Source: Gemmobacter aquaticus (GTDB taxonomy: Bacteria; Pseudomonadota; Alphaproteobacteria; Rhodobacterales; Rhodobacteraceae). From it: 64,000 nucleotides of DNA. This document shows positions 1 through 64,000 of this stretch, one piece after another (the stretch's first letter is position 1; every line of letters starts with the position of its first letter). Position numbers and translations under genes: made by a program. Under the pieces are notes generated by a model. That model saw only the letters and a list, made by a program, of their open reading frames with translations, searched no databases and had not been told where the DNA came from. The stretch covers positions 62,001-126,000 of the forward strand of contig NZ_VOAK01000021.1 in NCBI RefSeq assembly GCF_007859075.1. Direction: 5' to 3'.

Positions 1-110
1 CAGCACCGTACGGACAGACAGACCAATTGCGCACTTGCTACTCGTGACACTCGGGCACGCCCCATGTGTCGCGGCGCTGGCGGAATTTCAGCCTGACGGG
101 AGGATTCCGA

Positions 111-593
111 ATGACCGACCTCGTGCATTGCCTTTGGTTTGATCATGGCGAGGCCAGCAAGGCCGCCGCATTTTATGCCAAGACCTTTCCGGACAGCCAT
201 GTTGATCGGGTAAACACCGCACCTTCGGATTTTCCGGGTGGGACGGAAGGCGCCGAGTTGACCGTTGAATTTACACTTCTCGGCCGCAAATGCATTGGCC
301 TGAATGGTGGCCCCATCTTCCGCCCCAACGAGGCGGTAAGCTTCATGGTCGTCACGGATGATCAAGAGGAAACCGACCGCTACTGCGACGCGATCATCGC
401 AAACGGCGGGGCCGAAAGCGCCTGCGGCTGGTGCAAGGACCGTTGGGGCTATTCCTGGCAGATCACCCCGCGCCGGCTGCTTGAACTGACAACCAGCACG
501 GATCGGGACACCGCGAAACGCGCCTTCGCTGCGATGATGACGATGACCCGGATCAACATTGCGCAGCTTGAAGCCGCGATCGCAGACCGCTGA
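111..593 (+). CDS. VOC-superfamily protein, PhnB/3-demethylubiquinone methyltransferase-like fold
   Basis: A 160-residue protein of the vicinal-oxygen-chelate superfamily, in the group often mislabelled as 3-demethylubiquinone-9 3-methyltransferase. Visible family features are the early [18 protein letters not shown] segment (first beta-alpha unit), the [15 protein letters not shown] strand, and WGYSWQITP near the C terminus. The start at 111 is chosen because GGGAGGA lies six bases upstream; an in-frame ATG at 66 has no such site and adds 15 uncharacteristic residues. It is followed 12 bases later by a DUF1428 gene, so the two are probably cotranscribed. No substrate can be deduced. Confidence 0.85.
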
Positions 594-605
594 GGAGGAC
601 ATGTC

Positions 606-1001
606 ATGAGCTATATCGATGGTTTTGTCATCGCCGTGCCGACCGCGAACAAAGAGAAGTTCATCGCACATGCCCGGCTGGGCGATGGAGTGTTCCTCGA
701 TCTTGGCGCGATCCGCGTGGTCGAATGCTGGGGCGATGATGTGCCGGACGGCAAGGTCACCGACTTTCGCAAGGCCGTGCAGGCGAAAGATGACGAGACG
801 GTTGTCTTTTCCTGGATCGAATGGCCCGACAAGGCCACGCGTGACGCAGGAATGGCCACGATGATGGGGTGGATGGCCCATCCCGAGAAGGCCGATCCGC
901 GGATGGACCCCGCCAAGAACCCGATGCCCTTTGACGGGATGCGGCTGATCTTTGGTGGGTTCGAGCCGATTGTCATCGTTGGGCCGGGTATCGGGCAATA
1001 G
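606..1001 (+). CDS. DUF1428 family protein
   Basis: A 131-residue protein that reads as a DUF1428 member: it opens MSYIDGFVIAVP, has the central VVECWGDDVPDGKVTDF and VVFSWIEWPDKATRD segments, and ends with a DGMRLIFGGFEPIV strand. The family has a ferredoxin-like dimeric fold and no established biochemical role. It starts 12 bases after the VOC gene behind GGAGGAC. A second ATG five bases upstream (601) meets a stop at once, so 606 is the only usable start. The VOC plus DUF1428 pairing recurs in proteobacteria, but I infer no function from it. Confidence 0.85.
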   Translation: MSYIDGFVIAVPTANKEKFIAHARLGDGVFLDLGAIRVVECWGDDVPDGKVTDFRKAVQAKDDETVVFSWIEWPDKATRDAGMATMMGWMAHPEKADPRMDPAKNPMPFDGMRLIFGGFEPIVIVGPGIGQ

Positions 1002-1045
1002 CCACGCGAGGGCGCCCTGCCATCGGCACCGCGCGCGCCTGGCCC

Positions 1046-1762
1046 TTAGTCGGGCTGCAGCATATAGCCCGCACCGCGCACGGTCTGCAGATAGCGGGGT
1101 TGCTTGGGGTCTGACTCGATCTTGCGGCGCAGGCGCGTGATCTGAACGTCGACAGCACGCTCCTGCGCTTTGTCCGACGCCTCGCCCTCTGCCGGGCCCA
1201 TGTCACCGACCAGCATCTCGCGGCTGACGGCTTCGCCCGGCTGGGCTGCGAAAATGCGCATGAGCTGCGCCTCGGTCGCGGTCAGGCGAACCGGCTCGTT
1301 GCCGCGCCACAGCTCGCCCCGCTCCATATCATAGCGCACGTCGCCCAGATGCAGCACCTTGGGACCCGCGGCCTGCGCCTTGACCGTCGGCACCCGCCGC
1401 AGGATGGCATTGATACGCAAGAGCAGTTCCTTCGGCTCGAACGGCTTGACCAGATAGTCGTCGGCCCCGGCCTCCAGACCCTCGATCCGGTTCACGGCCT
1501 CGCCCCGCGCGGTCAAAAGCAGGATCGGCACGGCAAGCCGCGCGCGCAGATCGCGGGTCAGCGCCACACCATCCTCGCCCGGCATCATCACATCAAGTAC
1601 GATCATGTCGAATTCGAGCCCGGACAGAAGGCGCCGCGCCTGTGCGGCATCGCGCGCCACTGTTACCAGAAACCCGTTCCGGATCAGGAATTTTTGCAAC
1701 AGGCCCCTGATGCGTTCGTCATCATCGACGACAAGAAGATGCGCCTGCGGATCCTGCGTCAT
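1046..1762 (-). CDS. petR: OmpR-family response regulator, PetR-like
   Basis: A 238-residue two-domain response regulator. The receiver domain occupies about residues 7-122, with the acidic triad DDD at 13-15 and phospho-acceptor Asp57 (VLDVMMPGEDG). The C-terminal winged helix (about 140-235) carries LTATEAQLMRIFA and ends in QTVRGAGYML, typical of OmpR/PhoB DNA-binding domains. No sensor kinase is adjacent. It shares a four-base ATGA overlap with the MarR-type gene upstream, the petP-petR arrangement described in Rhodobacter capsulatus, where PetR is needed for cytochrome bc1-dependent growth. Unlike there, petABC does not follow. The symbol rests on this gene pair rather than on an alignment. 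Confidence 0.82.
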   Translation of the reverse strand: MTQDPQAHLLVVDDDERIRGLLQKFLIRNGFLVTVARDAAQARRLLSGLEFDMIVLDVMMPGEDGVALTRDLRARLAVPILLLTARGEAVNRIEGLEAGADDYLVKPFEPKELLLRINAILRRVPTVKAQAAGPKVLHLGDVRYDMERGELWRGNEPVRLTATEAQLMRIFAAQPGEAVSREMLVGDMGPAEGEASDKAQERAVDVQITRLRRKIESDPKQPRYLQTVRGAGYMLQPD

Positions 1763-2265
1763 ACCCCGCCCTCCTTCAGCGCAAGATACTGGCGCTTCAT
1801 CTCGGGGTCCATCATCGCCTCGAGTACCTGGCGGAAGCCCTGCACCGCCGCCGGCCCCGCCGCGCGATAGGCCGCCCGCATGCGCGCCCGCTGGGCGTCT
1901 GACAAGGCGCGCTCCAGTTCGGCCCCACGCTCGGTCAGGAACAGGTGGCGCTCGCGCTTGTCTTCCTTGCCCACGCGACTGTCCACAAGCCCGTCCTCGA
2001 TCAGCCCGCGCAACACGCGGTTCAGGCTCTGCTTCGTGACACCGAGGATGTTCAGCAGATTGTTCACCGTGGTGCCGGGGCTGCGATGGATGAAATGCAG
2101 CGCCCTGTGATGGGCCCGGCCATAGTGCATGCCGTCGAGAATGCGATCAGGATCGGCGGTAAAGCCGCGATAGGCAAAGAACATCGCCTCGATGCCCTTG
2201 CGCAATTGCTCGTCGGTCAGAAACAGCAGGCTCTCACCGCCCGCGCCCGGCTCACTCATCCGCAT
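1759..2265 (-). CDS. petP: MarR-family transcriptional regulator, PetP-like
   Basis: A 168-residue MarR-type winged-helix repressor. The recognition region reads NNLLNILGVTKQSLNRVLRGLIEDGLV (about residues 70-96; the full run is interrupted here only by my count), followed by the beta-wing GKEDKRERHLFLTERG, which is the classic MarR pattern of a basic wing plus LTxxG. It overlaps petR by four bases (ATGA), indicating translational coupling. It is transcribed away from ilvE; the shared 152-base intergenic region contains a palindrome (2304-2318) that is a plausible operator. Two in-frame ATGs lie six bases apart (2265, 2259) and I cannot choose firmly between them. Confidence 0.82.
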   Translation of the reverse strand: MRMSEPGAGGESLLFLTDEQLRKGIEAMFFAYRGFTADPDRILDGMHYGRAHHRALHFIHRSPGTTVNNLLNILGVTKQSLNRVLRGLIEDGLVDSRVGKEDKRERHLFLTERGAELERALSDAQRARMRAAYRAAGPAAVQGFRQVLEAMMDPEMKRQYLALKEGGV

Positions 2266-2303
2266 ATCCCTGACGGGCCTCCCTCGGTACCGGGCGAAGT
2301 TAC

Positions 2304-2321
2304 GTCAGCCTTGTTGACTTT
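2304..2321 (+). promoter_or_regulatory. 18-bp palindrome-containing element between petP and ilvE
   Basis: GTCAGCCTTGTTGACTTT lies in the divergent petP/ilvE region. Its first 15 bases form an imperfect palindrome (GTCAGC/GTTGAC arms). A copy with one mismatch sits upstream of gltD on the opposite strand (14284-14301), in the same orientation relative to its downstream gene. TTGACT inside it could be an ilvE -35 box. The binding protein is unknown. Confidence 0.45.
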
Positions 2322-2417
2322 CCAAGACGCAACTGATACCGAAGCCCAGATTTTGCGCAACTTTCTGCCGCATTCGCCACAAAGCTGCGCAACATTCGGA
2401 AATGTGAGGAGAGCGGC

Positions 2418-3284
2418 ATGCCCGGCTATGATGATCGTGACGGCAAGATCTGGATGGATGGCACCCTTGTGGAATGGCGTGACGCCAAGGTGCATATCCT
2501 GACACATGCGCTGCATTATGCCTCGTCAGTGTTCGAAGGCGAGCGCTGCTACAATGGCAAGATCTTCAAATCGACCGAACATTCGCAGCGCCTGTTGAAA
2601 TCGGGTGAGCTTCTGGACATGCCGATCCCCTACACGGTCGAAGAGATCAACGCAGCCAAGGATCAGGTTCTGGCCGCCAATGGCCTGACCGACGCCTATG
2701 TGCGCGCCGTCGCCTTCCGTGGCGCGGGCGACGAGATGGGCGTGGCAAGCCTTGGCAACCCGGTGCGGCTGGCCATCGCCTGCTGGACCTGGGGCGCGTA
2801 CTACGGCGACGCCAAGTTCAAGGGTGCCAAGCTCGACATCGCCAAGTGGAAACGCCCCTCTCCTGAAACCATCCCGACCGCGGCAAAGGCGGCTGGTCTT
2901 TACATGATCTGCACGATGTCAAAGCATGCGGCGATGGCCAAGGGCTGCTCGGACGCACTGTTTTTCGACTATCGCGGCTATGTGGCCGAGGCGACGGGGG
3001 CCAATATCTTCTTCGTCAAGGGCGGCGAGGTGCACACCCCCCTTCCGGATGCCATCCTGAACGGCATCACCCGGCAGACGGTTATCGGCATGCTGCGCGC
3101 CAAAGGCATCACGGTCCATGAACGCCACATCGAGGCGGCCGAACTGGAAGGCTTTGAGCAGTGCTGGCTGACCGGCACAGCGGCCGAGGTGACCCCGGTG
3201 GGTCAGATCGGCGATTATACATTCGAAGTGGGCGCCCTGACCCGTGAGATTGCCACCGATTATGAAAAGCTGGTGCGGGCCTGA
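2418..3284 (+). CDS. ilvE: branched-chain amino acid aminotransferase
   Basis: A 288-residue fold-type IV PLP aminotransferase that interconverts Leu/Ile/Val and their 2-oxo acids using glutamate/2-oxoglutarate. Visible markers are HALHYASSVFEGERCY near the N terminus, the probable PLP lysine Lys157 in TAAKAAGLYM, the signature EATGANIFFV, and TGTAAEVTPV near the end. Length matches short bacterial IlvE (about 290-310). The start is an ATG behind GGAGAG. It is divergent from petP-petR and ends at a strong terminator. Its use of glutamate as amino donor may matter, because the same upstream palindrome precedes gltD. Confidence 0.95.
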   Translation: MPGYDDRDGKIWMDGTLVEWRDAKVHILTHALHYASSVFEGERCYNGKIFKSTEHSQRLLKSGELLDMPIPYTVEEINAAKDQVLAANGLTDAYVRAVAFRGAGDEMGVASLGNPVRLAIACWTWGAYYGDAKFKGAKLDIAKWKRPSPETIPTAAKAAGLYMICTMSKHAAMAKGCSDALFFDYRGYVAEATGANIFFVKGGEVHTPLPDAILNGITRQTVIGMLRAKGITVHERHIEAAELEGFEQCWLTGTAAEVTPVGQIGDYTFEVGALTREIATDYEKLVRA

Positions 3285-3352
3285 GTGCAGAGGGGGATCT
3301 GCCCCCGTCGCGCGACACGCAACTCCCCAAGGGAATTTGCGGCCAGAATGAA

Positions 3353-3387
3353 AAAGGGCCCCAAGCCTTCCCGGCTTGGGGCCCTTT
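3353..3387. terminator. bidirectional terminator between ilvE and the small gene
   Basis: A perfect 15-bp inverted repeat (AAAGGGCCCCAAGCC at 3353-3367, complement at 3373-3387) with a five-base TTCCC loop. A-rich and T-rich flanks on both sides suit termination of ilvE (+) and of the convergent small gene (-). Confidence 0.9.
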
Positions 3388-3403
3388 CGTGTTTGGCTAT
3401 TGA

Positions 3404-3589
3404 TCAGGCTTCGCGGCCACGATCAATGCGCATGAATTCCACGGTCCGGCGATTGACCACCGGCTGCGGCACGGGGCGCTGCTGCAGCGATCTCCAGAAG
3501 GTGCTGCCGTCTTCACGGGCAATGCGCAGGAACTGCTTGAGCCGCCCACCGTTCGAAGGCTTTCGTTTGTCAGCAAGGTGCTTTGTCAT
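3404..3589 (-). CDS. small basic protein of unknown function
   Basis: A 61-residue protein rich in Arg/Lys (MTKHLADKRKPSNGGRL start, FMRIDRGREA end), with no membrane segment, signal peptide or cysteine motif. The start at 3589 follows GGAGGAC at normal spacing; a longer reading to 3652 has no ribosome site and adds 21 unlikely residues. It is convergent with ilvE across a bidirectional terminator and ends 15 bases from it. I do not recognise the family. The good ribosome site and terminator make it a real gene candidate. Confidence 0.6.
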   Translation of the reverse strand: MTKHLADKRKPSNGGRLKQFLRIAREDGSTFWRSLQQRPVPQPVVNRRTVEFMRIDRGREA

Positions 3590-3655
3590 GTCAGTCCTCC
3601 ATCCGTTACCCGGACAGGATAGGCCCGAATCGGTCCTTTTCCAAAGCTTCAAAGC

Positions 3656-4690
3656 TCAGGACAGGCGCGCAACCGCCCACGCGGCCGCTTCGGCGACCGT
3701 CGGGTCGGGATCGGTGCGCAGCTGGTCTGCAACCACGCGCAGGGCGGGCATTCCGGAGTTTCCGATTGCGTAAAGGACGTTGCGGACAAAGCGGTCGCGC
3801 CCGATGCGCTTGATGGGGCTACCCGCAAACCGGGCGCGAAACCCCGCATCATCAAGGCGCGCAAGTTCGGCCAGATGGGGCGCTCCGACCTTTGGCTGAT
3901 AGCCCAGGTCCTTTGCGGCTTGGGCGAACTTGTTCCATGGACAGACGGCAAGGCAGTCATCGCAACCATAGATGCGGTTGCCCATCATCGCCCGCAGATC
4001 GGGGTCGACAGGCCCCTTGTGCTCGATGGTCAGGTACGAAATGCAGCGCCGCGCATCGAGCTGATAGGGGGCCGGGAAGGCGCCAGTCGGGCAGATATCG
4101 AGGCAGGCCCGGCAGGACCCGCAGTGGCCGATCTCGGCGGTGTCTTTGGGCAGGTCGAGCGTGGTGAAGATCGCCCCGAGAAAGAACCAGCTGCCAAGAT
4201 CCCGCGCCAGAAGGTTGGTGTGCTTGCCCTGCCAACCCAGACCCGCCGCCTGCGCCAGGGGTTTTTCCATCACCGGCGCCGTATCGACAAAAACCTTGAT
4301 CGCCGCATCATCCGCCACCTGATCCAGCAGCCAGCGGCCCACCCGCTTCAGGCGCCGCTTCACAAGGTCATGATAGTCCTTGCCCTGCGCATAGACGCTG
4401 ACGGCGGCGCGATCCGGCTGGGACAGGATGGAGAGCGGATCATCCTCGGGGGTATAGACCTCGGCCAGCATGATGACAGATTGCGCCTCGGGCCAGAGCG
4501 CTGCGGCAGAGCCGCGCCATTCCTCACGCTCGGCCATCCAGCCCATCTGCCCGTGACGGCCCGCCTGCAGGAAGGCGCGCAATCGTCCGGCCGTTTCGGG
4601 CGCGGCATCCGGCGCGCAGATGCCGACCTTGGAGAAACCCTCCTCCAGCGCCTTGGCAATCAGCCGGTCTTTCAGATCCTGCGGTGACAT
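3656..4690 (-). CDS. queG: epoxyqueuosine reductase
   Basis: A 344-residue cobalamin- and [4Fe-4S]-dependent enzyme that reduces epoxyqueuosine to queuosine in tRNA, the last step of Q synthesis. Two ferredoxin-like clusters are visible: Cys190-x2-193-x2-196-x3-200 ([12 protein letters not shown]) and Cys243/246/250 ([10 protein letters not shown]). The probable catalytic Asp136 lies in VDTAPVMEK. The C terminus has HEAT-like helices ([13 protein letters not shown]). Start 4690 ([10 protein letters not shown]) is preferred over 4864 because the longer N terminus would run into the GST gene upstream. It follows that gene by 44 bases on the same strand, so the two may share a transcript. Confidence 0.94.
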
Positions 4691-4734
4691 GGGTTTCAAC
4701 CTGATCCAGAGCCCCCGGCGTCGTGGATGTGCCG

Positions 4735-5400
4735 TCAGAAATCCAGATTGACGTAGTGGCGCGGCGGCGGAAAGCCCGGAACATAGTCGGCCAGCAGCGG
4801 CCGAAAGCTGGGGCGCGACTTGATCTTGGCGTACCAGTCCTTGACGGCGGCATGGCGGTCCCAATCCACGTCCGAGATGTAGTCAAGGCAGCTCAGATGT
4901 GCAGCGGCGGCAAAATCGGCCAGCGTCATGCTGTCGCCTGCCAGCCAGCGGCGCTGCTCAAGAAGCCAGGCCATATAATCGAGGTGATACTTGATGCGGG
5001 TGGCGCCGAACTTGACATTGCGGCTGTCGGGATAGCCGGTTCCCTGCATCTTGCGGTTCACCCGCTCGTAGAGCAGCTTCGAGGTGACCTCGTCATGGAA
5101 CTTGTCATCGAACCAGTTGCAAAGCCTGCGCACCTCGTAGCGCGCATCGACATCGCGCGGCATCAGCGCGGGGGCGGGATAGGCTTCCTCCAACCACTCG
5201 CAGATCGCCTGGCTTTCGCTCATCAGGCGGCTTTCGACCTTCAGGACCGGCACCTTCCCGGCGGGGTTGCGGCGCAGGAACTCGGGCGACTGCTCCCAGT
5301 AACGCTCTTCGACCAGCTCAACCTCGATCCGCTTTTCGGCCAGCGTCAGGCGGACCTTGCGGCAGAACGGAGAGAGCGGGACGTGATAGAGGCGGATCAT
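4735..5400 (-). CDS. glutathione S-transferase family protein
   Basis: A 221-residue cytosolic GST-fold protein. The N-terminal thioredoxin-like domain has an [14 protein letters not shown] motif (Cys in the position used by omega/beta-type enzymes), a cis-Pro segment NPAGKVPVL and an [12 protein letters not shown] segment that binds glutathione. The helical C-terminal domain has the N-capping-box-like segment [15 protein letters not shown]. It lies upstream of queG on the same strand, which is common in this family of bacteria but suggests no shared pathway. The substrate is unknown. Confidence 0.9.
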
Positions 5401-5516
5401 GTCGATGACGGCTTTCCGGCGATCAGAAGGACGGGGTCAAACTTCATTGCCGCGAAGCGCCCCGACATGCAATCCCGAAGGCGGGGCCGGTGTCGTCAAC
5501 GGCGGTTATGCGCGAC

Positions 5517-6266
5517 CTATTCGAAACAGCCTGCGCGCCCGTCGGCGGCAATCGTCTCTGCCCCCGAAAGGATCTGGGCGGTGCGGCGCCGCACGACCGG
5601 CCCCGGATTGACCGGATCGCGCGTCTTGGGATCGGGCAGGATCGCCGCGAGACGTGCGGCCTGCGTGGCACTAAGCCTTGAGGCAGGTATCCCGAAATAG
5701 TGCTGCGCCGCAGCCTCGACCCCGAAGATGCCTTCGCCGAATTCGGCCACGTTCAGATAGACATGCAGGATGCGCCGCTTGGTCCAGATCAACTCGACCG
5801 GCAGGGTCAGAACCGCCTCGGCGGCCTTGCGCGCCCAACTGCGCCCGTGCCAGAGGAAGACGTTCTTCACCACCTGCTGACTGAGCGTCGATGCGCCCCG
5901 CCCGCGCCCCTCGTCCAGCGCCGCGCGGATGGCCTGCATGTCAAAGCCCCAGTGCAGGCAGAAATTCGCATCCTCGGCCGCGACGACCGACCGTGCCATG
6001 ACCGGGGCGATGTCATCCCAGCCGACCCAGTCCTTTTCAATGCCGCCCAAGCGCCAGCTTTCTTGCATCTGATAGAGGTTCGTGGGCACAGGCAGCACGG
6101 CAAAGATCAGGATCAGCGCCGCGTAGAACGCAACAAGGCCAAGGCCCAGGCGTCGCGCCCAGATCAGCGCACGCTGCTTCCAGCCCACCACGGCAGCCTC
6201 GATGATCTCGGGCGCGGAGGTTGCCTTCCTGCGTGAACGGGGTTTCTTTTCGCTGCTGCTCGCCAT
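5517..6266 (-). CDS. mtgA: monofunctional biosynthetic peptidoglycan transglycosylase
   Basis: A 249-residue GT51 glycosyltransferase that polymerises lipid II into glycan strands, without a transpeptidase domain. A basic cytoplasmic tail is followed by one membrane anchor (LGLVAFYAALILIFAVLPV, about residues 38-56). The transglycosylase motifs are visible: AAEDANFCLHWGFD with the catalytic Glu, RGASTLSQQVVKNVFLW, and the RILHVYLNVAEFGEGIFGVEA region, given here in part. Start 6266 (ATG) is preferred over a TTG at 6305, but neither has a strong ribosome site. The length agrees with MtgA of other proteobacteria. Confidence 0.93.
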   Translation of the reverse strand: MASSSEKKPRSRRKATSAPEIIEAAVVGWKQRALIWARRLGLGLVAFYAALILIFAVLPVPTNLYQMQESWRLGGIEKDWVGWDDIAPVMARSVVAAEDANFCLHWGFDMQAIRAALDEGRGRGASTLSQQVVKNVFLWHGRSWARKAAEAVLTLPVELIWTKRRILHVYLNVAEFGEGIFGVEAAAQHYFGIPASRLSATQAARLAAILPDPKTRDPVNPGPVVRRRTAQILSGAETIAADGRAGCFE

Positions 6267-6337
6267 GGGCACAGAAACCACGAAGCCCGCGGTGCGGTCA
6301 AGCAACCGACACCGCGGGCAGCAGGGTTCAGCGCGTA

Positions 6338-6850
6338 TCAGGCGCCAGGAGCAGCGGCCTTTGCACCGGCCAGCGCGTCGGCCAGTTTCGCCTCTTGCTC
6401 TGCCGAAAGCGAGGTGCGCAGGATGCGACCCTTGCCAGCAAAAGCCTCCATCCCGGCCAGCACCTTGTCGGCCGTCATCTTGCGGATCAGGACACCAAGT
6501 GCTGCACCGCCCGGCGGGATGCTGTTGCCCACTTCCTTCAGGAAATCATCCTTGATGCCGATATCGGTCATCCACCCCGACAGCGCACCGGCCCCGGCGC
6601 CGACCGCGGCGCCCACCAGCGGGTTCAGGAACAAGAGTCCGATCAGGGCGCCCCACATGCCGCCGCCAGCAGCACCAGCCGCCGTCATGTTCACCGCCTG
6701 ATGCAACTGGACCGAGCCATCATCCTTGCGGGTGACGACCACCGCGTCCTCCATCTCGATCAGGTATTCGCGCTGCAGCTTTACCAGCGCGGCGCGCGCT
6801 TCAAAGGCAGTTGCTTCGTCAGGGAAGGCGACGATCACAAGGTCAGACAT
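6338..6850 (-). CDS. DUF1269 domain protein
   Basis: A 170-residue protein with an N-terminal ferredoxin-like half (MSDLVIVAFPDEATAFEARA) and a central Gly/Ala-rich hydrophobic hairpin (GGGMWGALIGLLFLNPLVGAA) of the type seen in glycine-zipper or DUF1269 proteins. The segment GNSIPPGGAALGVLIRKMT is characteristic of the family. The function is unestablished; a membrane- or stress-associated role is often guessed. It starts with ATG at 6850 behind GGAGAATTCC and stands alone between mtgA and gltB. Confidence 0.85.
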   Translation of the reverse strand: MSDLVIVAFPDEATAFEARAALVKLQREYLIEMEDAVVVTRKDDGSVQLHQAVNMTAAGAAGGGMWGALIGLLFLNPLVGAAVGAGAGALSGWMTDIGIKDDFLKEVGNSIPPGGAALGVLIRKMTADKVLAGMEAFAGKGRILRTSLSAEQEAKLADALAGAKAAAPGA

Positions 6851-6961
6851 CGGAATTCTCCATATTGGAAATCGGGGCAGTCAGACCAGACAAAGCACAG
6901 CGCCGGCCGATTCGCCCGCGCCCATATTGCCGCACTGATATGAAAGGTCATCGAAAATGCG

Positions 6962-6984
6962 ACAGGCCCCCGGTGGGGGCCTGT
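6962..6984 (-). terminator. gltB terminator
   Basis: A perfect 10-bp stem ACAGGCCCCC/GGGGGCCTGT with a three-base loop, followed on the minus strand by GCATTTTCG. It lies 20 bases beyond the gltB stop codon. Confidence 0.75.
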
Positions 6985-7004
6985 GTGGGTCTTGGTGGCT
7001 GACC

Positions 7005-10000
7005 TTATTCGGCCGGCATCGAGGCGCGCTCGTCCGACAGCGGCACAGGCAGATGGATCAGCATCTCGCGTGGGCAGACCTGCAGGAAGTTCATCCGCTC
7101 GGCCTCCCAGTTGGAGAGGATGCGCTGTGCCTTCTGGCTGCCGGTCTCGGCGGCGTGCCGTTCGATCAGGCCCTTCAGCTGTGCCTCCCAATGCGGATGG
7201 CTGACCGCGCAGGTGACAAGGCTCTCAAGGTTGATGAAGTCTTCGGCGATGCCATCGGGGTCATAGAGATAGGCCATACCCCCGGTCATCCCGGCCCCGA
7301 AGTTGGCGCCGATCCGTCCAAGGATCACAGCAACACCGCCTGTCATGTATTCACACCCGTTCGAGCCGCATCCCTCGATCACCACCTTGGCGCCCGAGTT
7401 CCGAACCCCGAAACGCTCACCCGCGCGACCTGCCGCGAACAGATGGCCATCGGTCGCCCCGTAAAGCACGGTGTTGCCGATGATCGTGTTCTGATCGGCA
7501 ACCAGCGGCGAGGTCATCTGCGGGCGCACCACGATCAAGCCGCCCGACAGACCCTTGCCGACATAGTCGTTGGCGTCGCCTTGTACCTCGATCTTCAGGC
7601 CGTTCACCGCGAAGGCGCCAAGGCTCTGACCGGCATTGCCGGTCAGCTTCACGGTCAGATGATCGGGCTGCAGGCTGTTGCGCATGCCAAAGCGTTTTAC
7701 GATATGGCTGGACGAACGCGTGCCGATGGTGCGCAGCGTGTTGCGCACCGCGTAGCTCAACTGCATCTTCTCGCCATCCTCGAAGAAGCGCGCACCGTCC
7801 TTGACGATCTCTGCATCCAGCGTATCGGGCACAGCATTGCGCGGCTTCGAGCGGTCGTAGGTGATCTTCTGCGCCCCGTCGACCGTGATCAGCAGCGGGT
7901 TCAGGTCCAGATCGTCGAGATGCGCCGAACCGCGGCTGACCTGGCTCAGCAGATCGGCCCGTCCGATGATCTCATCCATCGACCGCGCCCCGATCGAGGC
8001 GAGGATTTCGCGCACTTCCTGGGCGTAGAAGGTGATCAGGTTCACCACCTTGTCCGCCGAGCCCGTGAACTTTTCGCGCAGCCGTTCGTCCTGCGTGCAG
8101 ACGCCCACCGGGCAGGTGTTCGATTGGCACTGACGCACCATGATGCAGCCCATCGCGATCAGCGCGGCGGTGCCAATGCCGTATTCCTCGGCCCCCAGCA
8201 TCGCGGCCATGACCACATCACGCCCAGTACGCAGACCACCATCGGTGCGCAGCGTCACCCGCTCGCGCAGGTTGTTCATGGTCAGCACCTGATGCGCCTC
8301 GGTCAGGCCCATCTCCCACGGCAGGCCTGCGTATTTGATCGAGGTGCCGGGGCTTGCCCCGGTGCCACCGTTGTGACCCGAGATCAGGATGATGTCGGCC
8401 TTGGCCTTCGCCACGCCCGCCGCAATCGTGCCCACGCCCGAGGCCGAGACCAGCTTGACCGTCACCTTGCAGCGCGGGTTGATCTGCTTCAGGTCGTAGA
8501 TCAGCTGTGCCAGATCCTCGATGGAGTAAATGTCGTGGTGTGGCGGGGGCGAGATCAGCGTCACGCCCTTGGTAGAGTGGCGCAGCCGCGCGATCAGGTC
8601 GGTGACCTTCATGCCTGGCAGCTGGCCGCCCTCGCCGGGCTTGGCGCCCTGGGCCACCTTGATCTCCAGCTCTTCGCAGGCGTTCAGGTATTCGGCCGTC
8701 ACCCCAAAGCGACCCGAGGCCACCTGCTTGATCTTGGCGCAGGGGTTATCGCCGTTCGGGAAGGGATGCTGGTGGGCCGGGTCCTCGCCACCCTCGCCCG
8801 AGTCGGACTTGGCGCCGATCCGGTTCATCGCGATGTTCAGCGTCATATGCGCCTCGGGGCTCAGCGCCCCAAGCGACATGCCCGGCGTCACAAAACGCTT
8901 GCGGATCGAGGTGATCGATTCGACCTCTTCGATCGGCACCGGCTTGCCGAGCGCCTTGATGTCCAGCAGATCGCGGATGTGGATCGGCGGGTTCGCCCGC
9001 ATCGCGGCCGAATACTGCTTCCAGATATCATAGCTGGCACGGTCACAGGCCGCCTGCAGCATATGCATGGTCTGCGCTTCCCAGGCGTGCTTCTCACCAG
9101 ACCGGCGGGCCTTGTAGAAGCCGCCGATCGGCAGGACGTCGCTGCCGCCTTTCCAGCCCTTGGCGTGGATTTCCTCAAGCTTGCGCTGCACGCCATGCAG
9201 ACCGATACCCGAGATCCGGCTGTGCATGCCGGGGAAATACTCGGCCACCATGGCACGCGAGAGGCCCACCGCCTCGAAGTTCAGGCCGCCGCGATAGGAC
9301 GAGATGACCGAGATGCCCATCTTCGCCATGATCTTGAGAAGGCCTGCATCGATTGCGTCGCGGTAGCGGCGCATCGCATCGGTCAGGCTGCCTTCCAGCA
9401 GGCCACGCTCGATCCGGTCGGCGATGCTGTCCTGCGCGAGATAGGCGTTCACCGTGGTCGCGCCACAGCCGATCAGCACCGCAAAGTAATGCGGGTCGAT
9501 GCATTCCGCCGAACGCACGTTGAGCGAGGTGAAGGTGCGCAGACCCTTGCGCGTCAGCCAGCTGTGAACGGCGCTGGTGGCAAGGATCATCGGCATCGCG
9601 ACCTTGTCGGCCGACTGCTGCTCGTCGGTCAGCACCAGATGGGCAGACCCCGACCGCACGGCATCCTCGGCCTCGGCGCGGATCCGCTCCAGACCCAGGC
9701 GCAGGGCCTCATGGTCGGCCCCTGCGGGGAAGGTGCAGTCGATCACCGTCACCTGCGCGCCGAACTGCTTCAGCATCACCGCATATTCCGCGTTGGCGAT
9801 GAACGGGCTTTCCAGAACGAGGATTTCGGTCTGCGACGAGCTTTCGTCCAGCACGTTCTTGAGGTTGCCGAAGCGGGTCTTGAGGCTCATCACGCGCGTT
9901 TCACGCAGCGAGTCGATCGGCGGGTTGGTGACCTGGCTGAAGTTCTGGCGGAAATAGTGCGACAGCGGGCGGTACTGCTTCGACAGAACCGCGACCGGGG

Positions 10001-11543
10001 TGTCATCGCCCATCGAGGCGATCATTTCCTTGCCGTCCTCGGCCATGGGCGCCAGAACCTGCTCCAGCTCTTCGACGCTGTAGCCCGCCGCGATCTGCCG
10101 CTTGCGCAGCTCGGCCCCGGTGAAGGTTTGCGCCTCGGGCACCTCCTTCAGCATCGAGTTGAGGTCGACGACCTTCTCGATCCACTCGCCATAGGGCTGG
10201 CTCGCGGCGAGACGGTCCTTCATCTCGGCGTCGTGGTAGAGCTTGCCTTCCTTGGTATCGACGGCAATCATCTGCCCCGGCCCAAGCGCGCCCTTTTCAC
10301 GGATCGTCGTTTCATCGACCGGCACCATCCCCGCCTCGGAGCCTGCGATGAGCAGACCATCGCCCGTGACGACATAGCGCATCGGGCGCAGGCCGTTGCG
10401 ATCAAGCCCGCCGCAGACCCAGCGACCATCGGTCATGGCCAGAGCGGCCGGGCCGTCCCAGGGCTCCATCACCGCGTTGCAATAGGCATACATGTCTGCC
10501 CAGGCCTTGGGCATGTCGGTCGTGGTCTTCGACCAGGCCTCGGGAACCAGCATGGTCTTTGCCATCGGCGCCGAACGGCCCGAGCGCACCAGAACCTCGA
10601 AGACCGCATCCAGCGCGCCGCTGTCCGAGGTGCCGCCGGGGATGATCGGCTTGATATCTTCAGCCATCTCGCCAAAGGCGCTGGAGGCCATGCGGATCTC
10701 ATGGCTGCGCATCCAGTTGACGTTGCCCTTCAGCGTGTTGATCTCGCCGTTATGGGCGAGCATGCGGAAAGGCTGCGCCAGCCACCATTGCGGGAAGGTG
10801 TTGGTCGAATAGCGCTGGTGATAGATCGCGAAGGTCGATTCAAACCGCTCGTCCTGCAGATCGGGGTAAAAGACGCTGACCTGCTCGGCCAGCATCATGC
10901 CCTTGTAGATGATCGACCGGCAGGACAGGCTGCACAGATAGCACCCTGCGATGCCAGCAGCCGTCACCGCCTTTTCGATACGGCGACGGATGATGTAGAG
11001 TTCGCGCTCGAACTGCTCCTGGTCGATGTCCTTTTCGCAGCGGATCAGGATCTGCTCGATCTCGGGGCGCGTCGCATTGGCCTTTTCGCCCAGAACGCTC
11101 GTGTCCACCGGGACGTGGCGCCAGCCATAGATGTAATGGCCCATGCGCAGCACTTCGGTCTCGACGATCGTGCGGCACCGCTCCTGCGCGCCGAAATCGG
11201 TCCGCGGCAGGAAGACCTGACCGACCGCGATCAGCTTCTGCTGGTCGGGTTCATGCCCGGTGCGGCGGACCACATCGTAGAAGAATTTGACCGGGATCTG
11301 CACATGGATGCCCGCACCGTCACCGGTCTTGCCGTCAGCATCCACCGCGCCGCGGTGCCAGATCGCGCGCAGTGCATCGAGCCCCGCCTCGACCACCTTG
11401 CGCGAGGGCTTGCCGCTGATGGAGGCGACCAGACCGACACCGCAGGACGAATGCTCGTCGTCCTCTTTGTACAGGCCATGCTCGGCCATCCACGCGCGCT
11501 TGGTTTCCTCTGCCTTCACCCAGGCTTCATCATAGATCGTCAT
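7005..11543 (-). CDS. gltB: glutamate synthase (NADPH), large subunit
   Basis: A 1512-residue complete GltB. It hydrolyses glutamine and transfers the ammonia to 2-oxoglutarate. Cys34 in SSCGVGLVA would be the N-terminal nucleophile of the glutaminase domain after removal of a 33-residue propeptide. The central and FMN domains follow, with the [3Fe-4S] cysteine segment MGCIMVRQCQSNTCPVGVC and the GGTGASPGTSIKYAG FMN-binding loop. The C-terminal beta-helix (alpha subunit) carries repeated G-rich turns (GGLIVVRPQ, GAGMTGGMAYLYD). The start follows AGAGGAGTGAGCC, which overlaps the stop of the GFA gene three bases upstream. It is the last gene of an operon led by gltD. Confidence 0.97.
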   Translation of the reverse strand: MTIYDEAWVKAEETKRAWMAEHGLYKEDDEHSSCGVGLVASISGKPSRKVVEAGLDALRAIWHRGAVDADGKTGDGAGIHVQIPVKFFYDVVRRTGHEPDQQKLIAVGQVFLPRTDFGAQERCRTIVETEVLRMGHYIYGWRHVPVDTSVLGEKANATRPEIEQILIRCEKDIDQEQFERELYIIRRRIEKAVTAAGIAGCYLCSLSCRSIIYKGMMLAEQVSVFYPDLQDERFESTFAIYHQRYSTNTFPQWWLAQPFRMLAHNGEINTLKGNVNWMRSHEIRMASSAFGEMAEDIKPIIPGGTSDSGALDAVFEVLVRSGRSAPMAKTMLVPEAWSKTTTDMPKAWADMYAYCNAVMEPWDGPAALAMTDGRWVCGGLDRNGLRPMRYVVTGDGLLIAGSEAGMVPVDETTIREKGALGPGQMIAVDTKEGKLYHDAEMKDRLAASQPYGEWIEKVVDLNSMLKEVPEAQTFTGAELRKRQIAAGYSVEELEQVLAPMAEDGKEMIASMGDDTPVAVLSKQYRPLSHYFRQNFSQVTNPPIDSLRETRVMSLKTRFGNLKNVLDESSSQTEILVLESPFIANAEYAVMLKQFGAQVTVIDCTFPAGADHEALRLGLERIRAEAEDAVRSGSAHLVLTDEQQSADKVAMPMILATSAVHSWLTRKGLRTFTSLNVRSAECIDPHYFAVLIGCGATTVNAYLAQDSIADRIERGLLEGSLTDAMRRYRDAIDAGLLKIMAKMGISVISSYRGGLNFEAVGLSRAMVAEYFPGMHSRISGIGLHGVQRKLEEIHAKGWKGGSDVLPIGGFYKARRSGEKHAWEAQTMHMLQAACDRASYDIWKQYSAAMRANPPIHIRDLLDIKALGKPVPIEEVESITSIRKRFVTPGMSLGALSPEAHMTLNIAMNRIGAKSDSGEGGEDPAHQHPFPNGDNPCAKIKQVASGRFGVTAEYLNACEELEIKVAQGAKPGEGGQLPGMKVTDLIARLRHSTKGVTLISPPPHHDIYSIEDLAQLIYDLKQINPRCKVTVKLVSASGVGTIAAGVAKAKADIILISGHNGGTGASPGTSIKYAGLPWEMGLTEAHQVLTMNNLRERVTLRTDGGLRTGRDVVMAAMLGAEEYGIGTAALIAMGCIMVRQCQSNTCPVGVCTQDERLREKFTGSADKVVNLITFYAQEVREILASIGARSMDEIIGRADLLSQVSRGSAHLDDLDLNPLLITVDGAQKITYDRSKPRNAVPDTLDAEIVKDGARFFEDGEKMQLSYAVRNTLRTIGTRSSSHIVKRFGMRNSLQPDHLTVKLTGNAGQSLGAFAVNGLKIEVQGDANDYVGKGLSGGLIVVRPQMTSPLVADQNTIIGNTVLYGATDGHLFAAGRAGERFGVRNSGAKVVIEGCGSNGCEYMTGGVAVILGRIGANFGAGMTGGMAYLYDPDGIAEDFINLESLVTCAVSHPHWEAQLKGLIERHAAETGSQKAQRILSNWEAERMNFLQVCPREMLIHLPVPLSDERASMPAE

Positions 11544-11546
11544 GGC

Positions 11547-11987
11547 TCACTCCTCTGGGTTGGCTTTTTGAAGCGAGGCAAGGAACTCCGCTTCGGTCAA
11601 CTGGTGGGTCGGTCCGGCAAAGGCAAAGGCGGCCGGTTTCTTGTCGATAAAGATTTCTCGCGTCAGCCGCTGGCCCGACAGATCGTCGATAAGGCCCGCA
11701 GCCATGTAGTAGTCGGTCGGCCCCATGCCGGGCTTCAGCCTGTACCACAGCGTGCTGCCGCAGGTGCTGCAGAACGACCGTTCGGCCCAGTCGGACGAGG
11801 TATAGCTGCGCACATGATCGGCACCCGTCACCGTCATGTCGGCCTCGGGCACGTCGAGGGTGATGAAGGCGGACCCCGTCCAGCGGCGGCACATCGCGCA
11901 GTGGCAGGCGCCAAGGTCGTGGGGCGCATTGCGGACGGTGACCTGCACCGCGCCGCACAGGCATTGTCCGTGCAGATCACCGCTCAT
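11547..11987 (-). CDS. GFA/CENP-V family zinc protein
   Basis: A 146-residue member of the GFA family (glutathione-dependent formaldehyde-activating enzyme/CENP-V fold). The zinc ligands are visible as QCLCGAVQV, CHCAMCRRWTG and FCSTCGSTLWYR, giving the usual CxC, CxxC and CxxC pattern. It sits inside the glutamate synthase operon: it overlaps the preceding unknown gene by 11 bases and ends three bases before gltB. Nothing in the sequence explains a role in glutamate synthesis. Actual formaldehyde-glutathione activity should not be assumed, since most family members have no proven substrate. Confidence 0.92.
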   Translation of the reverse strand: MSGDLHGQCLCGAVQVTVRNAPHDLGACHCAMCRRWTGSAFITLDVPEADMTVTGADHVRSYTSSDWAERSFCSTCGSTLWYRLKPGMGPTDYYMAAGLIDDLSGQRLTREIFIDKKPAAFAFAGPTHQLTEAEFLASLQKANPEE

Positions 11988-12729
11988 GGCGCACCTGCTG
12001 CAGCATCGGATCCAGCGGTGCCTCTGACATCAGCGAACCGCAGTCGAAGATTGGCTGGGTCGCGCCAAAGCCCGGCTCACCCGGCTTGATGAACTGGACC
12101 GGGCTTCCGTCCATCGGAAGCCAGTTCTCGCCATCCCAGAACTCTGACGGTCCCGCGAAGAAGAGCCGCAGCTCCTTTGAGATGTACTCCTTGCCGCGCG
12201 ACTGTCGCAGCACGGTGCCGTCAGGTGCCGTCTCGGTGAAGGCGAACTCGGTCTGGTTCAGCACCATGCCATCGATGGTGACAGTGCGCCCGGTGAGGAT
12301 GTCATGACCTGTCACATGGCTCGACTGCCCGTCATCACGGCTCAGGCCAAAGCTGAAATCGTCGCGCCCCGTGGCAACCAGCGCTGAAAAGCTGGCCGGG
12401 TCCTCGGCGCCCGCATCCATGGTCTGCCGCACATTCGGGTTGAACTCGAAGCTCTCGACCCACTCGGCCTCGTCATTGATACGGCTGACGAAGAAGACGC
12501 CTTCCTGATCGAAATCGGCCCGCCACTGATCGCCCGGCTGGGCGCTGCAGCGATAGTGGTTCGACACCCGGCAGGCGCGCGCCTGCACGGTCAGAAAAGC
12601 CTCGCAACCTTCGGGTGCCTGAAAGCCCACGGCCCCGGCAGGGACCGCCGCCATGACCGCCATGCCGGTCAGCAGGCCGTGCAAAGCCACGGGTGCCGCC
12701 ATTTGCCCAAGCTTCATCTTGCCCCACAT
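11977..12729 (-). CDS. exported protein of unknown function in the gltBD operon
   Basis: About 250 residues with an N-terminal signal peptide (hydrophobic stretch VALHGLLTGMAVMAAVPAGA, probable cleavage before FQAPEGC). The mature part has several Cys (CEAFLTVQARACRVSNHYRC) that could form disulfides in the periplasm, and beta-rich segments such as SHVTGHDILTGRTVTIDGM. I do not recognise the family. The start is uncertain among 12753, 12729 and 12717; 12729 has AAAGGG about ten bases upstream. The reading further upstream overlaps gltD and is unlikely. It overlaps the GFA gene by 11 bases. Confidence 0.75.
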   Translation of the reverse strand: MWGKMKLGQMAAPVALHGLLTGMAVMAAVPAGAVGFQAPEGCEAFLTVQARACRVSNHYRCSAQPGDQWRADFDQEGVFFVSRINDEAEWVESFEFNPNVRQTMDAGAEDPASFSALVATGRDDFSFGLSRDDGQSSHVTGHDILTGRTVTIDGMVLNQTEFAFTETAPDGTVLRQSRGKEYISKELRLFFAGPSEFWDGENWLPMDGSPVQFIKPGEPGFGATQPIFDCGSLMSEAPLDPMLQQVRHER

Positions 12730-12784
12730 GATCCCATGCCCTTTCCGGTCCATGCCCGCGGCCCCGCCTGGGGGCCGAGCGAGC

Positions 12785-14221
12785 CTATTCCGCTGCAACG
12801 CTGGCGGGCTGCGCCAGATATGCCTCGACCGAATCCGCAGCCTCGCGGCCATCGCGGATTGCCCAGACCACCAGTGAGGCGCCACGGACGATATCGCCCA
12901 CGGCGAACACCCCCGGCAGCGCGGTCTGATGGGTGCGGAAGTCGGCCTTGATGGTCCCCCAGCGGGTCACGGCCAGATCCGGCACGCCCCAGAGGGTCGG
13001 CAGTTCCTCGGGCTCGAACCCGAGTGCTGTGATCACCAGATCGGCAGGCTCGACGTAATCGGCGCCCTCGATCACCTCGGGCGACTGACGTCCCGACGCA
13101 TCAGGTGCTCCAAGGCGCATTTTCTGCACCACCACGCCCTCGACCGCGCCATTGCCGGTGAAGCCCTTGGGCGCAGACAGCCAGACAAACTCCACGCCTT
13201 CTTCCTCGGCGTTCTGGGTCTCGCGCTGCGAACCCGGCATGTTGGCCTTGTCGCGACGATAGAGGCATTTCACGCTGACCGCGCCCTGCCGGATGGCCGT
13301 ACGCACACAGTCCATCGCGGTGTCGCCGCCGCCGATCACCACGACACGTTTGCCGGTGGCATTCAGGTCGCCATTGTCAAAGGCCTCGACCTCATCCCCA
13401 AAGCTCTTGCGGTTGGAGGCCGTCAGGTAATCCAGCGCCTGAACGATGCCGGTCTGCCCCACACCCGGTCCACCCACGGCGCGCATCTTGTAGACGCCCG
13501 TCGCGATGATGACCGCATCATGCTGCCCACGGATCGCATCAAAGCTGATGTCTTCGCCGACCTTGCAGTTCATCACGAAATGAACGCCTGAGGCTTCGAG
13601 TTGTTCCACCCGGCGCATGACGACGGGCTTTTCAAGCTTGAAGCCGGGAATGCCATAGGTCAGCAGGCCGCCCGCGCGGTCATACCGGTCATACACGGTG
13701 ACCTGAAAGCCCTTGCGGCGCAGCATGTCGGCTGCCGACAGCCCACCGGGGCCTGCGCCAATGATGCCGATGCTTTCGGTACGCTCGACCTCGGGCTTGG
13801 TGGGTTTGACCCAGCCATTTTCCCATGCCGTATCAGTGATGTACTTCTCGACCGAGCCGATCGTGACGGTGCCATGACCCGATTGCTCGATCACGCAATT
13901 GCCTTCGCACAGTCGGTCCTGCGGGCAGATGCGGCCGCAGATCTCGGGGAAGGTATTGGTGGCCTGGCTGATCGCGTAGGCTTCGTCCAGACGTCCGAGC
14001 GCGGTCATGCGCAGCCAGTCGGGAATGTTGTTGTGCAGCGGGCAATGGGCCTGGCAATAGGGCACGCCGCACTGGCTGCAGCGGCTGGACTGCTCGACCG
14101 CCTTGCGTGCGGCGAAATCGCGGTAGATCTCGTGAAAGTCCTGTGACCGCAGTTCGGCCGGACGCTTTTCAGGCATCTCCCGGTTGACGGTGACAAACTG
14201 AAGCATCCGTTCCTTGGCCAT
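12785..14221 (-). CDS. gltD: glutamate synthase (NADPH), small subunit
   Basis: A 478-residue FAD/NADPH oxidoreductase that delivers electrons to GltB. The N-terminal cysteine-rich region CSQCGVPYCQAHCPL and CGRICPQDRLCEGNC binds two [4Fe-4S] clusters. The FAD motif GAGPGGLSAADML and the NADPH motif VVIGGGDTAMDC follow, and GVFAVGDIVRGASLVVWAI closes the FAD site. The start at 14221 is preceded by GGGAGG. It is the first gene of gltD-unknown-GFA-gltB. The upstream 160 bases hold two palindromic elements that are probable operators. Confidence 0.96.
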   Translation of the reverse strand: MAKERMLQFVTVNREMPEKRPAELRSQDFHEIYRDFAARKAVEQSSRCSQCGVPYCQAHCPLHNNIPDWLRMTALGRLDEAYAISQATNTFPEICGRICPQDRLCEGNCVIEQSGHGTVTIGSVEKYITDTAWENGWVKPTKPEVERTESIGIIGAGPGGLSAADMLRRKGFQVTVYDRYDRAGGLLTYGIPGFKLEKPVVMRRVEQLEASGVHFVMNCKVGEDISFDAIRGQHDAVIIATGVYKMRAVGGPGVGQTGIVQALDYLTASNRKSFGDEVEAFDNGDLNATGKRVVVIGGGDTAMDCVRTAIRQGAVSVKCLYRRDKANMPGSQRETQNAEEEGVEFVWLSAPKGFTGNGAVEGVVVQKMRLGAPDASGRQSPEVIEGADYVEPADLVITALGFEPEELPTLWGVPDLAVTRWGTIKADFRTHQTALPGVFAVGDIVRGASLVVWAIRDGREAADSVEAYLAQPASVAAE

Positions 14222-14283
14222 GGTGGCGCCTCCCTGCGGCAAATCGGTGGGTACGCCTTGATACTTTGGGCCGGAGCGAAATA

Positions 14284-14301
14284 AAAGTCAGCAAGGCTGA
14301 C
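14284..14301 (-). promoter_or_regulatory. second copy of the ilvE/petP palindromic element, upstream of gltD
   Basis: On the minus strand this reads GTCAGCCTTGCTGACTTT, matching the element at 2304-2321 in 17 of 18 bases. The 15-base core is a perfect palindrome except at its centre. It ends about 62 bases before the gltD start codon, a suitable place for an operator or activator site. Confidence 0.5.
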
Positions 14302-14355
14302 CTATAATCCGGTTTTTTGACAGAAAGGTCTGTGTCCCTGACTTTTTCCTGATTT

Positions 14356-14380
14356 TTTAGGTCAGCAAAAGTTACCTAAA
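14356..14380. promoter_or_regulatory. 25-bp imperfect palindrome between gltD and uppP
   Basis: Outer arms TTTAGGT and ACCTAAA pair perfectly around CAGCAAAAGTT. The left arm includes GGTCAGC, which resembles half of the 14284-14301 element. It lies only three bases from the uppP stop, so it could be an upstream operator for gltD. Confidence 0.4.
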
Positions 14381-14383
14381 CGC

Positions 14384-15190
14384 CTAAAAACCAGCCAGAA
14401 GCGCCACCAAAGCGACCACACCAACCGCGATTCGCCACCAGCCGAACAGTGCGTAGCCATGGCGCGACACGTAACCCAGCAGCGATTTCACCACAAAAGC
14501 CCCGGCAAGGAAGGCGACGAAGAAGCCAACGCCGATCTGCGCCCAGGCTGCGCCATCCAGCACGTCGCGGTTTTTCCAGAGGTCATAGGCCACCGCTGCG
14601 GCCATTGTGGGCATCGACAGGAAGAACGAGAATTCGGCCGCGCCACGCTTGCCCACCCCGAGCGTGAGCGCGCCCACGATGGTCGCGCCTGACCGGCTGA
14701 CGCCGGGGATCATCGCCAGACACTGAAAGAGTCCGATCCCCAAAGCAGTACCCAAGGGCACGTCCATGGCATCGTCGTAGCGCGGCGCGGGAACCCATTT
14801 GTCGACGAACAGCAAGATCACGCCCCCGATGATCAGGTTGATCGCGATCAGCATCGGAGTCTCGAACAGCACGTTCTTGATGAACCCATGCGCCAGGACG
14901 CCGATCAACGCAGCGGGCAGGAAGGCGATCGCCACCGCGATGATGAAGCGCCGCGCCTGCGGATCGCGATGGGCAGTAGAGAATACGCGCCAGAGCTTGC
15001 CCGCATAGACCGACAGAATCGCCAGCACCGCGCCCAGCTGAATCACGATCTCGAACGCGCGCCCTGCGCTTTCAAACCCAAGAAAATGCCCGGCCAGCAA
15101 CAAATGGCCTGTCGATGATACCGGCAGAAACTCGGTCAGCCCTTCGAGCAGACCGAGGGCGGCGGCCGTCAGCAGCGACTGATCCGACAC
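14384..15190 (-). CDS. uppP: undecaprenyl-diphosphatase
   Basis: A 268-residue integral membrane enzyme of the BacA/UppP family, which dephosphorylates undecaprenyl pyrophosphate to recycle the carrier lipid for peptidoglycan and polysaccharide synthesis. Catalytic motif 1 is [14 protein letters not shown] (Glu16, Glu20, His29) and motif 2 is PGVSRSGAT (Arg166). Eight or so hydrophobic segments are apparent. It begins three bases after the stop of the NDUFA9-like gene, so the two are cotranscribed. The length matches the family. Confidence 0.96.
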
Positions 15191-15193
15191 AAG

Positions 15194-16180
15194 TCAGACC
15201 TTGCGCAGGTTCTTGGCCGATGCCTTGATGGCATCGTATTGCCCAGACGGACGATAGGGCCACAGGTAATCCGGCAGCACCGCAGCCAGCGCCGAAGGCG
15301 TAATGCCCAGATCGGCAAACCCCTTGGCATCGGGCGACACGACATTGTCACGGTAGAGGTTCTTCAGCTGATCGCCGGTCAGAAGCTTGTTCTCGATCAG
15401 GCCAAGGGTCACCGCCTGCAACGCGTCCCCGCCAAACGCTAGGATCCGGCCAACAAAGCGCGGCAGCGGCAGGATCAGCCGACGACGGCGGATAATGGCC
15501 AGCATGTCCTTCATCAGATCGGCAAAGCTCGCCCGATCCGGCCCGCCCAGTTCGTAGATGCCCGGAGCGGCCTGCCCCAGAACACCCTTGACCGCTGCCG
15601 ATGCCACATCCTCGACATGCACCGGCTGGAACTTCGTGTCTGCACCAAAAACCGGCAGAACAGGCGACATCCGTGCCATGCCGGCAAAGCGGTTGAAGAA
15701 GCCATCCTCATTGCCGAAGATCACGGAGGGCCGCAGGATCATGGCCGACGGGAAGGCGGCAAGAACCGCCGCTTCGCCCGCGCCCTTGCTGGCAGAATAG
15801 GCGCTGTCGCTGTTCGTGTCGGCGCCGATGGCCGAGATGTGCACCAGATTCGCCACGCCTTCAGCCGCCGCAAGCCGGGCCACCCGGCCCGCACCCTCTG
15901 CCTGCACGGAATCGAACTTGTTCTTGCCGACGGCGTTGAGGATGCCCACGCAGTTGACCACCGCATCTGCCCCGCGCATCGCGGCCGCCACGCTGGCGTC
16001 ATCGCGGATGTTGCAAAGCACGGGCTCCACCTGACCCACCACACCGTAGGGCCGCACGAACAGCGCCTCGTTCGGGCGGCGGACGGCGACGCGGACGCGC
16101 CAGCCCTCTTTCGCCATGCGCCGGGCGATGTACCGCCCGACGAAACCCGAACCGCCATAGATCGTGACCAGCTTGCTCAT
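15194..16180 (-). CDS. complex I NDUFA9-like NAD(P)-binding protein
   Basis: A 328-residue extended short-chain dehydrogenase-like protein. The Rossmann motif is at the very start ([16 protein letters not shown]), followed by [19 protein letters not shown] and [19 protein letters not shown], where the SDR Tyr/Lys appear as YSASK. Alphaproteobacterial homologues are called complex I NDUFA9 subunit family; a direct role in respiratory complex I is not shown here. Start 16180 follows GAAGGGCTCGCAG and places the Rossmann motif properly; an ORF start at 16252 is too early. uppP follows after three bases. Confidence 0.88.
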
Positions 16181-16333
16181 CTGCGAGCCCTTCCCGGTAG
16201 GTAATGGTGCAAAATTCCTTGTCTCCATAGCTATAAGGCAAAATCCAAACAAGCCGCAAATCCCCGTGAAGATTTTTCACCGCGGCCTGTTGACACCCCC
16301 GCGCGCCGACCGTAGATACCGCCGCACGACATC

Positions 16334-16418
16334 GCCCAGATGGCGGAATTGGTAGACGCGCTGGTTTCAGGTACCAGTGCCGCAAGGCGTGGAGGTTCGA
16401 GTCCTCTTCTGGGCACCA
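16334..16418 (+). tRNA. tRNA-Leu (CAG), copy 1
   Basis: An 85-base tRNA with encoded CCA. The acceptor stem GCCCAGA pairs with TCTGGGC, the D-loop region is GGCGGAATTGGTAGACGCG, and the anticodon stem CTGGT/ACCAG encloses TTCAGGT, anticodon CAG. A long variable arm (TGCCGCAAGGCGT) is typical of leucine tRNA, and the T arm is GGAGGTTCGAGTCCTC. It is identical to copy 2, 226 bases downstream. Confidence 0.97.
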
Positions 16419-16421
16419 ATA

Positions 16422-16456
16422 AAAAGGCCCGGTCGCTGCAAAGCGCCGGGCCTTTT
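16422..16456 (+). terminator. terminator between the two tRNA-Leu genes
   Basis: AAAAGGCCCGG (16422-16432) pairs with CCGGGCCTTTT (16446-16456). An inner CGCT/AGCG stem closes a GCAA (GNRA-type) tetraloop. GGTTTTT follows. This would separate the two tRNA transcripts. Confidence 0.88.
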
Positions 16457-16559
16457 GGTTTTTCTGCTGTCCCGCGCAGCGCAGGACGCCTGTCAGATCT
16501 GCACCAGATGGGCAATTGACTTGGCCCGGGACTGCCCGTAGAAGCCGCTCCACGACATC

Positions 16560-16644
16560 GCCCAGATGGCGGAATTGGTAGACGCGCTGGTTTCAGGTAC
16601 CAGTGCCGCAAGGCGTGGAGGTTCGAGTCCTCTTCTGGGCACCA
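16560..16644 (+). tRNA. tRNA-Leu (CAG), copy 2
   Basis: Base-for-base the same 85-nt tRNA as copy 1, including encoded CCA and anticodon CAG. The nine bases just upstream (CACGACATC) are shared with copy 1 as well, whereas sequence beyond that differs, which points to a local duplication of the tRNA unit. Confidence 0.97.
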
Positions 16645-16650
16645 TCATCC

Positions 16651-16681
16651 AAGGCGCGGACCCGACCGGGTGCCGCGCCTT
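16651..16681 (+). terminator. terminator after second tRNA-Leu
   Basis: AAGGCGCGG (16651-16659) pairs with CCGCGCCTT (16673-16681), followed by TGGTTTTCT. It separates the tRNA from rnd. Confidence 0.75.
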
Positions 16682-16754
16682 TGGTTTTCTCGCGCGATTG
16701 ACCGCGCGCACCTGCAGGTCTATCCCCTGCGGGAACAGCCGGCGGAGGCCCCTC

Positions 16755-17369
16755 GTGACGATTTACCTGCACAAGAACGATTTGCCCGACGGGCTGGACC
16801 TTGGCCCTGTGGTGGCCATCGACACCGAGACGATGGGTCTGGACCCGCGCCGCGACCGTCTTTGCGTGGTGCAACTGTCGTCCGGGAATGGCGACGCCCA
16901 TCTGGTGCAGATCGCCCGCGGCCAGACCAGCGCCCCCAACCTGCAACGCCTGCTGACCGACCCGTCGGTGGTGAAGCTGTTCCACTTTGGCCGCTTTGAC
17001 ATTGCCGCACTCAAGAATGCCTTTGGCGTGACGACCTCGCCCGTCTGGTGCACCAAGATCGCCTCACGCCTGATCCGCACCTTTACCGACCGGCACGGGT
17101 TGAAATACCTTCTGGCCGAACTGGTGGGCGTTGATGTGTCCAAGCAGCAGCAGACCTCTGACTGGGGGTCGGAGGAGCTGTCCGAGGCGCAGAAAGAATA
17201 TGCGGCATCCGACGTCCTTTACCTGCATCGTCTGAAGACCGCGCTGGAGGAACGGCTGTCGCGTGAAGGCCGGATGGATCTGGCACAGCGCTGCTTCGAC
17301 TTTCTGCCCACACGGGCAGAGCTGGACCTGATGGGATGGGATGAGCCCAATGACCTCTTCCACCACTGA
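16755..17369 (+). CDS. rnd: ribonuclease D-type 3'-5' exonuclease (short form)
   Basis: A 204-residue DEDD-family exonuclease. Exo I is AIDTETMGL (Asp23, Glu25), exo II is HFGRFDIAALK, and exo III is YAASDVLYLHRL with the DEDDy tyrosine. It consists of the nuclease domain only; the HRDC domains of full-length RNase D (about 375 residues) are absent, as in many alphaproteobacterial short homologues. The start is GTG at 16755 behind GGAGG; a longer reading would begin inside tRNA-Leu copy 2. It overlaps kdsD by 29 bases and heads the rnd-kdsD-lptCAB run. Its RNA substrate is unknown. Confidence 0.9.
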   Translation: MTIYLHKNDLPDGLDLGPVVAIDTETMGLDPRRDRLCVVQLSSGNGDAHLVQIARGQTSAPNLQRLLTDPSVVKLFHFGRFDIAALKNAFGVTTSPVWCTKIASRLIRTFTDRHGLKYLLAELVGVDVSKQQQTSDWGSEELSEAQKEYAASDVLYLHRLKTALEERLSREGRMDLAQRCFDFLPTRAELDLMGWDEPNDLFHH

Positions 17370-18315
17370 CTTTCTGGCCATCGGCCGTCGCGTCATACGC
17401 CGCGAATCAGAGGCGCTGGACATTCTCGCCGATACGCTGGACGGCGGCTTCAGCGCAGCGGTCGATCTGATCCTGCAGGCGCAGGGCCGCGTCATTGTCT
17501 GCGGCATGGGGAAATCCGGCCATATCGCGCGCAAGATCGCGGCGACCTTCGCATCAACCGGCACGCCCGCACAGTTCGTCCATCCGGGCGAGGCGAGCCA
17601 CGGTGATCTGGGCATGGTCACCGAATCCGATGTGGCGCTGGTTCTGTCGAACTCGGGCGAGACGCCCGAGCTTGCCGACATCATCGCCCATACCCGGCGC
17701 TTTGGCATTCCCCTGATCGGGGTCGCGGGGCGCGAAGGCTCGACCCTGCTGCGGCAGGCGGATGTGGCCATCCTGCTGCCGACGGTGCCCGAGGCCTGCG
17801 AGACGGGCATCGTGCCGACCACCTCGACCACGATGACACTGGCCCTTGGCGATGCGCTGGCGATCGCGCTGATGGAGCATCGGCAGTTCACCCCCGACCA
17901 GTTCCGCATCTTCCACCCCGGCGGCAAGCTTGGCGCGAAACTGGCCACCGTGCGCCAGTTAATGCATGCCGACCTGCCGCTGGTCGAAGAACATACTCCC
18001 ATGAGCGAGACGCTGCTGACCATGAGCCAGAAGGGCTTTGGTGTGGTGGGCGTGACGGACGTGCAGGGTCATCTGGCCGGCATCATCACGGATGGCGACC
18101 TGCGGCGCCACATGGAGGGCTTGCTCTCGCTCTCGGCCGCGCAGGTCATGACCCGGCATCCGCGCACAATCGGCCCCGATGCGCTGGCCGAAAAGGCCGT
18201 CGCGGTGATGCAGGCGAAAAAGATCACCTCGCTCTTCGTGGTCGATCCCGAAGGGACCGGCCATGCGGTCGGGCTGATCCATATCCACGACTGCCTGCGC
18301 GCGGGCGTGGTCTGA
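17341..18315 (+). CDS. kdsD: D-arabinose 5-phosphate isomerase
   Basis: A 324-residue KdsD/KpsF/GutQ enzyme that converts ribulose 5-phosphate to arabinose 5-phosphate, the precursor of Kdo for LPS. It has an N-terminal SIS domain (about residues 30-175; CGMGKSGHIARKIAATFAS, LSNSGETPELAD) and two C-terminal CBS domains (about 205-324; MTRHPRTIGPDALAEKAV). Length and order match the family. Start 17341 overlaps the end of rnd; a second ATG at 17350 is also possible. Its location directly before lptC-lptA-lptB links Kdo supply with LPS export. Confidence 0.94.
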   Translation: MSPMTSSTTDFLAIGRRVIRRESEALDILADTLDGGFSAAVDLILQAQGRVIVCGMGKSGHIARKIAATFASTGTPAQFVHPGEASHGDLGMVTESDVALVLSNSGETPELADIIAHTRRFGIPLIGVAGREGSTLLRQADVAILLPTVPEACETGIVPTTSTTMTLALGDALAIALMEHRQFTPDQFRIFHPGGKLGAKLATVRQLMHADLPLVEEHTPMSETLLTMSQKGFGVVGVTDVQGHLAGIITDGDLRRHMEGLLSLSAAQVMTRHPRTIGPDALAEKAVAVMQAKKITSLFVVDPEGTGHAVGLIHIHDCLRAGVV

Positions 18316-18327
18316 TCGGGGGCGGCG

Positions 18328-18930
18328 ATGGACGGGTACAGCCGGCTGGTGGGATGGCTCAAGGTCGCGCTGCCGCTGCTGGCGCTGGCGATCCTGTCGA
18401 GCCTCTTCCTGCTGACCCGTCGCATCGATCCCGAATCGGCGATCCCTTACAGCGATGCCGAGATTGCCGACCGACTGCGCGAGCCCCGGATGACCGACCC
18501 GGCCTTTGCCGGAACCACGCGCGATGGCGCCATGGTTACGATCACCGCAGCCGAGGCACGCCCTGCCGAAGATGGCGGCGGTGCGGCCCGCGACATCCGC
18601 GCGCAGCTGGCAACGCCTGACGGCGCGCGATCGGCGCTGACATCGGCCGGGCTGCGTTATGACCGCACATCGGGCCTCGCGGTCTTTGAGGACGGCGTGC
18701 TCTTTTCGAACTCGCTGGGCTACGAATTCCGCACCGACAGCATGTCGTTGCATCTTGACCGCACAGGGGCCGAAAGTGGTGGCGAGGTGCAGGGGCATGG
18801 TCCGCTGGGACAACTCACAGCCGGTCGGATGGAGTTGCGCCCGGCAGAGGATGGCGCATCGCCGGATGCGGGCTATCTTCTCGTTTTCAATGGTGGCGTC
18901 AGGCTGATATACCAGCCCCGCACACCCTGA
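18328..18930 (+). CDS. lptC: LPS export protein LptC
   Basis: A 200-residue single-pass inner membrane protein of the Lpt bridge, which passes LPS from LptFGB to LptA. One N-terminal membrane segment (VALPLLALAILSSLFLLT, about residues 10-28) is followed by a periplasmic beta-jellyroll; GLRYDRTSGLAVFEDGVLFSN and VQGHGPLGQLTAGRMEL are typical strands of LptC. It lies 12 bases after kdsD and nine bases plus a short spacer before lptA. Sequence identity in this family is low, so the assignment leans on size, topology and gene order. Confidence 0.9.
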   Translation: MDGYSRLVGWLKVALPLLALAILSSLFLLTRRIDPESAIPYSDAEIADRLREPRMTDPAFAGTTRDGAMVTITAAEARPAEDGGGAARDIRAQLATPDGARSALTSAGLRYDRTSGLAVFEDGVLFSNSLGYEFRTDSMSLHLDRTGAESGGEVQGHGPLGQLTAGRMELRPAEDGASPDAGYLLVFNGGVRLIYQPRTP

Positions 18931-18957
18931 TCCAAGCAGTTGAGCCGAGGCATTTTC

Positions 18958-19446
18958 ATGGTCCGCCCGCGTCGTTTCGTCCTTTTGCTGAGCGCCTTCC
19001 TGCCCCTCGCGGCCTGGGCTCAGGACGCGCAGGTGGCCTTTGGCGGGCTACGGCAGGACACGACCCTGCCGGTGGAGGTCAAGGCCGAGAGCCTGACGGT
19101 GAACCAGACCGACGGCAGCGCCACCTTTACCGGAAACGTGCTGGTCGGACAGGGTGAGATGCGGCTGGCAGCCCAGACGGTCCGGGTGGAGTATGCGGCG
19201 GATGGCAAGTCCATCGCCAAGCTGCATGCAACGGGCGGCGTCACACTCGCCAGTAACAGCGACGCTGCCGAGTCGGACGAGGCGGTCTATGCGGTCGACG
19301 TAGGAACCGTACTGATGACCGGCAACGTTCTACTGACCCAAGGCCCGAGCGCCATTGCCGGACAGAAGCTTCTGATCGACCTCAAGGCCGGGACTGGTCG
19401 CATGGAGGGTGGGGTGTCGACCGTCTTCTCGCCGGGTGGCAACTGA
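18958..19446 (+). CDS. lptA: LPS transport periplasmic protein LptA
   Basis: A 162-residue OstA-like protein with a clear signal peptide (VLLLSAFLPLAAWAQ, cleavage before DAQ). The mature part contains the repeated beta-strand pattern of LptA: VKAESLTVNQTDGSATFTGN, VRVEYAADGKSIAKLHATGG and AGTGRMEGGVSTVF. It would form the periplasmic filament that carries LPS to LptD. The ATG at 18958 behind GAGG is chosen over a TTG at 18940. Its stop overlaps the lptB start (TGATG), giving tight coupling. Confidence 0.92.
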   Translation: MVRPRRFVLLLSAFLPLAAWAQDAQVAFGGLRQDTTLPVEVKAESLTVNQTDGSATFTGNVLVGQGEMRLAAQTVRVEYAADGKSIAKLHATGGVTLASNSDAAESDEAVYAVDVGTVLMTGNVLLTQGPSAIAGQKLLIDLKAGTGRMEGGVSTVFSPGGN

Positions 19447-20198
19447 TGCGGGATGGATCGGTTGAAACCCCCTCGCTTGGCCTGCAGGTGCGCGGCCTGC
19501 GCAAGAGCTATCGCAAGCGTCCGGTGATCCGCGACGTGACGCTGAACCTCAATCGTGGTGAAGTGGTCGCCCTTCTGGGGCCAAATGGCTCGGGCAAGAC
19601 CACTTGCTTCTACTCGATCGCGGGCCTTGTCACGCCCGAGGGTGGGCAGGTGCTGATCGATGGCAAGGACGTCACCGCCCTTCCAATGTATCGGCGCGCA
19701 CGGCTTGGCGTGGGCTATCTGCCGCAAGAGATGTCGATCTTCCGCGGCCTTTCGGTCGAGGACAATATCCTTGCCGTATTGGAGATTCGCGAGCCCGACA
19801 GCCACAAGCGGCGCGAGCGGCTGGAAGAACTGCTGTCGGATTTTTCGATCACCCATCTGCGGCGCGCCCCTGCGCTGGCACTTTCGGGTGGCGAGCGGCG
19901 GCGGGTGGAGATCGCGCGCTGCCTGGCCGCCAACCCCAATTACCTGCTGCTTGACGAACCCTTTGCCGGCGTCGATCCCATCGCGGTGGGCGAGATCCGG
20001 CATCTGGTGCAGGACCTCAAGGGCCGTGGGCTGGGCGTTCTGATCACCGATCACAACGTCCGCGAAACGCTGGAGATCGTGGATCGCGCCTATATCCTGC
20101 ACGACGGCCATGTTCTGATGAGCGGCACGACCGACGAGATCGTTCAGGACGAGACCGTGCGCCGCGTCTATCTTGGCCAGAACTTCCGGATGAACTAG
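19446..20198 (+). CDS. lptB: LPS export ABC transporter ATPase LptB
   Basis: A 250-residue ABC ATPase that powers LPS extraction with LptFG (not in this window). Walker A is GPNGSGKT (45-52), the signature LSGGE (146-150), Walker B YLLLDEP (166-172), and the H-loop lies in LITDHNVRETLE. GVGYLPQEMSIFRGLSVEDN is diagnostic for LptB. It begins within the lptA stop. In many proteobacteria rpoN follows; here the next gene is hpf after 276 bases. Confidence 0.96.
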   Translation: MRDGSVETPSLGLQVRGLRKSYRKRPVIRDVTLNLNRGEVVALLGPNGSGKTTCFYSIAGLVTPEGGQVLIDGKDVTALPMYRRARLGVGYLPQEMSIFRGLSVEDNILAVLEIREPDSHKRRERLEELLSDFSITHLRRAPALALSGGERRRVEIARCLAANPNYLLLDEPFAGVDPIAVGEIRHLVQDLKGRGLGVLITDHNVRETLEIVDRAYILHDGHVLMSGTTDEIVQDETVRRVYLGQNFRMN

Positions 20199-20424
20199 GC
20201 AGCATCTCGCCATTCGCAGGCGCGGTGGTCGGCACAAGGTGCGCCCAGCTTCACATGGCCGTTACAGTGGCAGCACGAGGGCATTGACAATCGCCCGCCA
20301 CCTGCCACCAATTGACCTTGATGCGTGTGATAACCGCCACCGGCTACACTTCTTCCACGGCAGTTTTCTGCCCTCTACCGGCAAGTGCCCGTCAGGCGGT
20401 CCCATGTAAAATTCATCAGCGGGA

Positions 20425-20445
20425 CATCCTGCATGATGCAGGATG
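20425..20445. promoter_or_regulatory. 21-bp perfect palindrome upstream of hpf
   Basis: CATCCTGCAT and its exact complement flank a single central G. It ends 29 bases before the hpf ATG, so it could be an operator or a 5'-leader hairpin. The rest of the 276-base lptB-hpf gap shows no ORF or clear terminator. Confidence 0.45.
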
Positions 20446-20474
20446 AGCTTTGCTGTTTTCGCGAAGGAGGAGCC

Positions 20475-21050
20475 ATGCGTTATCAGATCAGCGGAAAACA
20501 GATCGACATAGGTGAGGCGCTTCAGACGCATGTGAAGGCCGAACTTGGCGAAGTGGTCGAGAAGTACGCCCAGCGTCCGACAGACGCGATGGTGGTGTTT
20601 TCCAGAAGTGCGCATGAAAATGTCTGCGAGGCGACGATTCACCTTTCGACCGGACTGACCGCGACCGCCAAGGGGCACGCCCCCGAAATCTATGCTGCAT
20701 TCGAGGCGTGCAGGGAACGGCTGGACAAGCAACTGCGCCGCTACAAGCGCCGTCTGCGCGACCACCACAACCGCCGCACGGCACCGGTTGAATTCGACGG
20801 GGGTTCCTCCTATATCCTCGCCCCGACCGAAGAGCCCGAGGATTCGGAAGCCACACCGCTGCAGCCGATCGTCATCGCCGAGATGGAGACGAAGATTCCT
20901 TCGATCACCGTCGGCGAGGCCGTGATGCAGTTGGAGCTTGGCAGCCAGAAGATGCTCGTGTTCCGCAACGAAGGCCATGGGGGCGTGAATGTCGTGTACC
21001 GTCGGGATGACGGCAACATCGGCTGGATAGACCCCCGCAACAGCAAGTGA
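20475..21050 (+). CDS. hpf: long-form ribosome hibernation promoting factor
   Basis: A 191-residue long HPF. The N-terminal S30AE domain (about residues 1-105; RYQISGKQIDIGEALQTHV, then a basic YKRRLRDHHNRR linker) binds near the decoding centre of the 30S subunit, and the C-terminal domain (about 130-190; SITVGEAVMQLELGSQKML, VNVVYRRDDGNIGWIDP) dimerises ribosomes into 100S particles. The start follows AAGGAGG directly. A 21-bp palindrome precedes it. ptsN follows after 34 bases, the usual neighbour. Confidence 0.95.
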   Translation: MRYQISGKQIDIGEALQTHVKAELGEVVEKYAQRPTDAMVVFSRSAHENVCEATIHLSTGLTATAKGHAPEIYAAFEACRERLDKQLRRYKRRLRDHHNRRTAPVEFDGGSSYILAPTEEPEDSEATPLQPIVIAEMETKIPSITVGEAVMQLELGSQKMLVFRNEGHGGVNVVYRRDDGNIGWIDPRNSK

Positions 21051-21084
21051 AGCGCCCTGCGGCGCAGTTTGGACGACGACCCTG

Positions 21085-21549
21085 ATGGAACTTTCAAAGA
21101 TTCTGACCCCACAAGCCGTCAGGGTCGTCAGCCAGATGACCAGCAAGAAGCGCCTCTTTCAGGAACTGGGCGAGATTGCAGCCCAGGCCTATAAGCTTAA
21201 CGGATCGGTCGTGATCGACGGCCTGCAAGAGCGTGAAAGCCTTGGCCCGACCGGCGTGGGCCATGGCATCGCCCTGCCCCATGCCCGGCTGGAAGAAATC
21301 AGCGGCATCGTGGGCGTCTTTGTCCGGCTGGAAAAGCCGCTCGACTATGACAGCGTCGACCGCCAGCCGGTTGACCTGATCTTCGGGCTGTTCGCACCCA
21401 AGGATTCGGGTGTCGAACATCTCAAGGCGCTGGCACTGGTCAGCCGCACGATGCGCGATCCGGGGATCTGCGCCAAGCTGCGCGCCAACATTGACCCCGC
21501 AAAGCTGCATGCGATTCTGACGGAAGGCCGCAGTTCGGCTGCCGCCTGA
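21085..21549 (+). CDS. ptsN: nitrogen-PTS enzyme IIA
   Basis: A 154-residue EIIA-Ntr protein of the regulatory phosphotransferase system. The phospho-accepting His66 lies in GIALPHARL, and the family segments VIDGLQERESLGPTGVGHG and FGLFAPKDSGVEHLKALA are intact. It follows hpf by 34 bases. In many proteobacteria the two sit after rpoN, which is missing here. Its stop codon directly abuts that of the convergent sulfotransferase gene, leaving no room for a terminator. Confidence 0.95.
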   Translation: MELSKILTPQAVRVVSQMTSKKRLFQELGEIAAQAYKLNGSVVIDGLQERESLGPTGVGHGIALPHARLEEISGIVGVFVRLEKPLDYDSVDRQPVDLIFGLFAPKDSGVEHLKALALVSRTMRDPGICAKLRANIDPAKLHAILTEGRSSAAA

Positions 21550-22959
21550 TCAGGCAACGGGCGGGTTGGTCTTGCGCCAGTCCTTGAAACCGAACGACTG
21601 ATAGTCGCGCGCATAAGCCTCGCGCGCGGCATCCTCAAGGTCTGGGTCCCAAATCTCCCCCAGAGAGATCGGCAGGCCATCGTCCACGGGTCGATACTCT
21701 GGCGCCGCAACGCCGACCTCTGCAGCAAGCCAGGCCAGCCCCTCGGCCAGACGTTCTTCGCGCAGCACGACGTCGGGGATCTGGAACTGGGCAAATCCCT
21801 GCAGGGCGGCGGTCTGGCTTGCCAGGTGTCCGTCAATCTTTTGTCCGGTCTGGCCAGCCAGATAGATCCGCAGCCAGCGCAGGAAAGCGAGGAACCCGGC
21901 GCGCTGCGCAGCAGGTGTCACATCCGGCCCGACCGGCAGCTCAAGCCCATAGGCCCGCGTCATCAGCCGGTGCAGATCGTTGCGACCGCCCAGCACGACG
22001 CGGCAATAGCCGACATAGGCGCGCGGCAGCGGATGTCGCAGCACGGCAAAGCTGCGCTGGACGGGCTGGCTGGCCTTCCAGTCCCGCAACGACTTTTTCA
22101 CGAAGCCGTCGATCGTGCCGCCGCTGCCCACACGATCCAGCCAGTCGTTCACCGCAGCCTCGGGCCCGCCCCGCAGCGGCATGTGCAAAAGCCCCGCCCC
22201 TGCCGCCGCGACATAACCCGGGATGACCGGCCCCCGGCGCGGCTCAAAATTCGGGGTGCGTGCCAGGTTGAAGCGGTCGAGCCCGGCGAGCGCGACCACC
22301 ATATCCTCAAAGTTTTCAACCTTGTCCGCCAGCGGTTCGGGATTTTGCTTCTTCAACCGGGGGTCAGGACCTTCCAGCCGCCCCTTGACCCCAAGGAACC
22401 GGGCCAGGCCATTCAGCACCTCGGGGTCGGCGAGGTCCTCATAGTCGATATAGAAAGCCGTCTGCCCGGTGAGCTGCAACCGACGCATCAGATGCAGTTG
22501 AAACTGCTGGTTTGCGTCGAGATGCGCCTCGAACTCGACCGGATCGAAATGAGCGGTTGCCCGTTTCAGCCGCGAGGCATTGGTCAGGCGCCACTGGTCG
22601 GTCGCGACCGCAATCCGCAGGCTGACATAGCTTTCCAGCGGATTGCGCGTCAGGATGATCTTGCCGCAGGCGGGATCGTTCAACACATGCTCGATCACAC
22701 GCGCATCATGATCGTGAAAGCAGCGGAAGCCCGACAGCCCCTCGGTCTCGGCCCGCATGGATGCCAAGACAGCCAGCGGATCGGCCTCACGTGCTGCAAG
22801 GTCATGGCCAAAGAGGCTCTCGCAATTGCGCTTGCCCATGAATAGCGGATTGAAGACCTCCCCATGGCAGGTGACGCCTTCGAGCGCATTCAGACTTGCC
22901 TCAAGGAAGTTCGACCCGGTGCGCATGCCTGCGAACATGACGAAAGAGGTGAAGGTCAT
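21550..22959 (-). CDS. PAPS-dependent sulfotransferase-like protein, two-domain
   Basis: A 469-residue protein. The N-terminal half (about 1-215) is a Stf0/NodH-like sulfotransferase: the 5'-phosphosulfate loop GMRTGSNFLEASL (residues 11-23), the 3'-phosphate segment IILTRNPLESYVSLR, and the FYIDYEDLADPEVLNGLARFLG end. The C-terminal half (about 255-469) looks like a second sulfotransferase domain of another type (SFAVLRHPLPRAYVGYCRVV), but I see no clear PAPS P-loop in it. It is the last gene of a minus-strand series from galU, seven bases after the core-2-type glycosyltransferase, so a glycan acceptor is likely. The acceptor is not known. Confidence 0.85.
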   Translation of the reverse strand: MTFTSFVMFAGMRTGSNFLEASLNALEGVTCHGEVFNPLFMGKRNCESLFGHDLAAREADPLAVLASMRAETEGLSGFRCFHDHDARVIEHVLNDPACGKIILTRNPLESYVSLRIAVATDQWRLTNASRLKRATAHFDPVEFEAHLDANQQFQLHLMRRLQLTGQTAFYIDYEDLADPEVLNGLARFLGVKGRLEGPDPRLKKQNPEPLADKVENFEDMVVALAGLDRFNLARTPNFEPRRGPVIPGYVAAAGAGLLHMPLRGGPEAAVNDWLDRVGSGGTIDGFVKKSLRDWKASQPVQRSFAVLRHPLPRAYVGYCRVVLGGRNDLHRLMTRAYGLELPVGPDVTPAAQRAGFLAFLRWLRIYLAGQTGQKIDGHLASQTAALQGFAQFQIPDVVLREERLAEGLAWLAAEVGVAAPEYRPVDDGLPISLGEIWDPDLEDAAREAYARDYQSFGFKDWRKTNPPVA

Positions 22960-22966
22960 CGGGATC

Positions 22967-24655
22967 TCACTTCACCAGATGCGGACGGCTGCGCTGTGGC
23001 AGGGACTCGGCCGGTCGGGGCAGGCCGGTGAAATCACCGGTCAGGATGGGCTGCATGCCCTGATTGCGCAGTGTGGCCAGAAACTCGGCAAAACCCGCAA
23101 GGTCGATCATGCGCGGCACCTCGGTCAGCCGGCGCGCGCTGCGGGGATTGATGTCCTCCAGCAGCGTCTGCAGATGGTCCATCGGGTTCTCTGCGAACTC
23201 GGCCAGCGTCCAGATACGGACCCTGCCCTTGGCCGAAGGGCGGCGCAGCAGCGCAAGGTGGTCGGCCTCGATCTTCTGGAGGCGCGCCGCCTCTTTGCGG
23301 ATGCTGCCCAGATCGGCGCCGCTGCGGAACAAATGCAGCGCCCATGCGCCCGAAATCACCGCGATGCGGGCATTGTCGTCCTGCGCCAGATGCGCACCGA
23401 TTTGCTGCACATCACGCGGACCAAACTGAAAGCACTGACGTTCGCCCCGCGTATTCCAGATCAGGTTGGTCAGGAACGCCTCGGGGTTATAGTCACGCAA
23501 GGCGGCGCTGTCGGACACCGCGCCGTTGTAGATCGTCTCACCCCCCGCGAACTCGGCGCGTTCGGGCGCGAAAAGTCGTCCATGCACCCGCATGCCTGCA
23601 ACCTTGCCCAGCCAGGATTCGAAATCCACGAACAGCTCGGAAAAGCCCTCGAACACCGAATAGGGGGCGGCCGTCTCGCGGGCGCCTTGCGGATAGCGGC
23701 TCTGCATGTAAAGCCCGTGCCGCCCCGCCGTGCGCCGTTCAACCGCACGGGCGAAGATCCGGTCGATCTTGCCTGGTGCAGGCTCAGCCGCAGGTTGGCG
23801 CGCCAGATCGGCTGACAGGAAATGGTTGTAGAGCTTGTCGGCATGCGGCCAGATCTTGCGTGCGACAAAACAATCCGACTTGCGCAGAAGCTGCAGGTGA
23901 TCGTCGTAAAAGACATGTGGCTTGCCCTGAAAGTCGAACTTCGACAAGGTCAGTGACCGGCTTTCGACATTCTGCGAATAGCGCCGCACCAGCGTCTGGA
24001 AATAGGCCTCATCGGGGATCCACACGCGCTTGAAGTAGCGGTCATGGGCGGCCCGGTCGGGGCTTTGCAGGATTGCGGTCAGCGTTTTCCGGGTCAGGCA
24101 CCACCACTGGCTGCCCAGATGCGGCTCTATCCCCGCAGGAATGCGGCGCGCAAAGCCAAGGCGTCGTTGCAGGCGGACGTAGGCATCGAACAGCCGCCTC
24201 TGCTTGCGCCACGAGAACGGGAAACGCAGCGTGAAGCGCTCGATATTCAGCCCGCCCACCGTCCAGCCGACATCCTCGGTCGTGACGCTTTCGATGAAAT
24301 CGGTCTCGGGTCGGGCCGCGAGATAGCCAACCAACTCTTCAACGGGGCGCAGCGGCAGACAGGCACCAGAAGCGAGATAAGCGTGCTGGACATCTGGAAA
24401 ATCAGCAAGAAGCCGGGTCGCCGCGGCTTGGGTCGCCTGCACCAGCCCCCAGGTGCCCCATTCGCAGGCGTAGCGATCTGAAAAGCGGATGTTTGAAACA
24501 TCCGCAAGCGATCGCCGCAGACGTTGAAAGGCGCGTTTGCGGACGCGACGATCAACATGGATCACCACGGGGCAGCCATGATCTGACCAATGCCGCGCGG
24601 CATCGGCCGCGCGCTCTAGCGCGGTATGGCACAGCATGATGATGCCGACGCTCAA
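22967..24655 (-). CDS. core-2/I-branching-type glycosyltransferase with C-terminal extension (DUF5928-like)
   Basis: About 562 residues. The N-terminal half (1-270) resembles GT14 core-2/I-branching beta-1,6-N-acetylglucosaminyltransferases: IIMLCHTALERAA, VVIHVDRRV, HAYLASGACLPLRPVEELV and GSQWWCLTRKTL with WIPDEAYFQTLV. The C-terminal half (about 290-562) resembles the DUF5928 region of Rhodobacteraceae homologues; it contains NPRSARRLTEVPRMIDLAG and a sulfotransferase-like tail, with no function known to me. The start is probably TTG at 24655, whose TTGA overlaps the upstream stop; AAAGGGAA precedes it and there is no ATG before residue 7. Confidence 0.82.
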   Translation of the reverse strand: MSVGIIMLCHTALERAADAARHWSDHGCPVVIHVDRRVRKRAFQRLRRSLADVSNIRFSDRYACEWGTWGLVQATQAAATRLLADFPDVQHAYLASGACLPLRPVEELVGYLAARPETDFIESVTTEDVGWTVGGLNIERFTLRFPFSWRKQRRLFDAYVRLQRRLGFARRIPAGIEPHLGSQWWCLTRKTLTAILQSPDRAAHDRYFKRVWIPDEAYFQTLVRRYSQNVESRSLTLSKFDFQGKPHVFYDDHLQLLRKSDCFVARKIWPHADKLYNHFLSADLARQPAAEPAPGKIDRIFARAVERRTAGRHGLYMQSRYPQGARETAAPYSVFEGFSELFVDFESWLGKVAGMRVHGRLFAPERAEFAGGETIYNGAVSDSAALRDYNPEAFLTNLIWNTRGERQCFQFGPRDVQQIGAHLAQDDNARIAVISGAWALHLFRSGADLGSIRKEAARLQKIEADHLALLRRPSAKGRVRIWTLAEFAENPMDHLQTLLEDINPRSARRLTEVPRMIDLAGFAEFLATLRNQGMQPILTGDFTGLPRPAESLPQRSRPHLVK

Positions 24656-25704
24656 GCCCAGTTCCCTTTCGACATCAGGCCCAGGATCTCGAGCTGGCGC
24701 CAGTTGATGTACTTTTCGCTCCACCGGCACCACAGGTCTTCACCGCCCTCGCGATAGGCGGCGTATTCAGCCCCGCTGGCGTAATGCTCGCGGCGCCCGG
24801 CCTCCTCCTCGGCCTTCCCGGCAAGGGTCGGCAGGAACTTGGCATGCAGAAGACAGCCCGAGGCTTTCTCGCCCCCCCATGCATCATAGACAAGATTCAA
24901 GCCGCGCGGCAAAAGCATATGGGTCGAGCTGACATAAACATAGTCGCGCCGCCAGCGCACCAGCGGGATCTTGTTCAGCGCCGGTGCCTGCTCTGGCTGG
25001 TCGGCGAACATTACCCGCGCACGCGGCCCGCCCTGGATCCACAGATTGCCGTAGCGTTGGTTCGGGGTGATCGTGTAGTTCCCGCTGTCAAACCAGTTCA
25101 GCAGGCTGAACGGGTCCTGACCTTCGCGGTAATCCAGCGCCTTCCACGGCCCCTTGGGATACATGTCCAGCAGCATCGCCGGGAACGACCGCACCCCACC
25201 AGCATCAAGCCAGTCTGTCAGCGCCCGTAGCGGTCGGCTGTCGCAGAACGGATAGACCAGAAACTCATCCGGATCGACAACCACTGTCCAGTGGTCGCTT
25301 CCATAGCGCAGAAGCAGCCAGTTTATCCAGTCAATGCCGTAACGGGCACTCTTGTAGCTGCTGTCGGTGGTCCAGACCGATACATCGGGCTGCGCCGCAA
25401 GATATTCGGTCGACCCATCAGTGCTTGCGTTGTCCACAATCAGAAAGTGGTTCACGCCGAGTTCGCGGTAGTACTGCAGGAAATAAGGAAGCCGCGTCCG
25501 CTCATTCCGGATGGTTGAGAACAGAAGGATGTCGCTGCGCCGGATCAGGTCTGTCCGGTTCTGCATGGCAGTCAGCTCGCGCCGCTTCCGGAAGGCGCGG
25601 AAGCGCCAGCGCTTGCGCGCCAGTCGCAGCTGATATGTCGACACCAATCCCACCGCGAAACCCCTGAACTCTCCAAACACCGGGTGCCGCGCCCCTGTTA
25701 CCAT
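24652..25704 (-). CDS. glycosyltransferase family 2-like protein, paralogue A
   Basis: A 350-residue protein of the Glyco_tranf_2_4/GT92-like group. After a basic N terminus come LLFSTIRNERTRLPYFLQYY and HFLIVDNASTDGSTEYL (nucleotide-binding half), then VVVDPDEFLVYP with the metal-binding DxD. It has no membrane segment. It is clearly paralogous to the next gene upstream (same FxTIRNE, VDNASTD and STHMLLPRGLN/STHAALPRALN landmarks). It is coupled to the core-2-type gene by a TTGA overlap. The sugar donor and acceptor are unknown. Confidence 0.87.
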   Translation of the reverse strand: MVTGARHPVFGEFRGFAVGLVSTYQLRLARKRWRFRAFRKRRELTAMQNRTDLIRRSDILLFSTIRNERTRLPYFLQYYRELGVNHFLIVDNASTDGSTEYLAAQPDVSVWTTDSSYKSARYGIDWINWLLLRYGSDHWTVVVDPDEFLVYPFCDSRPLRALTDWLDAGGVRSFPAMLLDMYPKGPWKALDYREGQDPFSLLNWFDSGNYTITPNQRYGNLWIQGGPRARVMFADQPEQAPALNKIPLVRWRRDYVYVSSTHMLLPRGLNLVYDAWGGEKASGCLLHAKFLPTLAGKAEEEAGRREHYASGAEYAAYREGGEDLWCRWSEKYINWRQLEILGLMSKGNWA

Positions 25705-25835
25705 GCGCTCCCGTCGAAATCTCGATCTAGGATGATAATCAAGCGTTGCAACGGCGTAAACGGGAGCAGGCCACTGATGCGGCCGAATTCAACGCGCGAA
25801 ATGCAATATGTAGCGTCCATGCCGCCATATGCACC

Positions 25836-26861
25836 CTAGAACCATGCGCCACGCGTCATCAGGCCCAGATGTTCCAGCTGTTCAGCCCCCTGATACCGCG
25901 TGGACGAAGGCTGCCAGAGGACTGGGTCTGCAGCGAGACTGTCGTAGTAGCCCGCGTAGTTCCCCGTATGGGTGAAGTGCTCCCCCCGCTGCTTCTCTTC
26001 GACCGCGCGTGCGGTGATCGAGGGGAGGAACTTGGTGTGAAGCAGAACGCCGGTTGGCAGGCCTTGGCACAGGAAGCCCTTGTTCAATGCGCGTGGCAGA
26101 GCGGCATGGGTCGAACTGAGATAGGCGTCACCCCGTTGCCAACGGATCAGCGGCGTCTTGTGCAGATGGGGTGAGAGGTCCGGTCGATCAGGAAAGAACA
26201 CCCGTTCACGCACCCCGCCGCGGATCGACAGGTTTGCGTAGCGGGTCTGCACCTCACGCCGATAGCCCACTGCATCGAACCAGCACAGCGCATCCAGCGG
26301 GTTATCTCCCGGCGCCGGCCCCGTCTGGGTCAGACGCCCTTGGGGATAGAGGTCGAGCATCATGGCCGCGAACACCCGCTCTCCCCGTCCATCCAGCCAG
26401 CGGGTCAGATCATGCAGGTTGCGTTCGGGGAAATGCGGATGCACCAGCAACTCGTCGGCGTCGACTGTCAGACACCAGTGTCCATGACCGTGCCGACGCA
26501 GAAGATGGTTGATCCAGTCCATGCCAAAGCGCGAGGCACGGTAGCTATGTGCGGTCTGCCAGAGCGACACGTCGGGGCAGTCCGACAAGAGCGCCGCGCT
26601 ATTGTCGGTGCTGGCATTGTCTACGATCAGAAAATGCCGGACGCCCAGCCTGCGGTAATGGTCGAGAAAGTGTGGAAGCCTTTCGGCTTCGTTCCGGATG
26701 GTCGCGAAGCACAGGATCTCATCCCGGCTTATCGACGCCGTCCGGTCAACGAGACAGTGCAACTGGTGGCGGCTGCGGAAGGCACGCCAAAGCAGGCGGC
26801 GCCTGCGCCAGCGCAGCCTTAGGGCCGCACGCGCCTGCGCCACCAGTTCACTTGCCCGCAT
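25836..26861 (-). CDS. glycosyltransferase family 2-like protein, paralogue B
   Basis: A 341-residue homologue of the downstream glycosyltransferase: ILCFATIRNEAERLPHFLDHY, HFLIVDNASTDNSAALL and the DxD segment LTVDADELLVHP. The N terminus is very Arg-rich (LRLRWRRRRLLWRAFRSR), which could favour association with the membrane. It starts five bases after the galU stop, so galU and this gene form one transcript; 131 bases without a gene separate it from paralogue A. Acceptor and donor are unknown, though GalU upstream makes a UDP-hexose donor plausible. Confidence 0.87.
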   Translation of the reverse strand: MRASELVAQARAALRLRWRRRRLLWRAFRSRHQLHCLVDRTASISRDEILCFATIRNEAERLPHFLDHYRRLGVRHFLIVDNASTDNSAALLSDCPDVSLWQTAHSYRASRFGMDWINHLLRRHGHGHWCLTVDADELLVHPHFPERNLHDLTRWLDGRGERVFAAMMLDLYPQGRLTQTGPAPGDNPLDALCWFDAVGYRREVQTRYANLSIRGGVRERVFFPDRPDLSPHLHKTPLIRWQRGDAYLSSTHAALPRALNKGFLCQGLPTGVLLHTKFLPSITARAVEEKQRGEHFTHTGNYAGYYDSLAADPVLWQPSSTRYQGAEQLEHLGLMTRGAWF

Positions 26862-26866
26862 CGGCC

Positions 26867-27766
26867 TTATTGGGCGGCCTTCTGCTGCGCGACGACGTCA
26901 TGCAGATAGGTTGCAAACTCGTCCTGCAGGTCGGGGCGCGAGAGGCCGAAGGCGACGGTGGCTTGCAGGAAGCCAGCTTTCGATCCGCAATCATAGCGCT
27001 GGCCGCTGAAGCGATAGCCATAGACGCCCGTGCCACCGGCGCGGGTTTCCTCGGCAATGGCGTCGGTCAGCTGGATCTCGCCGCCGGCGCCAAGCTTCTT
27101 GGCGTTGAGGTTGTTCAGAACCTCGGGCGACAGGATGTAGCGGCCGATCACGGCAAGGTTCGACGGCGCCTCGTTGGCCTTGGGCTTTTCAACCATGCCA
27201 CGGGCCTTGACGATGCTGCCCATATCCTCGGCGATGTCGAGCACCCCGTAGGCCGATGCCTTGGCGGGCGGCACTTCCATTGCGGCCACCATGTTGCCGC
27301 CGGTCTGCTCATAGGCCTCGACCATCTGCTGCAGGCAGGGCTTGTCGGCGGCAATCACGTCATCGGGCAGCAGCACGGCAAAGGGCTCGTCCCCGATCAG
27401 GCGGCGGGCGCACCAGACGGCGTGGCCAAGCCCCATCGGGCGGTTCTGACGGACATATGCGATGGCGCCCGAATCCATGTTCGTCGCGTCAAGCACCTTA
27501 AGAAGATCGGTCTTGTTCGAATCGCGGAGCTTGTTTTCAAGCTCGGGCGCGTGGTCGAAATAGTCCTCCAGCGCGGATTTGCCGCGCGAAGTGACGAAGA
27601 TGAACTCGGTGATCCCGGCCGCGCGCGCCTCGTCGATCGCGTATTGGATCAACGGGCGGTCCACCAACGTCATGATCTCTTTCGGGATCGACTTGGTAGC
27701 CGGAAGGAACCGCGTCCCCATACCCGCCACGGGAAAGACCGCCTTGGTGACCTTTCTTGGATTCAT
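26867..27766 (-). CDS. galU: UTP-glucose-1-phosphate uridylyltransferase
   Basis: A 299-residue nucleotidyltransferase that makes UDP-glucose for exopolysaccharide and LPS sugars. Visible are the activation loop VAGMGTRFLPATKSIPKEI near the start, VRQNRPMGLGHAVWCARRLI, FAVLLPDDVI with the metal Asp, and GRYILSPEVL. It leads a run of glycosyltransferase genes and a sulfotransferase on the minus strand. Length is normal and the start ATG is clear. The 248 bases upstream (27767-28014) contain no gene and should hold its promoter; I see no distinctive motif there. Confidence 0.96.
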   Translation of the reverse strand: MNPRKVTKAVFPVAGMGTRFLPATKSIPKEIMTLVDRPLIQYAIDEARAAGITEFIFVTSRGKSALEDYFDHAPELENKLRDSNKTDLLKVLDATNMDSGAIAYVRQNRPMGLGHAVWCARRLIGDEPFAVLLPDDVIAADKPCLQQMVEAYEQTGGNMVAAMEVPPAKASAYGVLDIAEDMGSIVKARGMVEKPKANEAPSNLAVIGRYILSPEVLNNLNAKKLGAGGEIQLTDAIAEETRAGGTGVYGYRFSGQRYDCGSKAGFLQATVAFGLSRPDLQDEFATYLHDVVAQQKAAQ

Positions 27767-28014
27767 GTTCGTCTCGATTCCTGACAGCTAATCGGTTTCT
27801 CAGGGCTGGGCGGCTACACCGGCCAGCGGGGTCTAATCTCTCGGGGTCCGCAACCATCGACGCGAATCGGCGCGGTCTGGTGGCGGACATAACATCAACG
27901 GGGTCGTGCTATCCACTGGTGCCCGCCCCCACAAGCATGGCCTGCAGTTTGAACCACATGGATTGGGCGAAGTTTTGCCAAACCTGCGGCTTTGCTGTGA
28001 TCTTGACGCGCGGA

Positions 28015-28809
28015 TCACCGCGCGGCCATTTCAGCCATCATCGCTTCGATGCGCGGCACGTCCTCAGGGTTGTTCAGCTCCCAGAACTGGCGGCCTTTCG
28101 CCTCGACCTCGACGCAAAGCACATTGCGCCCCTGCTCCAGAAAGCGCAACTGTTCGAGCCCCTCCAGCACCTCAAGCGGGCCCACCGGCCAGGCGGGATA
28201 GGCGCGCAGCGCCCGCGGGCGATAGGCATAGACGCCCACATGGTGAAAGACCGGCGTCGGATCATCGTCACCAAAGGTCTTGCCGGTATAGGGGATCACC
28301 TCTTTGGAGAAGTAGAGCGCCCGCCCGCCCGCACCAAAGACGGCAGTGGTGCCACCCACGCGACCCGCGCGGCGGTCTGCGAGGAAACTCGATACCGCCC
28401 GACCATCACAGCGCAGCACAGGCGTTGCGATATCGGCCTGGGAATCGGCGCGCAGACCCGCGATCAGGTCCTCGACGAACCACGCAGGCGTCAGCGGCGC
28501 GTCGCCCTGCAGGTTCACCACCATCTCGAAGCCCGGCAGCTTTGCCGCCACCTCGGCGCAGCGCTCGGTGCCGTTCTGGCAGGTGGTCGAGGTCATCACG
28601 ACCTCGGCGCCAAAGCCCTCGGCATGGGCCTTGATGCGGTCATCATCGGTGGCAACCACAACACGGTCGGCGCCCTTTACCGCCCGCGCCGCCTCATAGC
28701 TGCGCTGGATCAGGGTCTTGGCGCCATCGGGCCCATTCAGCACGACAAGCGGCTTGCCCGGATAGCGGGTGGAGGCATAACGGGCCGGGATCGCGATCAG
28801 AACGCTCAT
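28015..28809 (-). CDS. kdsB: CMP-Kdo synthetase
   Basis: A 264-residue 3-deoxy-manno-octulosonate cytidylyltransferase that activates Kdo for lipid A glycosylation. The nucleotide-binding motif is IPARYASTRYPGKPL, followed by VVVATDDDRI, TCQNGTERCAEVA, VVNLQGDAPL and the late HHVGVYAYRPRAL motif of the KdsB family. It overlaps the end of cysQ by four bases (ATGA). It is the second Kdo pathway gene in the window, with kdsD at 17341. Confidence 0.95.
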   Translation of the reverse strand: MSVLIAIPARYASTRYPGKPLVVLNGPDGAKTLIQRSYEAARAVKGADRVVVATDDDRIKAHAEGFGAEVVMTSTTCQNGTERCAEVAAKLPGFEMVVNLQGDAPLTPAWFVEDLIAGLRADSQADIATPVLRCDGRAVSSFLADRRAGRVGGTTAVFGAGGRALYFSKEVIPYTGKTFGDDDPTPVFHHVGVYAYRPRALRAYPAWPVGPLEVLEGLEQLRFLEQGRNVLCVEVEAKGRQFWELNNPEDVPRIEAMMAEMAAR

Positions 28810-29600
28810 TTCCGAAGCTCCACGCCGGGGGCATAGGCGATGAAGAACGGATTGTCCCAGCCGGGTTTGCCATAGGCAAGGGGGGTGTGGTCATCGAACC
28901 GCACCACATGGCCACCCGCGCCACGCAGAACCGCATCGCCGGCTGCCGTGTCCCATTCCATCGTGCGGCCAAGGCGGGGATAGAGATCGGCCTCACCCGT
29001 CGCCACCAGACAGAATTTCAGCGAAGAGCCAGCCGAGCGCATGTCCTTGACCGCATATTTCGCAATGTAGTCATCCGTCGCGGCATCACGGTGCGATTTC
29101 GAGGCAACCACCATCAGCGCGCCATTGTCAGGGGTGGACACCCCGATGCGGCGCAGATTACCGGGCTTTTCCTTGTCGAGCGCACCCGTCTCCTCAACGG
29201 CGGCACCATCCTCGGTCGTGTAGAAAAGCCGTCCCTGCGCCGGGGCATAGACCACACCGCGCGTCGGCACGCCATTCTCGACATAGGCGATGTTCACGGT
29301 GAAATCGCCACGGCGCTGAATGAATTCCTTGGTGCCGTCCAGCGGATCGACGATCAGGAAGGTCTGGGCCGTCAGATCATGGCTGGCCGCCTGCTCTTCG
29401 GTGATCAGGGTCACATCGGGAAAGGCTGCGCGCAAACCTGCCGCGATCACGGCATCGGCGGCCTCGTCCGCTGCGGTCACCGGACTTGCGTCGCTCTTGG
29501 AGCGCACCTCGAACTCGGGCGAGTTGTAGATTTCCATGATCCGGTCGCCTGCCTCGAGGGCCAGACGGCGGATAACGGGGACGAGGCGCGAAAAATCCAT
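28806..29600 (-). CDS. cysQ: 3'(2'),5'-bisphosphate nucleotidase
   Basis: A 264-residue inositol monophosphatase-fold enzyme that hydrolyses PAP (adenosine 3',5'-bisphosphate) to AMP. The metal motif is VDPLDGTKEFIQ; the GTKEFI sequence is characteristic of CysQ rather than IMPase or FBPase. LITEEQAA supplies the Glu metal ligand, and EWDTAAGDAVLRGAGG is the second signature. PAP is released by sulfotransferases and by PAPS reduction, so its position a few kb from a sulfotransferase is functionally sensible. It is upstream of and overlaps kdsB. Confidence 0.94.
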   Translation of the reverse strand: MDFSRLVPVIRRLALEAGDRIMEIYNSPEFEVRSKSDASPVTAADEAADAVIAAGLRAAFPDVTLITEEQAASHDLTAQTFLIVDPLDGTKEFIQRRGDFTVNIAYVENGVPTRGVVYAPAQGRLFYTTEDGAAVEETGALDKEKPGNLRRIGVSTPDNGALMVVASKSHRDAATDDYIAKYAVKDMRSAGSSLKFCLVATGEADLYPRLGRTMEWDTAAGDAVLRGAGGHVVRFDDHTPLAYGKPGWDNPFFIAYAPGVELRK

Positions 29601-29774
29601 CTTCAGCTCCGGATGCGGCGCGGATGCCGCGAAGTTGCGTCAAAAACCGAGTGCCCTTATCATCGTTCGGCAACCGTTCGGCAAGGTTTCGCGCGCAGAC
29701 TGCGTTTCGCGCCCAGATTAGCGCCATCCAACCGGACCAACAGCCCAGCACAGGGTCACGCCAAAGGTTTACGC

Positions 29775-30596
29775 ATGTTTCAGGTCGAACGACCGAAATC
29801 GATACTCGGATCGGTGATTGGCACCTTCGAGCTGATCTTTCACGCCAGCGTCCACAAGGTCCGCAAGGGACACGGCAACGCGATCGTCGGGCTGTTGCTG
29901 AACATCCTGCAGATGGTGCTGATGATCGTCGTCTTCTACACGATGATGAGCCTCCTGGGCGCGCGCGGCATGGCGATCCGGGGCAACTATGTCGTCTACC
30001 TGATGACGGGGATCTTCTTCTTCTTCACGCATATCAAGGCCATTGGCGCGGTCGCCAGCGCCGATGGCCCGACCTCGACGATGATGCAACACGCGCCCAT
30101 GAACACAGTGATCTCGATTGTCGCCTCGGCGCTGGCCTCGCTCTACCAGCAGTTTCTCGCCGTCGCGGTGATCCTGTATCTGTACCACGCGGCCATTGAA
30201 CCCATCAGCATCCACGATCCGGTCGGCGCCATGGGCATGATGCTGCTCTCTTGGGGGTCGGGCGTGGGAATCGGGATGATCCTGATGGCCGCAAAACCCT
30301 GGGCACCAGATTTTTTTGGCATCCTGACGCAGGTCTATATGCGGGCCAACATGTTCGCATCGGGAAAGATGATGGTCGCCAACAACACGCCCGGCCATAT
30401 CCTGCAATGGTTCACCTGGAACCCGTTGTTCCATACGATTGATCAGGGCCGGGGCTTCGTCTTTCAGAATTATCACCCGCACAACAGCAACATCGCCTAT
30501 CCGCTGGCCTGCACCTTTGTCTGCATCCTGATCGGGCTGATGGCGGAGTTCTACACGCGCAAGCACATCTCGGTCAGCTGGAGCGCCCGGCGGTAA
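29775..30596 (+). CDS. ABC-2-type polysaccharide/polyol phosphate exporter permease (KpsM-like)
   Basis: A 273-residue membrane protein with six hydrophobic segments in the ABC-2 pattern (NAIVGLLLNILQMVLMIVVF, VVYLMTGIFFFFTHI, VISIVASALASLYQQFLAV, MMLLSWGSGVGIGMILMA, and the last near the C terminus). It resembles KpsM/RfbD-type capsule or O-antigen export permeases, which need an ATPase partner. No matching KpsT-type ATPase is adjacent. Start 29775 is chosen because upstream sequence overlaps cysQ antisense. It is divergent from cysQ-kdsB and followed by the dnaK promoter. Confidence 0.85.
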   Translation: MFQVERPKSILGSVIGTFELIFHASVHKVRKGHGNAIVGLLLNILQMVLMIVVFYTMMSLLGARGMAIRGNYVVYLMTGIFFFFTHIKAIGAVASADGPTSTMMQHAPMNTVISIVASALASLYQQFLAVAVILYLYHAAIEPISIHDPVGAMGMMLLSWGSGVGIGMILMAAKPWAPDFFGILTQVYMRANMFASGKMMVANNTPGHILQWFTWNPLFHTIDQGRGFVFQNYHPHNSNIAYPLACTFVCILIGLMAEFYTRKHISVSWSARR

Positions 30597-30663
30597 GGGC
30601 CGCGACGCGGGCGCCCCGGTCGGAATTCCGTGCAACTCGCGCGATTTTCACACAGGCGTCATG

Positions 30664-30693
30664 CTTGCAGCGCTTCGAGGCCCTGCCTATATA
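30664..30693 (+). promoter_or_regulatory. putative RpoH (sigma-32) promoter of dnaKJ
   Basis: CTTGCAGCG is followed by CCTATATA, with 16 bases between CTTGCA and the -10. This fits the alphaproteobacterial heat-shock consensus CTTG with a spaced CYTATNT. The dnaK ATG lies about 105 bases downstream. No CIRCE element is seen in the interval. Confidence 0.7.
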
Positions 30694-30798
30694 CGCCGGG
30701 AAGCCGGGGACAAATGTGCGCCCTGCTCAATTGGGATCGGGGACGGAAGCCTCTTGAGGGTCCGCCTCCATAACATCGCCTGAAGAAGAGGTACTATC

Positions 30799-32703
30799 AT
30801 GGCCAAAGTCATCGGGATCGACCTCGGGACGACCAACTCCTGCGTTGCCATCATGGATGGATCGCAGCCCCGTGTGATCGAAAACTCCGAAGGTGCACGC
30901 ACCACGCCCTCGATCGTGGGCTTTACCGACACTGAACGTCTGGTTGGGCAGCCCGCCAAGCGTCAGGCTGTCACCAACCCGACCAATACCGTATTTGCCG
31001 TCAAACGCCTGATCGGTCGCCGCGTGGGCGATGCCGAGGTGGAAAAGGACAAGAAGCTTGTCCCCTATTCCATCGTGAACGCGGGCAATGGCGACGCATG
31101 GGTCGAAGTGCGCGGCGAGAAGTATTCGCCGGCGCAGATCTCGGCCATGATCCTGCAGAAGATGAAGGAAACCGCCGAGTCCTATCTGGGCGAGACGGTG
31201 ACGCAGGCCGTGATCACGGTGCCTGCCTACTTCAACGATGCGCAACGCCAGGCCACCAAGGACGCGGGCAAGATCGCAGGGCTTGAGGTTCTGCGCATCA
31301 TCAACGAGCCGACCGCCGCCGCGCTGGCCTATGGGCTTGACAAGAAAGACACCAAGACCATCGCCGTCTATGACCTTGGCGGTGGCACCTTCGACATCAC
31401 CATCCTCGAAATCGATGACGGTCTGTTCGAGGTGAAATCGACCAACGGCGACACCTTCCTCGGTGGCGAAGACTTCGACATGCGCATCGTCAACTATCTG
31501 GCTGACGAGTTCAAGAAAGAGCATGGCGTCGATCTGACCCAGGACAAGATGGCGCTTCAACGCCTGAAGGAAGCCGCTGAAAAGGCCAAGATCGAGCTGT
31601 CGTCCTCCAGCCAGACCGAGATCAACCAGCCGTTCATCTCGATGGACCGCAACTCGGGCACGCCGCTGCACATGGTGATGAAGCTGACCCGCGCCAAGCT
31701 GGAAAGCCTTGTGGACGACCTGATCAAGAAGTCGATGAAGCCCTGTCAGGCCGCGCTCAAGGATGCAGGCCTGTCGACCAGCGACATCGACGAGGTGGTT
31801 CTGGTCGGCGGGATGACCCGCATGCCGCGCGTGATCGAGGAAGTGACCAAGTTCTTTGGCAAGGAACCCCACAAGGGCGTGAACCCGGATGAGGTCGTGG
31901 CGCTTGGCGCGGCGATCCAGGCGGGCGTTCTTCAGGGTGACGTGAAGGATGTGGTCCTGCTGGACGTGACCCCCCTCAGCCTCGGGATCGAGACGCTGGG
32001 CGGCGTATTCACCCGTCTGATCGACCGCAACACCACCATCCCGACCAAGAAGAGCCAGGTCTTCTCGACCGCCGAGGACAATCAGAACGCGGTGACGATC
32101 CGCGTGTTCCAGGGTGAGCGCGAGATGGCGGCAGACAACAAGCTGCTTGGCCAGTTCAACCTTGAAGACATCCCGCCGGCACCGCGCGGCCTTCCGCAGA
32201 TCGAGGTCACCTTCGACATCGACGCAAACGGCATCGTCAGCGTCTCGGCCAAGGACAAGGGTACCGGCAAGTCGCAGAACATCACGATCCAGGCGTCGGG
32301 CGGCCTGTCCGATGACGAGATCGAGAAGATGGTCCGCGACGCCGAGGCCAATGCCGAGGCAGACAAGAAACGCAAGGACCTTGTCGAGGCCCGCAACCAG
32401 GCCGAAAGCCTGCTGCACTCGACCAAGAAGTCGCTCGCCGAGCACAGCGACAAGGTGGACCCGTCCACCGTCGAGGCGATCGAACTGGCCATGGGCGCGC
32501 TGGAAGAAACGCTGAAGACCGAAGACGCGGGCAAGATCCGCGGCGGTATCCAGAACGTGACCGAAGCGGCGATGAAGCTGGGCGAGGCGATCTACAAAGC
32601 GCAAGCGGCTGATGCCGGCGGCGACGACGAAGGCCCGCGCTCGGTCGATGACGACATCGTTGACGCCGATTTCGAAGATCTCGGCGAAAACAAGCGGAAG
32701 TAA
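30799..32703 (+). CDS. dnaK: molecular chaperone DnaK
   Basis: A 634-residue Hsp70. The ATPase domain (about 1-385) opens [16 protein letters not shown] and contains [17 protein letters not shown] and [15 protein letters not shown]. The substrate domain begins near 390 ([17 protein letters not shown]), and the lid ends in [13 protein letters not shown]. The length is normal for alphaproteobacteria. It refolds proteins together with DnaJ, which follows after 71 bases. A heat-shock promoter at 30664-30693 is likely. GAAGAGG precedes the ATG. Confidence 0.98.
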
Positions 32704-32722
32704 GGCCGCTGGAAACGGAAAG

Positions 32723-32748
32723 GGGGCGGTCCGGCAACGGGCCGCCCC
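32723..32748 (+). other. intercistronic hairpin between dnaK and dnaJ
   Basis: GGGGCGGTCC (32723-32732) pairs with GGGCCGCCCC (32739-32748) with one G-T pair and a six-base loop. There is no following T tract, so partial attenuation or mRNA protection that favours dnaK over dnaJ is more likely than full termination. Confidence 0.6.
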
Positions 32749-32774
32749 TCGCCGGTTCCACAGGGGAATGATCC

Positions 32775-33929
32775 ATGGCGAAACGTGATTTCTACGACGT
32801 GCTTGGCGTCTCTCGCGGTGCTTCCGCCGAGGAGCTGAAGAAGGCCTATCGCCAGAAGGCCAAGGAGCTGCACCCCGACCGCAACGCCGACAACCCCAAT
32901 GCCGAAGCCCAGTTCAAGGAAGTGAACGAGGCCTACGACGTTCTGAAGGATGCCGACAAGAAGGCCGCCTATGACCGTTTCGGCCATGCAGCCTTTGACG
33001 GCGGCATGGGTGGCGGTGGCGGGCCGCGTGGTGGCTTCTCTGGCAACGGCGATTTCGCCAGCGCATTCTCGGACGTGTTCGAGGACCTGTTCGGCGACTT
33101 CATGGGCGGGCGCGGCGGTGGCGGCGGCGGGGCAAGGTCGCGGGCGCAACGCGGCTCTGACCTGCGCTACAACCTGCGCATCAGCCTGGAAGAGGCCTTC
33201 AAGGGTGTCCAGAAGACCATCAATGTCCCGGCCTCTGTCACCTGCGACAGCTGCCATGGCACCGGGGCCGAGGGTGGCGCCGAGCCTGTGACCTGTCCGA
33301 CCTGTTCGGGCATGGGCAAGGTGCGCGCGCAGCAGGGCTTCTTTACGGTCGAGCGCACCTGCCCCACCTGCAATGGCATGGGCCAGATGGTCAAGAACCC
33401 GTGCAAGGTCTGCGGCGGCGCCGGCCGGACCGAAAAGGACCGCGCGCTGTCGGTCAACATCCCCGCGGGGGTGGAGACGGGCACCCGCATCCGTCTTGCG
33501 GGCGAGGGAGAGGCAGGTCTGCGCGGCGGGCCTTCGGGTGATCTCTATATCTTCATCGAGGTCAAAGAGCATCCGATCTTCCAGCGCGACGGGGTGCATC
33601 TGTTCTTCCGTGTTCCGGTGCCGATGACCACCGCGGCATTGGGGGGCGAGGTTGAAGTGCCCACGATCGACGGGGGCCGCAGCCGCGTAAAGGTGCCCGC
33701 TGGCAGCCAGACCGGCAAGCAGATGCGCCTGCGCAGCAAGGGGATGCCTGCCCTGCGTGGCGGCGGCGTGGGCGATCTGATGATCGAGCTTGCGGTCGAA
33801 ACGCCGGTGAACCTGACTGCGCGGCAGAAAGAGCTTCTGCGCGAGTTTGAAAAGCTGAGCGAAGAGAACAACCCCGAAGCATCGTCCTTCTTCTCGAAGG
33901 TCAAAAGCTTCTGGGACGGGATGAAGTAA
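32775..33929 (+). CDS. dnaJ: molecular co-chaperone DnaJ
   Basis: A 384-residue type I Hsp40. The J domain (1-70) has the HPD motif at residues 33-35. A glycine-rich linker follows, then the zinc domain with four CxxCxGxG repeats ([32 protein letters not shown]). The C-terminal client-binding domain runs to the end. It stimulates the DnaK ATPase. It is cotranscribed with dnaK; the terminator stem begins in its stop codon. Confidence 0.98.
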
Positions 33930-33955
33930 AAGGGCGCCTGCGGGCGCCCTTTTAC
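33926..33955. terminator. bidirectional terminator, dnaJ/metal ATPase
   Basis: A perfect 13-bp stem: GTAAAAGGGCGCC (33926-33938) and its complement (33943-33955), loop TGCG. Its A/T ends give T tracts for both convergent genes. It includes the dnaJ TAA and lies one base from the ATPase stop. Confidence 0.9.
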
Positions 33956-33956
33956 T

Positions 33957-35843
33957 TCAGCGGCGGTCGCTGCGCACCGGATCGGCCAACAAGCGCAAGC
34001 CATTCAGCACTACAAGCACCGTGCCACCTTCATGCCCCAGGACGGCAAGCGGCAGCGGCAAGTTGAAGAAAAGCCCCCCGATCACCAGCACGACCATGGC
34101 GCCAAGCGCAAAGATCAGGTTCTGCCGGATGATCCTTGCGGTGCGACGGGCAAGGCGTTGTGCGGCGGCCAGTTGCGCCATCTCGTCTGACAGCAGCGCG
34201 ACGTCGGCCGCCTGCAGCGCAACCTCGCTTCCTGCGGCACCCATGGCGATGCCCACATCTGCTCGCGCCAGCGCCGCCGCATCGTTCACGCCGTCGCCCA
34301 CAAAGGCGATATGCCCCCTATTGCCCAGTTCGGCCACCAGCCGGACCTTGTCTTCCGGCAAAAGCTCTGCGTGGATTTCGTCCGCCGTGAAACCAAGCTC
34401 CGCCCCGATCCGGTCGGCAACGCTGCGGCGGTCACCGGTCATCAGGGCGACGCGCATGCCTTGGGCGCGCAACTGAACCAGCGCGTCGCGTGACGATGTG
34501 CGGGGCCGGTCCGCCACGGTGACAGCCCCCAGTACCTCGGGTCCTCGCCCAAGCCAGATCAGGGTTTCGGCGCCGTCGCTGGCACCATCGATCATCGGCA
34601 GATCCGCCCCCATGCGCGCCGCAAGACGGGCGTTGCCTGCCCAAAGCGCACCCGCCGCATCGCGCCCCGTGATGCCTTCGCTGGGCAGCGCGACGATCTC
34701 TGAAACCGGGGCAGCGGCGAGACCCCGAGCCGTCACCTCGCGCCGGATCGCGTCGGCAATCGGATGCTCGGAATTGGCCTCAAGCCCTGCGAGCAGGGCA
34801 AGAAACTGCGCCGCATCCGTCGCATGCACGCCCGTCACCTCGGCCCGACCGGTGGTCAATGTGCCAGTCTTGTCAAAGGCAAAGGCCTTAACCGCAGCCA
34901 GACGCTCCAGCGCCGCGCCACCCTTGAAAAGAACGCCACCCCGCGCAGCCGCCGACAGCGCAGACAGGATCGCCGCGGGCACCGAGATGACAACCGCGCA
35001 GGGGCTTGCCGCCACCAGCAGCGTCGCCGACCGATAGAGCGCATCATCAAGACCGCGCCCGAGGCCCATCAGTATCAGGAAGGCCGCGACCGACCCTGCA
35101 AGAACCATCAGCGTATAGCGCTGGCCGAACCAGTCAGAGAACTGTTCCGACGGGGCCTTGGCTGCCTGCGCCTCGGTGACCAGCGTCACCATGCGCGCGA
35201 CGGTGCTTTCCGCCACCGAGCGTGCGACCGTCACTTCGAGCACGCCATTCAGGTTTACGGTCGCCTCAAAGACCTTTTCTCCCTCGGCCCGGCGCACCGG
35301 CACCGATTCCCCGGTGATGCTCGACAGGTCCATCAGCGCTGACCCCGCGCGGATCACCCCATCCACCGGGATACGCCCACCAGGTCTGACAACGACGACA
35401 TCGCCGGGGTTCAGACTGTCAGACGCGACCTCGACCTGCCCATCTGCGGTCAGAAGAAAGGCGGTATCGGGCCGCATCGCCATCAGCGCCTCGACCGCGC
35501 GGCGGGCGCGGCCCATCGCACGGGTCTCCAGCGTCTCGGATATGGCGAAAAGCGTCAGCAGCACCGCGCCCTCAAGCGGCGATCCGACGGCAGCGGCGGC
35601 AAGTGCGGCCAGCACCATCAGCAGGTCGATGTCCAGACGGAATCGCCGGAACAGGATCACCAGCGCCGAGATCAGCGTGGGCACCCCGGCTGCAAGGTAG
35701 ACGGCCACAAGGCCCGCCATCCCCCACCATCCGGGCCAGACGAACTGCGAGACCAGCGCGGCTGTCATGCCGGCAAGCGTCAGGATGATCAGGACGGACT
35801 GCGCATCGGCCCCGTCATGAGAGTGGCTTTGGGCAAGTGCCAT
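33957..35843 (-). CDS. P1B-4-type heavy metal P-type ATPase
   Basis: A 628-residue metal exporter. TGES (178-181, actuator), DKTGT (324-328, phosphorylated Asp324), the nucleotide motif HPIA (about 357), and GDGVNDAAAL are intact. The membrane metal motif is SPC (280-282), not CPC, and HEGGT (604-608) sits in the last membrane region; this combination marks the P1B-4 subgroup (CoaT/CtpD/Nia type), which moves Co2+, Zn2+ or Fe2+. There is no N-terminal HMA domain, only a short His-containing start (SHSHD). It is 22 bases upstream of the mtaB end and on the same strand. The exact metal is not determinable. Confidence 0.92.
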   Translation of the reverse strand: MALAQSHSHDGADAQSVLIILTLAGMTAALVSQFVWPGWWGMAGLVAVYLAAGVPTLISALVILFRRFRLDIDLLMVLAALAAAAVGSPLEGAVLLTLFAISETLETRAMGRARRAVEALMAMRPDTAFLLTADGQVEVASDSLNPGDVVVVRPGGRIPVDGVIRAGSALMDLSSITGESVPVRRAEGEKVFEATVNLNGVLEVTVARSVAESTVARMVTLVTEAQAAKAPSEQFSDWFGQRYTLMVLAGSVAAFLILMGLGRGLDDALYRSATLLVAASPCAVVISVPAAILSALSAAARGGVLFKGGAALERLAAVKAFAFDKTGTLTTGRAEVTGVHATDAAQFLALLAGLEANSEHPIADAIRREVTARGLAAAPVSEIVALPSEGITGRDAAGALWAGNARLAARMGADLPMIDGASDGAETLIWLGRGPEVLGAVTVADRPRTSSRDALVQLRAQGMRVALMTGDRRSVADRIGAELGFTADEIHAELLPEDKVRLVAELGNRGHIAFVGDGVNDAAALARADVGIAMGAAGSEVALQAADVALLSDEMAQLAAAQRLARRTARIIRQNLIFALGAMVVLVIGGLFFNLPLPLAVLGHEGGTVLVVLNGLRLLADPVRSDRR

Positions 35844-35865
35844 GGCTGTCTCCCTTTCGGGTAGC

Positions 35866-37119
35866 CTAGGCGGTCAACCGACCATCCGCAAATCCGGAAA
35901 TCCGTGCTGTGACAATCTGGCCTTCCGGCTGATCGCTGGCAAAGGCCACTTCCGTGAACTGCCCCGTGCGTCCAAGTCGCGGACCTTCCATCAGAATCCG
36001 ATGCTCGACGCCCACCTGCGCAGAAAGGTGCCGCGACAGCGCCACATCGCCCGCCGCCCGCAGCCGCGCCGCGCGGTCCTTGATCACCGGCCCCTTGACC
36101 TGCGGCATGCGCGCCGCCGGCGTGCCCTTGCGGGGGCTGAAGGGAAAGACGTGCAGGAAGGTCAGCCCGCAGTCTTCGACCAGCCGGATCGAATTTACGA
36201 ACATCTCTTCGGTTTCTGTCGGAAAGCCCGCAATGATGTCGGCGCCGAAAACGATATCGGGGCGCAGACGGCGCGCCTCTTCGCAAAAGCGGATCGCGTC
36301 GTCGCGCAGGTGACGCCGCTTCATCCGCTTGAGGATCATGTCGTCGCCTGCCTGCAGGGACAGGTGCAGATGCGGCATCAGGCGCGGCTCGTTCGCAATG
36401 GCCTGCATCAGCATCTCATCCGCCTCGATCGAGTCGATAGAGCTGATACGCAGGCGCTGCAGGTCCGGCACCAGCTTCAGGATGCGCATGACCAGATCAC
36501 CAAGGCGCGGCGTCGCCGGAAGATCGGCGCCCCAGCTTGTCAGGTCGACGCCGGTCAAAACGACCTCATGAAACCCGCGATCGACAAGCCTCTTGATCTG
36601 CTCAACCACCACCCCCGCCGGAACCGAGCGCGAATTGCCTCGGCCAAAGGGGATGATGCAAAAGGTGCAGCGATGGTCGCAGCCGTTCTGCACCTGTACA
36701 TAGGCGCGGTGCCGGCCAAATCCGTCGATCAGATGCCCCGCCGTCTCCTTGACAGACATGATGTCATCGACCTGCACCCGCTCGCTTGTTCCGATCAGGT
36801 CAGGGACGCGCAGGCTGGCCCAGGTGTCGGCCTGCATCTTCTCGGTATTGCCGACAACCTTGGTAACCTCTGGCATCGCGGCAAAGGTCTCGGGCTCGGT
36901 CTGCGCGGCGCAGCCCGTCACGATCACCGGCGCACCCGGGTTCTCGCGGGCGAGACGGCGGATTTCCTGCTTGGCCTTGCGGACGGCCTCGGCCGTCACG
37001 GCGCAGGTATTGATGACAACCGCGTTGTCCACCCCGGCCGCTGCGGCGAGTTCCTTCATCGCCTCGGTCTCATAGGCGTTCAGGCGGCAACCAAGGGTGG
37101 AGAAGATTGGCGCGCTCAC
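35866..37119 (-). CDS. mtaB: tRNA t6A37 methylthiotransferase
   Basis: A 417-residue radical-SAM methylthiotransferase that converts t6A37 to ms2t6A37 in tRNA. The N-terminal MTTase domain contributes three cysteines ([29 protein letters not shown]), the radical-SAM cluster is [19 protein letters not shown], and a C-terminal TRAM-like domain ends FADGRLTA. Start and length fit MtaB rather than MiaB (which has NxxC and a longer C terminus). It overlaps dapF by four bases (ATGA). Confidence 0.94.
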
Positions 37120-37952
37120 GCCAGTGCCCTCAGGAATGCGGGCGAAAGGACGCCATCGAAGACATGGGCCACCGGACCCGCCATCCAGACGCCATCGGCG
37201 CGCCAGTCAATCTCCAGCACACCCCCATCGAGGTCAAGCGTGACGTGTCGACCGGTCAGGCCGCGTTCGGCAGCAGCGACCGCCGTGGCGCAGGCGCCCG
37301 AGCCACAGGCAAGCGTGATGCCGGCGCCGCGTTCCCAGACCCGCATGCGCAGCCGGTCAGGCCCGACGAGGCTTGCAAACTCGACATTTGTGCGCTCGGG
37401 GAACAAGGGATCGGTTTCGAACCGCCGTCCTTCGGCGGTAACGTCCACAGCCTCGGCATCCGGCACGAAGAACACACAATGCGGGTTACCCATCCCCACC
37501 GCCACCGGATCGCCCGGCAGGGGCAGATGCGCGGTGTCCACGGCCATTGACAGCGGCACCTCGCGCCAGTCGCGCTGCGGCTGGCCCATGTTCACGCTGA
37601 CCCGGCCGTCGGGCAGGCGTATCGCGGCAAGATGGCCCCTTTGCGTCACAAGGCGCACGTCATCGCGGCCCAGTTGGCGCATCATGAAATCGCTGACACA
37701 GCGCGTGGCGTTGCCACATGCCCCGGCACGGCTGCCGTCAGAGTTCCAGAAATCCAGCGCGAAATCCGCGCCTTCGGCATCATGGATCTCGGCCAGCTGA
37801 TCGAACCCCACTCCACGATTGCGGTCGCCCACCGCCCGCGCCAACACAGGCGTAACCACCGGCCCGCGCCCGCGCGAGTCGATGACAACGAAATCATTGC
37901 CCGCCCCGTGCATCTTCATGAACGGCAGGCCCTGGGGAAAAAGCTGATCCAT
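37116..37952 (-). CDS. dapF: diaminopimelate epimerase
   Basis: A 278-residue PLP-independent epimerase that turns LL-DAP into meso-DAP for lysine and peptidoglycan. The two catalytic cysteines are in GACGNATRC and [11 protein letters not shown]. The N terminus [15 protein letters not shown] is the family signature. AGGAGGCGGTC precedes the start. Its stop overlaps the mtaB start, so the two are coupled; the dapF-mtaB order is common in alphaproteobacteria. Confidence 0.96.
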
Positions 37953-38015
37953 GACCGCCTCCTACCGCAGTTCAGGGGATTCTTCCAGAGACCCGCTTTT
38001 TTCGGAATTTCGCTC

Positions 38016-38043
38016 TTGACCCCCCCGCATGAAGCCCTTAGTT
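38016..38043 (+). promoter_or_regulatory. putative sigma-70 promoter for tRNA-Lys
   Basis: TTGACC (38016-38021) and TTAGTT (38038-38043) separated by 16 bases, 17 bases before the tRNA 5' end. The -10 match is only partial. Confidence 0.4.
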
Positions 38044-38060
38044 AGCCGCTCACAGACGGC

Positions 38061-38136
38061 GGGCCGGTAGCTCAGTTGGTAGAGCAGCTGACTTTTAATC
38101 AGCGGGTCACAGGTTCGAATCCTGTCCGGCTCACCA
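38061..38136 (+). tRNA. tRNA-Lys (TTT)
   Basis: A 76-base tRNA with encoded CCA. GGGCCGG pairs with CCGGCTC (one G-T), the D arm is GCTCAGTTGGTAGAGC, the anticodon loop CTTTTAA lies between GCTGA and TCAGC, and the T arm is CACAGGTTCGAATCCTGTC. The anticodon is TTT. No clear terminator follows. Confidence 0.97.
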
Positions 38137-38373
38137 CTGTATCCTCCTCCAGACATTGATAGACGGAATGCGAACCAAGCGCAGAACCGTTTGATTTTCT
38201 GGGGATAACAGTGGTGCGTCACCGTCCGCCTGTGGTGGTCGATCGCCTGCAGAACTCCCAAGGATCATGGAATCGTGCCCGCCCCGGTTGCGGGTCCTGC
38301 ACATCCATCCATCGACAGCCCCCCGCGCATCTTCTACAAAAGTCGGGTCGATTGTCAGTTTATCCGAGTGCAT

Positions 38374-39486
38374 ATGACCCAGTCCCGATTCCCGCATGAA
38401 GCCTATCTGGCAACCCGCCATTTCGGCGATCTCGATGGCCTGCGATTCATCTGCATTGCTGCGGTGATCTGGCACCATGCGCCGATCTGGACCGGCCTGT
38501 CGTCAAATGCCTCCGGTCTTGCCTCGCGCGGCCACGTTGGCGTCGATTTCTTCTTCGTACTGTCAGGCTTTCTGATCACCACACTTCTGCTGCGTGAGGA
38601 GGGCGCCAAGGGGCGCTTCAGCCTGCGGGGCTTTTACTGGCGGCGCGCGCTGCGCATCATTCCGATCTACTATCTGGTGGTCAGTGTGGCGGCGCTATAC
38701 GCGATCGTGCTCAAGGGGCAGACCGCACAGGCAGCACTTCTGCCCTACTACTACCTGTTCCTGTCGAACTTCCTGACCGTTCCGCATATCGCCATGCTCG
38801 ATCCGACATGGTCGCTTGCGGTTGAAGAGCAGTATTATCTGGTCTGGCCGCTTTTGCTGCTGATCCTGCCCCGTCGATGGATCATTCCTGTGCTGCTGGT
38901 GCTGATCGCGCTGAACATCGCGGGCGCACTGGGTGCCTTTGCCGGTCTTCCGCCAATCCAGACCACATATCTGCGGCTCGGGCTCAGCGGGCCGACCTAT
39001 GCGCCCATCCTGATGGGGTCTCTGGTTGCCGTGCTGATGCACCGGCCGCGCGGATTTTCGGCCATCTGTCGGCTTGCGGGGTTCCGTCTGGCACCGCTGG
39101 CGTGGTTTGCCGTGATCATCGCCATTCTGGCGGTACCGGGCCACTTGCAGGGCTGGCCGAACCTTGCGCTTCATACGGCGATGTGTCTGGCATTGGCCAG
39201 TCTTGTGGTGCGCGAGGGGAATGTGATGTCCCCCTTCCTGCGCCTGCGCCCCGTCGCACGCATCGGGCAGATCAGCTACGGCATCTACCTCTATCACCTC
39301 TTCGCCCTCGTGCTGGTCAGCGAGGTGTTCGGGGCCATCGGGCTGAACAGTCCGTGGGGGGTTCTGGTCGCCTATTTCGCCCTGTCGATCCTGATCGCCG
39401 AAATCAGCTTCCGCACCTTTGAGGCCTGGTTCCTTGGTCTGCGCCACAAGGCACTTGGCCGCGTGGGGCGGTCGCCTGCGGTCTGA
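38374..39486 (+). CDS. acyltransferase family 3 membrane protein (OafA/YrhL-like)
   Basis: A 370-residue integral membrane acyltransferase of the OafA/NodX type, which modifies surface or secreted glycans with acyl groups. The family motifs are visible: FGDLDGLRFICIAAVIWHH at the start (catalytic His region), VGVDFFFVLSGFLITTLL, and FYWRRALRIIPIYYLVV. About ten hydrophobic segments follow to the end. There is no C-terminal SGNH domain. The ATG at 38374 gives a normal N terminus; an upstream ATG at 38275 adds unrelated residues. The ribosome site is weak. It follows tRNA-Lys and is convergent with cysA. Confidence 0.88.
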   Translation: MTQSRFPHEAYLATRHFGDLDGLRFICIAAVIWHHAPIWTGLSSNASGLASRGHVGVDFFFVLSGFLITTLLLREEGAKGRFSLRGFYWRRALRIIPIYYLVVSVAALYAIVLKGQTAQAALLPYYYLFLSNFLTVPHIAMLDPTWSLAVEEQYYLVWPLLLLILPRRWIIPVLLVLIALNIAGALGAFAGLPPIQTTYLRLGLSGPTYAPILMGSLVAVLMHRPRGFSAICRLAGFRLAPLAWFAVIIAILAVPGHLQGWPNLALHTAMCLALASLVVREGNVMSPFLRLRPVARIGQISYGIYLYHLFALVLVSEVFGAIGLNSPWGVLVAYFALSILIAEISFRTFEAWFLGLRHKALGRVGRSPAV

Positions 39487-39499
39487 CCCGACCGCAGGC
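39474..39499. terminator. hairpin between the acyltransferase and cysA
   Basis: A perfect 10-bp stem GCCTGCGGTC/GACCGCAGGC with a six-base TGACCC loop that carries the acyltransferase stop. There is no T tract on the plus strand. It could end both convergent transcripts or act as a barrier. Confidence 0.55.
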
Positions 39500-39506
39500 C
39501 TCCGTA

Positions 39507-40226
39507 TCAGGCGGTGACGAAGTCGCGCACGAAATCCGTTGCGGGGCGCGCGCGTATGTCCTGCGGCTTGCCAACCTGTTCGATGCGCCCCATCGACATG
39601 ACGACCACCAGATCGGCAAGCTCCATCGCTTCTTCCTGATCGTGGGTCACGAAAACCGTGGTCAGGCCCGTCTCGTCATGGATATCGCGCAACCCCTGCC
39701 GCAACTCCTTGCGGACCTTGGCATCCAGCGCGCCAAAGGGCTCATCAAGCAGCAGCATCCGCGGCTCGATGGCCAGAGCACGGGCCAGCGCGACGCGCTG
39801 GCGCTGCCCACCCGACAACTGGCTGGGGAACCGCCCGCCAACTTCGGGCAACTGGATAAGTTCGAGCAACTTTGTGACGCGGCGCGAGATTTCGGCCTTG
39901 GTGGGACGGCTTGCGCGCGGCCGGGCATTCAGCCCATAGGCAATGTTGTCGAAAACCGTCATGTGCCGGAACAGCGCATAGCTTTGAAACACAAAGCCGG
40001 CGCGGCGCTCCTGCACTGTCAGCCCTGTGGCATCCTGCCCGTCAAAGAGCACCCGCCCCGAGGTCGGAAACTCCAGCCCGCCGAGGATGCGAAGAAGCGT
40101 GGTCTTCCCCGACCCGGACGGACCAAGCAGCGCCACCAGAGCGCCCGAGGGGATCGACAGCGAGACCGGATGCAGCGCCGCCGTGACGCCGAACTGCTTG
40201 GAGATTTCGTCGATTTCGATGTGCAT
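39507..40226 (-). CDS. cysA: sulfate/thiosulfate ABC transporter ATP-binding protein, short form
   Basis: A 239-residue ABC ATPase that energises sulfate import with CysT/CysW. Walker A is GPSGSGKT (35-42), signature LSGGQ (137-141), Walker B MLLLDEP (157-163), and the H-loop is [11 protein letters not shown]. Most CysA proteins are about 340-365 residues with a C-terminal TOBE/regulatory domain; this one ends soon after the H-loop at [14 protein letters not shown], so that domain is missing. The start follows AGGAGGCCGCAC. It is the last gene of the operon, 10 bases after cysW. Confidence 0.92.
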
Positions 40227-40236
40227 GTGCGGCCTC

Positions 40237-41115
40237 CTAATGGCGGTGCGTGGCAGCGAGTTGATCGGCATGGCGGATTTCCAGCGCGGTCTTGAGAAGA
40301 AGGGTGAGAAGTGCAAGCAGGGCGAGAACCGCGGCAAGGCTGAAGGCCGCGACCGAGAGGTATTCCTGATAGAGCATCTCGATCGTCGTCGGCATCGTGG
40401 CGGTTTGGCCCCGGATCTTGCCCGATACGACCGAAACGGCGCCGAATTCCCCCATCGCGCGGGCGTTGCAGAGCAGCACGCCGTAGAGCAATGCCCAGCG
40501 GATATTCGGCAGCGTCACGGTCCAGAACGTGCGCCAACCGCTTGCGCCAAGCGTCAACGCGGCCTCTTCCTCGGCCCGGCCTTGCTCGATCATCACCGGG
40601 ATCAGCTCGCGCGCAACAAACGGGAACGTCACAAAGAGCGTGGCAAGGATGATGCCCGGCATCGCAAAGACAATCGGAAAGCCCTGCGCCACCAGCCATC
40701 CGCCGATCAGCGAATTGGTGCCAAACATCAGCACGATGCAAAGCCCGGCCACCACCGGAGAGACCGAGAACGGCAGATCGATCAGGGTGATCAGAAAGGC
40801 CTTTCCACGGAAGTCGAACTTCGTGATGAACCACGCGGCGGCAATGCCGAAGGCTGCGTTAAGCGGGACCGAGATCGCGGCAATGGTCAGTGTCAGCCGG
40901 ATCGCATCCAAGGCATCGGGGTTGGCAAGGCTGCGCAGCGCCGCCGACACCCCATCGGCCAGTGCCTCGGCAAAGACCGCAATCAGCGGCGCAAAGACCA
41001 GGATCGCAAGGCCGATGAAGGCGACGCCAATCAAGGCCCGTCGTGCCAGCGGGCTTTCCTCGGTCGCAGATCGGAAGCGCGCCGTGGTCCCTTTTTGAAG
41101 CGTTGCATCAGACAT
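40237..41115 (-). CDS. cysW: sulfate/thiosulfate ABC transporter permease CysW
   Basis: A 292-residue permease with six membrane segments and the ABC interaction loop [45 protein letters not shown]-type sequence (starting here [13 protein letters not shown]) marks sulfate transporters. The ATG at 41115 behind GGAGGA is chosen over TTG at 41121. It overlaps the end of cysT by eight bases. It forms the membrane channel with CysT. Confidence 0.95.
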
Positions 41116-41944
41116 GGCCAATCCTCCGGCGGCTCCAGATCTGGATCAGGTTGATCGCGAGCAGCATCGCAAAGCTGATCAGCAACATGGCGATGCCGAT
41201 GGCGGCGGCGGCGTCATAGTTGAACTCTTCAAGCTGGATGATGATCAGCAGCGGAGCAATTTCGGTCACCAGCGGGATGTTTCCCGCGATGAAGATGACC
41301 GAGCCATACTCTCCGACGGCGCGGGCCAGCGCGAGGGCAAAGCCCGTCAACGCCGCCGGCGCGAGCATCGGCAGGATCACATGGCGCAGCGTATGCAGGC
41401 GCGAGGCGCCAAGCGTGGCGCTCGCCTCCTCGACCTCGCGCTCGATCTCTTCGACAACGGGTTGCACCGTGCGGGCGACGAAGGGCAGCCCCACAAAGAC
41501 CAGCGCAATGAAGATGCCCCATTGCGTGTAGGCGATCTTCCAGCCGATGCTGGCCGCGATGTGCCCGAAGGTTCCGTTGGGCGCATAGAGCGCCGTCAAC
41601 GCGATGCCGGCGACTGCGGTCGGCAGTGCGAAGGGCAGATCGATGGCCGCATCCAGAATGCGGCGGCCCGCAAAGCGATAGCGTACCAGCACCCAGGCCA
41701 GAAGCACGCCGAACACGAGGTTGAAAAGCGCCGCCAGCAGCGAGAGCCGGAACGACAGGAACAGGGCCGCCCAGACCCGTTCACGGTTCACCGTCTCCCA
41801 GATACCCTCCAGACCATAGTTGGCGCCCTTCAGAAGAAGGGCGCCGATGGGCAGAAGGACGACAAGCGACAGCATCGTCAGGGTGATCCCCATCGACAGG
41901 CCAAGGCCGGGCATGGGGGATCGGTGGATCAGGGGTCTGCCCAT
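41108..41944 (-). CDS. cysT: sulfate/thiosulfate ABC transporter permease CysT
   Basis: A 278-residue partner permease. The EAA-type loop reads EVEEASATLGASRLHTLRHV and the segment VGEYGSVIFIAGNIPLVTEI is typical of CysT/CysU. Six membrane segments are visible. It starts nine bases after the binding-protein stop (ATG 41944; a GTG lies three bases earlier). Downstream overlap with cysW suggests a fixed stoichiometry. Confidence 0.95.
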   Translation of the reverse strand: MGRPLIHRSPMPGLGLSMGITLTMLSLVVLLPIGALLLKGANYGLEGIWETVNRERVWAALFLSFRLSLLAALFNLVFGVLLAWVLVRYRFAGRRILDAAIDLPFALPTAVAGIALTALYAPNGTFGHIAASIGWKIAYTQWGIFIALVFVGLPFVARTVQPVVEEIEREVEEASATLGASRLHTLRHVILPMLAPAALTGFALALARAVGEYGSVIFIAGNIPLVTEIAPLLIIIQLEEFNYDAAAAIGIAMLLISFAMLLAINLIQIWSRRRIGHV

Positions 41945-41953
41945 CACGACACC

Positions 41954-43069
41954 TTATTTCGCAACGTAGATCTGGTCGAAGATGCCGCCATCGCCAAAGT
42001 GTTCCGGCTGCACCTTGGACCAGCCGCCGAAGCTTGCGATGTCCACGAGCTCAAGCTTGGGGAAGCGCGCCACATCCTCGGGGTTCGCCTTGGATGCGTC
42101 CCATGCCCGGTAGAAGTGCTTGAAGGCCAGCGCCTGCCCTTCTGGCGAATAGAGGAAGTTCAGGTAGCCTTCAGCCAGTTTGCGGCTTTCATCAGACTTG
42201 ATGTTGCCCTCCACCAGTGCCACCGGCGGCTCTGCCAGAACCGAGACGCTGGGCACGACGATGTCGAACTGATCCTCGCCCAGTTCCTTCAGCGCCAGAT
42301 AGGCCTCGTTCTCCCAGGCCAGCAACACATCACCGATGCCACGCTGAGCGAAAGTGGTGGTCGAGCCCCGCGCCCCGGTGTCCAGCACCGGCACATGCTT
42401 GAACAACTCGCCCACAAAGGCCTTGGGATCCTTGCCGTTCTTTTCAGCCCAGGCCCAGGCCGCCAGATAGTTCCAGCGCGCACCGCCCGATGTCTTGGGG
42501 TTCGGGGTGATGACCTCGACGCCCTCGCCCACCAGATCGCCCCAGTCCTTCAGGCCCTTTGGGTTCCCCTCGCGCACCAGAAAGACGATGGTCGAGGTAT
42601 AGGGCGATGAGTTGTGCGGCAGTTTCGACTGCCAGTCCTTGGGCAACTTGCCCGCCTCGGCAATCTTGTCGATGTCCGAGGCCAGCGCCAGCGTCACCAC
42701 CTGCGCTTCAAGCCCGTCGATCACGGCGCGCGCCTGACTGCCCGATCCACCATGGCTGGCTTCGATCGTGGGGGCGGGATTGCCTTGGGCAACCCAGTGG
42801 GCGCTGAAGACCTCGTTGAACTCGCGGTAAAGCTCACGCGTCGGGTCATAGCTGACGTTCAGCAGCGATTCCGCGCGAAGTTCCGGCGCCGCGGCGACGG
42901 AGAACAGGGCCACCGCCAGCGCGCTGATCGCTCCGCGCAGAAAGCGGGGCACGGGCCAACCGGTCAGACGCTGGTGTCCGGTTTCGATGGTCACGCGCCC
43001 GTCGTGATGCTCGGCCACCTTCAGGCCTTGGGCAGTGACGGTTCCGGCAAGTTGGATCGTGGTCAGCAT
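41954..43069 (-). CDS. sulfate ABC transporter substrate-binding protein with unusual N-terminal extension
   Basis: The body matches sulfate-binding proteins (Sbp/CysP): [53 protein letters not shown] standard signal peptide ([21 protein letters not shown], cut before ESLLN) is preceded by about 40 in-frame residues ([20 protein letters not shown]) of a soluble, coding-looking segment. Possible starts are ATG 43168 (ATGA overlap with the upstream small gene, 404 residues), ATG 43069 (listed, 371 residues) and GTG 42952, which gives a textbook signal peptide but lacks a ribosome site. The true N terminus is unsettled. It binds sulfate in the periplasm for CysTWA. Confidence 0.85.
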
Positions 43070-43164
43070 GGCGGTTTCTCTCTCTGTCGGTGCCGGGCTT
43101 TGCGCGGCGAATTGTCTGGGGATCAGGGGCACGAGGCCGAGAAGGATCGAGGGGAATGTTGCCG

Positions 43165-43404
43165 TCATCGCCGGACTCCGGGATCAATGCGCTCGACGCG
43201 CGCCTCCCAGAGCGCCGGGTCGCGGCCCTCCAGCAGTTCGGCGACAGCCTCGGCGGGATGACGGGTGAACACCGTCAGGGGTGTTCCGTTGACGCGGTGC
43301 AGATCACCTGTGCGGCGGTCGACCAGACGAACCGCGCAGGTTCCCAGATCGCCTTGCATCATGCGCCTGGTTCCCGTCAGAGCGGTGGCGGCGTGTGATT
43401 CCAT
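43165..43404 (-). CDS. small protein of unknown function leading the sulfate operon
   Basis: A 79-residue protein ([17 protein letters not shown] start) with a strand-rich middle ([20 protein letters not shown]) and a helical end ([22 protein letters not shown]). The start follows GAGGAGATCGCAA. Its stop overlaps an in-frame ATG of the binding-protein ORF (ATGA). I do not recognise it. Its position first in the cys operon suggests a role linked to sulfate uptake or its control, but that is inference. Confidence 0.65.
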
Positions 43405-43730
43405 TTGCGATCTCCTCTGCCCTGGGGCGGCACCGTGCTGCCCTTTGCCCTTTAATAACGACATTGTTGGTCGAGTATTTCCAGAGAAAATTCACGCCAA
43501 TCTTTATCGTGTATTTAGAATTTTCTTCCCTTTCGGGGCCGAATCCCGTGCAGGATTATGAGCATAATGCAATAATTTCAATGTATTACGCAGTATCACG
43601 CCATCGGCCACGGCCGCGAATCAAATCACGATCAAAGTTATAGACATTTAGCCAAAGCCTGCCATTCTACCCTCACACCCCGCAGCCGGGCTTGCTCGGG
43701 CGACACATGGACCAGAATGGAGGACAGAGG
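43405..43730. promoter_or_regulatory. AT-rich divergent control region, cys operon/Lrp-type gene
   Basis: A 326-base stretch without a gene, distinctly AT-rich (about 43450-43660) compared with its surroundings. It holds the perfect palindrome ATTATGAGCATAAT (43555-43568), plus AATGCAATAATTTCAATG and TTTATCGTGTATTTAG. Bent or AT-rich operator regions suit Lrp-type binding. Both promoters must lie here. Confidence 0.55.
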
Positions 43731-44204
43731 ATGGAGGCGCTGGATCTGATCGACCGCAAGATCGTGGCCGAGCTGATGCGCGATGCCACGCTGCCGGTGG
43801 CCCAGATTGGAGAGAAGGTGGGTCTGTCACAGACCCCCTGCTGGAAGCGCATCCAGCGCCTGCAGGAGAACGGTGTGCTGACTTCTCGGGTTGCGCTGGC
43901 GGACCCTGCAAAGCTGGGCTTTGGCCTGACGATCTTTGTCGGGATCGAGGCGCCTGACCACAGCGCCGAGTGGCGCGAGGTCTTCGTGCGCGCGGTGAAC
44001 GCCATCCCCGAGATCATGGAGGTTTACCGGATGGCGGGTGAGATGGACTACCTGCTGCGCATTGCGGTGGCAGACATGGCGGCGTTCGATACGCTCTACA
44101 AACGCCTGACGGATGCGGTGCCGATCAAGAACGTAACCTCGCACTTTGCGATGGAGAGGATGAAGTTCACCACAGCCTACCCGGTGGATACCCGCAACCG
44201 GTGA
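43731..44204 (+). CDS. Lrp/AsnC family transcriptional regulator
   Basis: A 157-residue feast/famine regulator. The N-terminal helix-turn-helix (about 1-55; LDLIDRKIVAELMRDATLPV, KVGLSQTPCWKRIQRLQENG) is followed by the RAM ligand domain (ADPAKLGFGLTIFVGIEA, MAGEMDYLLRIAVADM). The start at 43731 has GGAGG at the right distance; earlier starts at 43707 and 43692 are weaker. It is divergent from the sulfate transport operon, so it is a good candidate regulator of that operon and of itself. The ligand is unknown, possibly a sulfur amino acid. Confidence 0.92.
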   Translation: MEALDLIDRKIVAELMRDATLPVAQIGEKVGLSQTPCWKRIQRLQENGVLTSRVALADPAKLGFGLTIFVGIEAPDHSAEWREVFVRAVNAIPEIMEVYRMAGEMDYLLRIAVADMAAFDTLYKRLTDAVPIKNVTSHFAMERMKFTTAYPVDTRNR

Positions 44205-44213
44205 CGTCTCGGA

Positions 44214-45701
44214 TCATCCGCCGCGCACGAGGGCCCCTGTCTGCAGTGTGCGCGCCATCCGCCTGACGCCCTCACGGATGCGGTCCTCGCTGATCGAGGA
44301 ATAGCCCAGCCGGAAGTGGCGGCAAATGTCCGGCGGTACGGCAAAGAACGGATGGCCCGGCTCGATCAGCACGCCCTCTGGGCGCAGCGCTTCGGCCAGG
44401 TCCGCACTGTCGACACCTTCCGGCGCGGTGACCCAGAGGCTGGAGCCCCCATGACGCGCCGCGCCCACCACGTCGAGCGGAGTTCCGGCAAGTGCCGTCA
44501 CCAGCGCGTCGCGCCGCCGCCGGAATGTCTCGCGCAGGCGCACAAGATGGGCGTCGTAATGACCAAGGGCGAGGAAATAGCCCGTCACCCGCTGCATGTG
44601 GCCCGGCGCGTGCCGCAGCATCATCGCCCGCAGCGCGCGCGCCTGACGTATGAACGGCTCGGGGCCGACCAGATAGCCAATGCGCAGACCCGGAAACAGC
44701 GACTTGGAAAAGCTGCCCAGATAGATCACGCGCCCCGATCCATCGAGCGACTTGAGCGAGGGCGAAGGCGGCTCCAGAAAGCCCATCTCGGTTTCATAGT
44801 CATCTTCGATCATCAGAAAGTCGTGCCGATCAGCGGCGGCCAACAGGTCTCGGCGGCGATCCAGCGTCATTGTGATCCCGGCGGGAATCGAGTGGCTGGG
44901 CGTGACCAGCACGAGCCCGGTCTGCGGCGGCAGGTCGTCAGGGTTCAGGCCCTGTGGATCGGTTGGCACAAACAATGTGGGCATGCCGTGCAGCCGCAAG
45001 CTCTCGGCAAAGTCGGGAAAGCCGGGATCCTCGACCACAGCCAGCCGGTCAGGCTGGGCCAGCAGACCCACCGCAATCCACAGCGCATTCTGTGCGCCCA
45101 GCGTGATCAGCACCTCTTCCGGGCGGGCGCGGATGCCACGCCGCGGCAGGGTATTGCGACAGATATAGTCGACCAGAACCGGATCATCCTGGGTCAGGCT
45201 GTCATCGGCCAGTTCCGCAAAGTCGCGCGCACCAAGCGCCCGCCGGGCACAGTCGCGCCAGGCGGTATGGTCAAACAACTGCGGATCGGCCTGTCCATAT
45301 ATGAACGGATAGGGATAGCTGCGCCAGTCGAGCGGCTTCACGATCCGGCGCCGCCGTGTCAGATCGGGCAGTCGTGCGGCCCAGTCGACCCGGCTCGCGG
45401 CGGTCAGGTCGATCGCCTCCAGCCGTCGGTGCGGCACTTTATGCGAAACCGCAAAGCCCGAACGCGGGCTGCTTTCCAGATACCCCTGCGCGACAAGCTC
45501 TTGATAAACAAGCGTCACGGTCAACCTCGAAAGCCCCAGATGCTCGGCCAGCATCCGCGTCGAGGGCATCCGGCTGCCCGGCTGCGCCCGCGTATCGAGC
45601 AGGACAGAGGTGATCGAGGCGGCAAGCTGCATCTGCAGCGGCTCGCGTCGTTGGCGATCCACAAAGAACATCTCGGGTGAAATCTGGCCGATCAGGGACA
45701 T
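44214..45701 (-). CDS. tauR: MocR/PdxR-type taurine regulator TauR
   Basis: A 495-residue GntR-MocR regulator. The N-terminal winged helix (about 15-85; LQMQLAASITSVLLD, LGLSRLTVTLVYQELVAQG) is joined to a fold-type I aminotransferase-like domain with the PLP lysine Lys333 in GSFSKSLFPGLR. The start at 45701 is chosen because upstream residues lie over the divergent tauK. TauR of Rhodobacter capsulatus activates taurine genes by binding CTGGACxTAA direct repeats; two such repeats lie in the 106-base divergent gap here. The symbol rests on that match and on the neighbouring taurine genes. Confidence 0.92.
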   Translation of the reverse strand: MSLIGQISPEMFFVDRQRREPLQMQLAASITSVLLDTRAQPGSRMPSTRMLAEHLGLSRLTVTLVYQELVAQGYLESSPRSGFAVSHKVPHRRLEAIDLTAASRVDWAARLPDLTRRRRIVKPLDWRSYPYPFIYGQADPQLFDHTAWRDCARRALGARDFAELADDSLTQDDPVLVDYICRNTLPRRGIRARPEEVLITLGAQNALWIAVGLLAQPDRLAVVEDPGFPDFAESLRLHGMPTLFVPTDPQGLNPDDLPPQTGLVLVTPSHSIPAGITMTLDRRRDLLAAADRHDFLMIEDDYETEMGFLEPPSPSLKSLDGSGRVIYLGSFSKSLFPGLRIGYLVGPEPFIRQARALRAMMLRHAPGHMQRVTGYFLALGHYDAHLVRLRETFRRRRDALVTALAGTPLDVVGAARHGGSSLWVTAPEGVDSADLAEALRPEGVLIEPGHPFFAVPPDICRHFRLGYSSISEDRIREGVRRMARTLQTGALVRGG

Positions 45702-45705
45702 CCAT

Positions 45706-45737
45706 CTGGACCTAAACTTGTATGGATCTGGATATAA
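45706..45737 (+). promoter_or_regulatory. TauR operator: direct repeats
   Basis: CTGGACCTAA (45706-45715) and CTGGATATAA (45728-45737) are in direct orientation, 22 bases start to start (about two helical turns), between tauR and tauK. The first agrees with the CTGGACxTAA repeat reported for R. capsulatus TauR; the second has two changes. Confidence 0.75.
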
Positions 45738-45807
45738 CCACGCGCCGCGTGGCGTGACAACCTGCCGCAGTCCGACCGAGAGAGTCGGCTGAACAGGGAG
45801 TTCCAAC

Positions 45808-46818
45808 ATGACCTTTTCGCTCCGCACGCTGCGCCGTGCGACCGTCCTTGCCATGCTTTTGGCCAGCGCCGTCCCGGCCGCCGCACGCGATTTCCGTATT
45901 GCCGTGGGCGACGGCGCGGGCGGCACCCAAGAGGCGCTCGGGCTTGCCTTCGTCAAGGCGCTGGAAGAAAAATCGGGCGGCACGCATACCGCCAAGCTGT
46001 TCCTGAACGGCCAGTTGGGCGACGAGCAGGACACCGTCACCGCCGCCGCGACCGGAACGCTGGATTTCTCGATCCTTGCGATCAACAACATCACGCCCTT
46101 CTCGCCTTCGGTTGGCACCCTGACGCTGCCCTATGTCATCCTCTCGCTTGAGGACGCTGAGAAGATCACCCAGGGCGAGATCGGCCAGCAGATGGTCGAC
46201 AGGACGGTCGAGGATGCCGGCGTTCGCATCATCGGCTGGGCCTATTCCGGGTTCCGGGTGCTGACCAATTCCAAGAAGCCGGTCACGACGGTCGCCGATC
46301 TGCAGGACCTCGTCATCCGCGTTCCCAAAAACGAGATCATGATCGAGACCTACAAGTCCTGGGGCGTGAACCCGACGCCGATGGCGTGGTCGGAAACCTT
46401 TGCCGCACTTCAGCAAAAGGTCGTTGACGGCCAGGACAACCCCTACATGACCGTGCACGCGATGAAGTTCGACGAGGTGCAGAAGTACGTCACCAACATT
46501 CGCTACATCTTCTCGATCGAGCCGCTCATCGTCTCGGAACAGCTGTTCCAGAGCCTGAGCGCCGAAGAACAGGCCGCAGTCCTCGCAGCCGGTCAGGAGG
46601 CCACGCTCGCCTCGGGTCAGTTCCTGCGTGATCAGGAAGCGCAGATCAAGGCAGATCTTCAGGCCAAGGGCATGGAGATCAGCGATCCGGCGGATGGCGA
46701 GGCAGAGTTTATCGCGCTCGCAACCACGGCGGTCTGGCCGAAATTCTACGACAGCATAGGCGGCAAGGACGTTCTGAACGGCGTCCTGACCGCACTCGAC
46801 CGACCCACCGTCGAGTGA
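45808..46818 (+). CDS. tauK: TRAP transporter solute-binding protein (taurine)
   Basis: A 336-residue DctP-family periplasmic binding protein. The signal peptide is RRATVLAMLLASAVPAAA, cleaved before RDFRIAVG. Family marks are LEEKSGGTHTAKLFLNGQLG, the substrate-Arg region QDLVIRVPKNEIMIETYKSWG and PMAWSETFAALQQKVVDGQ. It is divergent from tauR and first in tauKLM. The taurine specificity follows from the context, since tauKLM precedes taurine dehydrogenase and xsc genes. A stem-loop follows, likely raising its level over the membrane subunits. Confidence 0.9.
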   Translation: MTFSLRTLRRATVLAMLLASAVPAAARDFRIAVGDGAGGTQEALGLAFVKALEEKSGGTHTAKLFLNGQLGDEQDTVTAAATGTLDFSILAINNITPFSPSVGTLTLPYVILSLEDAEKITQGEIGQQMVDRTVEDAGVRIIGWAYSGFRVLTNSKKPVTTVADLQDLVIRVPKNEIMIETYKSWGVNPTPMAWSETFAALQQKVVDGQDNPYMTVHAMKFDEVQKYVTNIRYIFSIEPLIVSEQLFQSLSAEEQAAVLAAGQEATLASGQFLRDQEAQIKADLQAKGMEISDPADGEAEFIALATTAVWPKFYDSIGGKDVLNGVLTALDRPTVE

Positions 46819-46826
46819 TTGCCGCC

Positions 46827-46855
46827 CGGGGCCGCGCCCCTTCTCCGCGGCCCCG
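46827..46855 (+). other. intercistronic hairpin tauK-tauL
   Basis: A perfect 10-bp stem CGGGGCCGCG/CGCGGCCCCG with a nine-base loop. No T tract follows. Such a structure can protect the upstream tauK mRNA from 3' decay, which suits a binding protein needed in excess. Confidence 0.65.
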
Positions 46856-46884
46856 TCCCTGTCGTCTTGCAACAAGGGTCAGCC

Positions 46885-47421
46885 ATGTCATCCTTCTGGC
46901 GCCACCTCGACAAGCTGGAGAGCTACATCTGCCAGCTTCTGCTTGCCGCCTTCGTCTGCCTGCTGTTCGTGCAGATCATCTCGCGGTCGGTCTTTGGCAA
47001 TTCGATCACCTGGATCGAAGAGCTTTCCGTCTTCATGTTCGTCTGGTTTGCCTATTTCGGGGCCAGCTATGCCGCGCGGATGTATGCGCATAACCGGGTG
47101 TCCTTTCACCTCAACCGCATGCCGCGCAGCGTCGCGCGCTGGATCGAGGCGGCGGGCGATTTGGTCTGGGTCGGCTTCAACCTGGTCTTCATCCGCTACG
47201 CGATCGAATACATCAGCCTGCTCAAGCCCTTTGTAAAGGCGCAGACGCTGGGCTGGCCGATGAAGTGGGTGATGCTGGTGCTGCCCATCGCCTTTGCGCT
47301 GATGACGCTTCGCATCCTGCAGGTGAACTACCTCAAGCTCGTGCTGGGTCAGGATCCGCGCGATCCGGACGAGGTCGATGTGGCCGCGCTCGCGGCTGGC
47401 GCAAAGCCGGAGGCCGCGTGA
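46885..47421 (+). CDS. tauL: TRAP transporter small membrane subunit (DctQ type)
   Basis: A 178-residue, four-helix DctQ subunit. SVFGNSITWIEELSVFMFVWFA is split here by my limit but the WIEE...WFAYFGASYAARM motif is the family signature. It pairs with TauM to form the membrane part of the transporter. ATG 46885 follows AAGGGTCAGCC; a reading from 46819 begins inside the hairpin. Its stop overlaps tauM (TGATG). Confidence 0.9.
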   Translation: MSSFWRHLDKLESYICQLLLAAFVCLLFVQIISRSVFGNSITWIEELSVFMFVWFAYFGASYAARMYAHNRVSFHLNRMPRSVARWIEAAGDLVWVGFNLVFIRYAIEYISLLKPFVKAQTLGWPMKWVMLVLPIAFALMTLRILQVNYLKLVLGQDPRDPDEVDVAALAAGAKPEAA

Positions 47422-48761
47422 TGGACGGCGATATCACCCTGGTCCTGTTTGGAACTTTCTTCCTGCTCATGCTTCTGGGCGCACCGATCTCGGTCGGGCT
47501 TGGTGTCTCGGCGCTGTCGGCCATGTGGTATCTGGGCGACAACCCGATCAAGATGGTACAGATCGCCTTTTCGTCGGTCGGGGCCTTCCCGCTGATGGCG
47601 CTGCCAGCCTTCATCCTCGCCGGGGCCCTGATGGAGGCTGCGGGCATCTCGCGCCGGCTGATCACGGTCGCCGAAAGCCTTGCCGGGCCGTTTACCGGCG
47701 GCATTTCCGCCGCGACTGTGGTCGCCTGTCTGTTCTTCGGCGCGATCTCGGGCTCTGGTCCCGCCACCACTGCCGCCGTGGGCATGCTGATGATCCCGGC
47801 CATGGTGCGCGCGGGCTATGCCAAGGGCTATGGCGCAGCTGTCACTGCCGCATCGGGCGGGCTGGGCATCGTGATCCCGCCCTCAATCCCGATGGTGATC
47901 TTCGGCATCTCTGCGATGGGGATGCAGCCCCCTGTCGAGGCGGTCGAGCAGTTCGGCGCCTTCCAGACGGTCTCGATTTCCAAGCTGTTTATCGCAGGTT
48001 TCCTGCCCGGCTTCCTGATGGCCTTCGGCCTGCTGGTGATGAACTGGCTGCGCTGCCGGGCGGCAGGCTATCGCGGCGGCGGCGAGCCGCTGTCGGCGGG
48101 CCGTATCCTTGAAGCCTGCCGCAAGGGGTTCTGGTCGCTGATGGCGCCCGTCGTGATCCTGGGTGGCATCTATGCAGGTCTCTTTACCCCGACCGAGGCC
48201 GCAATCGTTGCCATCGCCTACACCCTGATCGTCGGCATCTTCATCTACCGCGAAATTCGCCTGAGCGAGGTAATGCGCGCGCTGGAGGCGACAACCTGGC
48301 TGACGGGGCGGGTGCTGCTGGTTCTGTTCACCGCAACGATCTTTGGCCGCATCCTCGTCGAAAACCAGATCCCCGCGCATATCGCAGATGCGATGCTGGG
48401 TCTGACGCAAAACATCGCCGTCATCTGGGCCCTGATCATCGGGTTCCTGCTGTTCGTCGGCATGTTCATGGAGACGCTGGCCGCCATCATGATCCTCGTG
48501 CCGGTGATGCTCCCGGTGGCCTACTCGGTCGGCATCGATCCGATCCACTTCGGCATCGTGATGATCTGCACCCTCTCTGTCGGGTTCCAGACCCCACCGC
48601 TGGGCGAGAACCTCTTCATCGCCTCGGGCATATCCAAGGTATCGATTGAAGAGATCTCGGTGCGCGCCCTGCCCTTCGCCGCTGCCAGCACCGTCATGAT
48701 CGCCGTGATCGCAGCCTTCCCCGAGATCGCGCTCTGGCTGCCCCGCGTGATGGGCTACTGA
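47421..48761 (+). CDS. tauM: TRAP transporter large membrane subunit (DctM type)
   Basis: A 446-residue DctM permease with about twelve membrane segments, which uses an ion gradient to import taurine bound by TauK. Marks are LGAPISVGLGVSALSAMWYL, the GPATTAAVGMLMIPAM segment and PPSIPMVIFG (part of a conserved substrate-path loop), plus a C-terminal FQTPPLGENLFIASG. It starts in the tauL stop codon. A TTCG-loop hairpin follows at 48782-48801. The family reading is certain; the substrate is inferred from context. Confidence 0.92.
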   Translation: MDGDITLVLFGTFFLLMLLGAPISVGLGVSALSAMWYLGDNPIKMVQIAFSSVGAFPLMALPAFILAGALMEAAGISRRLITVAESLAGPFTGGISAATVVACLFFGAISGSGPATTAAVGMLMIPAMVRAGYAKGYGAAVTAASGGLGIVIPPSIPMVIFGISAMGMQPPVEAVEQFGAFQTVSISKLFIAGFLPGFLMAFGLLVMNWLRCRAAGYRGGGEPLSAGRILEACRKGFWSLMAPVVILGGIYAGLFTPTEAAIVAIAYTLIVGIFIYREIRLSEVMRALEATTWLTGRVLLVLFTATIFGRILVENQIPAHIADAMLGLTQNIAVIWALIIGFLLFVGMFMETLAAIMILVPVMLPVAYSVGIDPIHFGIVMICTLSVGFQTPPLGENLFIASGISKVSIEEISVRALPFAAASTVMIAVIAAFPEIALWLPRVMGY

Positions 48762-48781
48762 GCCACCCCTCCTCGTCACTG

Positions 48782-48801
48782 GCCCCCGCTTCGGCGGGGG
48801 C
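48782..48801 (+). other. intercistronic TTCG-tetraloop hairpin, tauM-tauX
   Basis: GCCCCCGC (48782-48789), loop TTCG, GCGGGGGC (48794-48801): a very stable tetraloop stem. There is no T tract, so readthrough into tauX is expected, with possible mRNA stabilisation. Confidence 0.65.
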
Positions 48802-48819
48802 AAATCGAAAGGACCTACC

Positions 48820-49203
48820 ATGACCCTGACCGCCGCTGACCTGAAGGCTACCTTTGACGCCTTCAACCGCCATGACATCGCTGCCGTGATGACTCATTTC
48901 GCCGAGGATTGCGTCTTCACCACGGTGGGCGGGCCCGAGGTGTTCGGCACGCGGATCGAGGGCCGCGCGGCCATTGCCAAGGCCTTTGCCGCCGTCTGGA
49001 CCGCGATGCCCGACGCCGAATGGGCCGACCATCGCCACTTCGTCTGCGGCGACCGTGCCGTTTCGGAATGGACTTTCCGCGGCACCGATGCCGAAGGGCG
49101 TCGCACCGAGGCGCAGGGCGTCGATCTGTTCACCCTGCGTGACGGCAAACTGGTGATGAAGCAGGCTTTCCGCAAGCAGCGCCCCGTCATCGAGACACGC
49201 TGA
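48820..49203 (+). CDS. tauX: taurine dehydrogenase small subunit
   Basis: A 127-residue NTF2/SnoaL-like protein (LKATFDAFNRHDIAAVMTHF start, DRAVSEWTFRGTDAEGRR, VDLFTLRDGKLV end). By itself it would be called nuclear transport factor 2-like; its place before a large flavoprotein and xsc identifies it as TauX, the small subunit of taurine dehydrogenase in Rhodobacter and Paracoccus. The small subunit is probably needed for assembly or stability. AAAGGACC precedes the start. It lies 30 bases before tauY. Confidence 0.85.
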   Translation: MTLTAADLKATFDAFNRHDIAAVMTHFAEDCVFTTVGGPEVFGTRIEGRAAIAKAFAAVWTAMPDAEWADHRHFVCGDRAVSEWTFRGTDAEGRRTEAQGVDLFTLRDGKLVMKQAFRKQRPVIETR

Positions 49204-49233
49204 CCCCACCTTTCCACAGCAGGAAACACGTCG

Positions 49234-50631
49234 ATGCAAGGCACGACACCCATGCGCATGCGCGCACCATACAACCCCAAGTATGACCCCGTAACCGATA
49301 GATCAATCGGAAGCGGTTCAGACTACGCCCCGACGTATTGGATCGGCACGGCAGGTCCCGCCCCACAGGACGATGGTCCCGTCACCGGCGACATGGATGT
49401 CGATGTCGTCGTGATCGGCTCGGGCTACACCGGTCTGTCCTGCGCCCTGCATCTGGCCAAGGAGTTTGGCATCAAGGCGCATGTGCTCGAGGCCAATGGC
49501 GTGGCCTACGGCTGCTCCACCCGCAACGGTGGACAGGCGCAGATCTCGTCGGGGCGCCTGAAACGGTCGCAATGGATCGAACGATGGGGCCTTGATGTCG
49601 CCAAAGGCATGCATGCCGAGGTGTCCGAAGCCTTCGCGCTGTTCCGCAGCCTGATCGTTGACCATGCCATCGACTGCGAGCCACAGGACGGCGGGCATTA
49701 CTACATCGCCCACAAGGGCTGGATGATGCCCAAGCTGGCCAAGGAGGCCGCGCTGCTGCGCGACACCTTCGGATACGGCGCCCGCATGCTGAGCCGCGAG
49801 GAACTGCACGAGACGGCGGTGCGCGACCAGGAAGCCCATGGCGCAATGTGGGAGCCTGATGGAACGGCGATCCACGCCGCAAAGCTCGCCTTCGGCTATA
49901 TGCGCGCCGCCCGCGAACTGGGTGCCCGGATCCATACCGACAGCCCCGTCGAGGGATGGGAAACGAAGAACGGCATCCACCACCTGCGCACGCCAGGTGG
50001 CACCGTGCGGGCCCGCGCTGTCGCTGTCGCGACGGCGGGCTATGCCCCGCGCGGCCTTCATCCGCGCCTGCGTGACCGCATCATGCCGATCATGTCGAAC
50101 TCGATCGTCACGCGGAAATTGCGCCCGGCCGAGCTTGACGCCTGCGGCTTCAAGGTCGGCTCGCCGCTGACCGACACGCGGACATTGCGCCACTACTACC
50201 GGCTCTTGCCGGATGGCCGGGTGCAGATCGGATCGCGCGCCGCCATCACAGGCCAGGATGCGGACAATCCCGCCCATCTGGCGAGCCTGCGTGAAGGGCT
50301 TGCCCGCAAGTTCCCGGCGCTGCGCGGGATCGATCTGGACTACAGTTGGTGGGGCTGGGTCGATGTCAGCCATGACATGATGCCGCGCATCACCGCCGTG
50401 CCGGGCCTGCCCAATGCCTTCTACGCGATGGGCTATGGTGGCAACGGGGTGATGTACTCGGCGCAGGCCGGGCGCCGGATGGCCCAGCTTGTGGCCGGAC
50501 GCGCGGCCGACGTGCCGCGCCTGCCGATCTTCCATCAGGAACTGCCTCACGAGGGCTGGAAGACACCGTTCCGACGGCTCGGCCAATGGGGCCTCTACAA
50601 GCTTTACCACTTTCAGGACGAACGCGGCTGA
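49234..50631 (+). CDS. tauY: taurine dehydrogenase large subunit (FAD-dependent)
   Basis: A 465-residue DAO-family flavoprotein. The Rossmann motif is VVVIGSGYTGLSCALHLAKE (near residues 54-73); the C-terminal FAD end is AMGYGGNGVMYSAQAGRRMA. It oxidises taurine to sulfoacetaldehyde and ammonia, passing electrons to a cytochrome or quinone. No signal peptide is present. It lies between tauX and xsc, which supplies the assignment; otherwise it would read as a generic FAD-dependent oxidoreductase. The xsc start is 24 bases downstream. Confidence 0.88.
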   Translation: MQGTTPMRMRAPYNPKYDPVTDRSIGSGSDYAPTYWIGTAGPAPQDDGPVTGDMDVDVVVIGSGYTGLSCALHLAKEFGIKAHVLEANGVAYGCSTRNGGQAQISSGRLKRSQWIERWGLDVAKGMHAEVSEAFALFRSLIVDHAIDCEPQDGGHYYIAHKGWMMPKLAKEAALLRDTFGYGARMLSREELHETAVRDQEAHGAMWEPDGTAIHAAKLAFGYMRAARELGARIHTDSPVEGWETKNGIHHLRTPGGTVRARAVAVATAGYAPRGLHPRLRDRIMPIMSNSIVTRKLRPAELDACGFKVGSPLTDTRTLRHYYRLLPDGRVQIGSRAAITGQDADNPAHLASLREGLARKFPALRGIDLDYSWWGWVDVSHDMMPRITAVPGLPNAFYAMGYGGNGVMYSAQAGRRMAQLVAGRAADVPRLPIFHQELPHEGWKTPFRRLGQWGLYKLYHFQDERG

Positions 50632-50655
50632 CCCCCGCGAACAAGGAGACATGCA

Positions 50656-52437
50656 ATGAAAATGACCACCGAAGAAGCCTTTGTGAAAGTGCTTCAGATG
50701 CACGGGATCGAACATGCCTTCGGCATCATCGGTTCCGCCATGATGCCGGTTTCGGACCTGTTCCCCAAGGCGGGGATCACCTTCTGGGACGTGGCACATG
50801 AAACCAACGGCGGCCTGATGTGCGACGGCTTCATCCGCGCCACCGGCAAGATGGCCATGGCAATCGCCCAGAACGGTCCTGGCGTGACCGGCTTTGTCAC
50901 CGCCGTGAAAACCGCCTACTGGAACCACACGCCCATGCTGCTGGTGACGCCGCAGGCCGCCAACAAGACCATCGGTCAGGGCGGTTTCCAGGAGATGGAG
51001 CAGATGCGGCTCTTCGCCGACAGCGTCTGTTACCAAGAAGAGGTCCGCGACGCCTCGCGCATCCCCGAGGTGCTGAACCGCGTGATCCTGCGTGCATGGC
51101 GCAACTCGGCCCCGGCGCAGATCAATATCCCGCGTGACATGTGGACCCAGGTCATCGACGTCGACCTGCCGCAGGTCGTGCACTTCGAGCGCCCCGCCGG
51201 CGGCGAGGATGCCGTGGCCGAGGCCGCGCGGCTTGTGTCAGAGGCGCGCTTCCCTGTCATCCTGTCGGGCGCGGGCGTCGTGCTTTCGGGGGCGATCCCC
51301 GATGTCGTGGCACTGGCTGAACGACTGGATGCGCCGGTCTGTTCCAACTACCAGCACAACGACAGCTTCCCCGGCTCGCACCGTCTGGCCATGGGTCCCC
51401 TGGGCTACAACGGCTCGAAAGCCGCGATGGAGATCATCGCCAAGGCCGATGTGGTTCTGGCGCTTGGCACCCGTCTCAATCCGTTCTCGACCCTGCCGGG
51501 CTATGGCATCGACTACTGGCCGCGCGAGGCCAAGATCATTCAGGTCGACATCAATGCCGACCGGATCGGATTGACCAAGAAGGTCTCTGTCGGAATTCAG
51601 GGCGATGCGGGCAAGGTGGCACGCGGGATCCTCGCGCAGCTTTCCGGCACCGCGGGCGATGAAGGCCGGACTGAGCGTCGGGATCTGGTTTCGCAGACCA
51701 AGTCTCGCTGGGCACAAGAGCTTTCCAGCCTCGACCACGAGCAGGACGACCCCGGCACCGTCTGGAACGAAGAGGCCCGCGCCCGTGACTCTGGCCTCAT
51801 GTCGCCCCGTCAGGCCTGGCGCGCCATTCAGGCGGCCATGCCCAAGGATGCGATCATCTCGTCCGACATCGGCAACAACTGCGCAATCGGCAACGCCTAC
51901 CCGGCCTTCGAGAATGGGCGCAAATACCTCGCTCCCGGCCTCTTTGGTCCCTGCGGCTACGGCTTCCCCGCGATCCTCGGCGCCAAGATCGGCTGCCCTG
52001 ATACCCCGGTGATCGGCTTTGCCGGCGATGGCGCCTTCGGTATCTCGATGAACGAGATGACAGCCTGCGGCCGCGAGGACTGGCCTGCCGTCACCATGGT
52101 GATCTTCCGCAACTACCAGTGGGGTGCGGAAAAGCGCAACACGACGCTTTGGTACGCCAACAACTTTGTCGGCACCGAACTTGATCGGGACACGAGCTAC
52201 GCCGGTATCGCCCGCGCCTGTGGCGCACATGGCGTGCAGGTCCGATCGACCGAAGAACTGACGACCGAGCTGCGCCGGGCAGTCGAGCGTCAGATGAAGG
52301 ATCGCGAGACCACCTTCATCGAGGTCCTGCTCAATCAGGAACTGGGCGAACCCTTCCGCCGTGACGCGATGAAGAAGCCTGTTCCGGTTGCGGGGATCAA
52401 CCGCGAGGACATGCGTCCGCAGCGCGGCGCGCTGTAA
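50656..52437 (+). CDS. xsc: sulfoacetaldehyde acetyltransferase
   Basis: A 593-residue thiamin-diphosphate enzyme that converts sulfoacetaldehyde and phosphate to acetyl phosphate and sulfite. The ThDP motif begins at FAGDGAFGISMNEMTACG and ends in FRNYQWGAEK. The N-terminal segment HGIEHAFGIIGSAMMPVSDL and ETNGGLMCDGFIRAT are Xsc-like, distinct from acetolactate synthases, and an adjacent pta is the expected partner. AAGGAG lies upstream of the ATG. It is the key desulfonation step of the cluster. Confidence 0.95.
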   Translation: MKMTTEEAFVKVLQMHGIEHAFGIIGSAMMPVSDLFPKAGITFWDVAHETNGGLMCDGFIRATGKMAMAIAQNGPGVTGFVTAVKTAYWNHTPMLLVTPQAANKTIGQGGFQEMEQMRLFADSVCYQEEVRDASRIPEVLNRVILRAWRNSAPAQINIPRDMWTQVIDVDLPQVVHFERPAGGEDAVAEAARLVSEARFPVILSGAGVVLSGAIPDVVALAERLDAPVCSNYQHNDSFPGSHRLAMGPLGYNGSKAAMEIIAKADVVLALGTRLNPFSTLPGYGIDYWPREAKIIQVDINADRIGLTKKVSVGIQGDAGKVARGILAQLSGTAGDEGRTERRDLVSQTKSRWAQELSSLDHEQDDPGTVWNEEARARDSGLMSPRQAWRAIQAAMPKDAIISSDIGNNCAIGNAYPAFENGRKYLAPGLFGPCGYGFPAILGAKIGCPDTPVIGFAGDGAFGISMNEMTACGREDWPAVTMVIFRNYQWGAEKRNTTLWYANNFVGTELDRDTSYAGIARACGAHGVQVRSTEELTTELRRAVERQMKDRETTFIEVLLNQELGEPFRRDAMKKPVPVAGINREDMRPQRGAL

Positions 52438-52449
52438 CCGCCCGACCGG

Positions 52450-52477
52450 CGCGGCCCCGTTAACCGGGCCGCGCCAT
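52450..52477 (+). other. intercistronic hairpin xsc-tauZ
   Basis: GGCGCGGCCC (52450-52459) pairs perfectly with GGGCCGCGCC (52468-52477), loop of eight bases. There is no T tract. It is the third GC-rich hairpin in a gap of this operon. Confidence 0.65.
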
Positions 52478-52502
52478 CCTTCTGCTTCCCGAGGTTGATC
52501 CC

Positions 52503-53513
52503 ATGCTAGCCACCGTTACGCGCGCACCATCGCAGATCCGGCTGTTGTTTCCGGGCCTCATCACAGCCACGCTGGTCGGGGTGACGGCACAGTTCCTGTC
52601 GGAACACTACGGCGCACCCGCCATGCTGATGGCGCTGCTGCTTGGGCTTGCGCTCAACTTCCTGTCAGAAGAGGGCAGCCGCACTGCCCCCGGCATCGCG
52701 TTTACCGCCCGCACAGTGCTGCGCCTTGGGGTTGCGCTTCTGGGCGTGCGCATTTCGGTCGAGATGCTGGGCGCGCTTGGACCGGGGCTGATCGCACTGA
52801 CCGTGGCCGGGGTTGGGGCAACCATCCTTTGCGGGCTGGTGCTGGCACGGCTGACTGGTCGCGACTGGCGCTTTGGCCTTCTGACCGGCGGATCGGTCGC
52901 GATCTGCGGCGCCTCTGCTGCGATGGCGATTTCGGCTATCCTACCACGGCACGAAAAGTCCGAGCGCGACCTGGTCTTTACCGTGCTCGCAGTGACCGTG
53001 CTGTCGACCGTCGCGATGGTGGTCTATCCGATGATCTCCAACGCCATGGGCTTTACGGCGCTGGAAAGCGGGGTGTTCCTTGGCGGCACCATCCACGACG
53101 TCGCCCAGGTGGTTGGCGCAGGTTTTTCGGTCGGACAAGAGGCGGGCGAGACCGCAACGCTTGTCAAGCTGATCCGTGTGTCGATGCTGGCGCCGGTCGT
53201 GCTGGTGGCGTCGCTTGCAATCCGCGCGCGCGGCGCCGCGACTGAAGAGGCCCGCCCGCCCCTGCTGCCGGGCTTCGTGCTTGGCTTCGTGGCCCTTGCC
53301 GCGCTCAACTCGATGGGTCTGATCCCGGCCGAGGTCGCGCTGGTCGCATCAGGCCTCTCCCGCTGGGCACTGCTCATCTCGATCGCCGCGGTGGGCATCA
53401 AGACCTCTCTCGCCCGGATGCTTGAGGTGGGCCCCCTCGCCATCGGGCTTCTGGTGGCCGAGACCCTGTTCATTGGCAGCTTCGTGCTGACCGGCTTGCA
53501 TCTACTGGATTAA
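52503..53513 (+). CDS. tauZ: YeiH/UPF0324 family membrane protein, putative sulfite exporter TauZ
   Basis: A 336-residue integral membrane protein of the YeiH/PSE family with about ten hydrophobic segments. Family marks are LGLALNFLSEEGSRTAPG, VALLGVRISVEMLGALG, TGGSVAICGASAAMAI and LGGTIHDVAQVVGAGFSVG. In Rhodobacter and Paracoccus taurine clusters, the homologue next to xsc is called TauZ and is thought to export sulfite. Export activity is inferred. The pta gene follows after three bases. Confidence 0.88.
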   Translation: MLATVTRAPSQIRLLFPGLITATLVGVTAQFLSEHYGAPAMLMALLLGLALNFLSEEGSRTAPGIAFTARTVLRLGVALLGVRISVEMLGALGPGLIALTVAGVGATILCGLVLARLTGRDWRFGLLTGGSVAICGASAAMAISAILPRHEKSERDLVFTVLAVTVLSTVAMVVYPMISNAMGFTALESGVFLGGTIHDVAQVVGAGFSVGQEAGETATLVKLIRVSMLAPVVLVASLAIRARGAATEEARPPLLPGFVLGFVALAALNSMGLIPAEVALVASGLSRWALLISIAAVGIKTSLARMLEVGPLAIGLLVAETLFIGSFVLTGLHLLD

Positions 53514-53516
53514 GAC

Positions 53517-54518
53517 ATGAAACCGCTGGACCGTATCTTCGAAGCCTGTCGCGCTGCCCCCCGCCACATCCTTCTGTCTGAAGGCGAGGACCCGCGCGTG
53601 CAGACCGCCGCTGCCCGCGCCGTGGCCGAAGGGCTGGCGCGCATTACCCTGCTGGGTGATCCGGCCCGTATACTTCCTGCACTTGCCGACCTGGGCAGCA
53701 CGCCCGGCGCAGTGTCAGTGATCGATCCCGTCCACGCCCCCGATCTGGATCTGCTGGCGGCGGAATGCCACCGGCTGCGCGCCCCCAAGGGCGTGACACT
53801 GGACGAGGCACGCAATCTGGTGCGCGATCCCCTGGTGCAGGCGGCACTGCGGGTGCGTCTGGGCCAGGCCGATGGCACGGTCGGCGGCGCGGTTGCGACC
53901 ACGGCCGATACGGTGCGGGCTGCGCTGCACTATATCGGTCGCGCCCCTGGCATCACCACGGTGTCGAGCTTCTTCCTCATGCTGTCTTGCGCCAAGGATG
54001 CGCCGATCAAGGGCGGCATGGTCTTTGCCGACTGCGGCCTGGTCATCACGCCGACCGCTGCCGAGCTGGCCGACATCGCCCGCGCCTCTGCTGCCTCGGC
54101 ACGCGCCCTGTTGAAGGAACCGCCGCGCGTGGCGCTTTTGTCATTTTCGACCGCCGGCTCGGCCGAGCATGACAGCCTTGCCCGCATCCGCGAGGCGCTG
54201 GAGCGTATTCGCGAAAGCGACCCGGAACTGGAGATCGATGGCGAAATCCAGTTCGACGCGGCGATTGACGATGCCATCCGCAGCCGCAAGGCGCCCGGAA
54301 GCCGGCTGTCAGGTCGACCGAACGTCTTCGTCTTTCCTGACCTCGCATCCGGCAACATCGGCTACAAGATCGCGCAACGCCTTGGCGGGCTCACGGCAAT
54401 CGGCCCGGTGCTTCAGGGCCTGAACCGCCCGGCGAACGATCTGTCGCGGGGCTGCAGCGCCGATGATGTTCTGGCAGTGATCGCCGTCACCTCGGCCCAG
54501 TGTGAGGCAAAGGCGTGA
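53517..54518 (+). CDS. pta: phosphate acetyltransferase
   Basis: A 333-residue short-form PTA (PTA_PTB family) that converts the acetyl phosphate from Xsc to acetyl-CoA. ILLSEGEDPRVQTAAARAV is the N-terminal signature, ADGTVGGAVATTADTVRAAL and VVSSFFLMLSC-like and FVFPDLASGNIGYKIAQRLGG are conserved. Long Pta forms have extra N-terminal domains that are absent here, as usual for the taurine-linked gene. It starts three bases after tauZ and overlaps the sulfite-exporter gene that follows (GTGA). Confidence 0.93.
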   Translation: MKPLDRIFEACRAAPRHILLSEGEDPRVQTAAARAVAEGLARITLLGDPARILPALADLGSTPGAVSVIDPVHAPDLDLLAAECHRLRAPKGVTLDEARNLVRDPLVQAALRVRLGQADGTVGGAVATTADTVRAALHYIGRAPGITTVSSFFLMLSCAKDAPIKGGMVFADCGLVITPTAAELADIARASAASARALLKEPPRVALLSFSTAGSAEHDSLARIREALERIRESDPELEIDGEIQFDAAIDDAIRSRKAPGSRLSGRPNVFVFPDLASGNIGYKIAQRLGGLTAIGPVLQGLNRPANDLSRGCSADDVLAVIAVTSAQCEAKA

Positions 54519-55237
54519 TCACTGTGCTGATCCTCGGGGCCATTCTGGTCGCGGGGTTGGCACGCGCCGTCACCGGATTTGGGTTTGCCTTGCTGGCGGT
54601 GCCACTTCTGGGTCTGCAAATGCCCTTGCCACAGGCGGTGGCACTGACGATCCTGTTGCAGGTCGCGATGTTCCCGCGCGACATCGCGGCGTCGTGGAGG
54701 CATCTGGACCGGGGATACCTCATGCGCCTTCTTGTGGGCGCGCTGCCCGCGATCCCACTGGGCCAGATCGCGCTTTTGACCATCCCGCCCGATCAGGCGC
54801 GGCTCGCGCTGGCAGCCCTTGTGGTCGTGGCCATCGCCATGCGCGCCGCGCCCGCGCGGGTGGCCGGTCTGATCGGGCGCGCGCCTGCCCCGCTCGCCGG
54901 GGCGATCGCCGGGCTGATGGCGGGCCTTGCGGCCATGCCCGGCCCCCCGGTCGTGCTACATGCGCTGGCACGACCGCTGAGCCCCGATCAGGTCAGGGCG
55001 ACGCTGGTCATGTTCTTCGGAATCCTGTCCATCATCTCGCTGCCCGCTTTGATCCACGGGGGCGCGGCAGACAGGTCAACCATCCTTCTGGCCGTTTCCT
55101 CCCTGCCTGCCCTCATCGCCGCCGATTGGGCCGGCCGATGGGTCGCGCGACGTCTGCGGTCATCGGTCTTTCGCCAGCTGGCAAGCGGGCTTCTGCTGTT
55201 CTCGGCCTGTATTGCCGCCTATCCGATCCTGGTCTGA
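54515..55237 (+). CDS. TauE/SafE family membrane protein, putative sulfite/sulfonate exporter
   Basis: A 240-residue protein with about eight hydrophobic segments and the TauE/SafE pattern (ILGAILVAGLARAVTGFGFA at the start; AGAIAGLMAGLAAMPGPPVV near the middle). It starts at GTG overlapping the pta stop. TauE-type proteins are proposed exporters of sulfite, and TauZ, of a different fold family, is already present in the same operon. The operon may use both. It ends nine bases from the convergent GntR gene. Confidence 0.88.
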   Translation: MITVLILGAILVAGLARAVTGFGFALLAVPLLGLQMPLPQAVALTILLQVAMFPRDIAASWRHLDRGYLMRLLVGALPAIPLGQIALLTIPPDQARLALAALVVVAIAMRAAPARVAGLIGRAPAPLAGAIAGLMAGLAAMPGPPVVLHALARPLSPDQVRATLVMFFGILSIISLPALIHGGAADRSTILLAVSSLPALIAADWAGRWVARRLRSSVFRQLASGLLLFSACIAAYPILV

Positions 55238-55245
55238 GCGGCCGT

Positions 55246-55932
55246 TCAACCCAATGCCTGCCGCAGATCGCGGGTCGTCGGCACTTCCTCTGTCAGATCC
55301 AGCTCATCCTCGACGTGCTGCAGGTGCGCCTGCATGATCCGCATCGCCCCCGCCTTGTCGCGTTTGCGGATACATTCGATCAGAGACGCATGCTCATCCG
55401 GGCCACAGTTGTGCAGATGCCGCCCGCGATAGATCGCCGTGATCAGCGAGCTGCGTGAAATCAGGTCGCGCAGGATCCCGAACAGAAAGCTCGACCCTGC
55501 AAGCTCGGCCAAGAGAAGATGGAACCCGCCGGAAAGCCGGATGATCGCCGAGGTGTCACCGCGCTGGTCGGCCTCGCGCTCATTGTTCAGATGGTCATCG
55601 AGAAGCTGGATTTCCTCGTCGGTGATCCGGTCGATCAACCGCTCTATCACGCGCGCCTCGATCTGCTTGCGCACATGAAAGACGTCGCGCGCCTCGTCGA
55701 CGCCGGGCTCGGATACAAAGGCACCGCGATTGGGAACGATGGTCACCAGACCGTCGCTTTCCAGCACCGCAAGGGCCTGACGCACGCGCGCACGGCTGAC
55801 ATCGAAGATCTCGGCCAGCTGTTCTTCCTTAAGGCGCGCACCCGGTCTGAGCCGCTTTTCGGCGATGGACAGCCAGATACGTTCGCAAATCTCCGCTGTT
55901 GCGCCGGTGACCGTTTCCTTGCTGTGATACAT
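55246..55932 (-). CDS. GntR/FadR-type transcriptional regulator (FCD domain)
   Basis: A 228-residue regulator. The N-terminal winged helix (about 10-75) includes LKEEQLAEIFDVSRARVRQAL and LVTIVPNRGAFV; the C-terminal FCD domain (85-215) holds the His/Asp ligand-site residues in HVRKQIEARVIERL, FHLLLAELAGSSFL and DEHASLIECI. It is divergent from the flavin-reductase/racemase genes. A palindrome in the intergenic gap (56001-56022) is its probable operator. It likely controls the right-end catabolic block rather than the taurine operon, whose regulator is TauR. The ligand is unknown. Confidence 0.92.
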   Translation of the reverse strand: MYHSKETVTGATAEICERIWLSIAEKRLRPGARLKEEQLAEIFDVSRARVRQALAVLESDGLVTIVPNRGAFVSEPGVDEARDVFHVRKQIEARVIERLIDRITDEEIQLLDDHLNNEREADQRGDTSAIIRLSGGFHLLLAELAGSSFLFGILRDLISRSSLITAIYRGRHLHNCGPDEHASLIECIRKRDKAGAMRIMQAHLQHVEDELDLTEEVPTTRDLRQALG

Positions 55933-56000
55933 AGGGGCTCCTTAGCTTCAGCGCATTTTTGCTGCCCGCCTCAAAAAGTCAATCTGAGGGCTATCAGATG

Positions 56001-56022
56001 TTGACTACAGAAATGTAGACAA
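56001..56022. promoter_or_regulatory. probable operator of the GntR regulator
   Basis: TTGACTACA, four bases, then TGTAGACAA: arms match at eight of nine positions. It lies 68 bases from the GntR start and 83 bases before the flavin-reductase start, a usual location for a divergent FadR/FCD-family operator. TTGAC in it could also act as a -35 box. Confidence 0.6.
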
Positions 56023-56105
56023 TATTGTCGAGTAAAGCAACCAAGTAGGTCCGGACGGATTCTCGCGTCTGTCGCCGGTCTCAGCAAAAGTCGACAGGAA
56101 GGCCG

Positions 56106-56741
56106 ATGGATTTCGATTTTACCCAGATCACGGCGCAGGATCGCTACCGCCTGCTGACAAACTTCATCGGCCCACGGCCTATCGCGCTGGTCTCTACCCT
56201 GTCCGAGAACGGGCAGGACAATGCGGCCCCGATGAGCTTCTTCAACGTCTTCTCGCATGATCCGGCCATCGTCATCCTTGGCATCCAGACCCGCCCCGAC
56301 GGGCAGGAAAAGGACACCGTCCGCAATATCCGTCGCAGCCATGAATTTGTGGTGAACATGGTCGATATGGCGATAGCCGATGCCATGCTGATCTGCGGGC
56401 TAAGCGTTGCGCCGGATGTCGACGAGATCTCGCTCGCAGGTCTGACCGCCCTGCCGAGCGAGAAGGTGGCTGCGCGCCGTGTCAAGGAAAGCCCCTGTGC
56501 GATGGAATGCCGGGTCGAACGACTGATCGACTTTGAACGCCGCGTCATTGTTCTGGGTGAGGTCGTGCACATGCATGTGCGGCGCGATTGCCTGGATGCC
56601 GAGGGGCGTTACGTCGACCCTGATCGCTACCAGCCGATCGCCCGGTTGCACGCAGACAATTACATCACCTCGGATCGGCAGTTCCACATGCCGGGCCCCA
56701 GCCTCTCCTCGGTGCTGGACCGTCAGGAAAGGAGCGCCTGA
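56106..56741 (+). CDS. flavin reductase-like FMN-binding protein
   Basis: A 211-residue flavoprotein of the split-barrel (flavin reductase/DIM6) family. Marks are NFIGPRPIALVSTLSENGQD, NAAPMSFFNVFSHDPAIVIL and the KDTVRNIRRSHEFVVNMVD segment. It probably binds FMN and may reduce flavin for a monooxygenase or act on its own. No monooxygenase is nearby. AAAGTCGACAGGAAGG-type sequence precedes the start (AGGAAGG). It is followed by the racemase gene after three bases, and both are divergent from the GntR regulator. Confidence 0.87.
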   Translation: MDFDFTQITAQDRYRLLTNFIGPRPIALVSTLSENGQDNAAPMSFFNVFSHDPAIVILGIQTRPDGQEKDTVRNIRRSHEFVVNMVDMAIADAMLICGLSVAPDVDEISLAGLTALPSEKVAARRVKESPCAMECRVERLIDFERRVIVLGEVVHMHVRRDCLDAEGRYVDPDRYQPIARLHADNYITSDRQFHMPGPSLSSVLDRQERSA

Positions 56742-56744
56742 GCC

Positions 56745-57470
56745 ATGAAGATCCTTGTGATCAACCCGAACTCGACAGCATCGATGACGGCGCTAATCGG
56801 TGAGAGCGCGCGGCTCTGCGCCTTTCCCGGCACCCAGATCGAGGCCGTCAATCCCTCTGGCACGCCCGCCAGCATCGAAGGCCATACCGACGAGGCGCTT
56901 TCGGTGCCCGCCATGCTCGACCTGATCCGCACGGGCGAGACGCGGGGTATAGACGCCTATGTGATCGCCTGTTTCGATGATCCCGGCCTTTCCGCCGCAC
57001 GCGAGATCGCGGCCGGACCGGTGATCGGCATCTGCCATGCCGCCGTGCAGGTGGTGACGACGATCGCGACCCGCTTTTCCATCGTGACCACCCTTCCCCG
57101 GTCGGTTCCGATCATCGAGGATCTGGTCGCCTCTTACGGCGCGGGGTCGCGGTGCCGGGCGGTGCGATCGGTCGATCTGCCGGTGCTGGCGCTGGAGGCT
57201 GATCCCGCAATCGCCGAGGCTCGCCTGATCCGCGAGATCGAGGCCGCGCGCGACATTGATGGCGCCGAGGCTGTGGTGCTGGGCTGCGCGGGAATGTCCG
57301 ACCTCTGCGAGCGGCTGCAAGCGCGCACCGGGGTGCCGGTCATCGACGGGGTCCGGGCTGCGATCAAGCTTGCCGAAGGACTTGTCGGTGGCGGCTATGC
57401 CACTTCGAAGATCGGCGCCTACGACTATCCGCGTGCCAAGGGCACCTGCGGCCTCGCGCAAAGCGCCTGA
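56745..57470 (+). CDS. Asp/Glu/hydantoin racemase family protein
   Basis: A 241-residue protein of the PLP-independent racemase family. The N terminus ILVINPNSTASMT is the hydantoin/allantoin racemase signature. The two catalytic cysteines are seen in VIACFDDPGLSA and VLGCAGMSDLC. KAAIKLAEGLV-like ending (AAIKLAEGLVGGG) agrees. It probably racemises a hydantoin-like or amino-acid derivative. AAGGAG within the flavin-reductase end gives the ribosome site. A terminator follows at 57502-57525. Confidence 0.9.
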   Translation: MKILVINPNSTASMTALIGESARLCAFPGTQIEAVNPSGTPASIEGHTDEALSVPAMLDLIRTGETRGIDAYVIACFDDPGLSAAREIAAGPVIGICHAAVQVVTTIATRFSIVTTLPRSVPIIEDLVASYGAGSRCRAVRSVDLPVLALEADPAIAEARLIREIEAARDIDGAEAVVLGCAGMSDLCERLQARTGVPVIDGVRAAIKLAEGLVGGGYATSKIGAYDYPRAKGTCGLAQSA

Positions 57471-57501
57471 CCCTTACTCCCGCCCTCTCCTGGGACACCT
57501 G

Positions 57502-57525
57502 ACCGCGCCAGTCGATCGGCGCGGT
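57502..57525 (+). terminator. terminator after the racemase gene
   Basis: ACCGCGCC (57502-57509) pairs with GGCGCGGT (57518-57525), followed by TCTTTTCT on the plus strand. Confidence 0.7.
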
Positions 57526-57583
57526 TCTTTTCTGCCGCCATGGACCCTTCGGCATGGGCACTTCGGCAAGCCGGGCAAAACAA

Positions 57584-57617
57584 AACGGGCCGCGCCATCC
57601 CCAGGACGCGGCCCGTT
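57584..57617 (-). terminator. terminator of the dipeptide-type transporter operon
   Basis: AACGGGCCGCG and its exact complement (57584-57594, 57607-57617) form an 11-bp stem. On the minus strand TTTTGTTTTGC follows, 15 bases after the stop of the last ABC gene. Confidence 0.88.
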
Positions 57618-57632
57618 CATCGCCCGTCCCGG

Positions 57633-58648
57633 TCAGGCCGAGAGGCGTTGTCCAGTTGAATTCCCGACAGTGGGAACGGCCAGTGCGGCCATGGCTTCGG
57701 CCACCCGATGGCAGGCAACACGGCTGCCATCGCCATAGGCCTGCATCTCGGGTCGCTCTGCCGCACAGCGCGCATCCGCCTGCGGGCAGCGCGGATGGAA
57801 GGTGCAACCCGATGGCGGGTTCATCGGACTTGGCACCTCGCCCGATTGCGGCACGCGATCCCGGCGCGGATCGGCGACGTTCGGGATCGTATCCAGCAAA
57901 AGCTGCGTGTAGGGGTGCTTGGGATCGGCAAACAGGACCTCGGTTTCGGCCTGTTCGACGATGCGCCCCAGATACATCACGGCGATCTGGTCCGACATGT
58001 GGCGGACCACGCTCATGTCATGGCTTATGAACAGATAGGTCAGCCCCATCTCGTCCTGTAGCTTGCGCATCAGGTTCAGGATCTGCGCCTGCACCGACAC
58101 ATCCAGCGCCGAGGTCGGCTCGTCGCAGACCAGAAACTCCGGCTCGGTCGCAAGCGCACGCGCAATCGAGATGCGCTGGCGCTGCCCGCCGGAAAACTCA
58201 TGCGGGAACTTGCGCCCGTCGCGCGGAACCAGTCCCACGGTCGTCAGAAGCTCGCCCACACGCTCGGCAATCTCGGCCTCGGTATCGCGCAGTTTCAGCT
58301 CGCGCAGCGGCTCGGCGATAATGTCGAACACCCGCCAGCGCGGATTGAGGCTGGCATAGGGGTCCTGAAAGATCATCTGTGCCGCCAGCGGCTTGCCATC
58401 CTTGCCCATGGCAAACTGCATCTGGCCCGAGGTCGGCTGGTAAAGCCCGGTGACCAACCGCGCCACGGTGGATTTACCGCAGCCGCTCTCGCCCACAAGG
58501 CTGAGACAGCCGCCCGAGGGCACGGTGAAGCTGATGTCGTCGACCGCCCGCAGGAAGGCCATGGGCTTGCGTTCGATCACGCGGTTGAGCCATGGCGCCG
58601 AGACGTTGAACAGCCGCGTCAGATGGGTGACGGTAAGGGCTGGAGTGG

Positions 58649-58652
<4 letters not shown>
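57633..58652 (-). CDS. oligopeptide/dipeptide-type ABC transporter ATPase (DppF/OppF type)
   Basis: A 339-residue ABC ATPase. Walker A is GESGCGKST, the signature FSGGQRQRISIARAL, and Walker B FLVCDEPTSALD; the C-terminal oligo_HPY-type cysteine segment CTFHPRCPQADARCA is intact. It is the last gene of the operon and overlaps the preceding ATPase by four bases (ATGA). It pairs with the DppD-type subunit. The imported substrate is unlikely to be a peptide because amidohydrolases are embedded in the operon. Confidence 0.93.
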
Positions 58653-59612
<960 letters not shown>

Positions 59613-59635
<23 letters not shown>

Positions 59636-61121
59636 GGGTGAGCTCCTGTCGAATGGGAAAGCTGGGGGGGAACAGTTCGCAAACCGGCCGGTGCTGCCAA
59701 CTGCGTTCAGGGTACCTGGCAACCAGCCCGTCGAACTGGGCCTGCGCGCGCGCCTGAGCGGCATCCATGTCAATGCCGGCCACACGGCCCTCGCACATGG
59801 ACAGCCGCCCGGCGACAAAGGTCGCCTGCGTGACCTTGCCAGAGCCTCCGGTGACAAGGGTGGTGATCGGATCGATTGCCGGGGTCATCACGGCATCATC
59901 CAGCCGGAAAACCGCAATATCGGCGGCCGCACCTGGTGCGAGGCGCCCCAGATCGTCGCGGCCAAGCGCCCGCGCCCCACCCAGAGTGGCTGCCTCCCAG
60001 AAGTCGGCGCTGCGCTGGTGCGGGGCTTCCGCATCGGCGATACGTGCGGCCATCAGGCCCGTAAGCAGGTTCAGAAGCATATCTGCCGGGGCCGTATCGG
60101 TCCCCATGGCGATGTTGATGCCGCGCGCGCGCAGGCGCCCGAACGACCGCAGGATCGACCCGCCCCGCGCCGATACCAGCGGACAATGCACGACGCTGAT
60201 GCCATGGGCGGCATAGTGGGCCAGGTCGGTCTCGGTTGCATTCGTGGCATGCGGCGCAAGAATGCGGTCGTTCAGAAGCCCCTCGCGTGCCAGCCAGTCC
60301 GGCGCGGTGGTCCCGTGCAGCGCCTGAACGGTCCTGACCTCCATCTCGCCTTGCGCCATATGCAGGCGCACCCGGCAATCCAGATCGCGCGCGGCCTCCA
60401 TGGTGCGACGTAGCAGCGGTGCAGTGCAGGTTTCGACCCGGTCAGGTGCCAGTATCCCGCGCACCAGCCCGCCAAACCGCCCCTCATGCGCGCCGATGAA
60501 CGCTACGGCCGCATCGAGCCCTTCCATGCCGCGGGCCTCGTCGAAGACCGGCACCATCTGCCCCGGCCCCTCAAGCACCATACCGCCAGAGCGATACGCG
60601 GGAGAGAGATAGACCCTGAGCCCCATCTCACCCGCGGCTTCGACCGCCGCGTCGAACTCGGCCACGGTCTCACCCCATGCGCGATAGAACAGCGAGGCGA
60701 TGGGCGCGGCGGTGGTGATCCCGTTCCGCAAGAGTTGTGCGAAGGCAAAGCGCTTCTGAAAGGCCAGCTCTTCGGGAGAATACATCTCGTAGGGGCCGCG
60801 CTCGACATAGCTGCGCGGCCAGACGCGTCCTTTGGCCCATCCGGGAGTATGGTCGATGGTCAGGATCGTGGTGTCGAGGTCAGAGAGTGCATCGAGGTCG
60901 ATCAGGCCGGGCGATATCAGCGCGCGGCCAAGGTTGATGCGTCGGGCAACGTCACCCGGAAATGTCTGGCCGACATGCAGGACGCGGCCGGCCTCAAAGA
61001 CCACCTCGCCATTCGGGATCAGGCAGTGTCCGCCCCGGTCGTGGCCCAGCACCCAGTCGGCGCAAAGGGCGGTGCGGCCCTGCGGATGCGCGCCAAGCGT
61101 CAGATCGCGAAGCCCGGTCAT
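59613..61121 (-). CDS. amidohydrolase-fold protein lacking the N-terminal HxH metal motif
   Basis: A 502-residue protein of the TRZ/ATZ-like amidohydrolase group. It has the small beta-sandwich pieces and the TIM-barrel landmarks VRLHMAQGEMEV, LAPHATNATETDL (His) and MGTDTAPADML (catalytic-type Asp). The usual HxH after strand 1 (as in PGLIDTHTHL-type sequence) is replaced by PGLIDLDALSDLD, so one metal site must differ or be absent. It overlaps the CodA-like gene by four bases (ATGA) and the DppD gene by 23 bases. The substrate, possibly a cyclic or aromatic N-compound, is not known. Confidence 0.88.
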
Positions 61122-62320
61122 GGCATGGTGATCCCGGCAAGGGCCAGCGATCCGTTGCGCGCGACAACCCGCCCGCCCTTCACCACCAGCGGGCGTGGGG
61201 CCTCTTCAACCACGGCATGCGCCAATGTCTCGCCCGCGACCAGCGTCAGATCCCCGGCGGCGCCGACAACCAGCCCGCGCGCCTCGATCCCCATCGCCTC
61301 GGCCCCGCCGCGCGAGGCTGCGTCAAGCAGAAGCTCCAGCTCGTCATCACGGCGCATCCGGTTCTTCATGCCAACGATACGGGCGCGGTGCAGCATGTCA
61401 GGCTGCCCCCATGGGCCCCAGGTATCGCGGATACCGTCGCAGCCCAGTCCGACCTTGATGCCGGCTGCGCGCATGTCCTGCAGCGACGGAACCTCGGCCG
61501 AAGGGTGGCCGGTCGTGAAGATGCGGATATCCTCACGCGCAACCTGCTCCATCAGCGGGCCGACGCGATGCGGGTTTGGCGCCCCAAGGCAGAAGCAATG
61601 CGAGACGCCGACCTTGCCCTGCATCCCATGCGCGCGCGTCCGGGCGATGATCTCCTCCAGCGTGAAGGCACCGAGTTCGCCATATTCATGCAGATGGATG
61701 TCGATGGGCTTGCCGTGCTTTTCCGCCAGCCGGAAGATGGCATCCAGCGAGGCCTTCGGATCACGGTCCATCGACGAGGGATCGAGCCCGCCCACGACAT
61801 CGGCGCCCATGGCCAGCGCCTCGTCGAGCAGATCATAGACGCCCGGACGGATCATAAGGCCTGACTGCGGGAAGGCGACGATCTGGATGTCAACCGCCCC
61901 CCGCAACGCCTCACGCGTGCGCAACTTGCCTTCCAGAAGCGTCAGCTTGTGGTCGTGGTCCACATCCACGTGGCTGCGGATATGGCCCGTGCCATTCGCG
62001 ATCAGTTGCAGGGCGTGGCGCATCGACTGGCGATGGACATCAAGACCCAGCGGGATGCGCGCGTTCCGCTCGTTGTCGATCAGGTCCTGCAGGCTGCCAC
62101 CCTTGCGGCCCTTATACCAGCCCATGCCCCAAGTGGTCTTGTCCAGATGGGTATGCGCGTCGACCAGGGTCGGGATGGCGATGGCGCCCTGCCCGTCCTC
62201 GACCGCAACGCCGGTCGCCGAAAGCGCGGCCCCGATTGCGGCAATGCGCCCGTCGCGGATCAGAAGGTCGGCGGCCGCGCCACCCATCGGGCGGATATTC
62301 CGGATCAGAAGATCGCTCAT
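61118..62320 (-). CDS. cytosine deaminase-like amidohydrolase
   Basis: A 400-residue CodA-type amidohydrolase. The metal motif is LVDAHTHLDKTTWGMGWYKG (HTH), followed by IDIHLHEYGELGAF (His and Glu), VSHCFCLGAP (His) and LGCDGIRDTWGPWGQPDML (Asp), matching the cytosine-deaminase pattern for hydrolytic deamination of cyclic N-compounds. ATG 62320 is preceded by GTG at 62323; the ABC permease ends three bases upstream. Related enzymes act on cytosine, isocytosine, creatinine and triazines; I cannot choose among them. It is in the same operon as an amidohydrolase with a degenerate metal site. Confidence 0.88.
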   Translation of the reverse strand: MSDLLIRNIRPMGGAAADLLIRDGRIAAIGAALSATGVAVEDGQGAIAIPTLVDAHTHLDKTTWGMGWYKGRKGGSLQDLIDNERNARIPLGLDVHRQSMRHALQLIANGTGHIRSHVDVDHDHKLTLLEGKLRTREALRGAVDIQIVAFPQSGLMIRPGVYDLLDEALAMGADVVGGLDPSSMDRDPKASLDAIFRLAEKHGKPIDIHLHEYGELGAFTLEEIIARTRAHGMQGKVGVSHCFCLGAPNPHRVGPLMEQVAREDIRIFTTGHPSAEVPSLQDMRAAGIKVGLGCDGIRDTWGPWGQPDMLHRARIVGMKNRMRRDDELELLLDAASRGGAEAMGIEARGLVVGAAGDLTLVAGETLAHAVVEEAPRPLVVKGGRVVARNGSLALAGITMP

Positions 62321-62323
62321 CAC

Positions 62324-63256
62324 TTACCTCAGTTTCGGGTTCAGCGCGTCGCGCAGCCAGTCACCCAGCAGGTTGACCGAGACGACAAGCAGACAAAGTT
62401 GCATCACAGGGAACAGAACGATCCACCACATGCCCGAGAACAGGAACTGGTTGCCCAGCCGGATAAGTGTGCCAAGGCTTGGCTGGCTGGGCGGCATCCC
62501 GATCCCGAGAAACGACAGCGTCGCCTCGGTCAGGATGGCCATGCCAAAGTTCAGCGTCGCCGCGACAAGGATCGGTGTCAGGGTATTGGGCAGGATATGC
62601 CGAAACATGATGCGCCGCGCCGGCACCTTGAGGAGTTGCGCCGCCTGTACATATTCCTTGCGCCGCTCGACCGCTGTTTGCGCGCGCACGGTCCGGGCAT
62701 ATTGCACCCAACCGCTCAGCACGATCGCCAGCACCAGGACCCCGCCTGCCCCCACATCGCGCAAGGAAGGTGGCAGCAATTCCCGCACGATGGCGCTGAC
62801 GAGGATTGCGATCAGGATGGTCGGGATCGACAGAAGGATGTCGCCCACCCGCATCAGCGCGTCTTCGACGATACCGCCATAATAGCCTGCAACCAGGCCG
62901 GTTCCGATCCCGATGATCAGCGCCAGCACGACCGAGGCGATGCCGATCAGGATCGAGATGCGCGAGCCGTAAAGGATGGCCGAAAGAATATCGCGGCCCT
63001 GCGTATCGGTGCCCAGAAGATAGGGCCATTGCCCGCCCTCCAGCCAGATCGGCGGGATCTCGGCATTCCACAGTTCCAGCTGAGCCGGATCATAGGGGTT
63101 CTGCGGGGCATAGAGCGGAGCAGTAAAGGCGCTCACGATCAGCACGGTCAGCAGGATCGCCGCAAGGACCGCGCTGCGCTGATGGGTGAACGACCACCAC
63201 AGATCGCTCTGCCGGATACGGGTCAGCAATCCGGGGGATGTGAGATTGACTGTCAT
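62324..63256 (-). CDS. oligopeptide/dipeptide-type ABC transporter permease (DppC type)
   Basis: A 310-residue permease. Its N-terminal extension (about 1-95) includes one hydrophobic segment (AVLAAILLTVLIVSAFTAPL) and the DppC motif PYLLGTDTQGRDILSAILYG. The EAA loop is RKEYVQAAQLLKVPARRIMFRHI. About six membrane segments are visible. It lies three bases after the DppB-type gene and before the CodA-like gene in one operon. Confidence 0.93.
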   Translation of the reverse strand: MTVNLTSPGLLTRIRQSDLWWSFTHQRSAVLAAILLTVLIVSAFTAPLYAPQNPYDPAQLELWNAEIPPIWLEGGQWPYLLGTDTQGRDILSAILYGSRISILIGIASVVLALIIGIGTGLVAGYYGGIVEDALMRVGDILLSIPTILIAILVSAIVRELLPPSLRDVGAGGVLVLAIVLSGWVQYARTVRAQTAVERRKEYVQAAQLLKVPARRIMFRHILPNTLTPILVAATLNFGMAILTEATLSFLGIGMPPSQPSLGTLIRLGNQFLFSGMWWIVLFPVMQLCLLVVSVNLLGDWLRDALNPKLR

Positions 63257-63259
63257 GGC

Positions 63260-64000
63260 TTAGGCCTTGCTGTTGCGCAGGCGCGGGTCGATCAGCGCAT
63301 AGGTGATGTCCACCAGCGTGTTCAGCGCGACAAAGATGAACGAGACGATGCAGAGGTAGGCGGCCATCACCGGGATATCGACGAAGGTCACCGCCTGGAT
63401 GAACAGAAGCCCCATGCCCGGCCACTGGAACACGGTCTCGGTGATCAGCGCGAATGCGATCAGTGAGCCGATGTTCATCGCCGTCATTGTCACCACCGGC
63501 ATCAGGCAGTTGCGCAGGGCATGGCTGTAGTGCACCCGCCAGGCCGGAACGCCGCGGGCACGGGCAAACTTGATGAAATCCGATCGCAGCACCTCGAGCA
63601 TCTCGGCCCGCACAAGGCGCATGACCAGCGTGATCTGATAGAAGGACAGCGCGATCGACGGCAGGATCAGGGCGGCGCGCCCCGACGGTGTCAAAAGCCC
63701 GGTTGTCCACCAGCCGATACTGACCACATCCCCCCGGCCAAAGGCAGGTGCGATGTTGAGCATGACGGAAAACACGAGGATCAGCAGGATACCGATCACG
63801 AAACTGGGCAGCGAAACCCCGATGATCGAGACGAACTGCAAGGCCTCGGAATACCACTTCCGGCGGTGAATCGCGGTGATGACGCCAAGTGGCACCCCCA
63901 CCACCAGCGAAATGATCGTGGCCATCAGCACCAGTTCGATCGTCGCCGGAAAGCGCTCGGCGATGAGGCTCATCACCTCTTGCTGGTTGCGATAGGAAAT
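63260..64000 (-). CDS. oligopeptide/dipeptide-type ABC transporter permease (DppB type), partial
   Basis: The window cuts this gene at its 5' end: the frame is open to base 64000 (ISYRNQQEV reading into the listed part), so the N-terminal part is missing. What is present shows the DppB pattern: RFPATIELVLMATIISLVVG, the EAA loop FIKFARARGVPAWRVHYSHAL, and a C-terminal ITYALIDPRLRNSKA. It is probably the second gene of the operon, with a binding-protein gene expected beyond the edge. Confidence 0.92.
   Translation of the reverse strand: MSYRNQQEVMSLIAERFPATIELVLMATIISLVVGVPLGVITAIHRRKWYSEALQFVSIIGVSLPSFVIGILLILVFSVMLNIAPAFGRGDVVSIGWWTTGLLTPSGRAALILPSIALSFYQITLVMRLVRAEMLEVLRSDFIKFARARGVPAWRVHYSHALRNCLMPVVTMTAMNIGSLIAFALITETVFQWPGMGLLFIQAVTFVDIPVMAAYLCIVSFIFVALNTLVDITYALIDPRLRNSKA

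Follow-up and report, generated by a model that had tools for sequence, protein, structure and literature searches.

Gene content of the locus

Do the eight neighbouring genes at 21550-30596 belong to one pathway, and if so, what does it make? A first-pass annotation saw in them a set that builds, sulfates by a PAPS-type reaction and exports a glycan. All coordinates are positions in the window, i.e. the 64,000-nt stretch of Gemmobacter aquaticus contig NZ_VOAK01000021.1 that was analysed. Profile searches and the open reading frames confirmed all eight genes, and their identities were borne out by profile, phmmer and fold evidence. The KpsM-like permease lies on the plus strand and the other seven genes on the minus strand. 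These genes and their context are listed below.

21550..22959, minus strand: predicted sulfotransferase (ST), 469 aa, N-terminal NodH/Stf0-like domain (about residues 1-228) and C-terminal degenerate Sulfotransfer_2-like domain (about 242-469)
22967..24655, minus strand: GT14 (core-2/xylosyltransferase-like) glycosyltransferase fused to DUF5927, start corrected to TTG
24652..25704, minus strand: GT2b, PF13704 glycosyltransferase, upstream partner of GT14
25836..26861, minus strand: GT2a, PF13704 glycosyltransferase
26867..27766, minus strand: galU, UDP-glucose supply, head of the probable operon
28015..28809, minus strand: kdsB, CMP-Kdo supply, a neighbour that is kept without the sulfotransferase too
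28806..29600, minus strand: cysQ, PAP phosphatase, housekeeping neighbour
29775..30596, plus strand: KpsM-like ABC-2 permease, divergent from cysQ
17341..18315, plus strand: context, SIS+CBS protein by domain content, which we take to be KdsD/KpsF-like, Kdo supply
18328..20198, plus strand: context, lptC-lptA-lptB, LPS export; lptB by TIGR04406, lptC and lptA named from position

The genes galU (TIGR01099, 329.0 bits against 326.8), kdsB (NF003950, 348.7 against 234) and cysQ (TIGR01331, 262.9 against 228.8) score above their profile cut-offs. Only 5 bp separate galU from GT2a, and galU probably forms one operon with GT2b, GT14 and ST. The conserved core consists of three genes, GT2–GT14–sulfotransferase. 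In Gemmobacter lanyuensis (L002), a PF00534-type glycosyltransferase takes the place of GT2a. The permease starts at 29775. For GT14, the GTG at 24733 had been annotated as the start; judged with the starts of relatives, the TTG at 24655, which overlaps the TGA of the preceding gene, is the most likely one.

Conservation across the family

The locus was surveyed in one genome per genus from 149 genera of Rhodobacteraceae. The sulfotransferase was found in 122 of these genera, and in 119 genomes it occurs together with a GT14–DUF5927 gene, at most 2.5 kb away in 116 of them. GT2b adjoins GT14 in every genome with both genes (121/121). A comparison with 70 loci of other genomes, which leaves out L016 and L017, shows the relative order kpsM–cysQ–(kdsB)–galU–GT2b–GT14–ST–ptsN–hpf–lptB in 69 of them, with L048 as the exception. 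Therefore, the grouping of the eight genes is not a matter of chance. GT2b, GT14 and ST share one strand in 70/70 loci, and the GT14 and ST matches end a median of 22 bp apart. In most of the genera sampled, the block is kept together and occupies a constant place in the chromosome. Surface polysaccharide loci usually differ from strain to strain, and one that stays in place across most genera of the sample implies that these have a sulfated surface glycan in common.

The check for co-conservation upheld the core and its order, but not the specificity of kdsB and cysQ, as each of these is kept in 22 of the 27 sulfotransferase-negative genomes. They are still neighbours in 14 of the 21 negative genomes where both were found. 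Furthermore, kdsB lies inside only 35 of the 70 loci, some of which end before its position. Consequently, neither kdsB as a dedicated part of the block nor CysQ as the set's own by-product phosphatase, both proposed earlier, can be maintained; with identities of only 36-60 percent, eight of the retained CysQ matches (G014, G017, G029, G033, G054, G059, G083 and G090) are possibly not orthologous. CysQ may clear PAP, but as a housekeeping enzyme. For the supply of PAPS, the search for synthesis genes retrieved a PAPS synthase homologue (CysNC) elsewhere in the genome. APS kinase co-occurrence was rejected as a sharp test, since a match over the cut-off is present in 114/122 sulfotransferase-positive versus 20/27 negative genera. 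Among the eight positive genera without such a match, G021 has pieces below the cut-off.

Export genes and the proposed product

The KpsM-like permease matches NF050053 with an E-value of 3.4e-11 and 43.6 bits against a cut-off of 300, and a Pfam scan of it gave no match. The ABC ATPase missing from the locus was sought genome-wide and found as a KpsT homologue beside a KpsE-like protein (225.2 against an NCBIfam cut-off of 437.5) in a KpsT–KpsE–KdsA cluster elsewhere. As both KpsM and KpsE score below their NCBIfam equivalog cut-offs, they are regarded as homologues and not as equivalogs. Another cluster, KpsC–Poly_export–KpsS, contains two PF05159 proteins that are predicted from their sequences to be the Kdo transferases KpsC and KpsS. 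The genome thus holds homologues of KpsM, KpsT and KpsE as well as the outer-membrane export protein Poly_export. No single contiguous kps locus was found; the export genes lie at three separate sites. The search for a polymerase, also suggested earlier, identified neither a polymerase nor a chain-length system among those genes of the genome that were examined.

Presence of the sulfotransferase follows that of KpsM and KpsC/S. The KpsM-like permease occurs in 120/122 sulfotransferase-positive genomes versus 4/27 negative ones, and strong KpsC/S matches occur in 122/122 versus 11/27. These counts ignore shared ancestry, and several of the negative genomes are incomplete. Together with this co-occurrence across genera, the core fits the originally proposed glycan-building, sulfating and exporting set.

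A sulfated, ABC-exported surface glycan is the best, though unproven, reading. With a probability of roughly 0.6, the operon makes and sulfates a cell-surface glycan that is primed on a Kdo lipid and exported by an ABC transporter, in a conserved pathway that is related to the one for group 2/3 capsules but split up over several sites. The operon galU–GT2–GT2–GT14/DUF5927–sulfotransferase would make and sulfate this glycan as follows. GalU would provide UDP-glucose, KpsC and KpsS would prime the glycan on a Kdo-bearing lipid, the GT2 enzymes would extend the chain and GT14 would add one sugar. The N-terminal domain of the sulfotransferase would then transfer sulfate from PAPS to the product. 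The exporter would consist of KpsM from this locus, KpsT and KpsE from their separate cluster, and the Poly_export protein. DUF5927 and the C-half of the sulfotransferase, both apparently degenerate sulfotransferase folds, probably serve in acceptor binding or in docking the enzymes to each other. While gene content, gene order, co-occurrence, the PAPS-site residues and the degenerate domains were computed, we infer the acceptor, the identities of the sugars, the lipid anchor, this docking and the export of the product by this transporter.

Several observations count against this reading. The export genes are scattered over three sites, the permease and KpsE fall below curated cut-offs, and 11 of 27 sulfotransferase-negative genera still have strong KpsC/S matches. 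The lack of an identified polymerase or chain-length system, the lack of a tie of kdsB and cysQ to the block and the eight positive genera without APS kinase over the cut-off point the same way, and the neighbouring lpt genes would suit LPS as well.

Indeed, the product might be a sulfated LPS core or another lipid-linked oligosaccharide, with KpsM, kdsB and cysQ as unrelated neighbours. This is unlikely, although the core is flanked, in a recurring order, by lptC-lptA-lptB and the KdsD-like gene at one end and by kdsB at the other, and the best PDB match of the sulfotransferase is named an LPS sulfotransferase by its depositors. An LPS product would account less well for a sulfotransferase that follows KpsM and KpsC/S across genera, and for the presence of kdsB, a Kdo synthesis gene, in most of the sulfotransferase-negative genomes.

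GT14 enzyme, DUF5927 and DUF5928

The GT14 domain matches PF02485 'Branch' with 61.4 bits against a cut-off of 23.4, and its fold matches 2gak (Z 17.2, 216 aligned, rmsd 3.5) and 6eja (Z 15.2, 205 aligned, rmsd 3.4). The C-terminal half, previously described as unknown, is in fact PF19349/DUF5927 (461.7 bits) and apparently a degenerate sulfotransferase domain. A comparison of DUF5927 with the N-terminal half of the sulfotransferase, based on 14 sequences, had given probabilities of only 1.7 and 9.6 percent (E 0.029 and 0.0034), after which a deeper profile was made. With profiles of 72 rows, hhalign aligned DUF5927 to the sulfotransferase N-domain with an E-value of 6.9e-5 and a score of 39.1, as opposed to a maximum of 23.0 in 200 column shuffles. 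HHsuite gives this alignment a probability of only 63 percent, which drops to 17 percent (E 0.0015) when query and template are exchanged. The secondary structure follows the same order as in the N-domain. The PAPS-binding residues are absent from DUF5927: there is no R-x-G-S loop, HGE has become HGH or HGR, and the Arg and Ser of the 3'-phosphate site are replaced. For this reason, DUF5927 is not called a sulfotransferase. These profile comparisons suggest that it is likely, but not certain, to be a degenerate copy of the sulfotransferase domain, which is a new observation. In Foldseek and VIA searches with the GT14–DUF5927 model, matches to the GT14 domain took up the lists, and the DUF5927 part of the model is of low confidence.

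A second GT14 gene encodes GT14–DUF5928, and in 25 of 26 loci a Sulfotransfer_2 gene lies next to it. DUF5928 shows a weak colinear match to DUF5927 (E 0.0026 and 0.012) that none of 200 shuffles equalled. A relationship of DUF5928 to the adjacent Sulfotransfer_2 protein was discarded, since comparing the two gave no signal (E 0.33 and 0.22). According to the available part of PMC8319176, SPO0035, a 'Core-2 I-branching enzyme', is among the genes common to sulfur-aminolipid producers, and the lipid was traced to a gene other than SPO0035.

It is quite improbable that the sulfotransferase acts on a small molecule, a glycolipid or a protein, with the glycosyltransferases merely co-located. Clustering within 9 kb is not enough to determine the acceptor, and NodH and Stf0 are glycolipid sulfotransferases, as stated in the accessible part of PMC11625862. 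Yet mere co-location fits poorly with the adjacency of GT14 in 116/119 genomes, with a GT14 tail that resembles a sulfotransferase domain and with a second GT14 gene that has a sulfotransferase neighbour too.

The sulfotransferase

A Pfam scan of the sulfotransferase gave nothing above cut-off. The best score was for PF13469, with 15.6 bits against a gathering score of 27, so membership of this curated family is not claimed; of the 14 relatives that were aligned, 12 match PF13469 at E-values of 1 or below, the best being 1.8e-5. By phmmer, the protein matches PDB entry 9vki (2.6e-9), 'LPS sulfotransferase NodH', a name that is the depositors' own. In the predicted model (pLDDT 82.7), residues 1-227 match Stf0 (1tex) with Z 13.0, 192 aligned residues and an rmsd of 4.0. 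The 50 rows listed in the fold search are sulfotransferases, by title in all but the Teg12/Teg14 rows. The VIA fold matches span residues 2-240 and barely cover the C-terminal half.

Among 72 aligned sequences, R13, G15, S16 and S113 of the PAPS site are each kept in 71 and R105 in all 72. The PSB loop R-x-G and a serine on the PB helix, features described in the available part of PMC11625862, are both present. E34 is kept in 71/72 sequences and, purely by analogy, is a candidate for the catalytic base (Glu or His). On the strength of the 9vki match, the fold and the near-invariant PAPS-site residues, the protein is a predicted PAPS-dependent NodH/Stf0-like sulfotransferase with an intact N-terminal domain. 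It joins this domain to a degenerate Sulfotransfer_2-type one, also a new observation. Aligned with each other, the two halves match over some 49 columns surrounding a GQT motif (E 0.00084 and 0.0019), a result that none of 200 shuffles equalled. As this match is short and lies off the PAPS motifs, a duplication is not claimed, even if the match is beyond chance.

The least probable reading of all, given the PAPS-site residues kept in 71-72 of 72 sequences, is that the enzyme has lost sulfate transfer and the glycan made by the cluster carries no sulfate. In its favour are the lack of a Pfam match above cut-off and a C-half from which the PSB lysine motif of its Sulfotransfer_2 partner is missing (in a forced, low-confidence part of the alignment).

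Significance

The family-wide block, the identity of DUF5927 and the two-domain sulfotransferase go beyond the first-pass annotation. It is unusual for sugar-adding and sulfate-adding enzymes to be paired like this, and no description of this glycosyltransferase–sulfotransferase set was found in the open-licence full-text literature among the matches listed. A more far-reaching idea, possible but doubtful, is that of a family-defining sulfated glycan of Rhodobacteraceae made by paired glycosyltransferase–sulfotransferase modules, in which a degenerate domain links sulfation to the addition of sugars. The docking or acceptor-reading parts would be DUF5927, the C-half of the sulfotransferase and perhaps DUF5928. 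It is pure speculation that phages and gene transfer agents of the family use such a conserved glycan as their general receptor.

Two Pfam families of unknown function, DUF5927 and DUF5928, hereby gain a testable function, and GT14–DUF5927 is a case of a glycosyltransferase seemingly coupled to sulfation via a dead sulfotransferase domain. This is relevant for the chemistry of bacterial sulfated polymers, for the attachment of phages and gene transfer agents and for finding enzymes for sulfated polysaccharides.

Comparison with known systems

The sulfotransferase shares with NodH and Stf0 (PF13469, PF09037; 9vki, 1tex) the fold, the R-x-G-S phosphosulfate loop, the serine of the 3'-phosphate helix and the conserved Glu. 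It differs from them in its second, Sulfotransfer_2-like C-terminal domain and its Pfam score below cut-off. The GT14 enzyme has the catalytic fold of the core-2 GlcNAc-transferase and xylosyltransferase, but is bacterial and fused to DUF5927.

Rhodobacter capsulatus belongs to the same family as the source genome. Its capsule, likewise a surface polysaccharide, is the receptor of RcGTA, involves rcc01081-01086 with wza/wzb/wzc and is absent from strain 37b4 (PMC10218006). In the available text of that paper, neither 'KpsM' nor 'glycosyltransferase' occurs, and 'sulf' occurs solely within the name of an antibiotic. As its export genes, wza/wzb/wzc, are unlike those found here, this capsule was set aside as a candidate for the present system. 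The available part of PMC9552610, on the effect of cysE1 on capsule, contains nothing on sulfation.

Sulfated ABC-exported capsules are already known, and the present set is a variant of them. According to the accessible parts of the reports, the sulfated capsule of Cobetia marina KMM 1449 involves kpsETMD, kpsSC, cysNC/cysD/cysQ and sulfotransferase genes (PMC11766843), and Vibrio sp. KMM 8419 has a cluster for a sulfated ABC-dependent (group 2/3) capsule (PMC11641403). As described there, these clusters comprise about 70 (Cobetia) and 80 (Vibrio) genes, in contrast to the small core found here. The Cobetia cluster is reported from strains of three Cobetia species and the Vibrio cluster differs between strains of one species, whereas the present block stays at one site in most of the genera surveyed. 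Compared with both, the system described here stands out in that its exporter genes are distributed over three sites, its GT14 is fused to DUF5927 and its sulfotransferase has two domains.

Organisation and conservation of the locus

All eight genes named in the first-pass annotation, which had proposed a locus for a sulfated surface glycan, were found in the window by gene calls and profile searches. On the minus strand, the gene spacing suggests two transcription units. The first holds cysQ and kdsB (4 bp overlap) and the second galU, the PF13704 glycosyltransferase genes GT2a and GT2b, the GT14 gene (PF02485, with DUF5927 as its C-terminal half) and the sulfotransferase gene, with 5 bp between galU and GT2a, 131 bp between GT2a and GT2b, a 4 bp overlap between GT2b and GT14 (after correction of the GT14 start) and 7 bp between GT14 and the sulfotransferase gene. 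The KpsM-like permease gene is divergent, on the plus strand. The slot between galU and GT2b varies, being filled by GT2a in the window and by a PF00534-type glycosyltransferase in Gemmobacter lanyuensis (L002), which also has an additional glycosyltransferase between kdsB and galU. Thirteen named relatives were fetched with the sulfotransferase, from Gemmobacter (9), Roseovarius, Thalassovita, Planktomarina and Lentibacter. The window sulfotransferase is 65-70% identical to those of Gemmobacter, and five of the Gemmobacter loci hold a DnaK piece, with 93-96% identity to the window DnaK. These identities suggest that the DNA comes from a Gemmobacter-like Rhodobacteraceae.

Outside the locus, two tRNA-Leu (CAG) genes lie close together on the plus strand (16334-16418 and 16560-16644). 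A 1710-codon open frame (6957-12089, plus strand) runs antisense to the glutamate synthase gene (7005-11543, minus strand) and has no Pfam match at 1e-5. It is probably an artefact of high G+C, calling for caution with long open frames in the window.

Each protein served as a query against a sample of 149 genomes, one per genus of the family. Matches were found for the sulfotransferase in 122, GT14 in 128, GT2b in 122 (E 1e-40), the KpsM-like permease in 128, PF05159 in 138, APS kinase in 138 (134 over the cut-off), CysQ in 141 and KdsB in 141 (E 1e-45).

Co-occurrence of the sulfotransferase with partner genes, n = 149 (both; sulfotransferase only; partner only; neither)
GT14–DUF5927: 119; 3; 2; 25
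GT2b: 119; 3; 3; 24
KpsM: 120; 2; 4; 23
KpsC/S: 122; 0; 11; 16

This cross-table leaves out seven GT14 rows (G028, G063, G069, G096, G133, G142 and G148; best E 4e-24 to 2e-54), as these were taken, by E-value among the matches listed, for the GT14 paralogue only. Four weak KpsM rows (G008, G067, G069, G083) and five genomes with weak PF05159 matches only (G017, G063, G090, G102, G125) were also left out. Its Fisher values ignore phylogeny and are not read as significance. Among the 122 sulfotransferase rows, that of G074 is a weak match over half the length, lying far from the locus.

The four core genes are all present in 118 of the 149 genomes, all absent in 23 and mixed in 8. The sulfotransferase and GT14 genes lie within 2.5 kb of each other in 116/119 genomes; of the other three, G085 and G118 are split over contigs and the third is G074. 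GT14 and GT2b are adjacent in 121/121, and KpsM is within 20 kb of the sulfotransferase gene in 100/120, with 18 of the remaining 20 on different contigs. Sulfotransferase and GT14 are both present in 70 of the 73 loci fetched for this block (exceptions L031, L032 and L078); in all 70, the three genes GT2b, GT14 and sulfotransferase share a strand, and relative gene order is kept in 69 (exception L048). Class-wide, DUF5927 occurs in 5 of 385 genomes, all five from the window's own family, whose share of the 385 is not given.

The inclusion of cysQ and kdsB in the glycan set did not hold up. Each is kept in 119 of 122 sulfotransferase-positive genera and also in 22 of 27 negative ones, and of the 21 negative genera in which both were found, 14 still have them side by side. 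Therefore, they are an older neighbouring pair.

Sulfotransferase domains and DUF5927

The predicted structure of the sulfotransferase has two domains. Residues up to about 240 resemble sulfotransferases (4gox: Z 13.1, 202 aligned, rmsd 3.7; 1tex: Z 13.0), and PDB 9vki was the sole match of both phmmer (2.6e-9) and a 14-row profile (1.5e-11), covering residues 2-152. Among 72 sequences, R13, G15, S16, N17, E34 and S113 are each conserved in 71 and R105 in all 72. These residues match the PSB R-x-G motif and the PB serine that a review names (PMC11625862).

The Sulfotransfer_2 protein encoded at the second GT14 locus of the genome aligns with the C-terminal half (E 2.3e-11, probability 97), and none of 200 column shuffles did as well. 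Of 14 members, 7 match PF03567 in this half with E values of 1 or below, the best being 2.4e-5. Although the 3'-phosphate motif is kept (H309 70/72, P310 72/72, R313 72/72), the PKCACST loop of the partner is unmatched in the part of the alignment that is forced, so the half is probably inactive.

DUF5927 itself reads as a degenerate sulfotransferase domain; its homology is likely, though some doubt remains. When 72-row profiles were compared, it matched the N-terminal domain of the adjacent sulfotransferase with E 6.9e-5 and a score of 39.1, or with E 0.0015 when query and template changed places. The best E values of the controls were 0.16 for nine neighbour families, 0.083 for the C-half of the sulfotransferase and 0.077 for reversed profiles, and no score among 200 shuffles exceeded 23.0. 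The match centres on HGE-F-NP in the sulfotransferase and HG(H/R)-LF-AP in DUF5927. Predicted strands and helices follow the same order, the DUF5927 part of the model being weak (whole-model mean pLDDT 58). DUF5927 retains neither the R-x-G-S loop nor the Glu nor the 3'-phosphate Arg/Ser.

Export, PAPS supply and a second GT14 module

The ABC ATPase and PAPS synthesis genes, noted earlier as missing from the window, were located by a genome-wide search of the assembly (3.99 Mb in 27 contigs), the ATPase on contigs C1 and C7 and CysNC on C7:
C1: KpsC (PF05159, three stretches), a Poly_export protein and KpsS
C1, another site: ABC ATPase, KpsE homologue and PF00793 protein (profile searches)
C7, 6000-25500 (L082): second ABC polysaccharide cluster with permease, KpsE homologue, ATPase, pyruvyl transferase, Sulfotransfer_2 protein (26.9 bits; cut-off 22) and CysNC
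C1, around 134647 (L019/L084): DUF5928-fused second GT14 gene (DUF5928 at 412.7 bits) and, in divergent orientation, a Sulfotransfer_2 gene (125 bits)

The PF00793 protein is a putative KdsA, named from its sequence. By eye, two look-alike proteins flank an apparent TonB-type receptor downstream of the KdsA-like gene (L083 on C1, 9420-13530). Because the C7 cluster brings its own transporter components, the window KpsM most likely works, by elimination, with KpsT–KpsE of C1. The genome shows no APS kinase match other than the C7 CysNC, so the cell as a whole may rely on this cluster for PAPS.

Among the matches listed, 26 of 28 second GT14 places were sampled, these being the highest-scoring rather than random. 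A Sulfotransfer_2 gene lies near the second GT14 in 25 of the 26 (exception L095), at about 1.8 kb in L094. DUF5928 and DUF5927 show a weak colinear match. Two separate GT14–sulfotransferase partnerships in one family argue for sulfation of GT14 products.

Nature of the product and known systems

The main uncertainty is whether the product would be a capsule-like polymer or rather LPS or another lipid-linked oligosaccharide. The adjoining lpt and Kdo genes would fit LPS, whereas an exported Kdo-linked glycan would fit the co-occurrence with KpsM and KpsC/S.

In open-licence full-text literature, no paper on this gene set and none mentioning DUF5927 or DUF5928 was found. This is no proof of absence, because only open-licence papers were covered, in two cases the best 12 of 24 and the best 8 of 31. 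Capsules that are sulfated, exported by ABC transporters and accompanied by PAPS genes have been described for Cobetia marina (PMC11766843) and Vibrio (PMC11641403). In Rhodobacter capsulatus, the capsule exploited by the gene transfer agent differs: it is linked to wza/wzb/wzc export, and one strain lacks it (PMC10218006).
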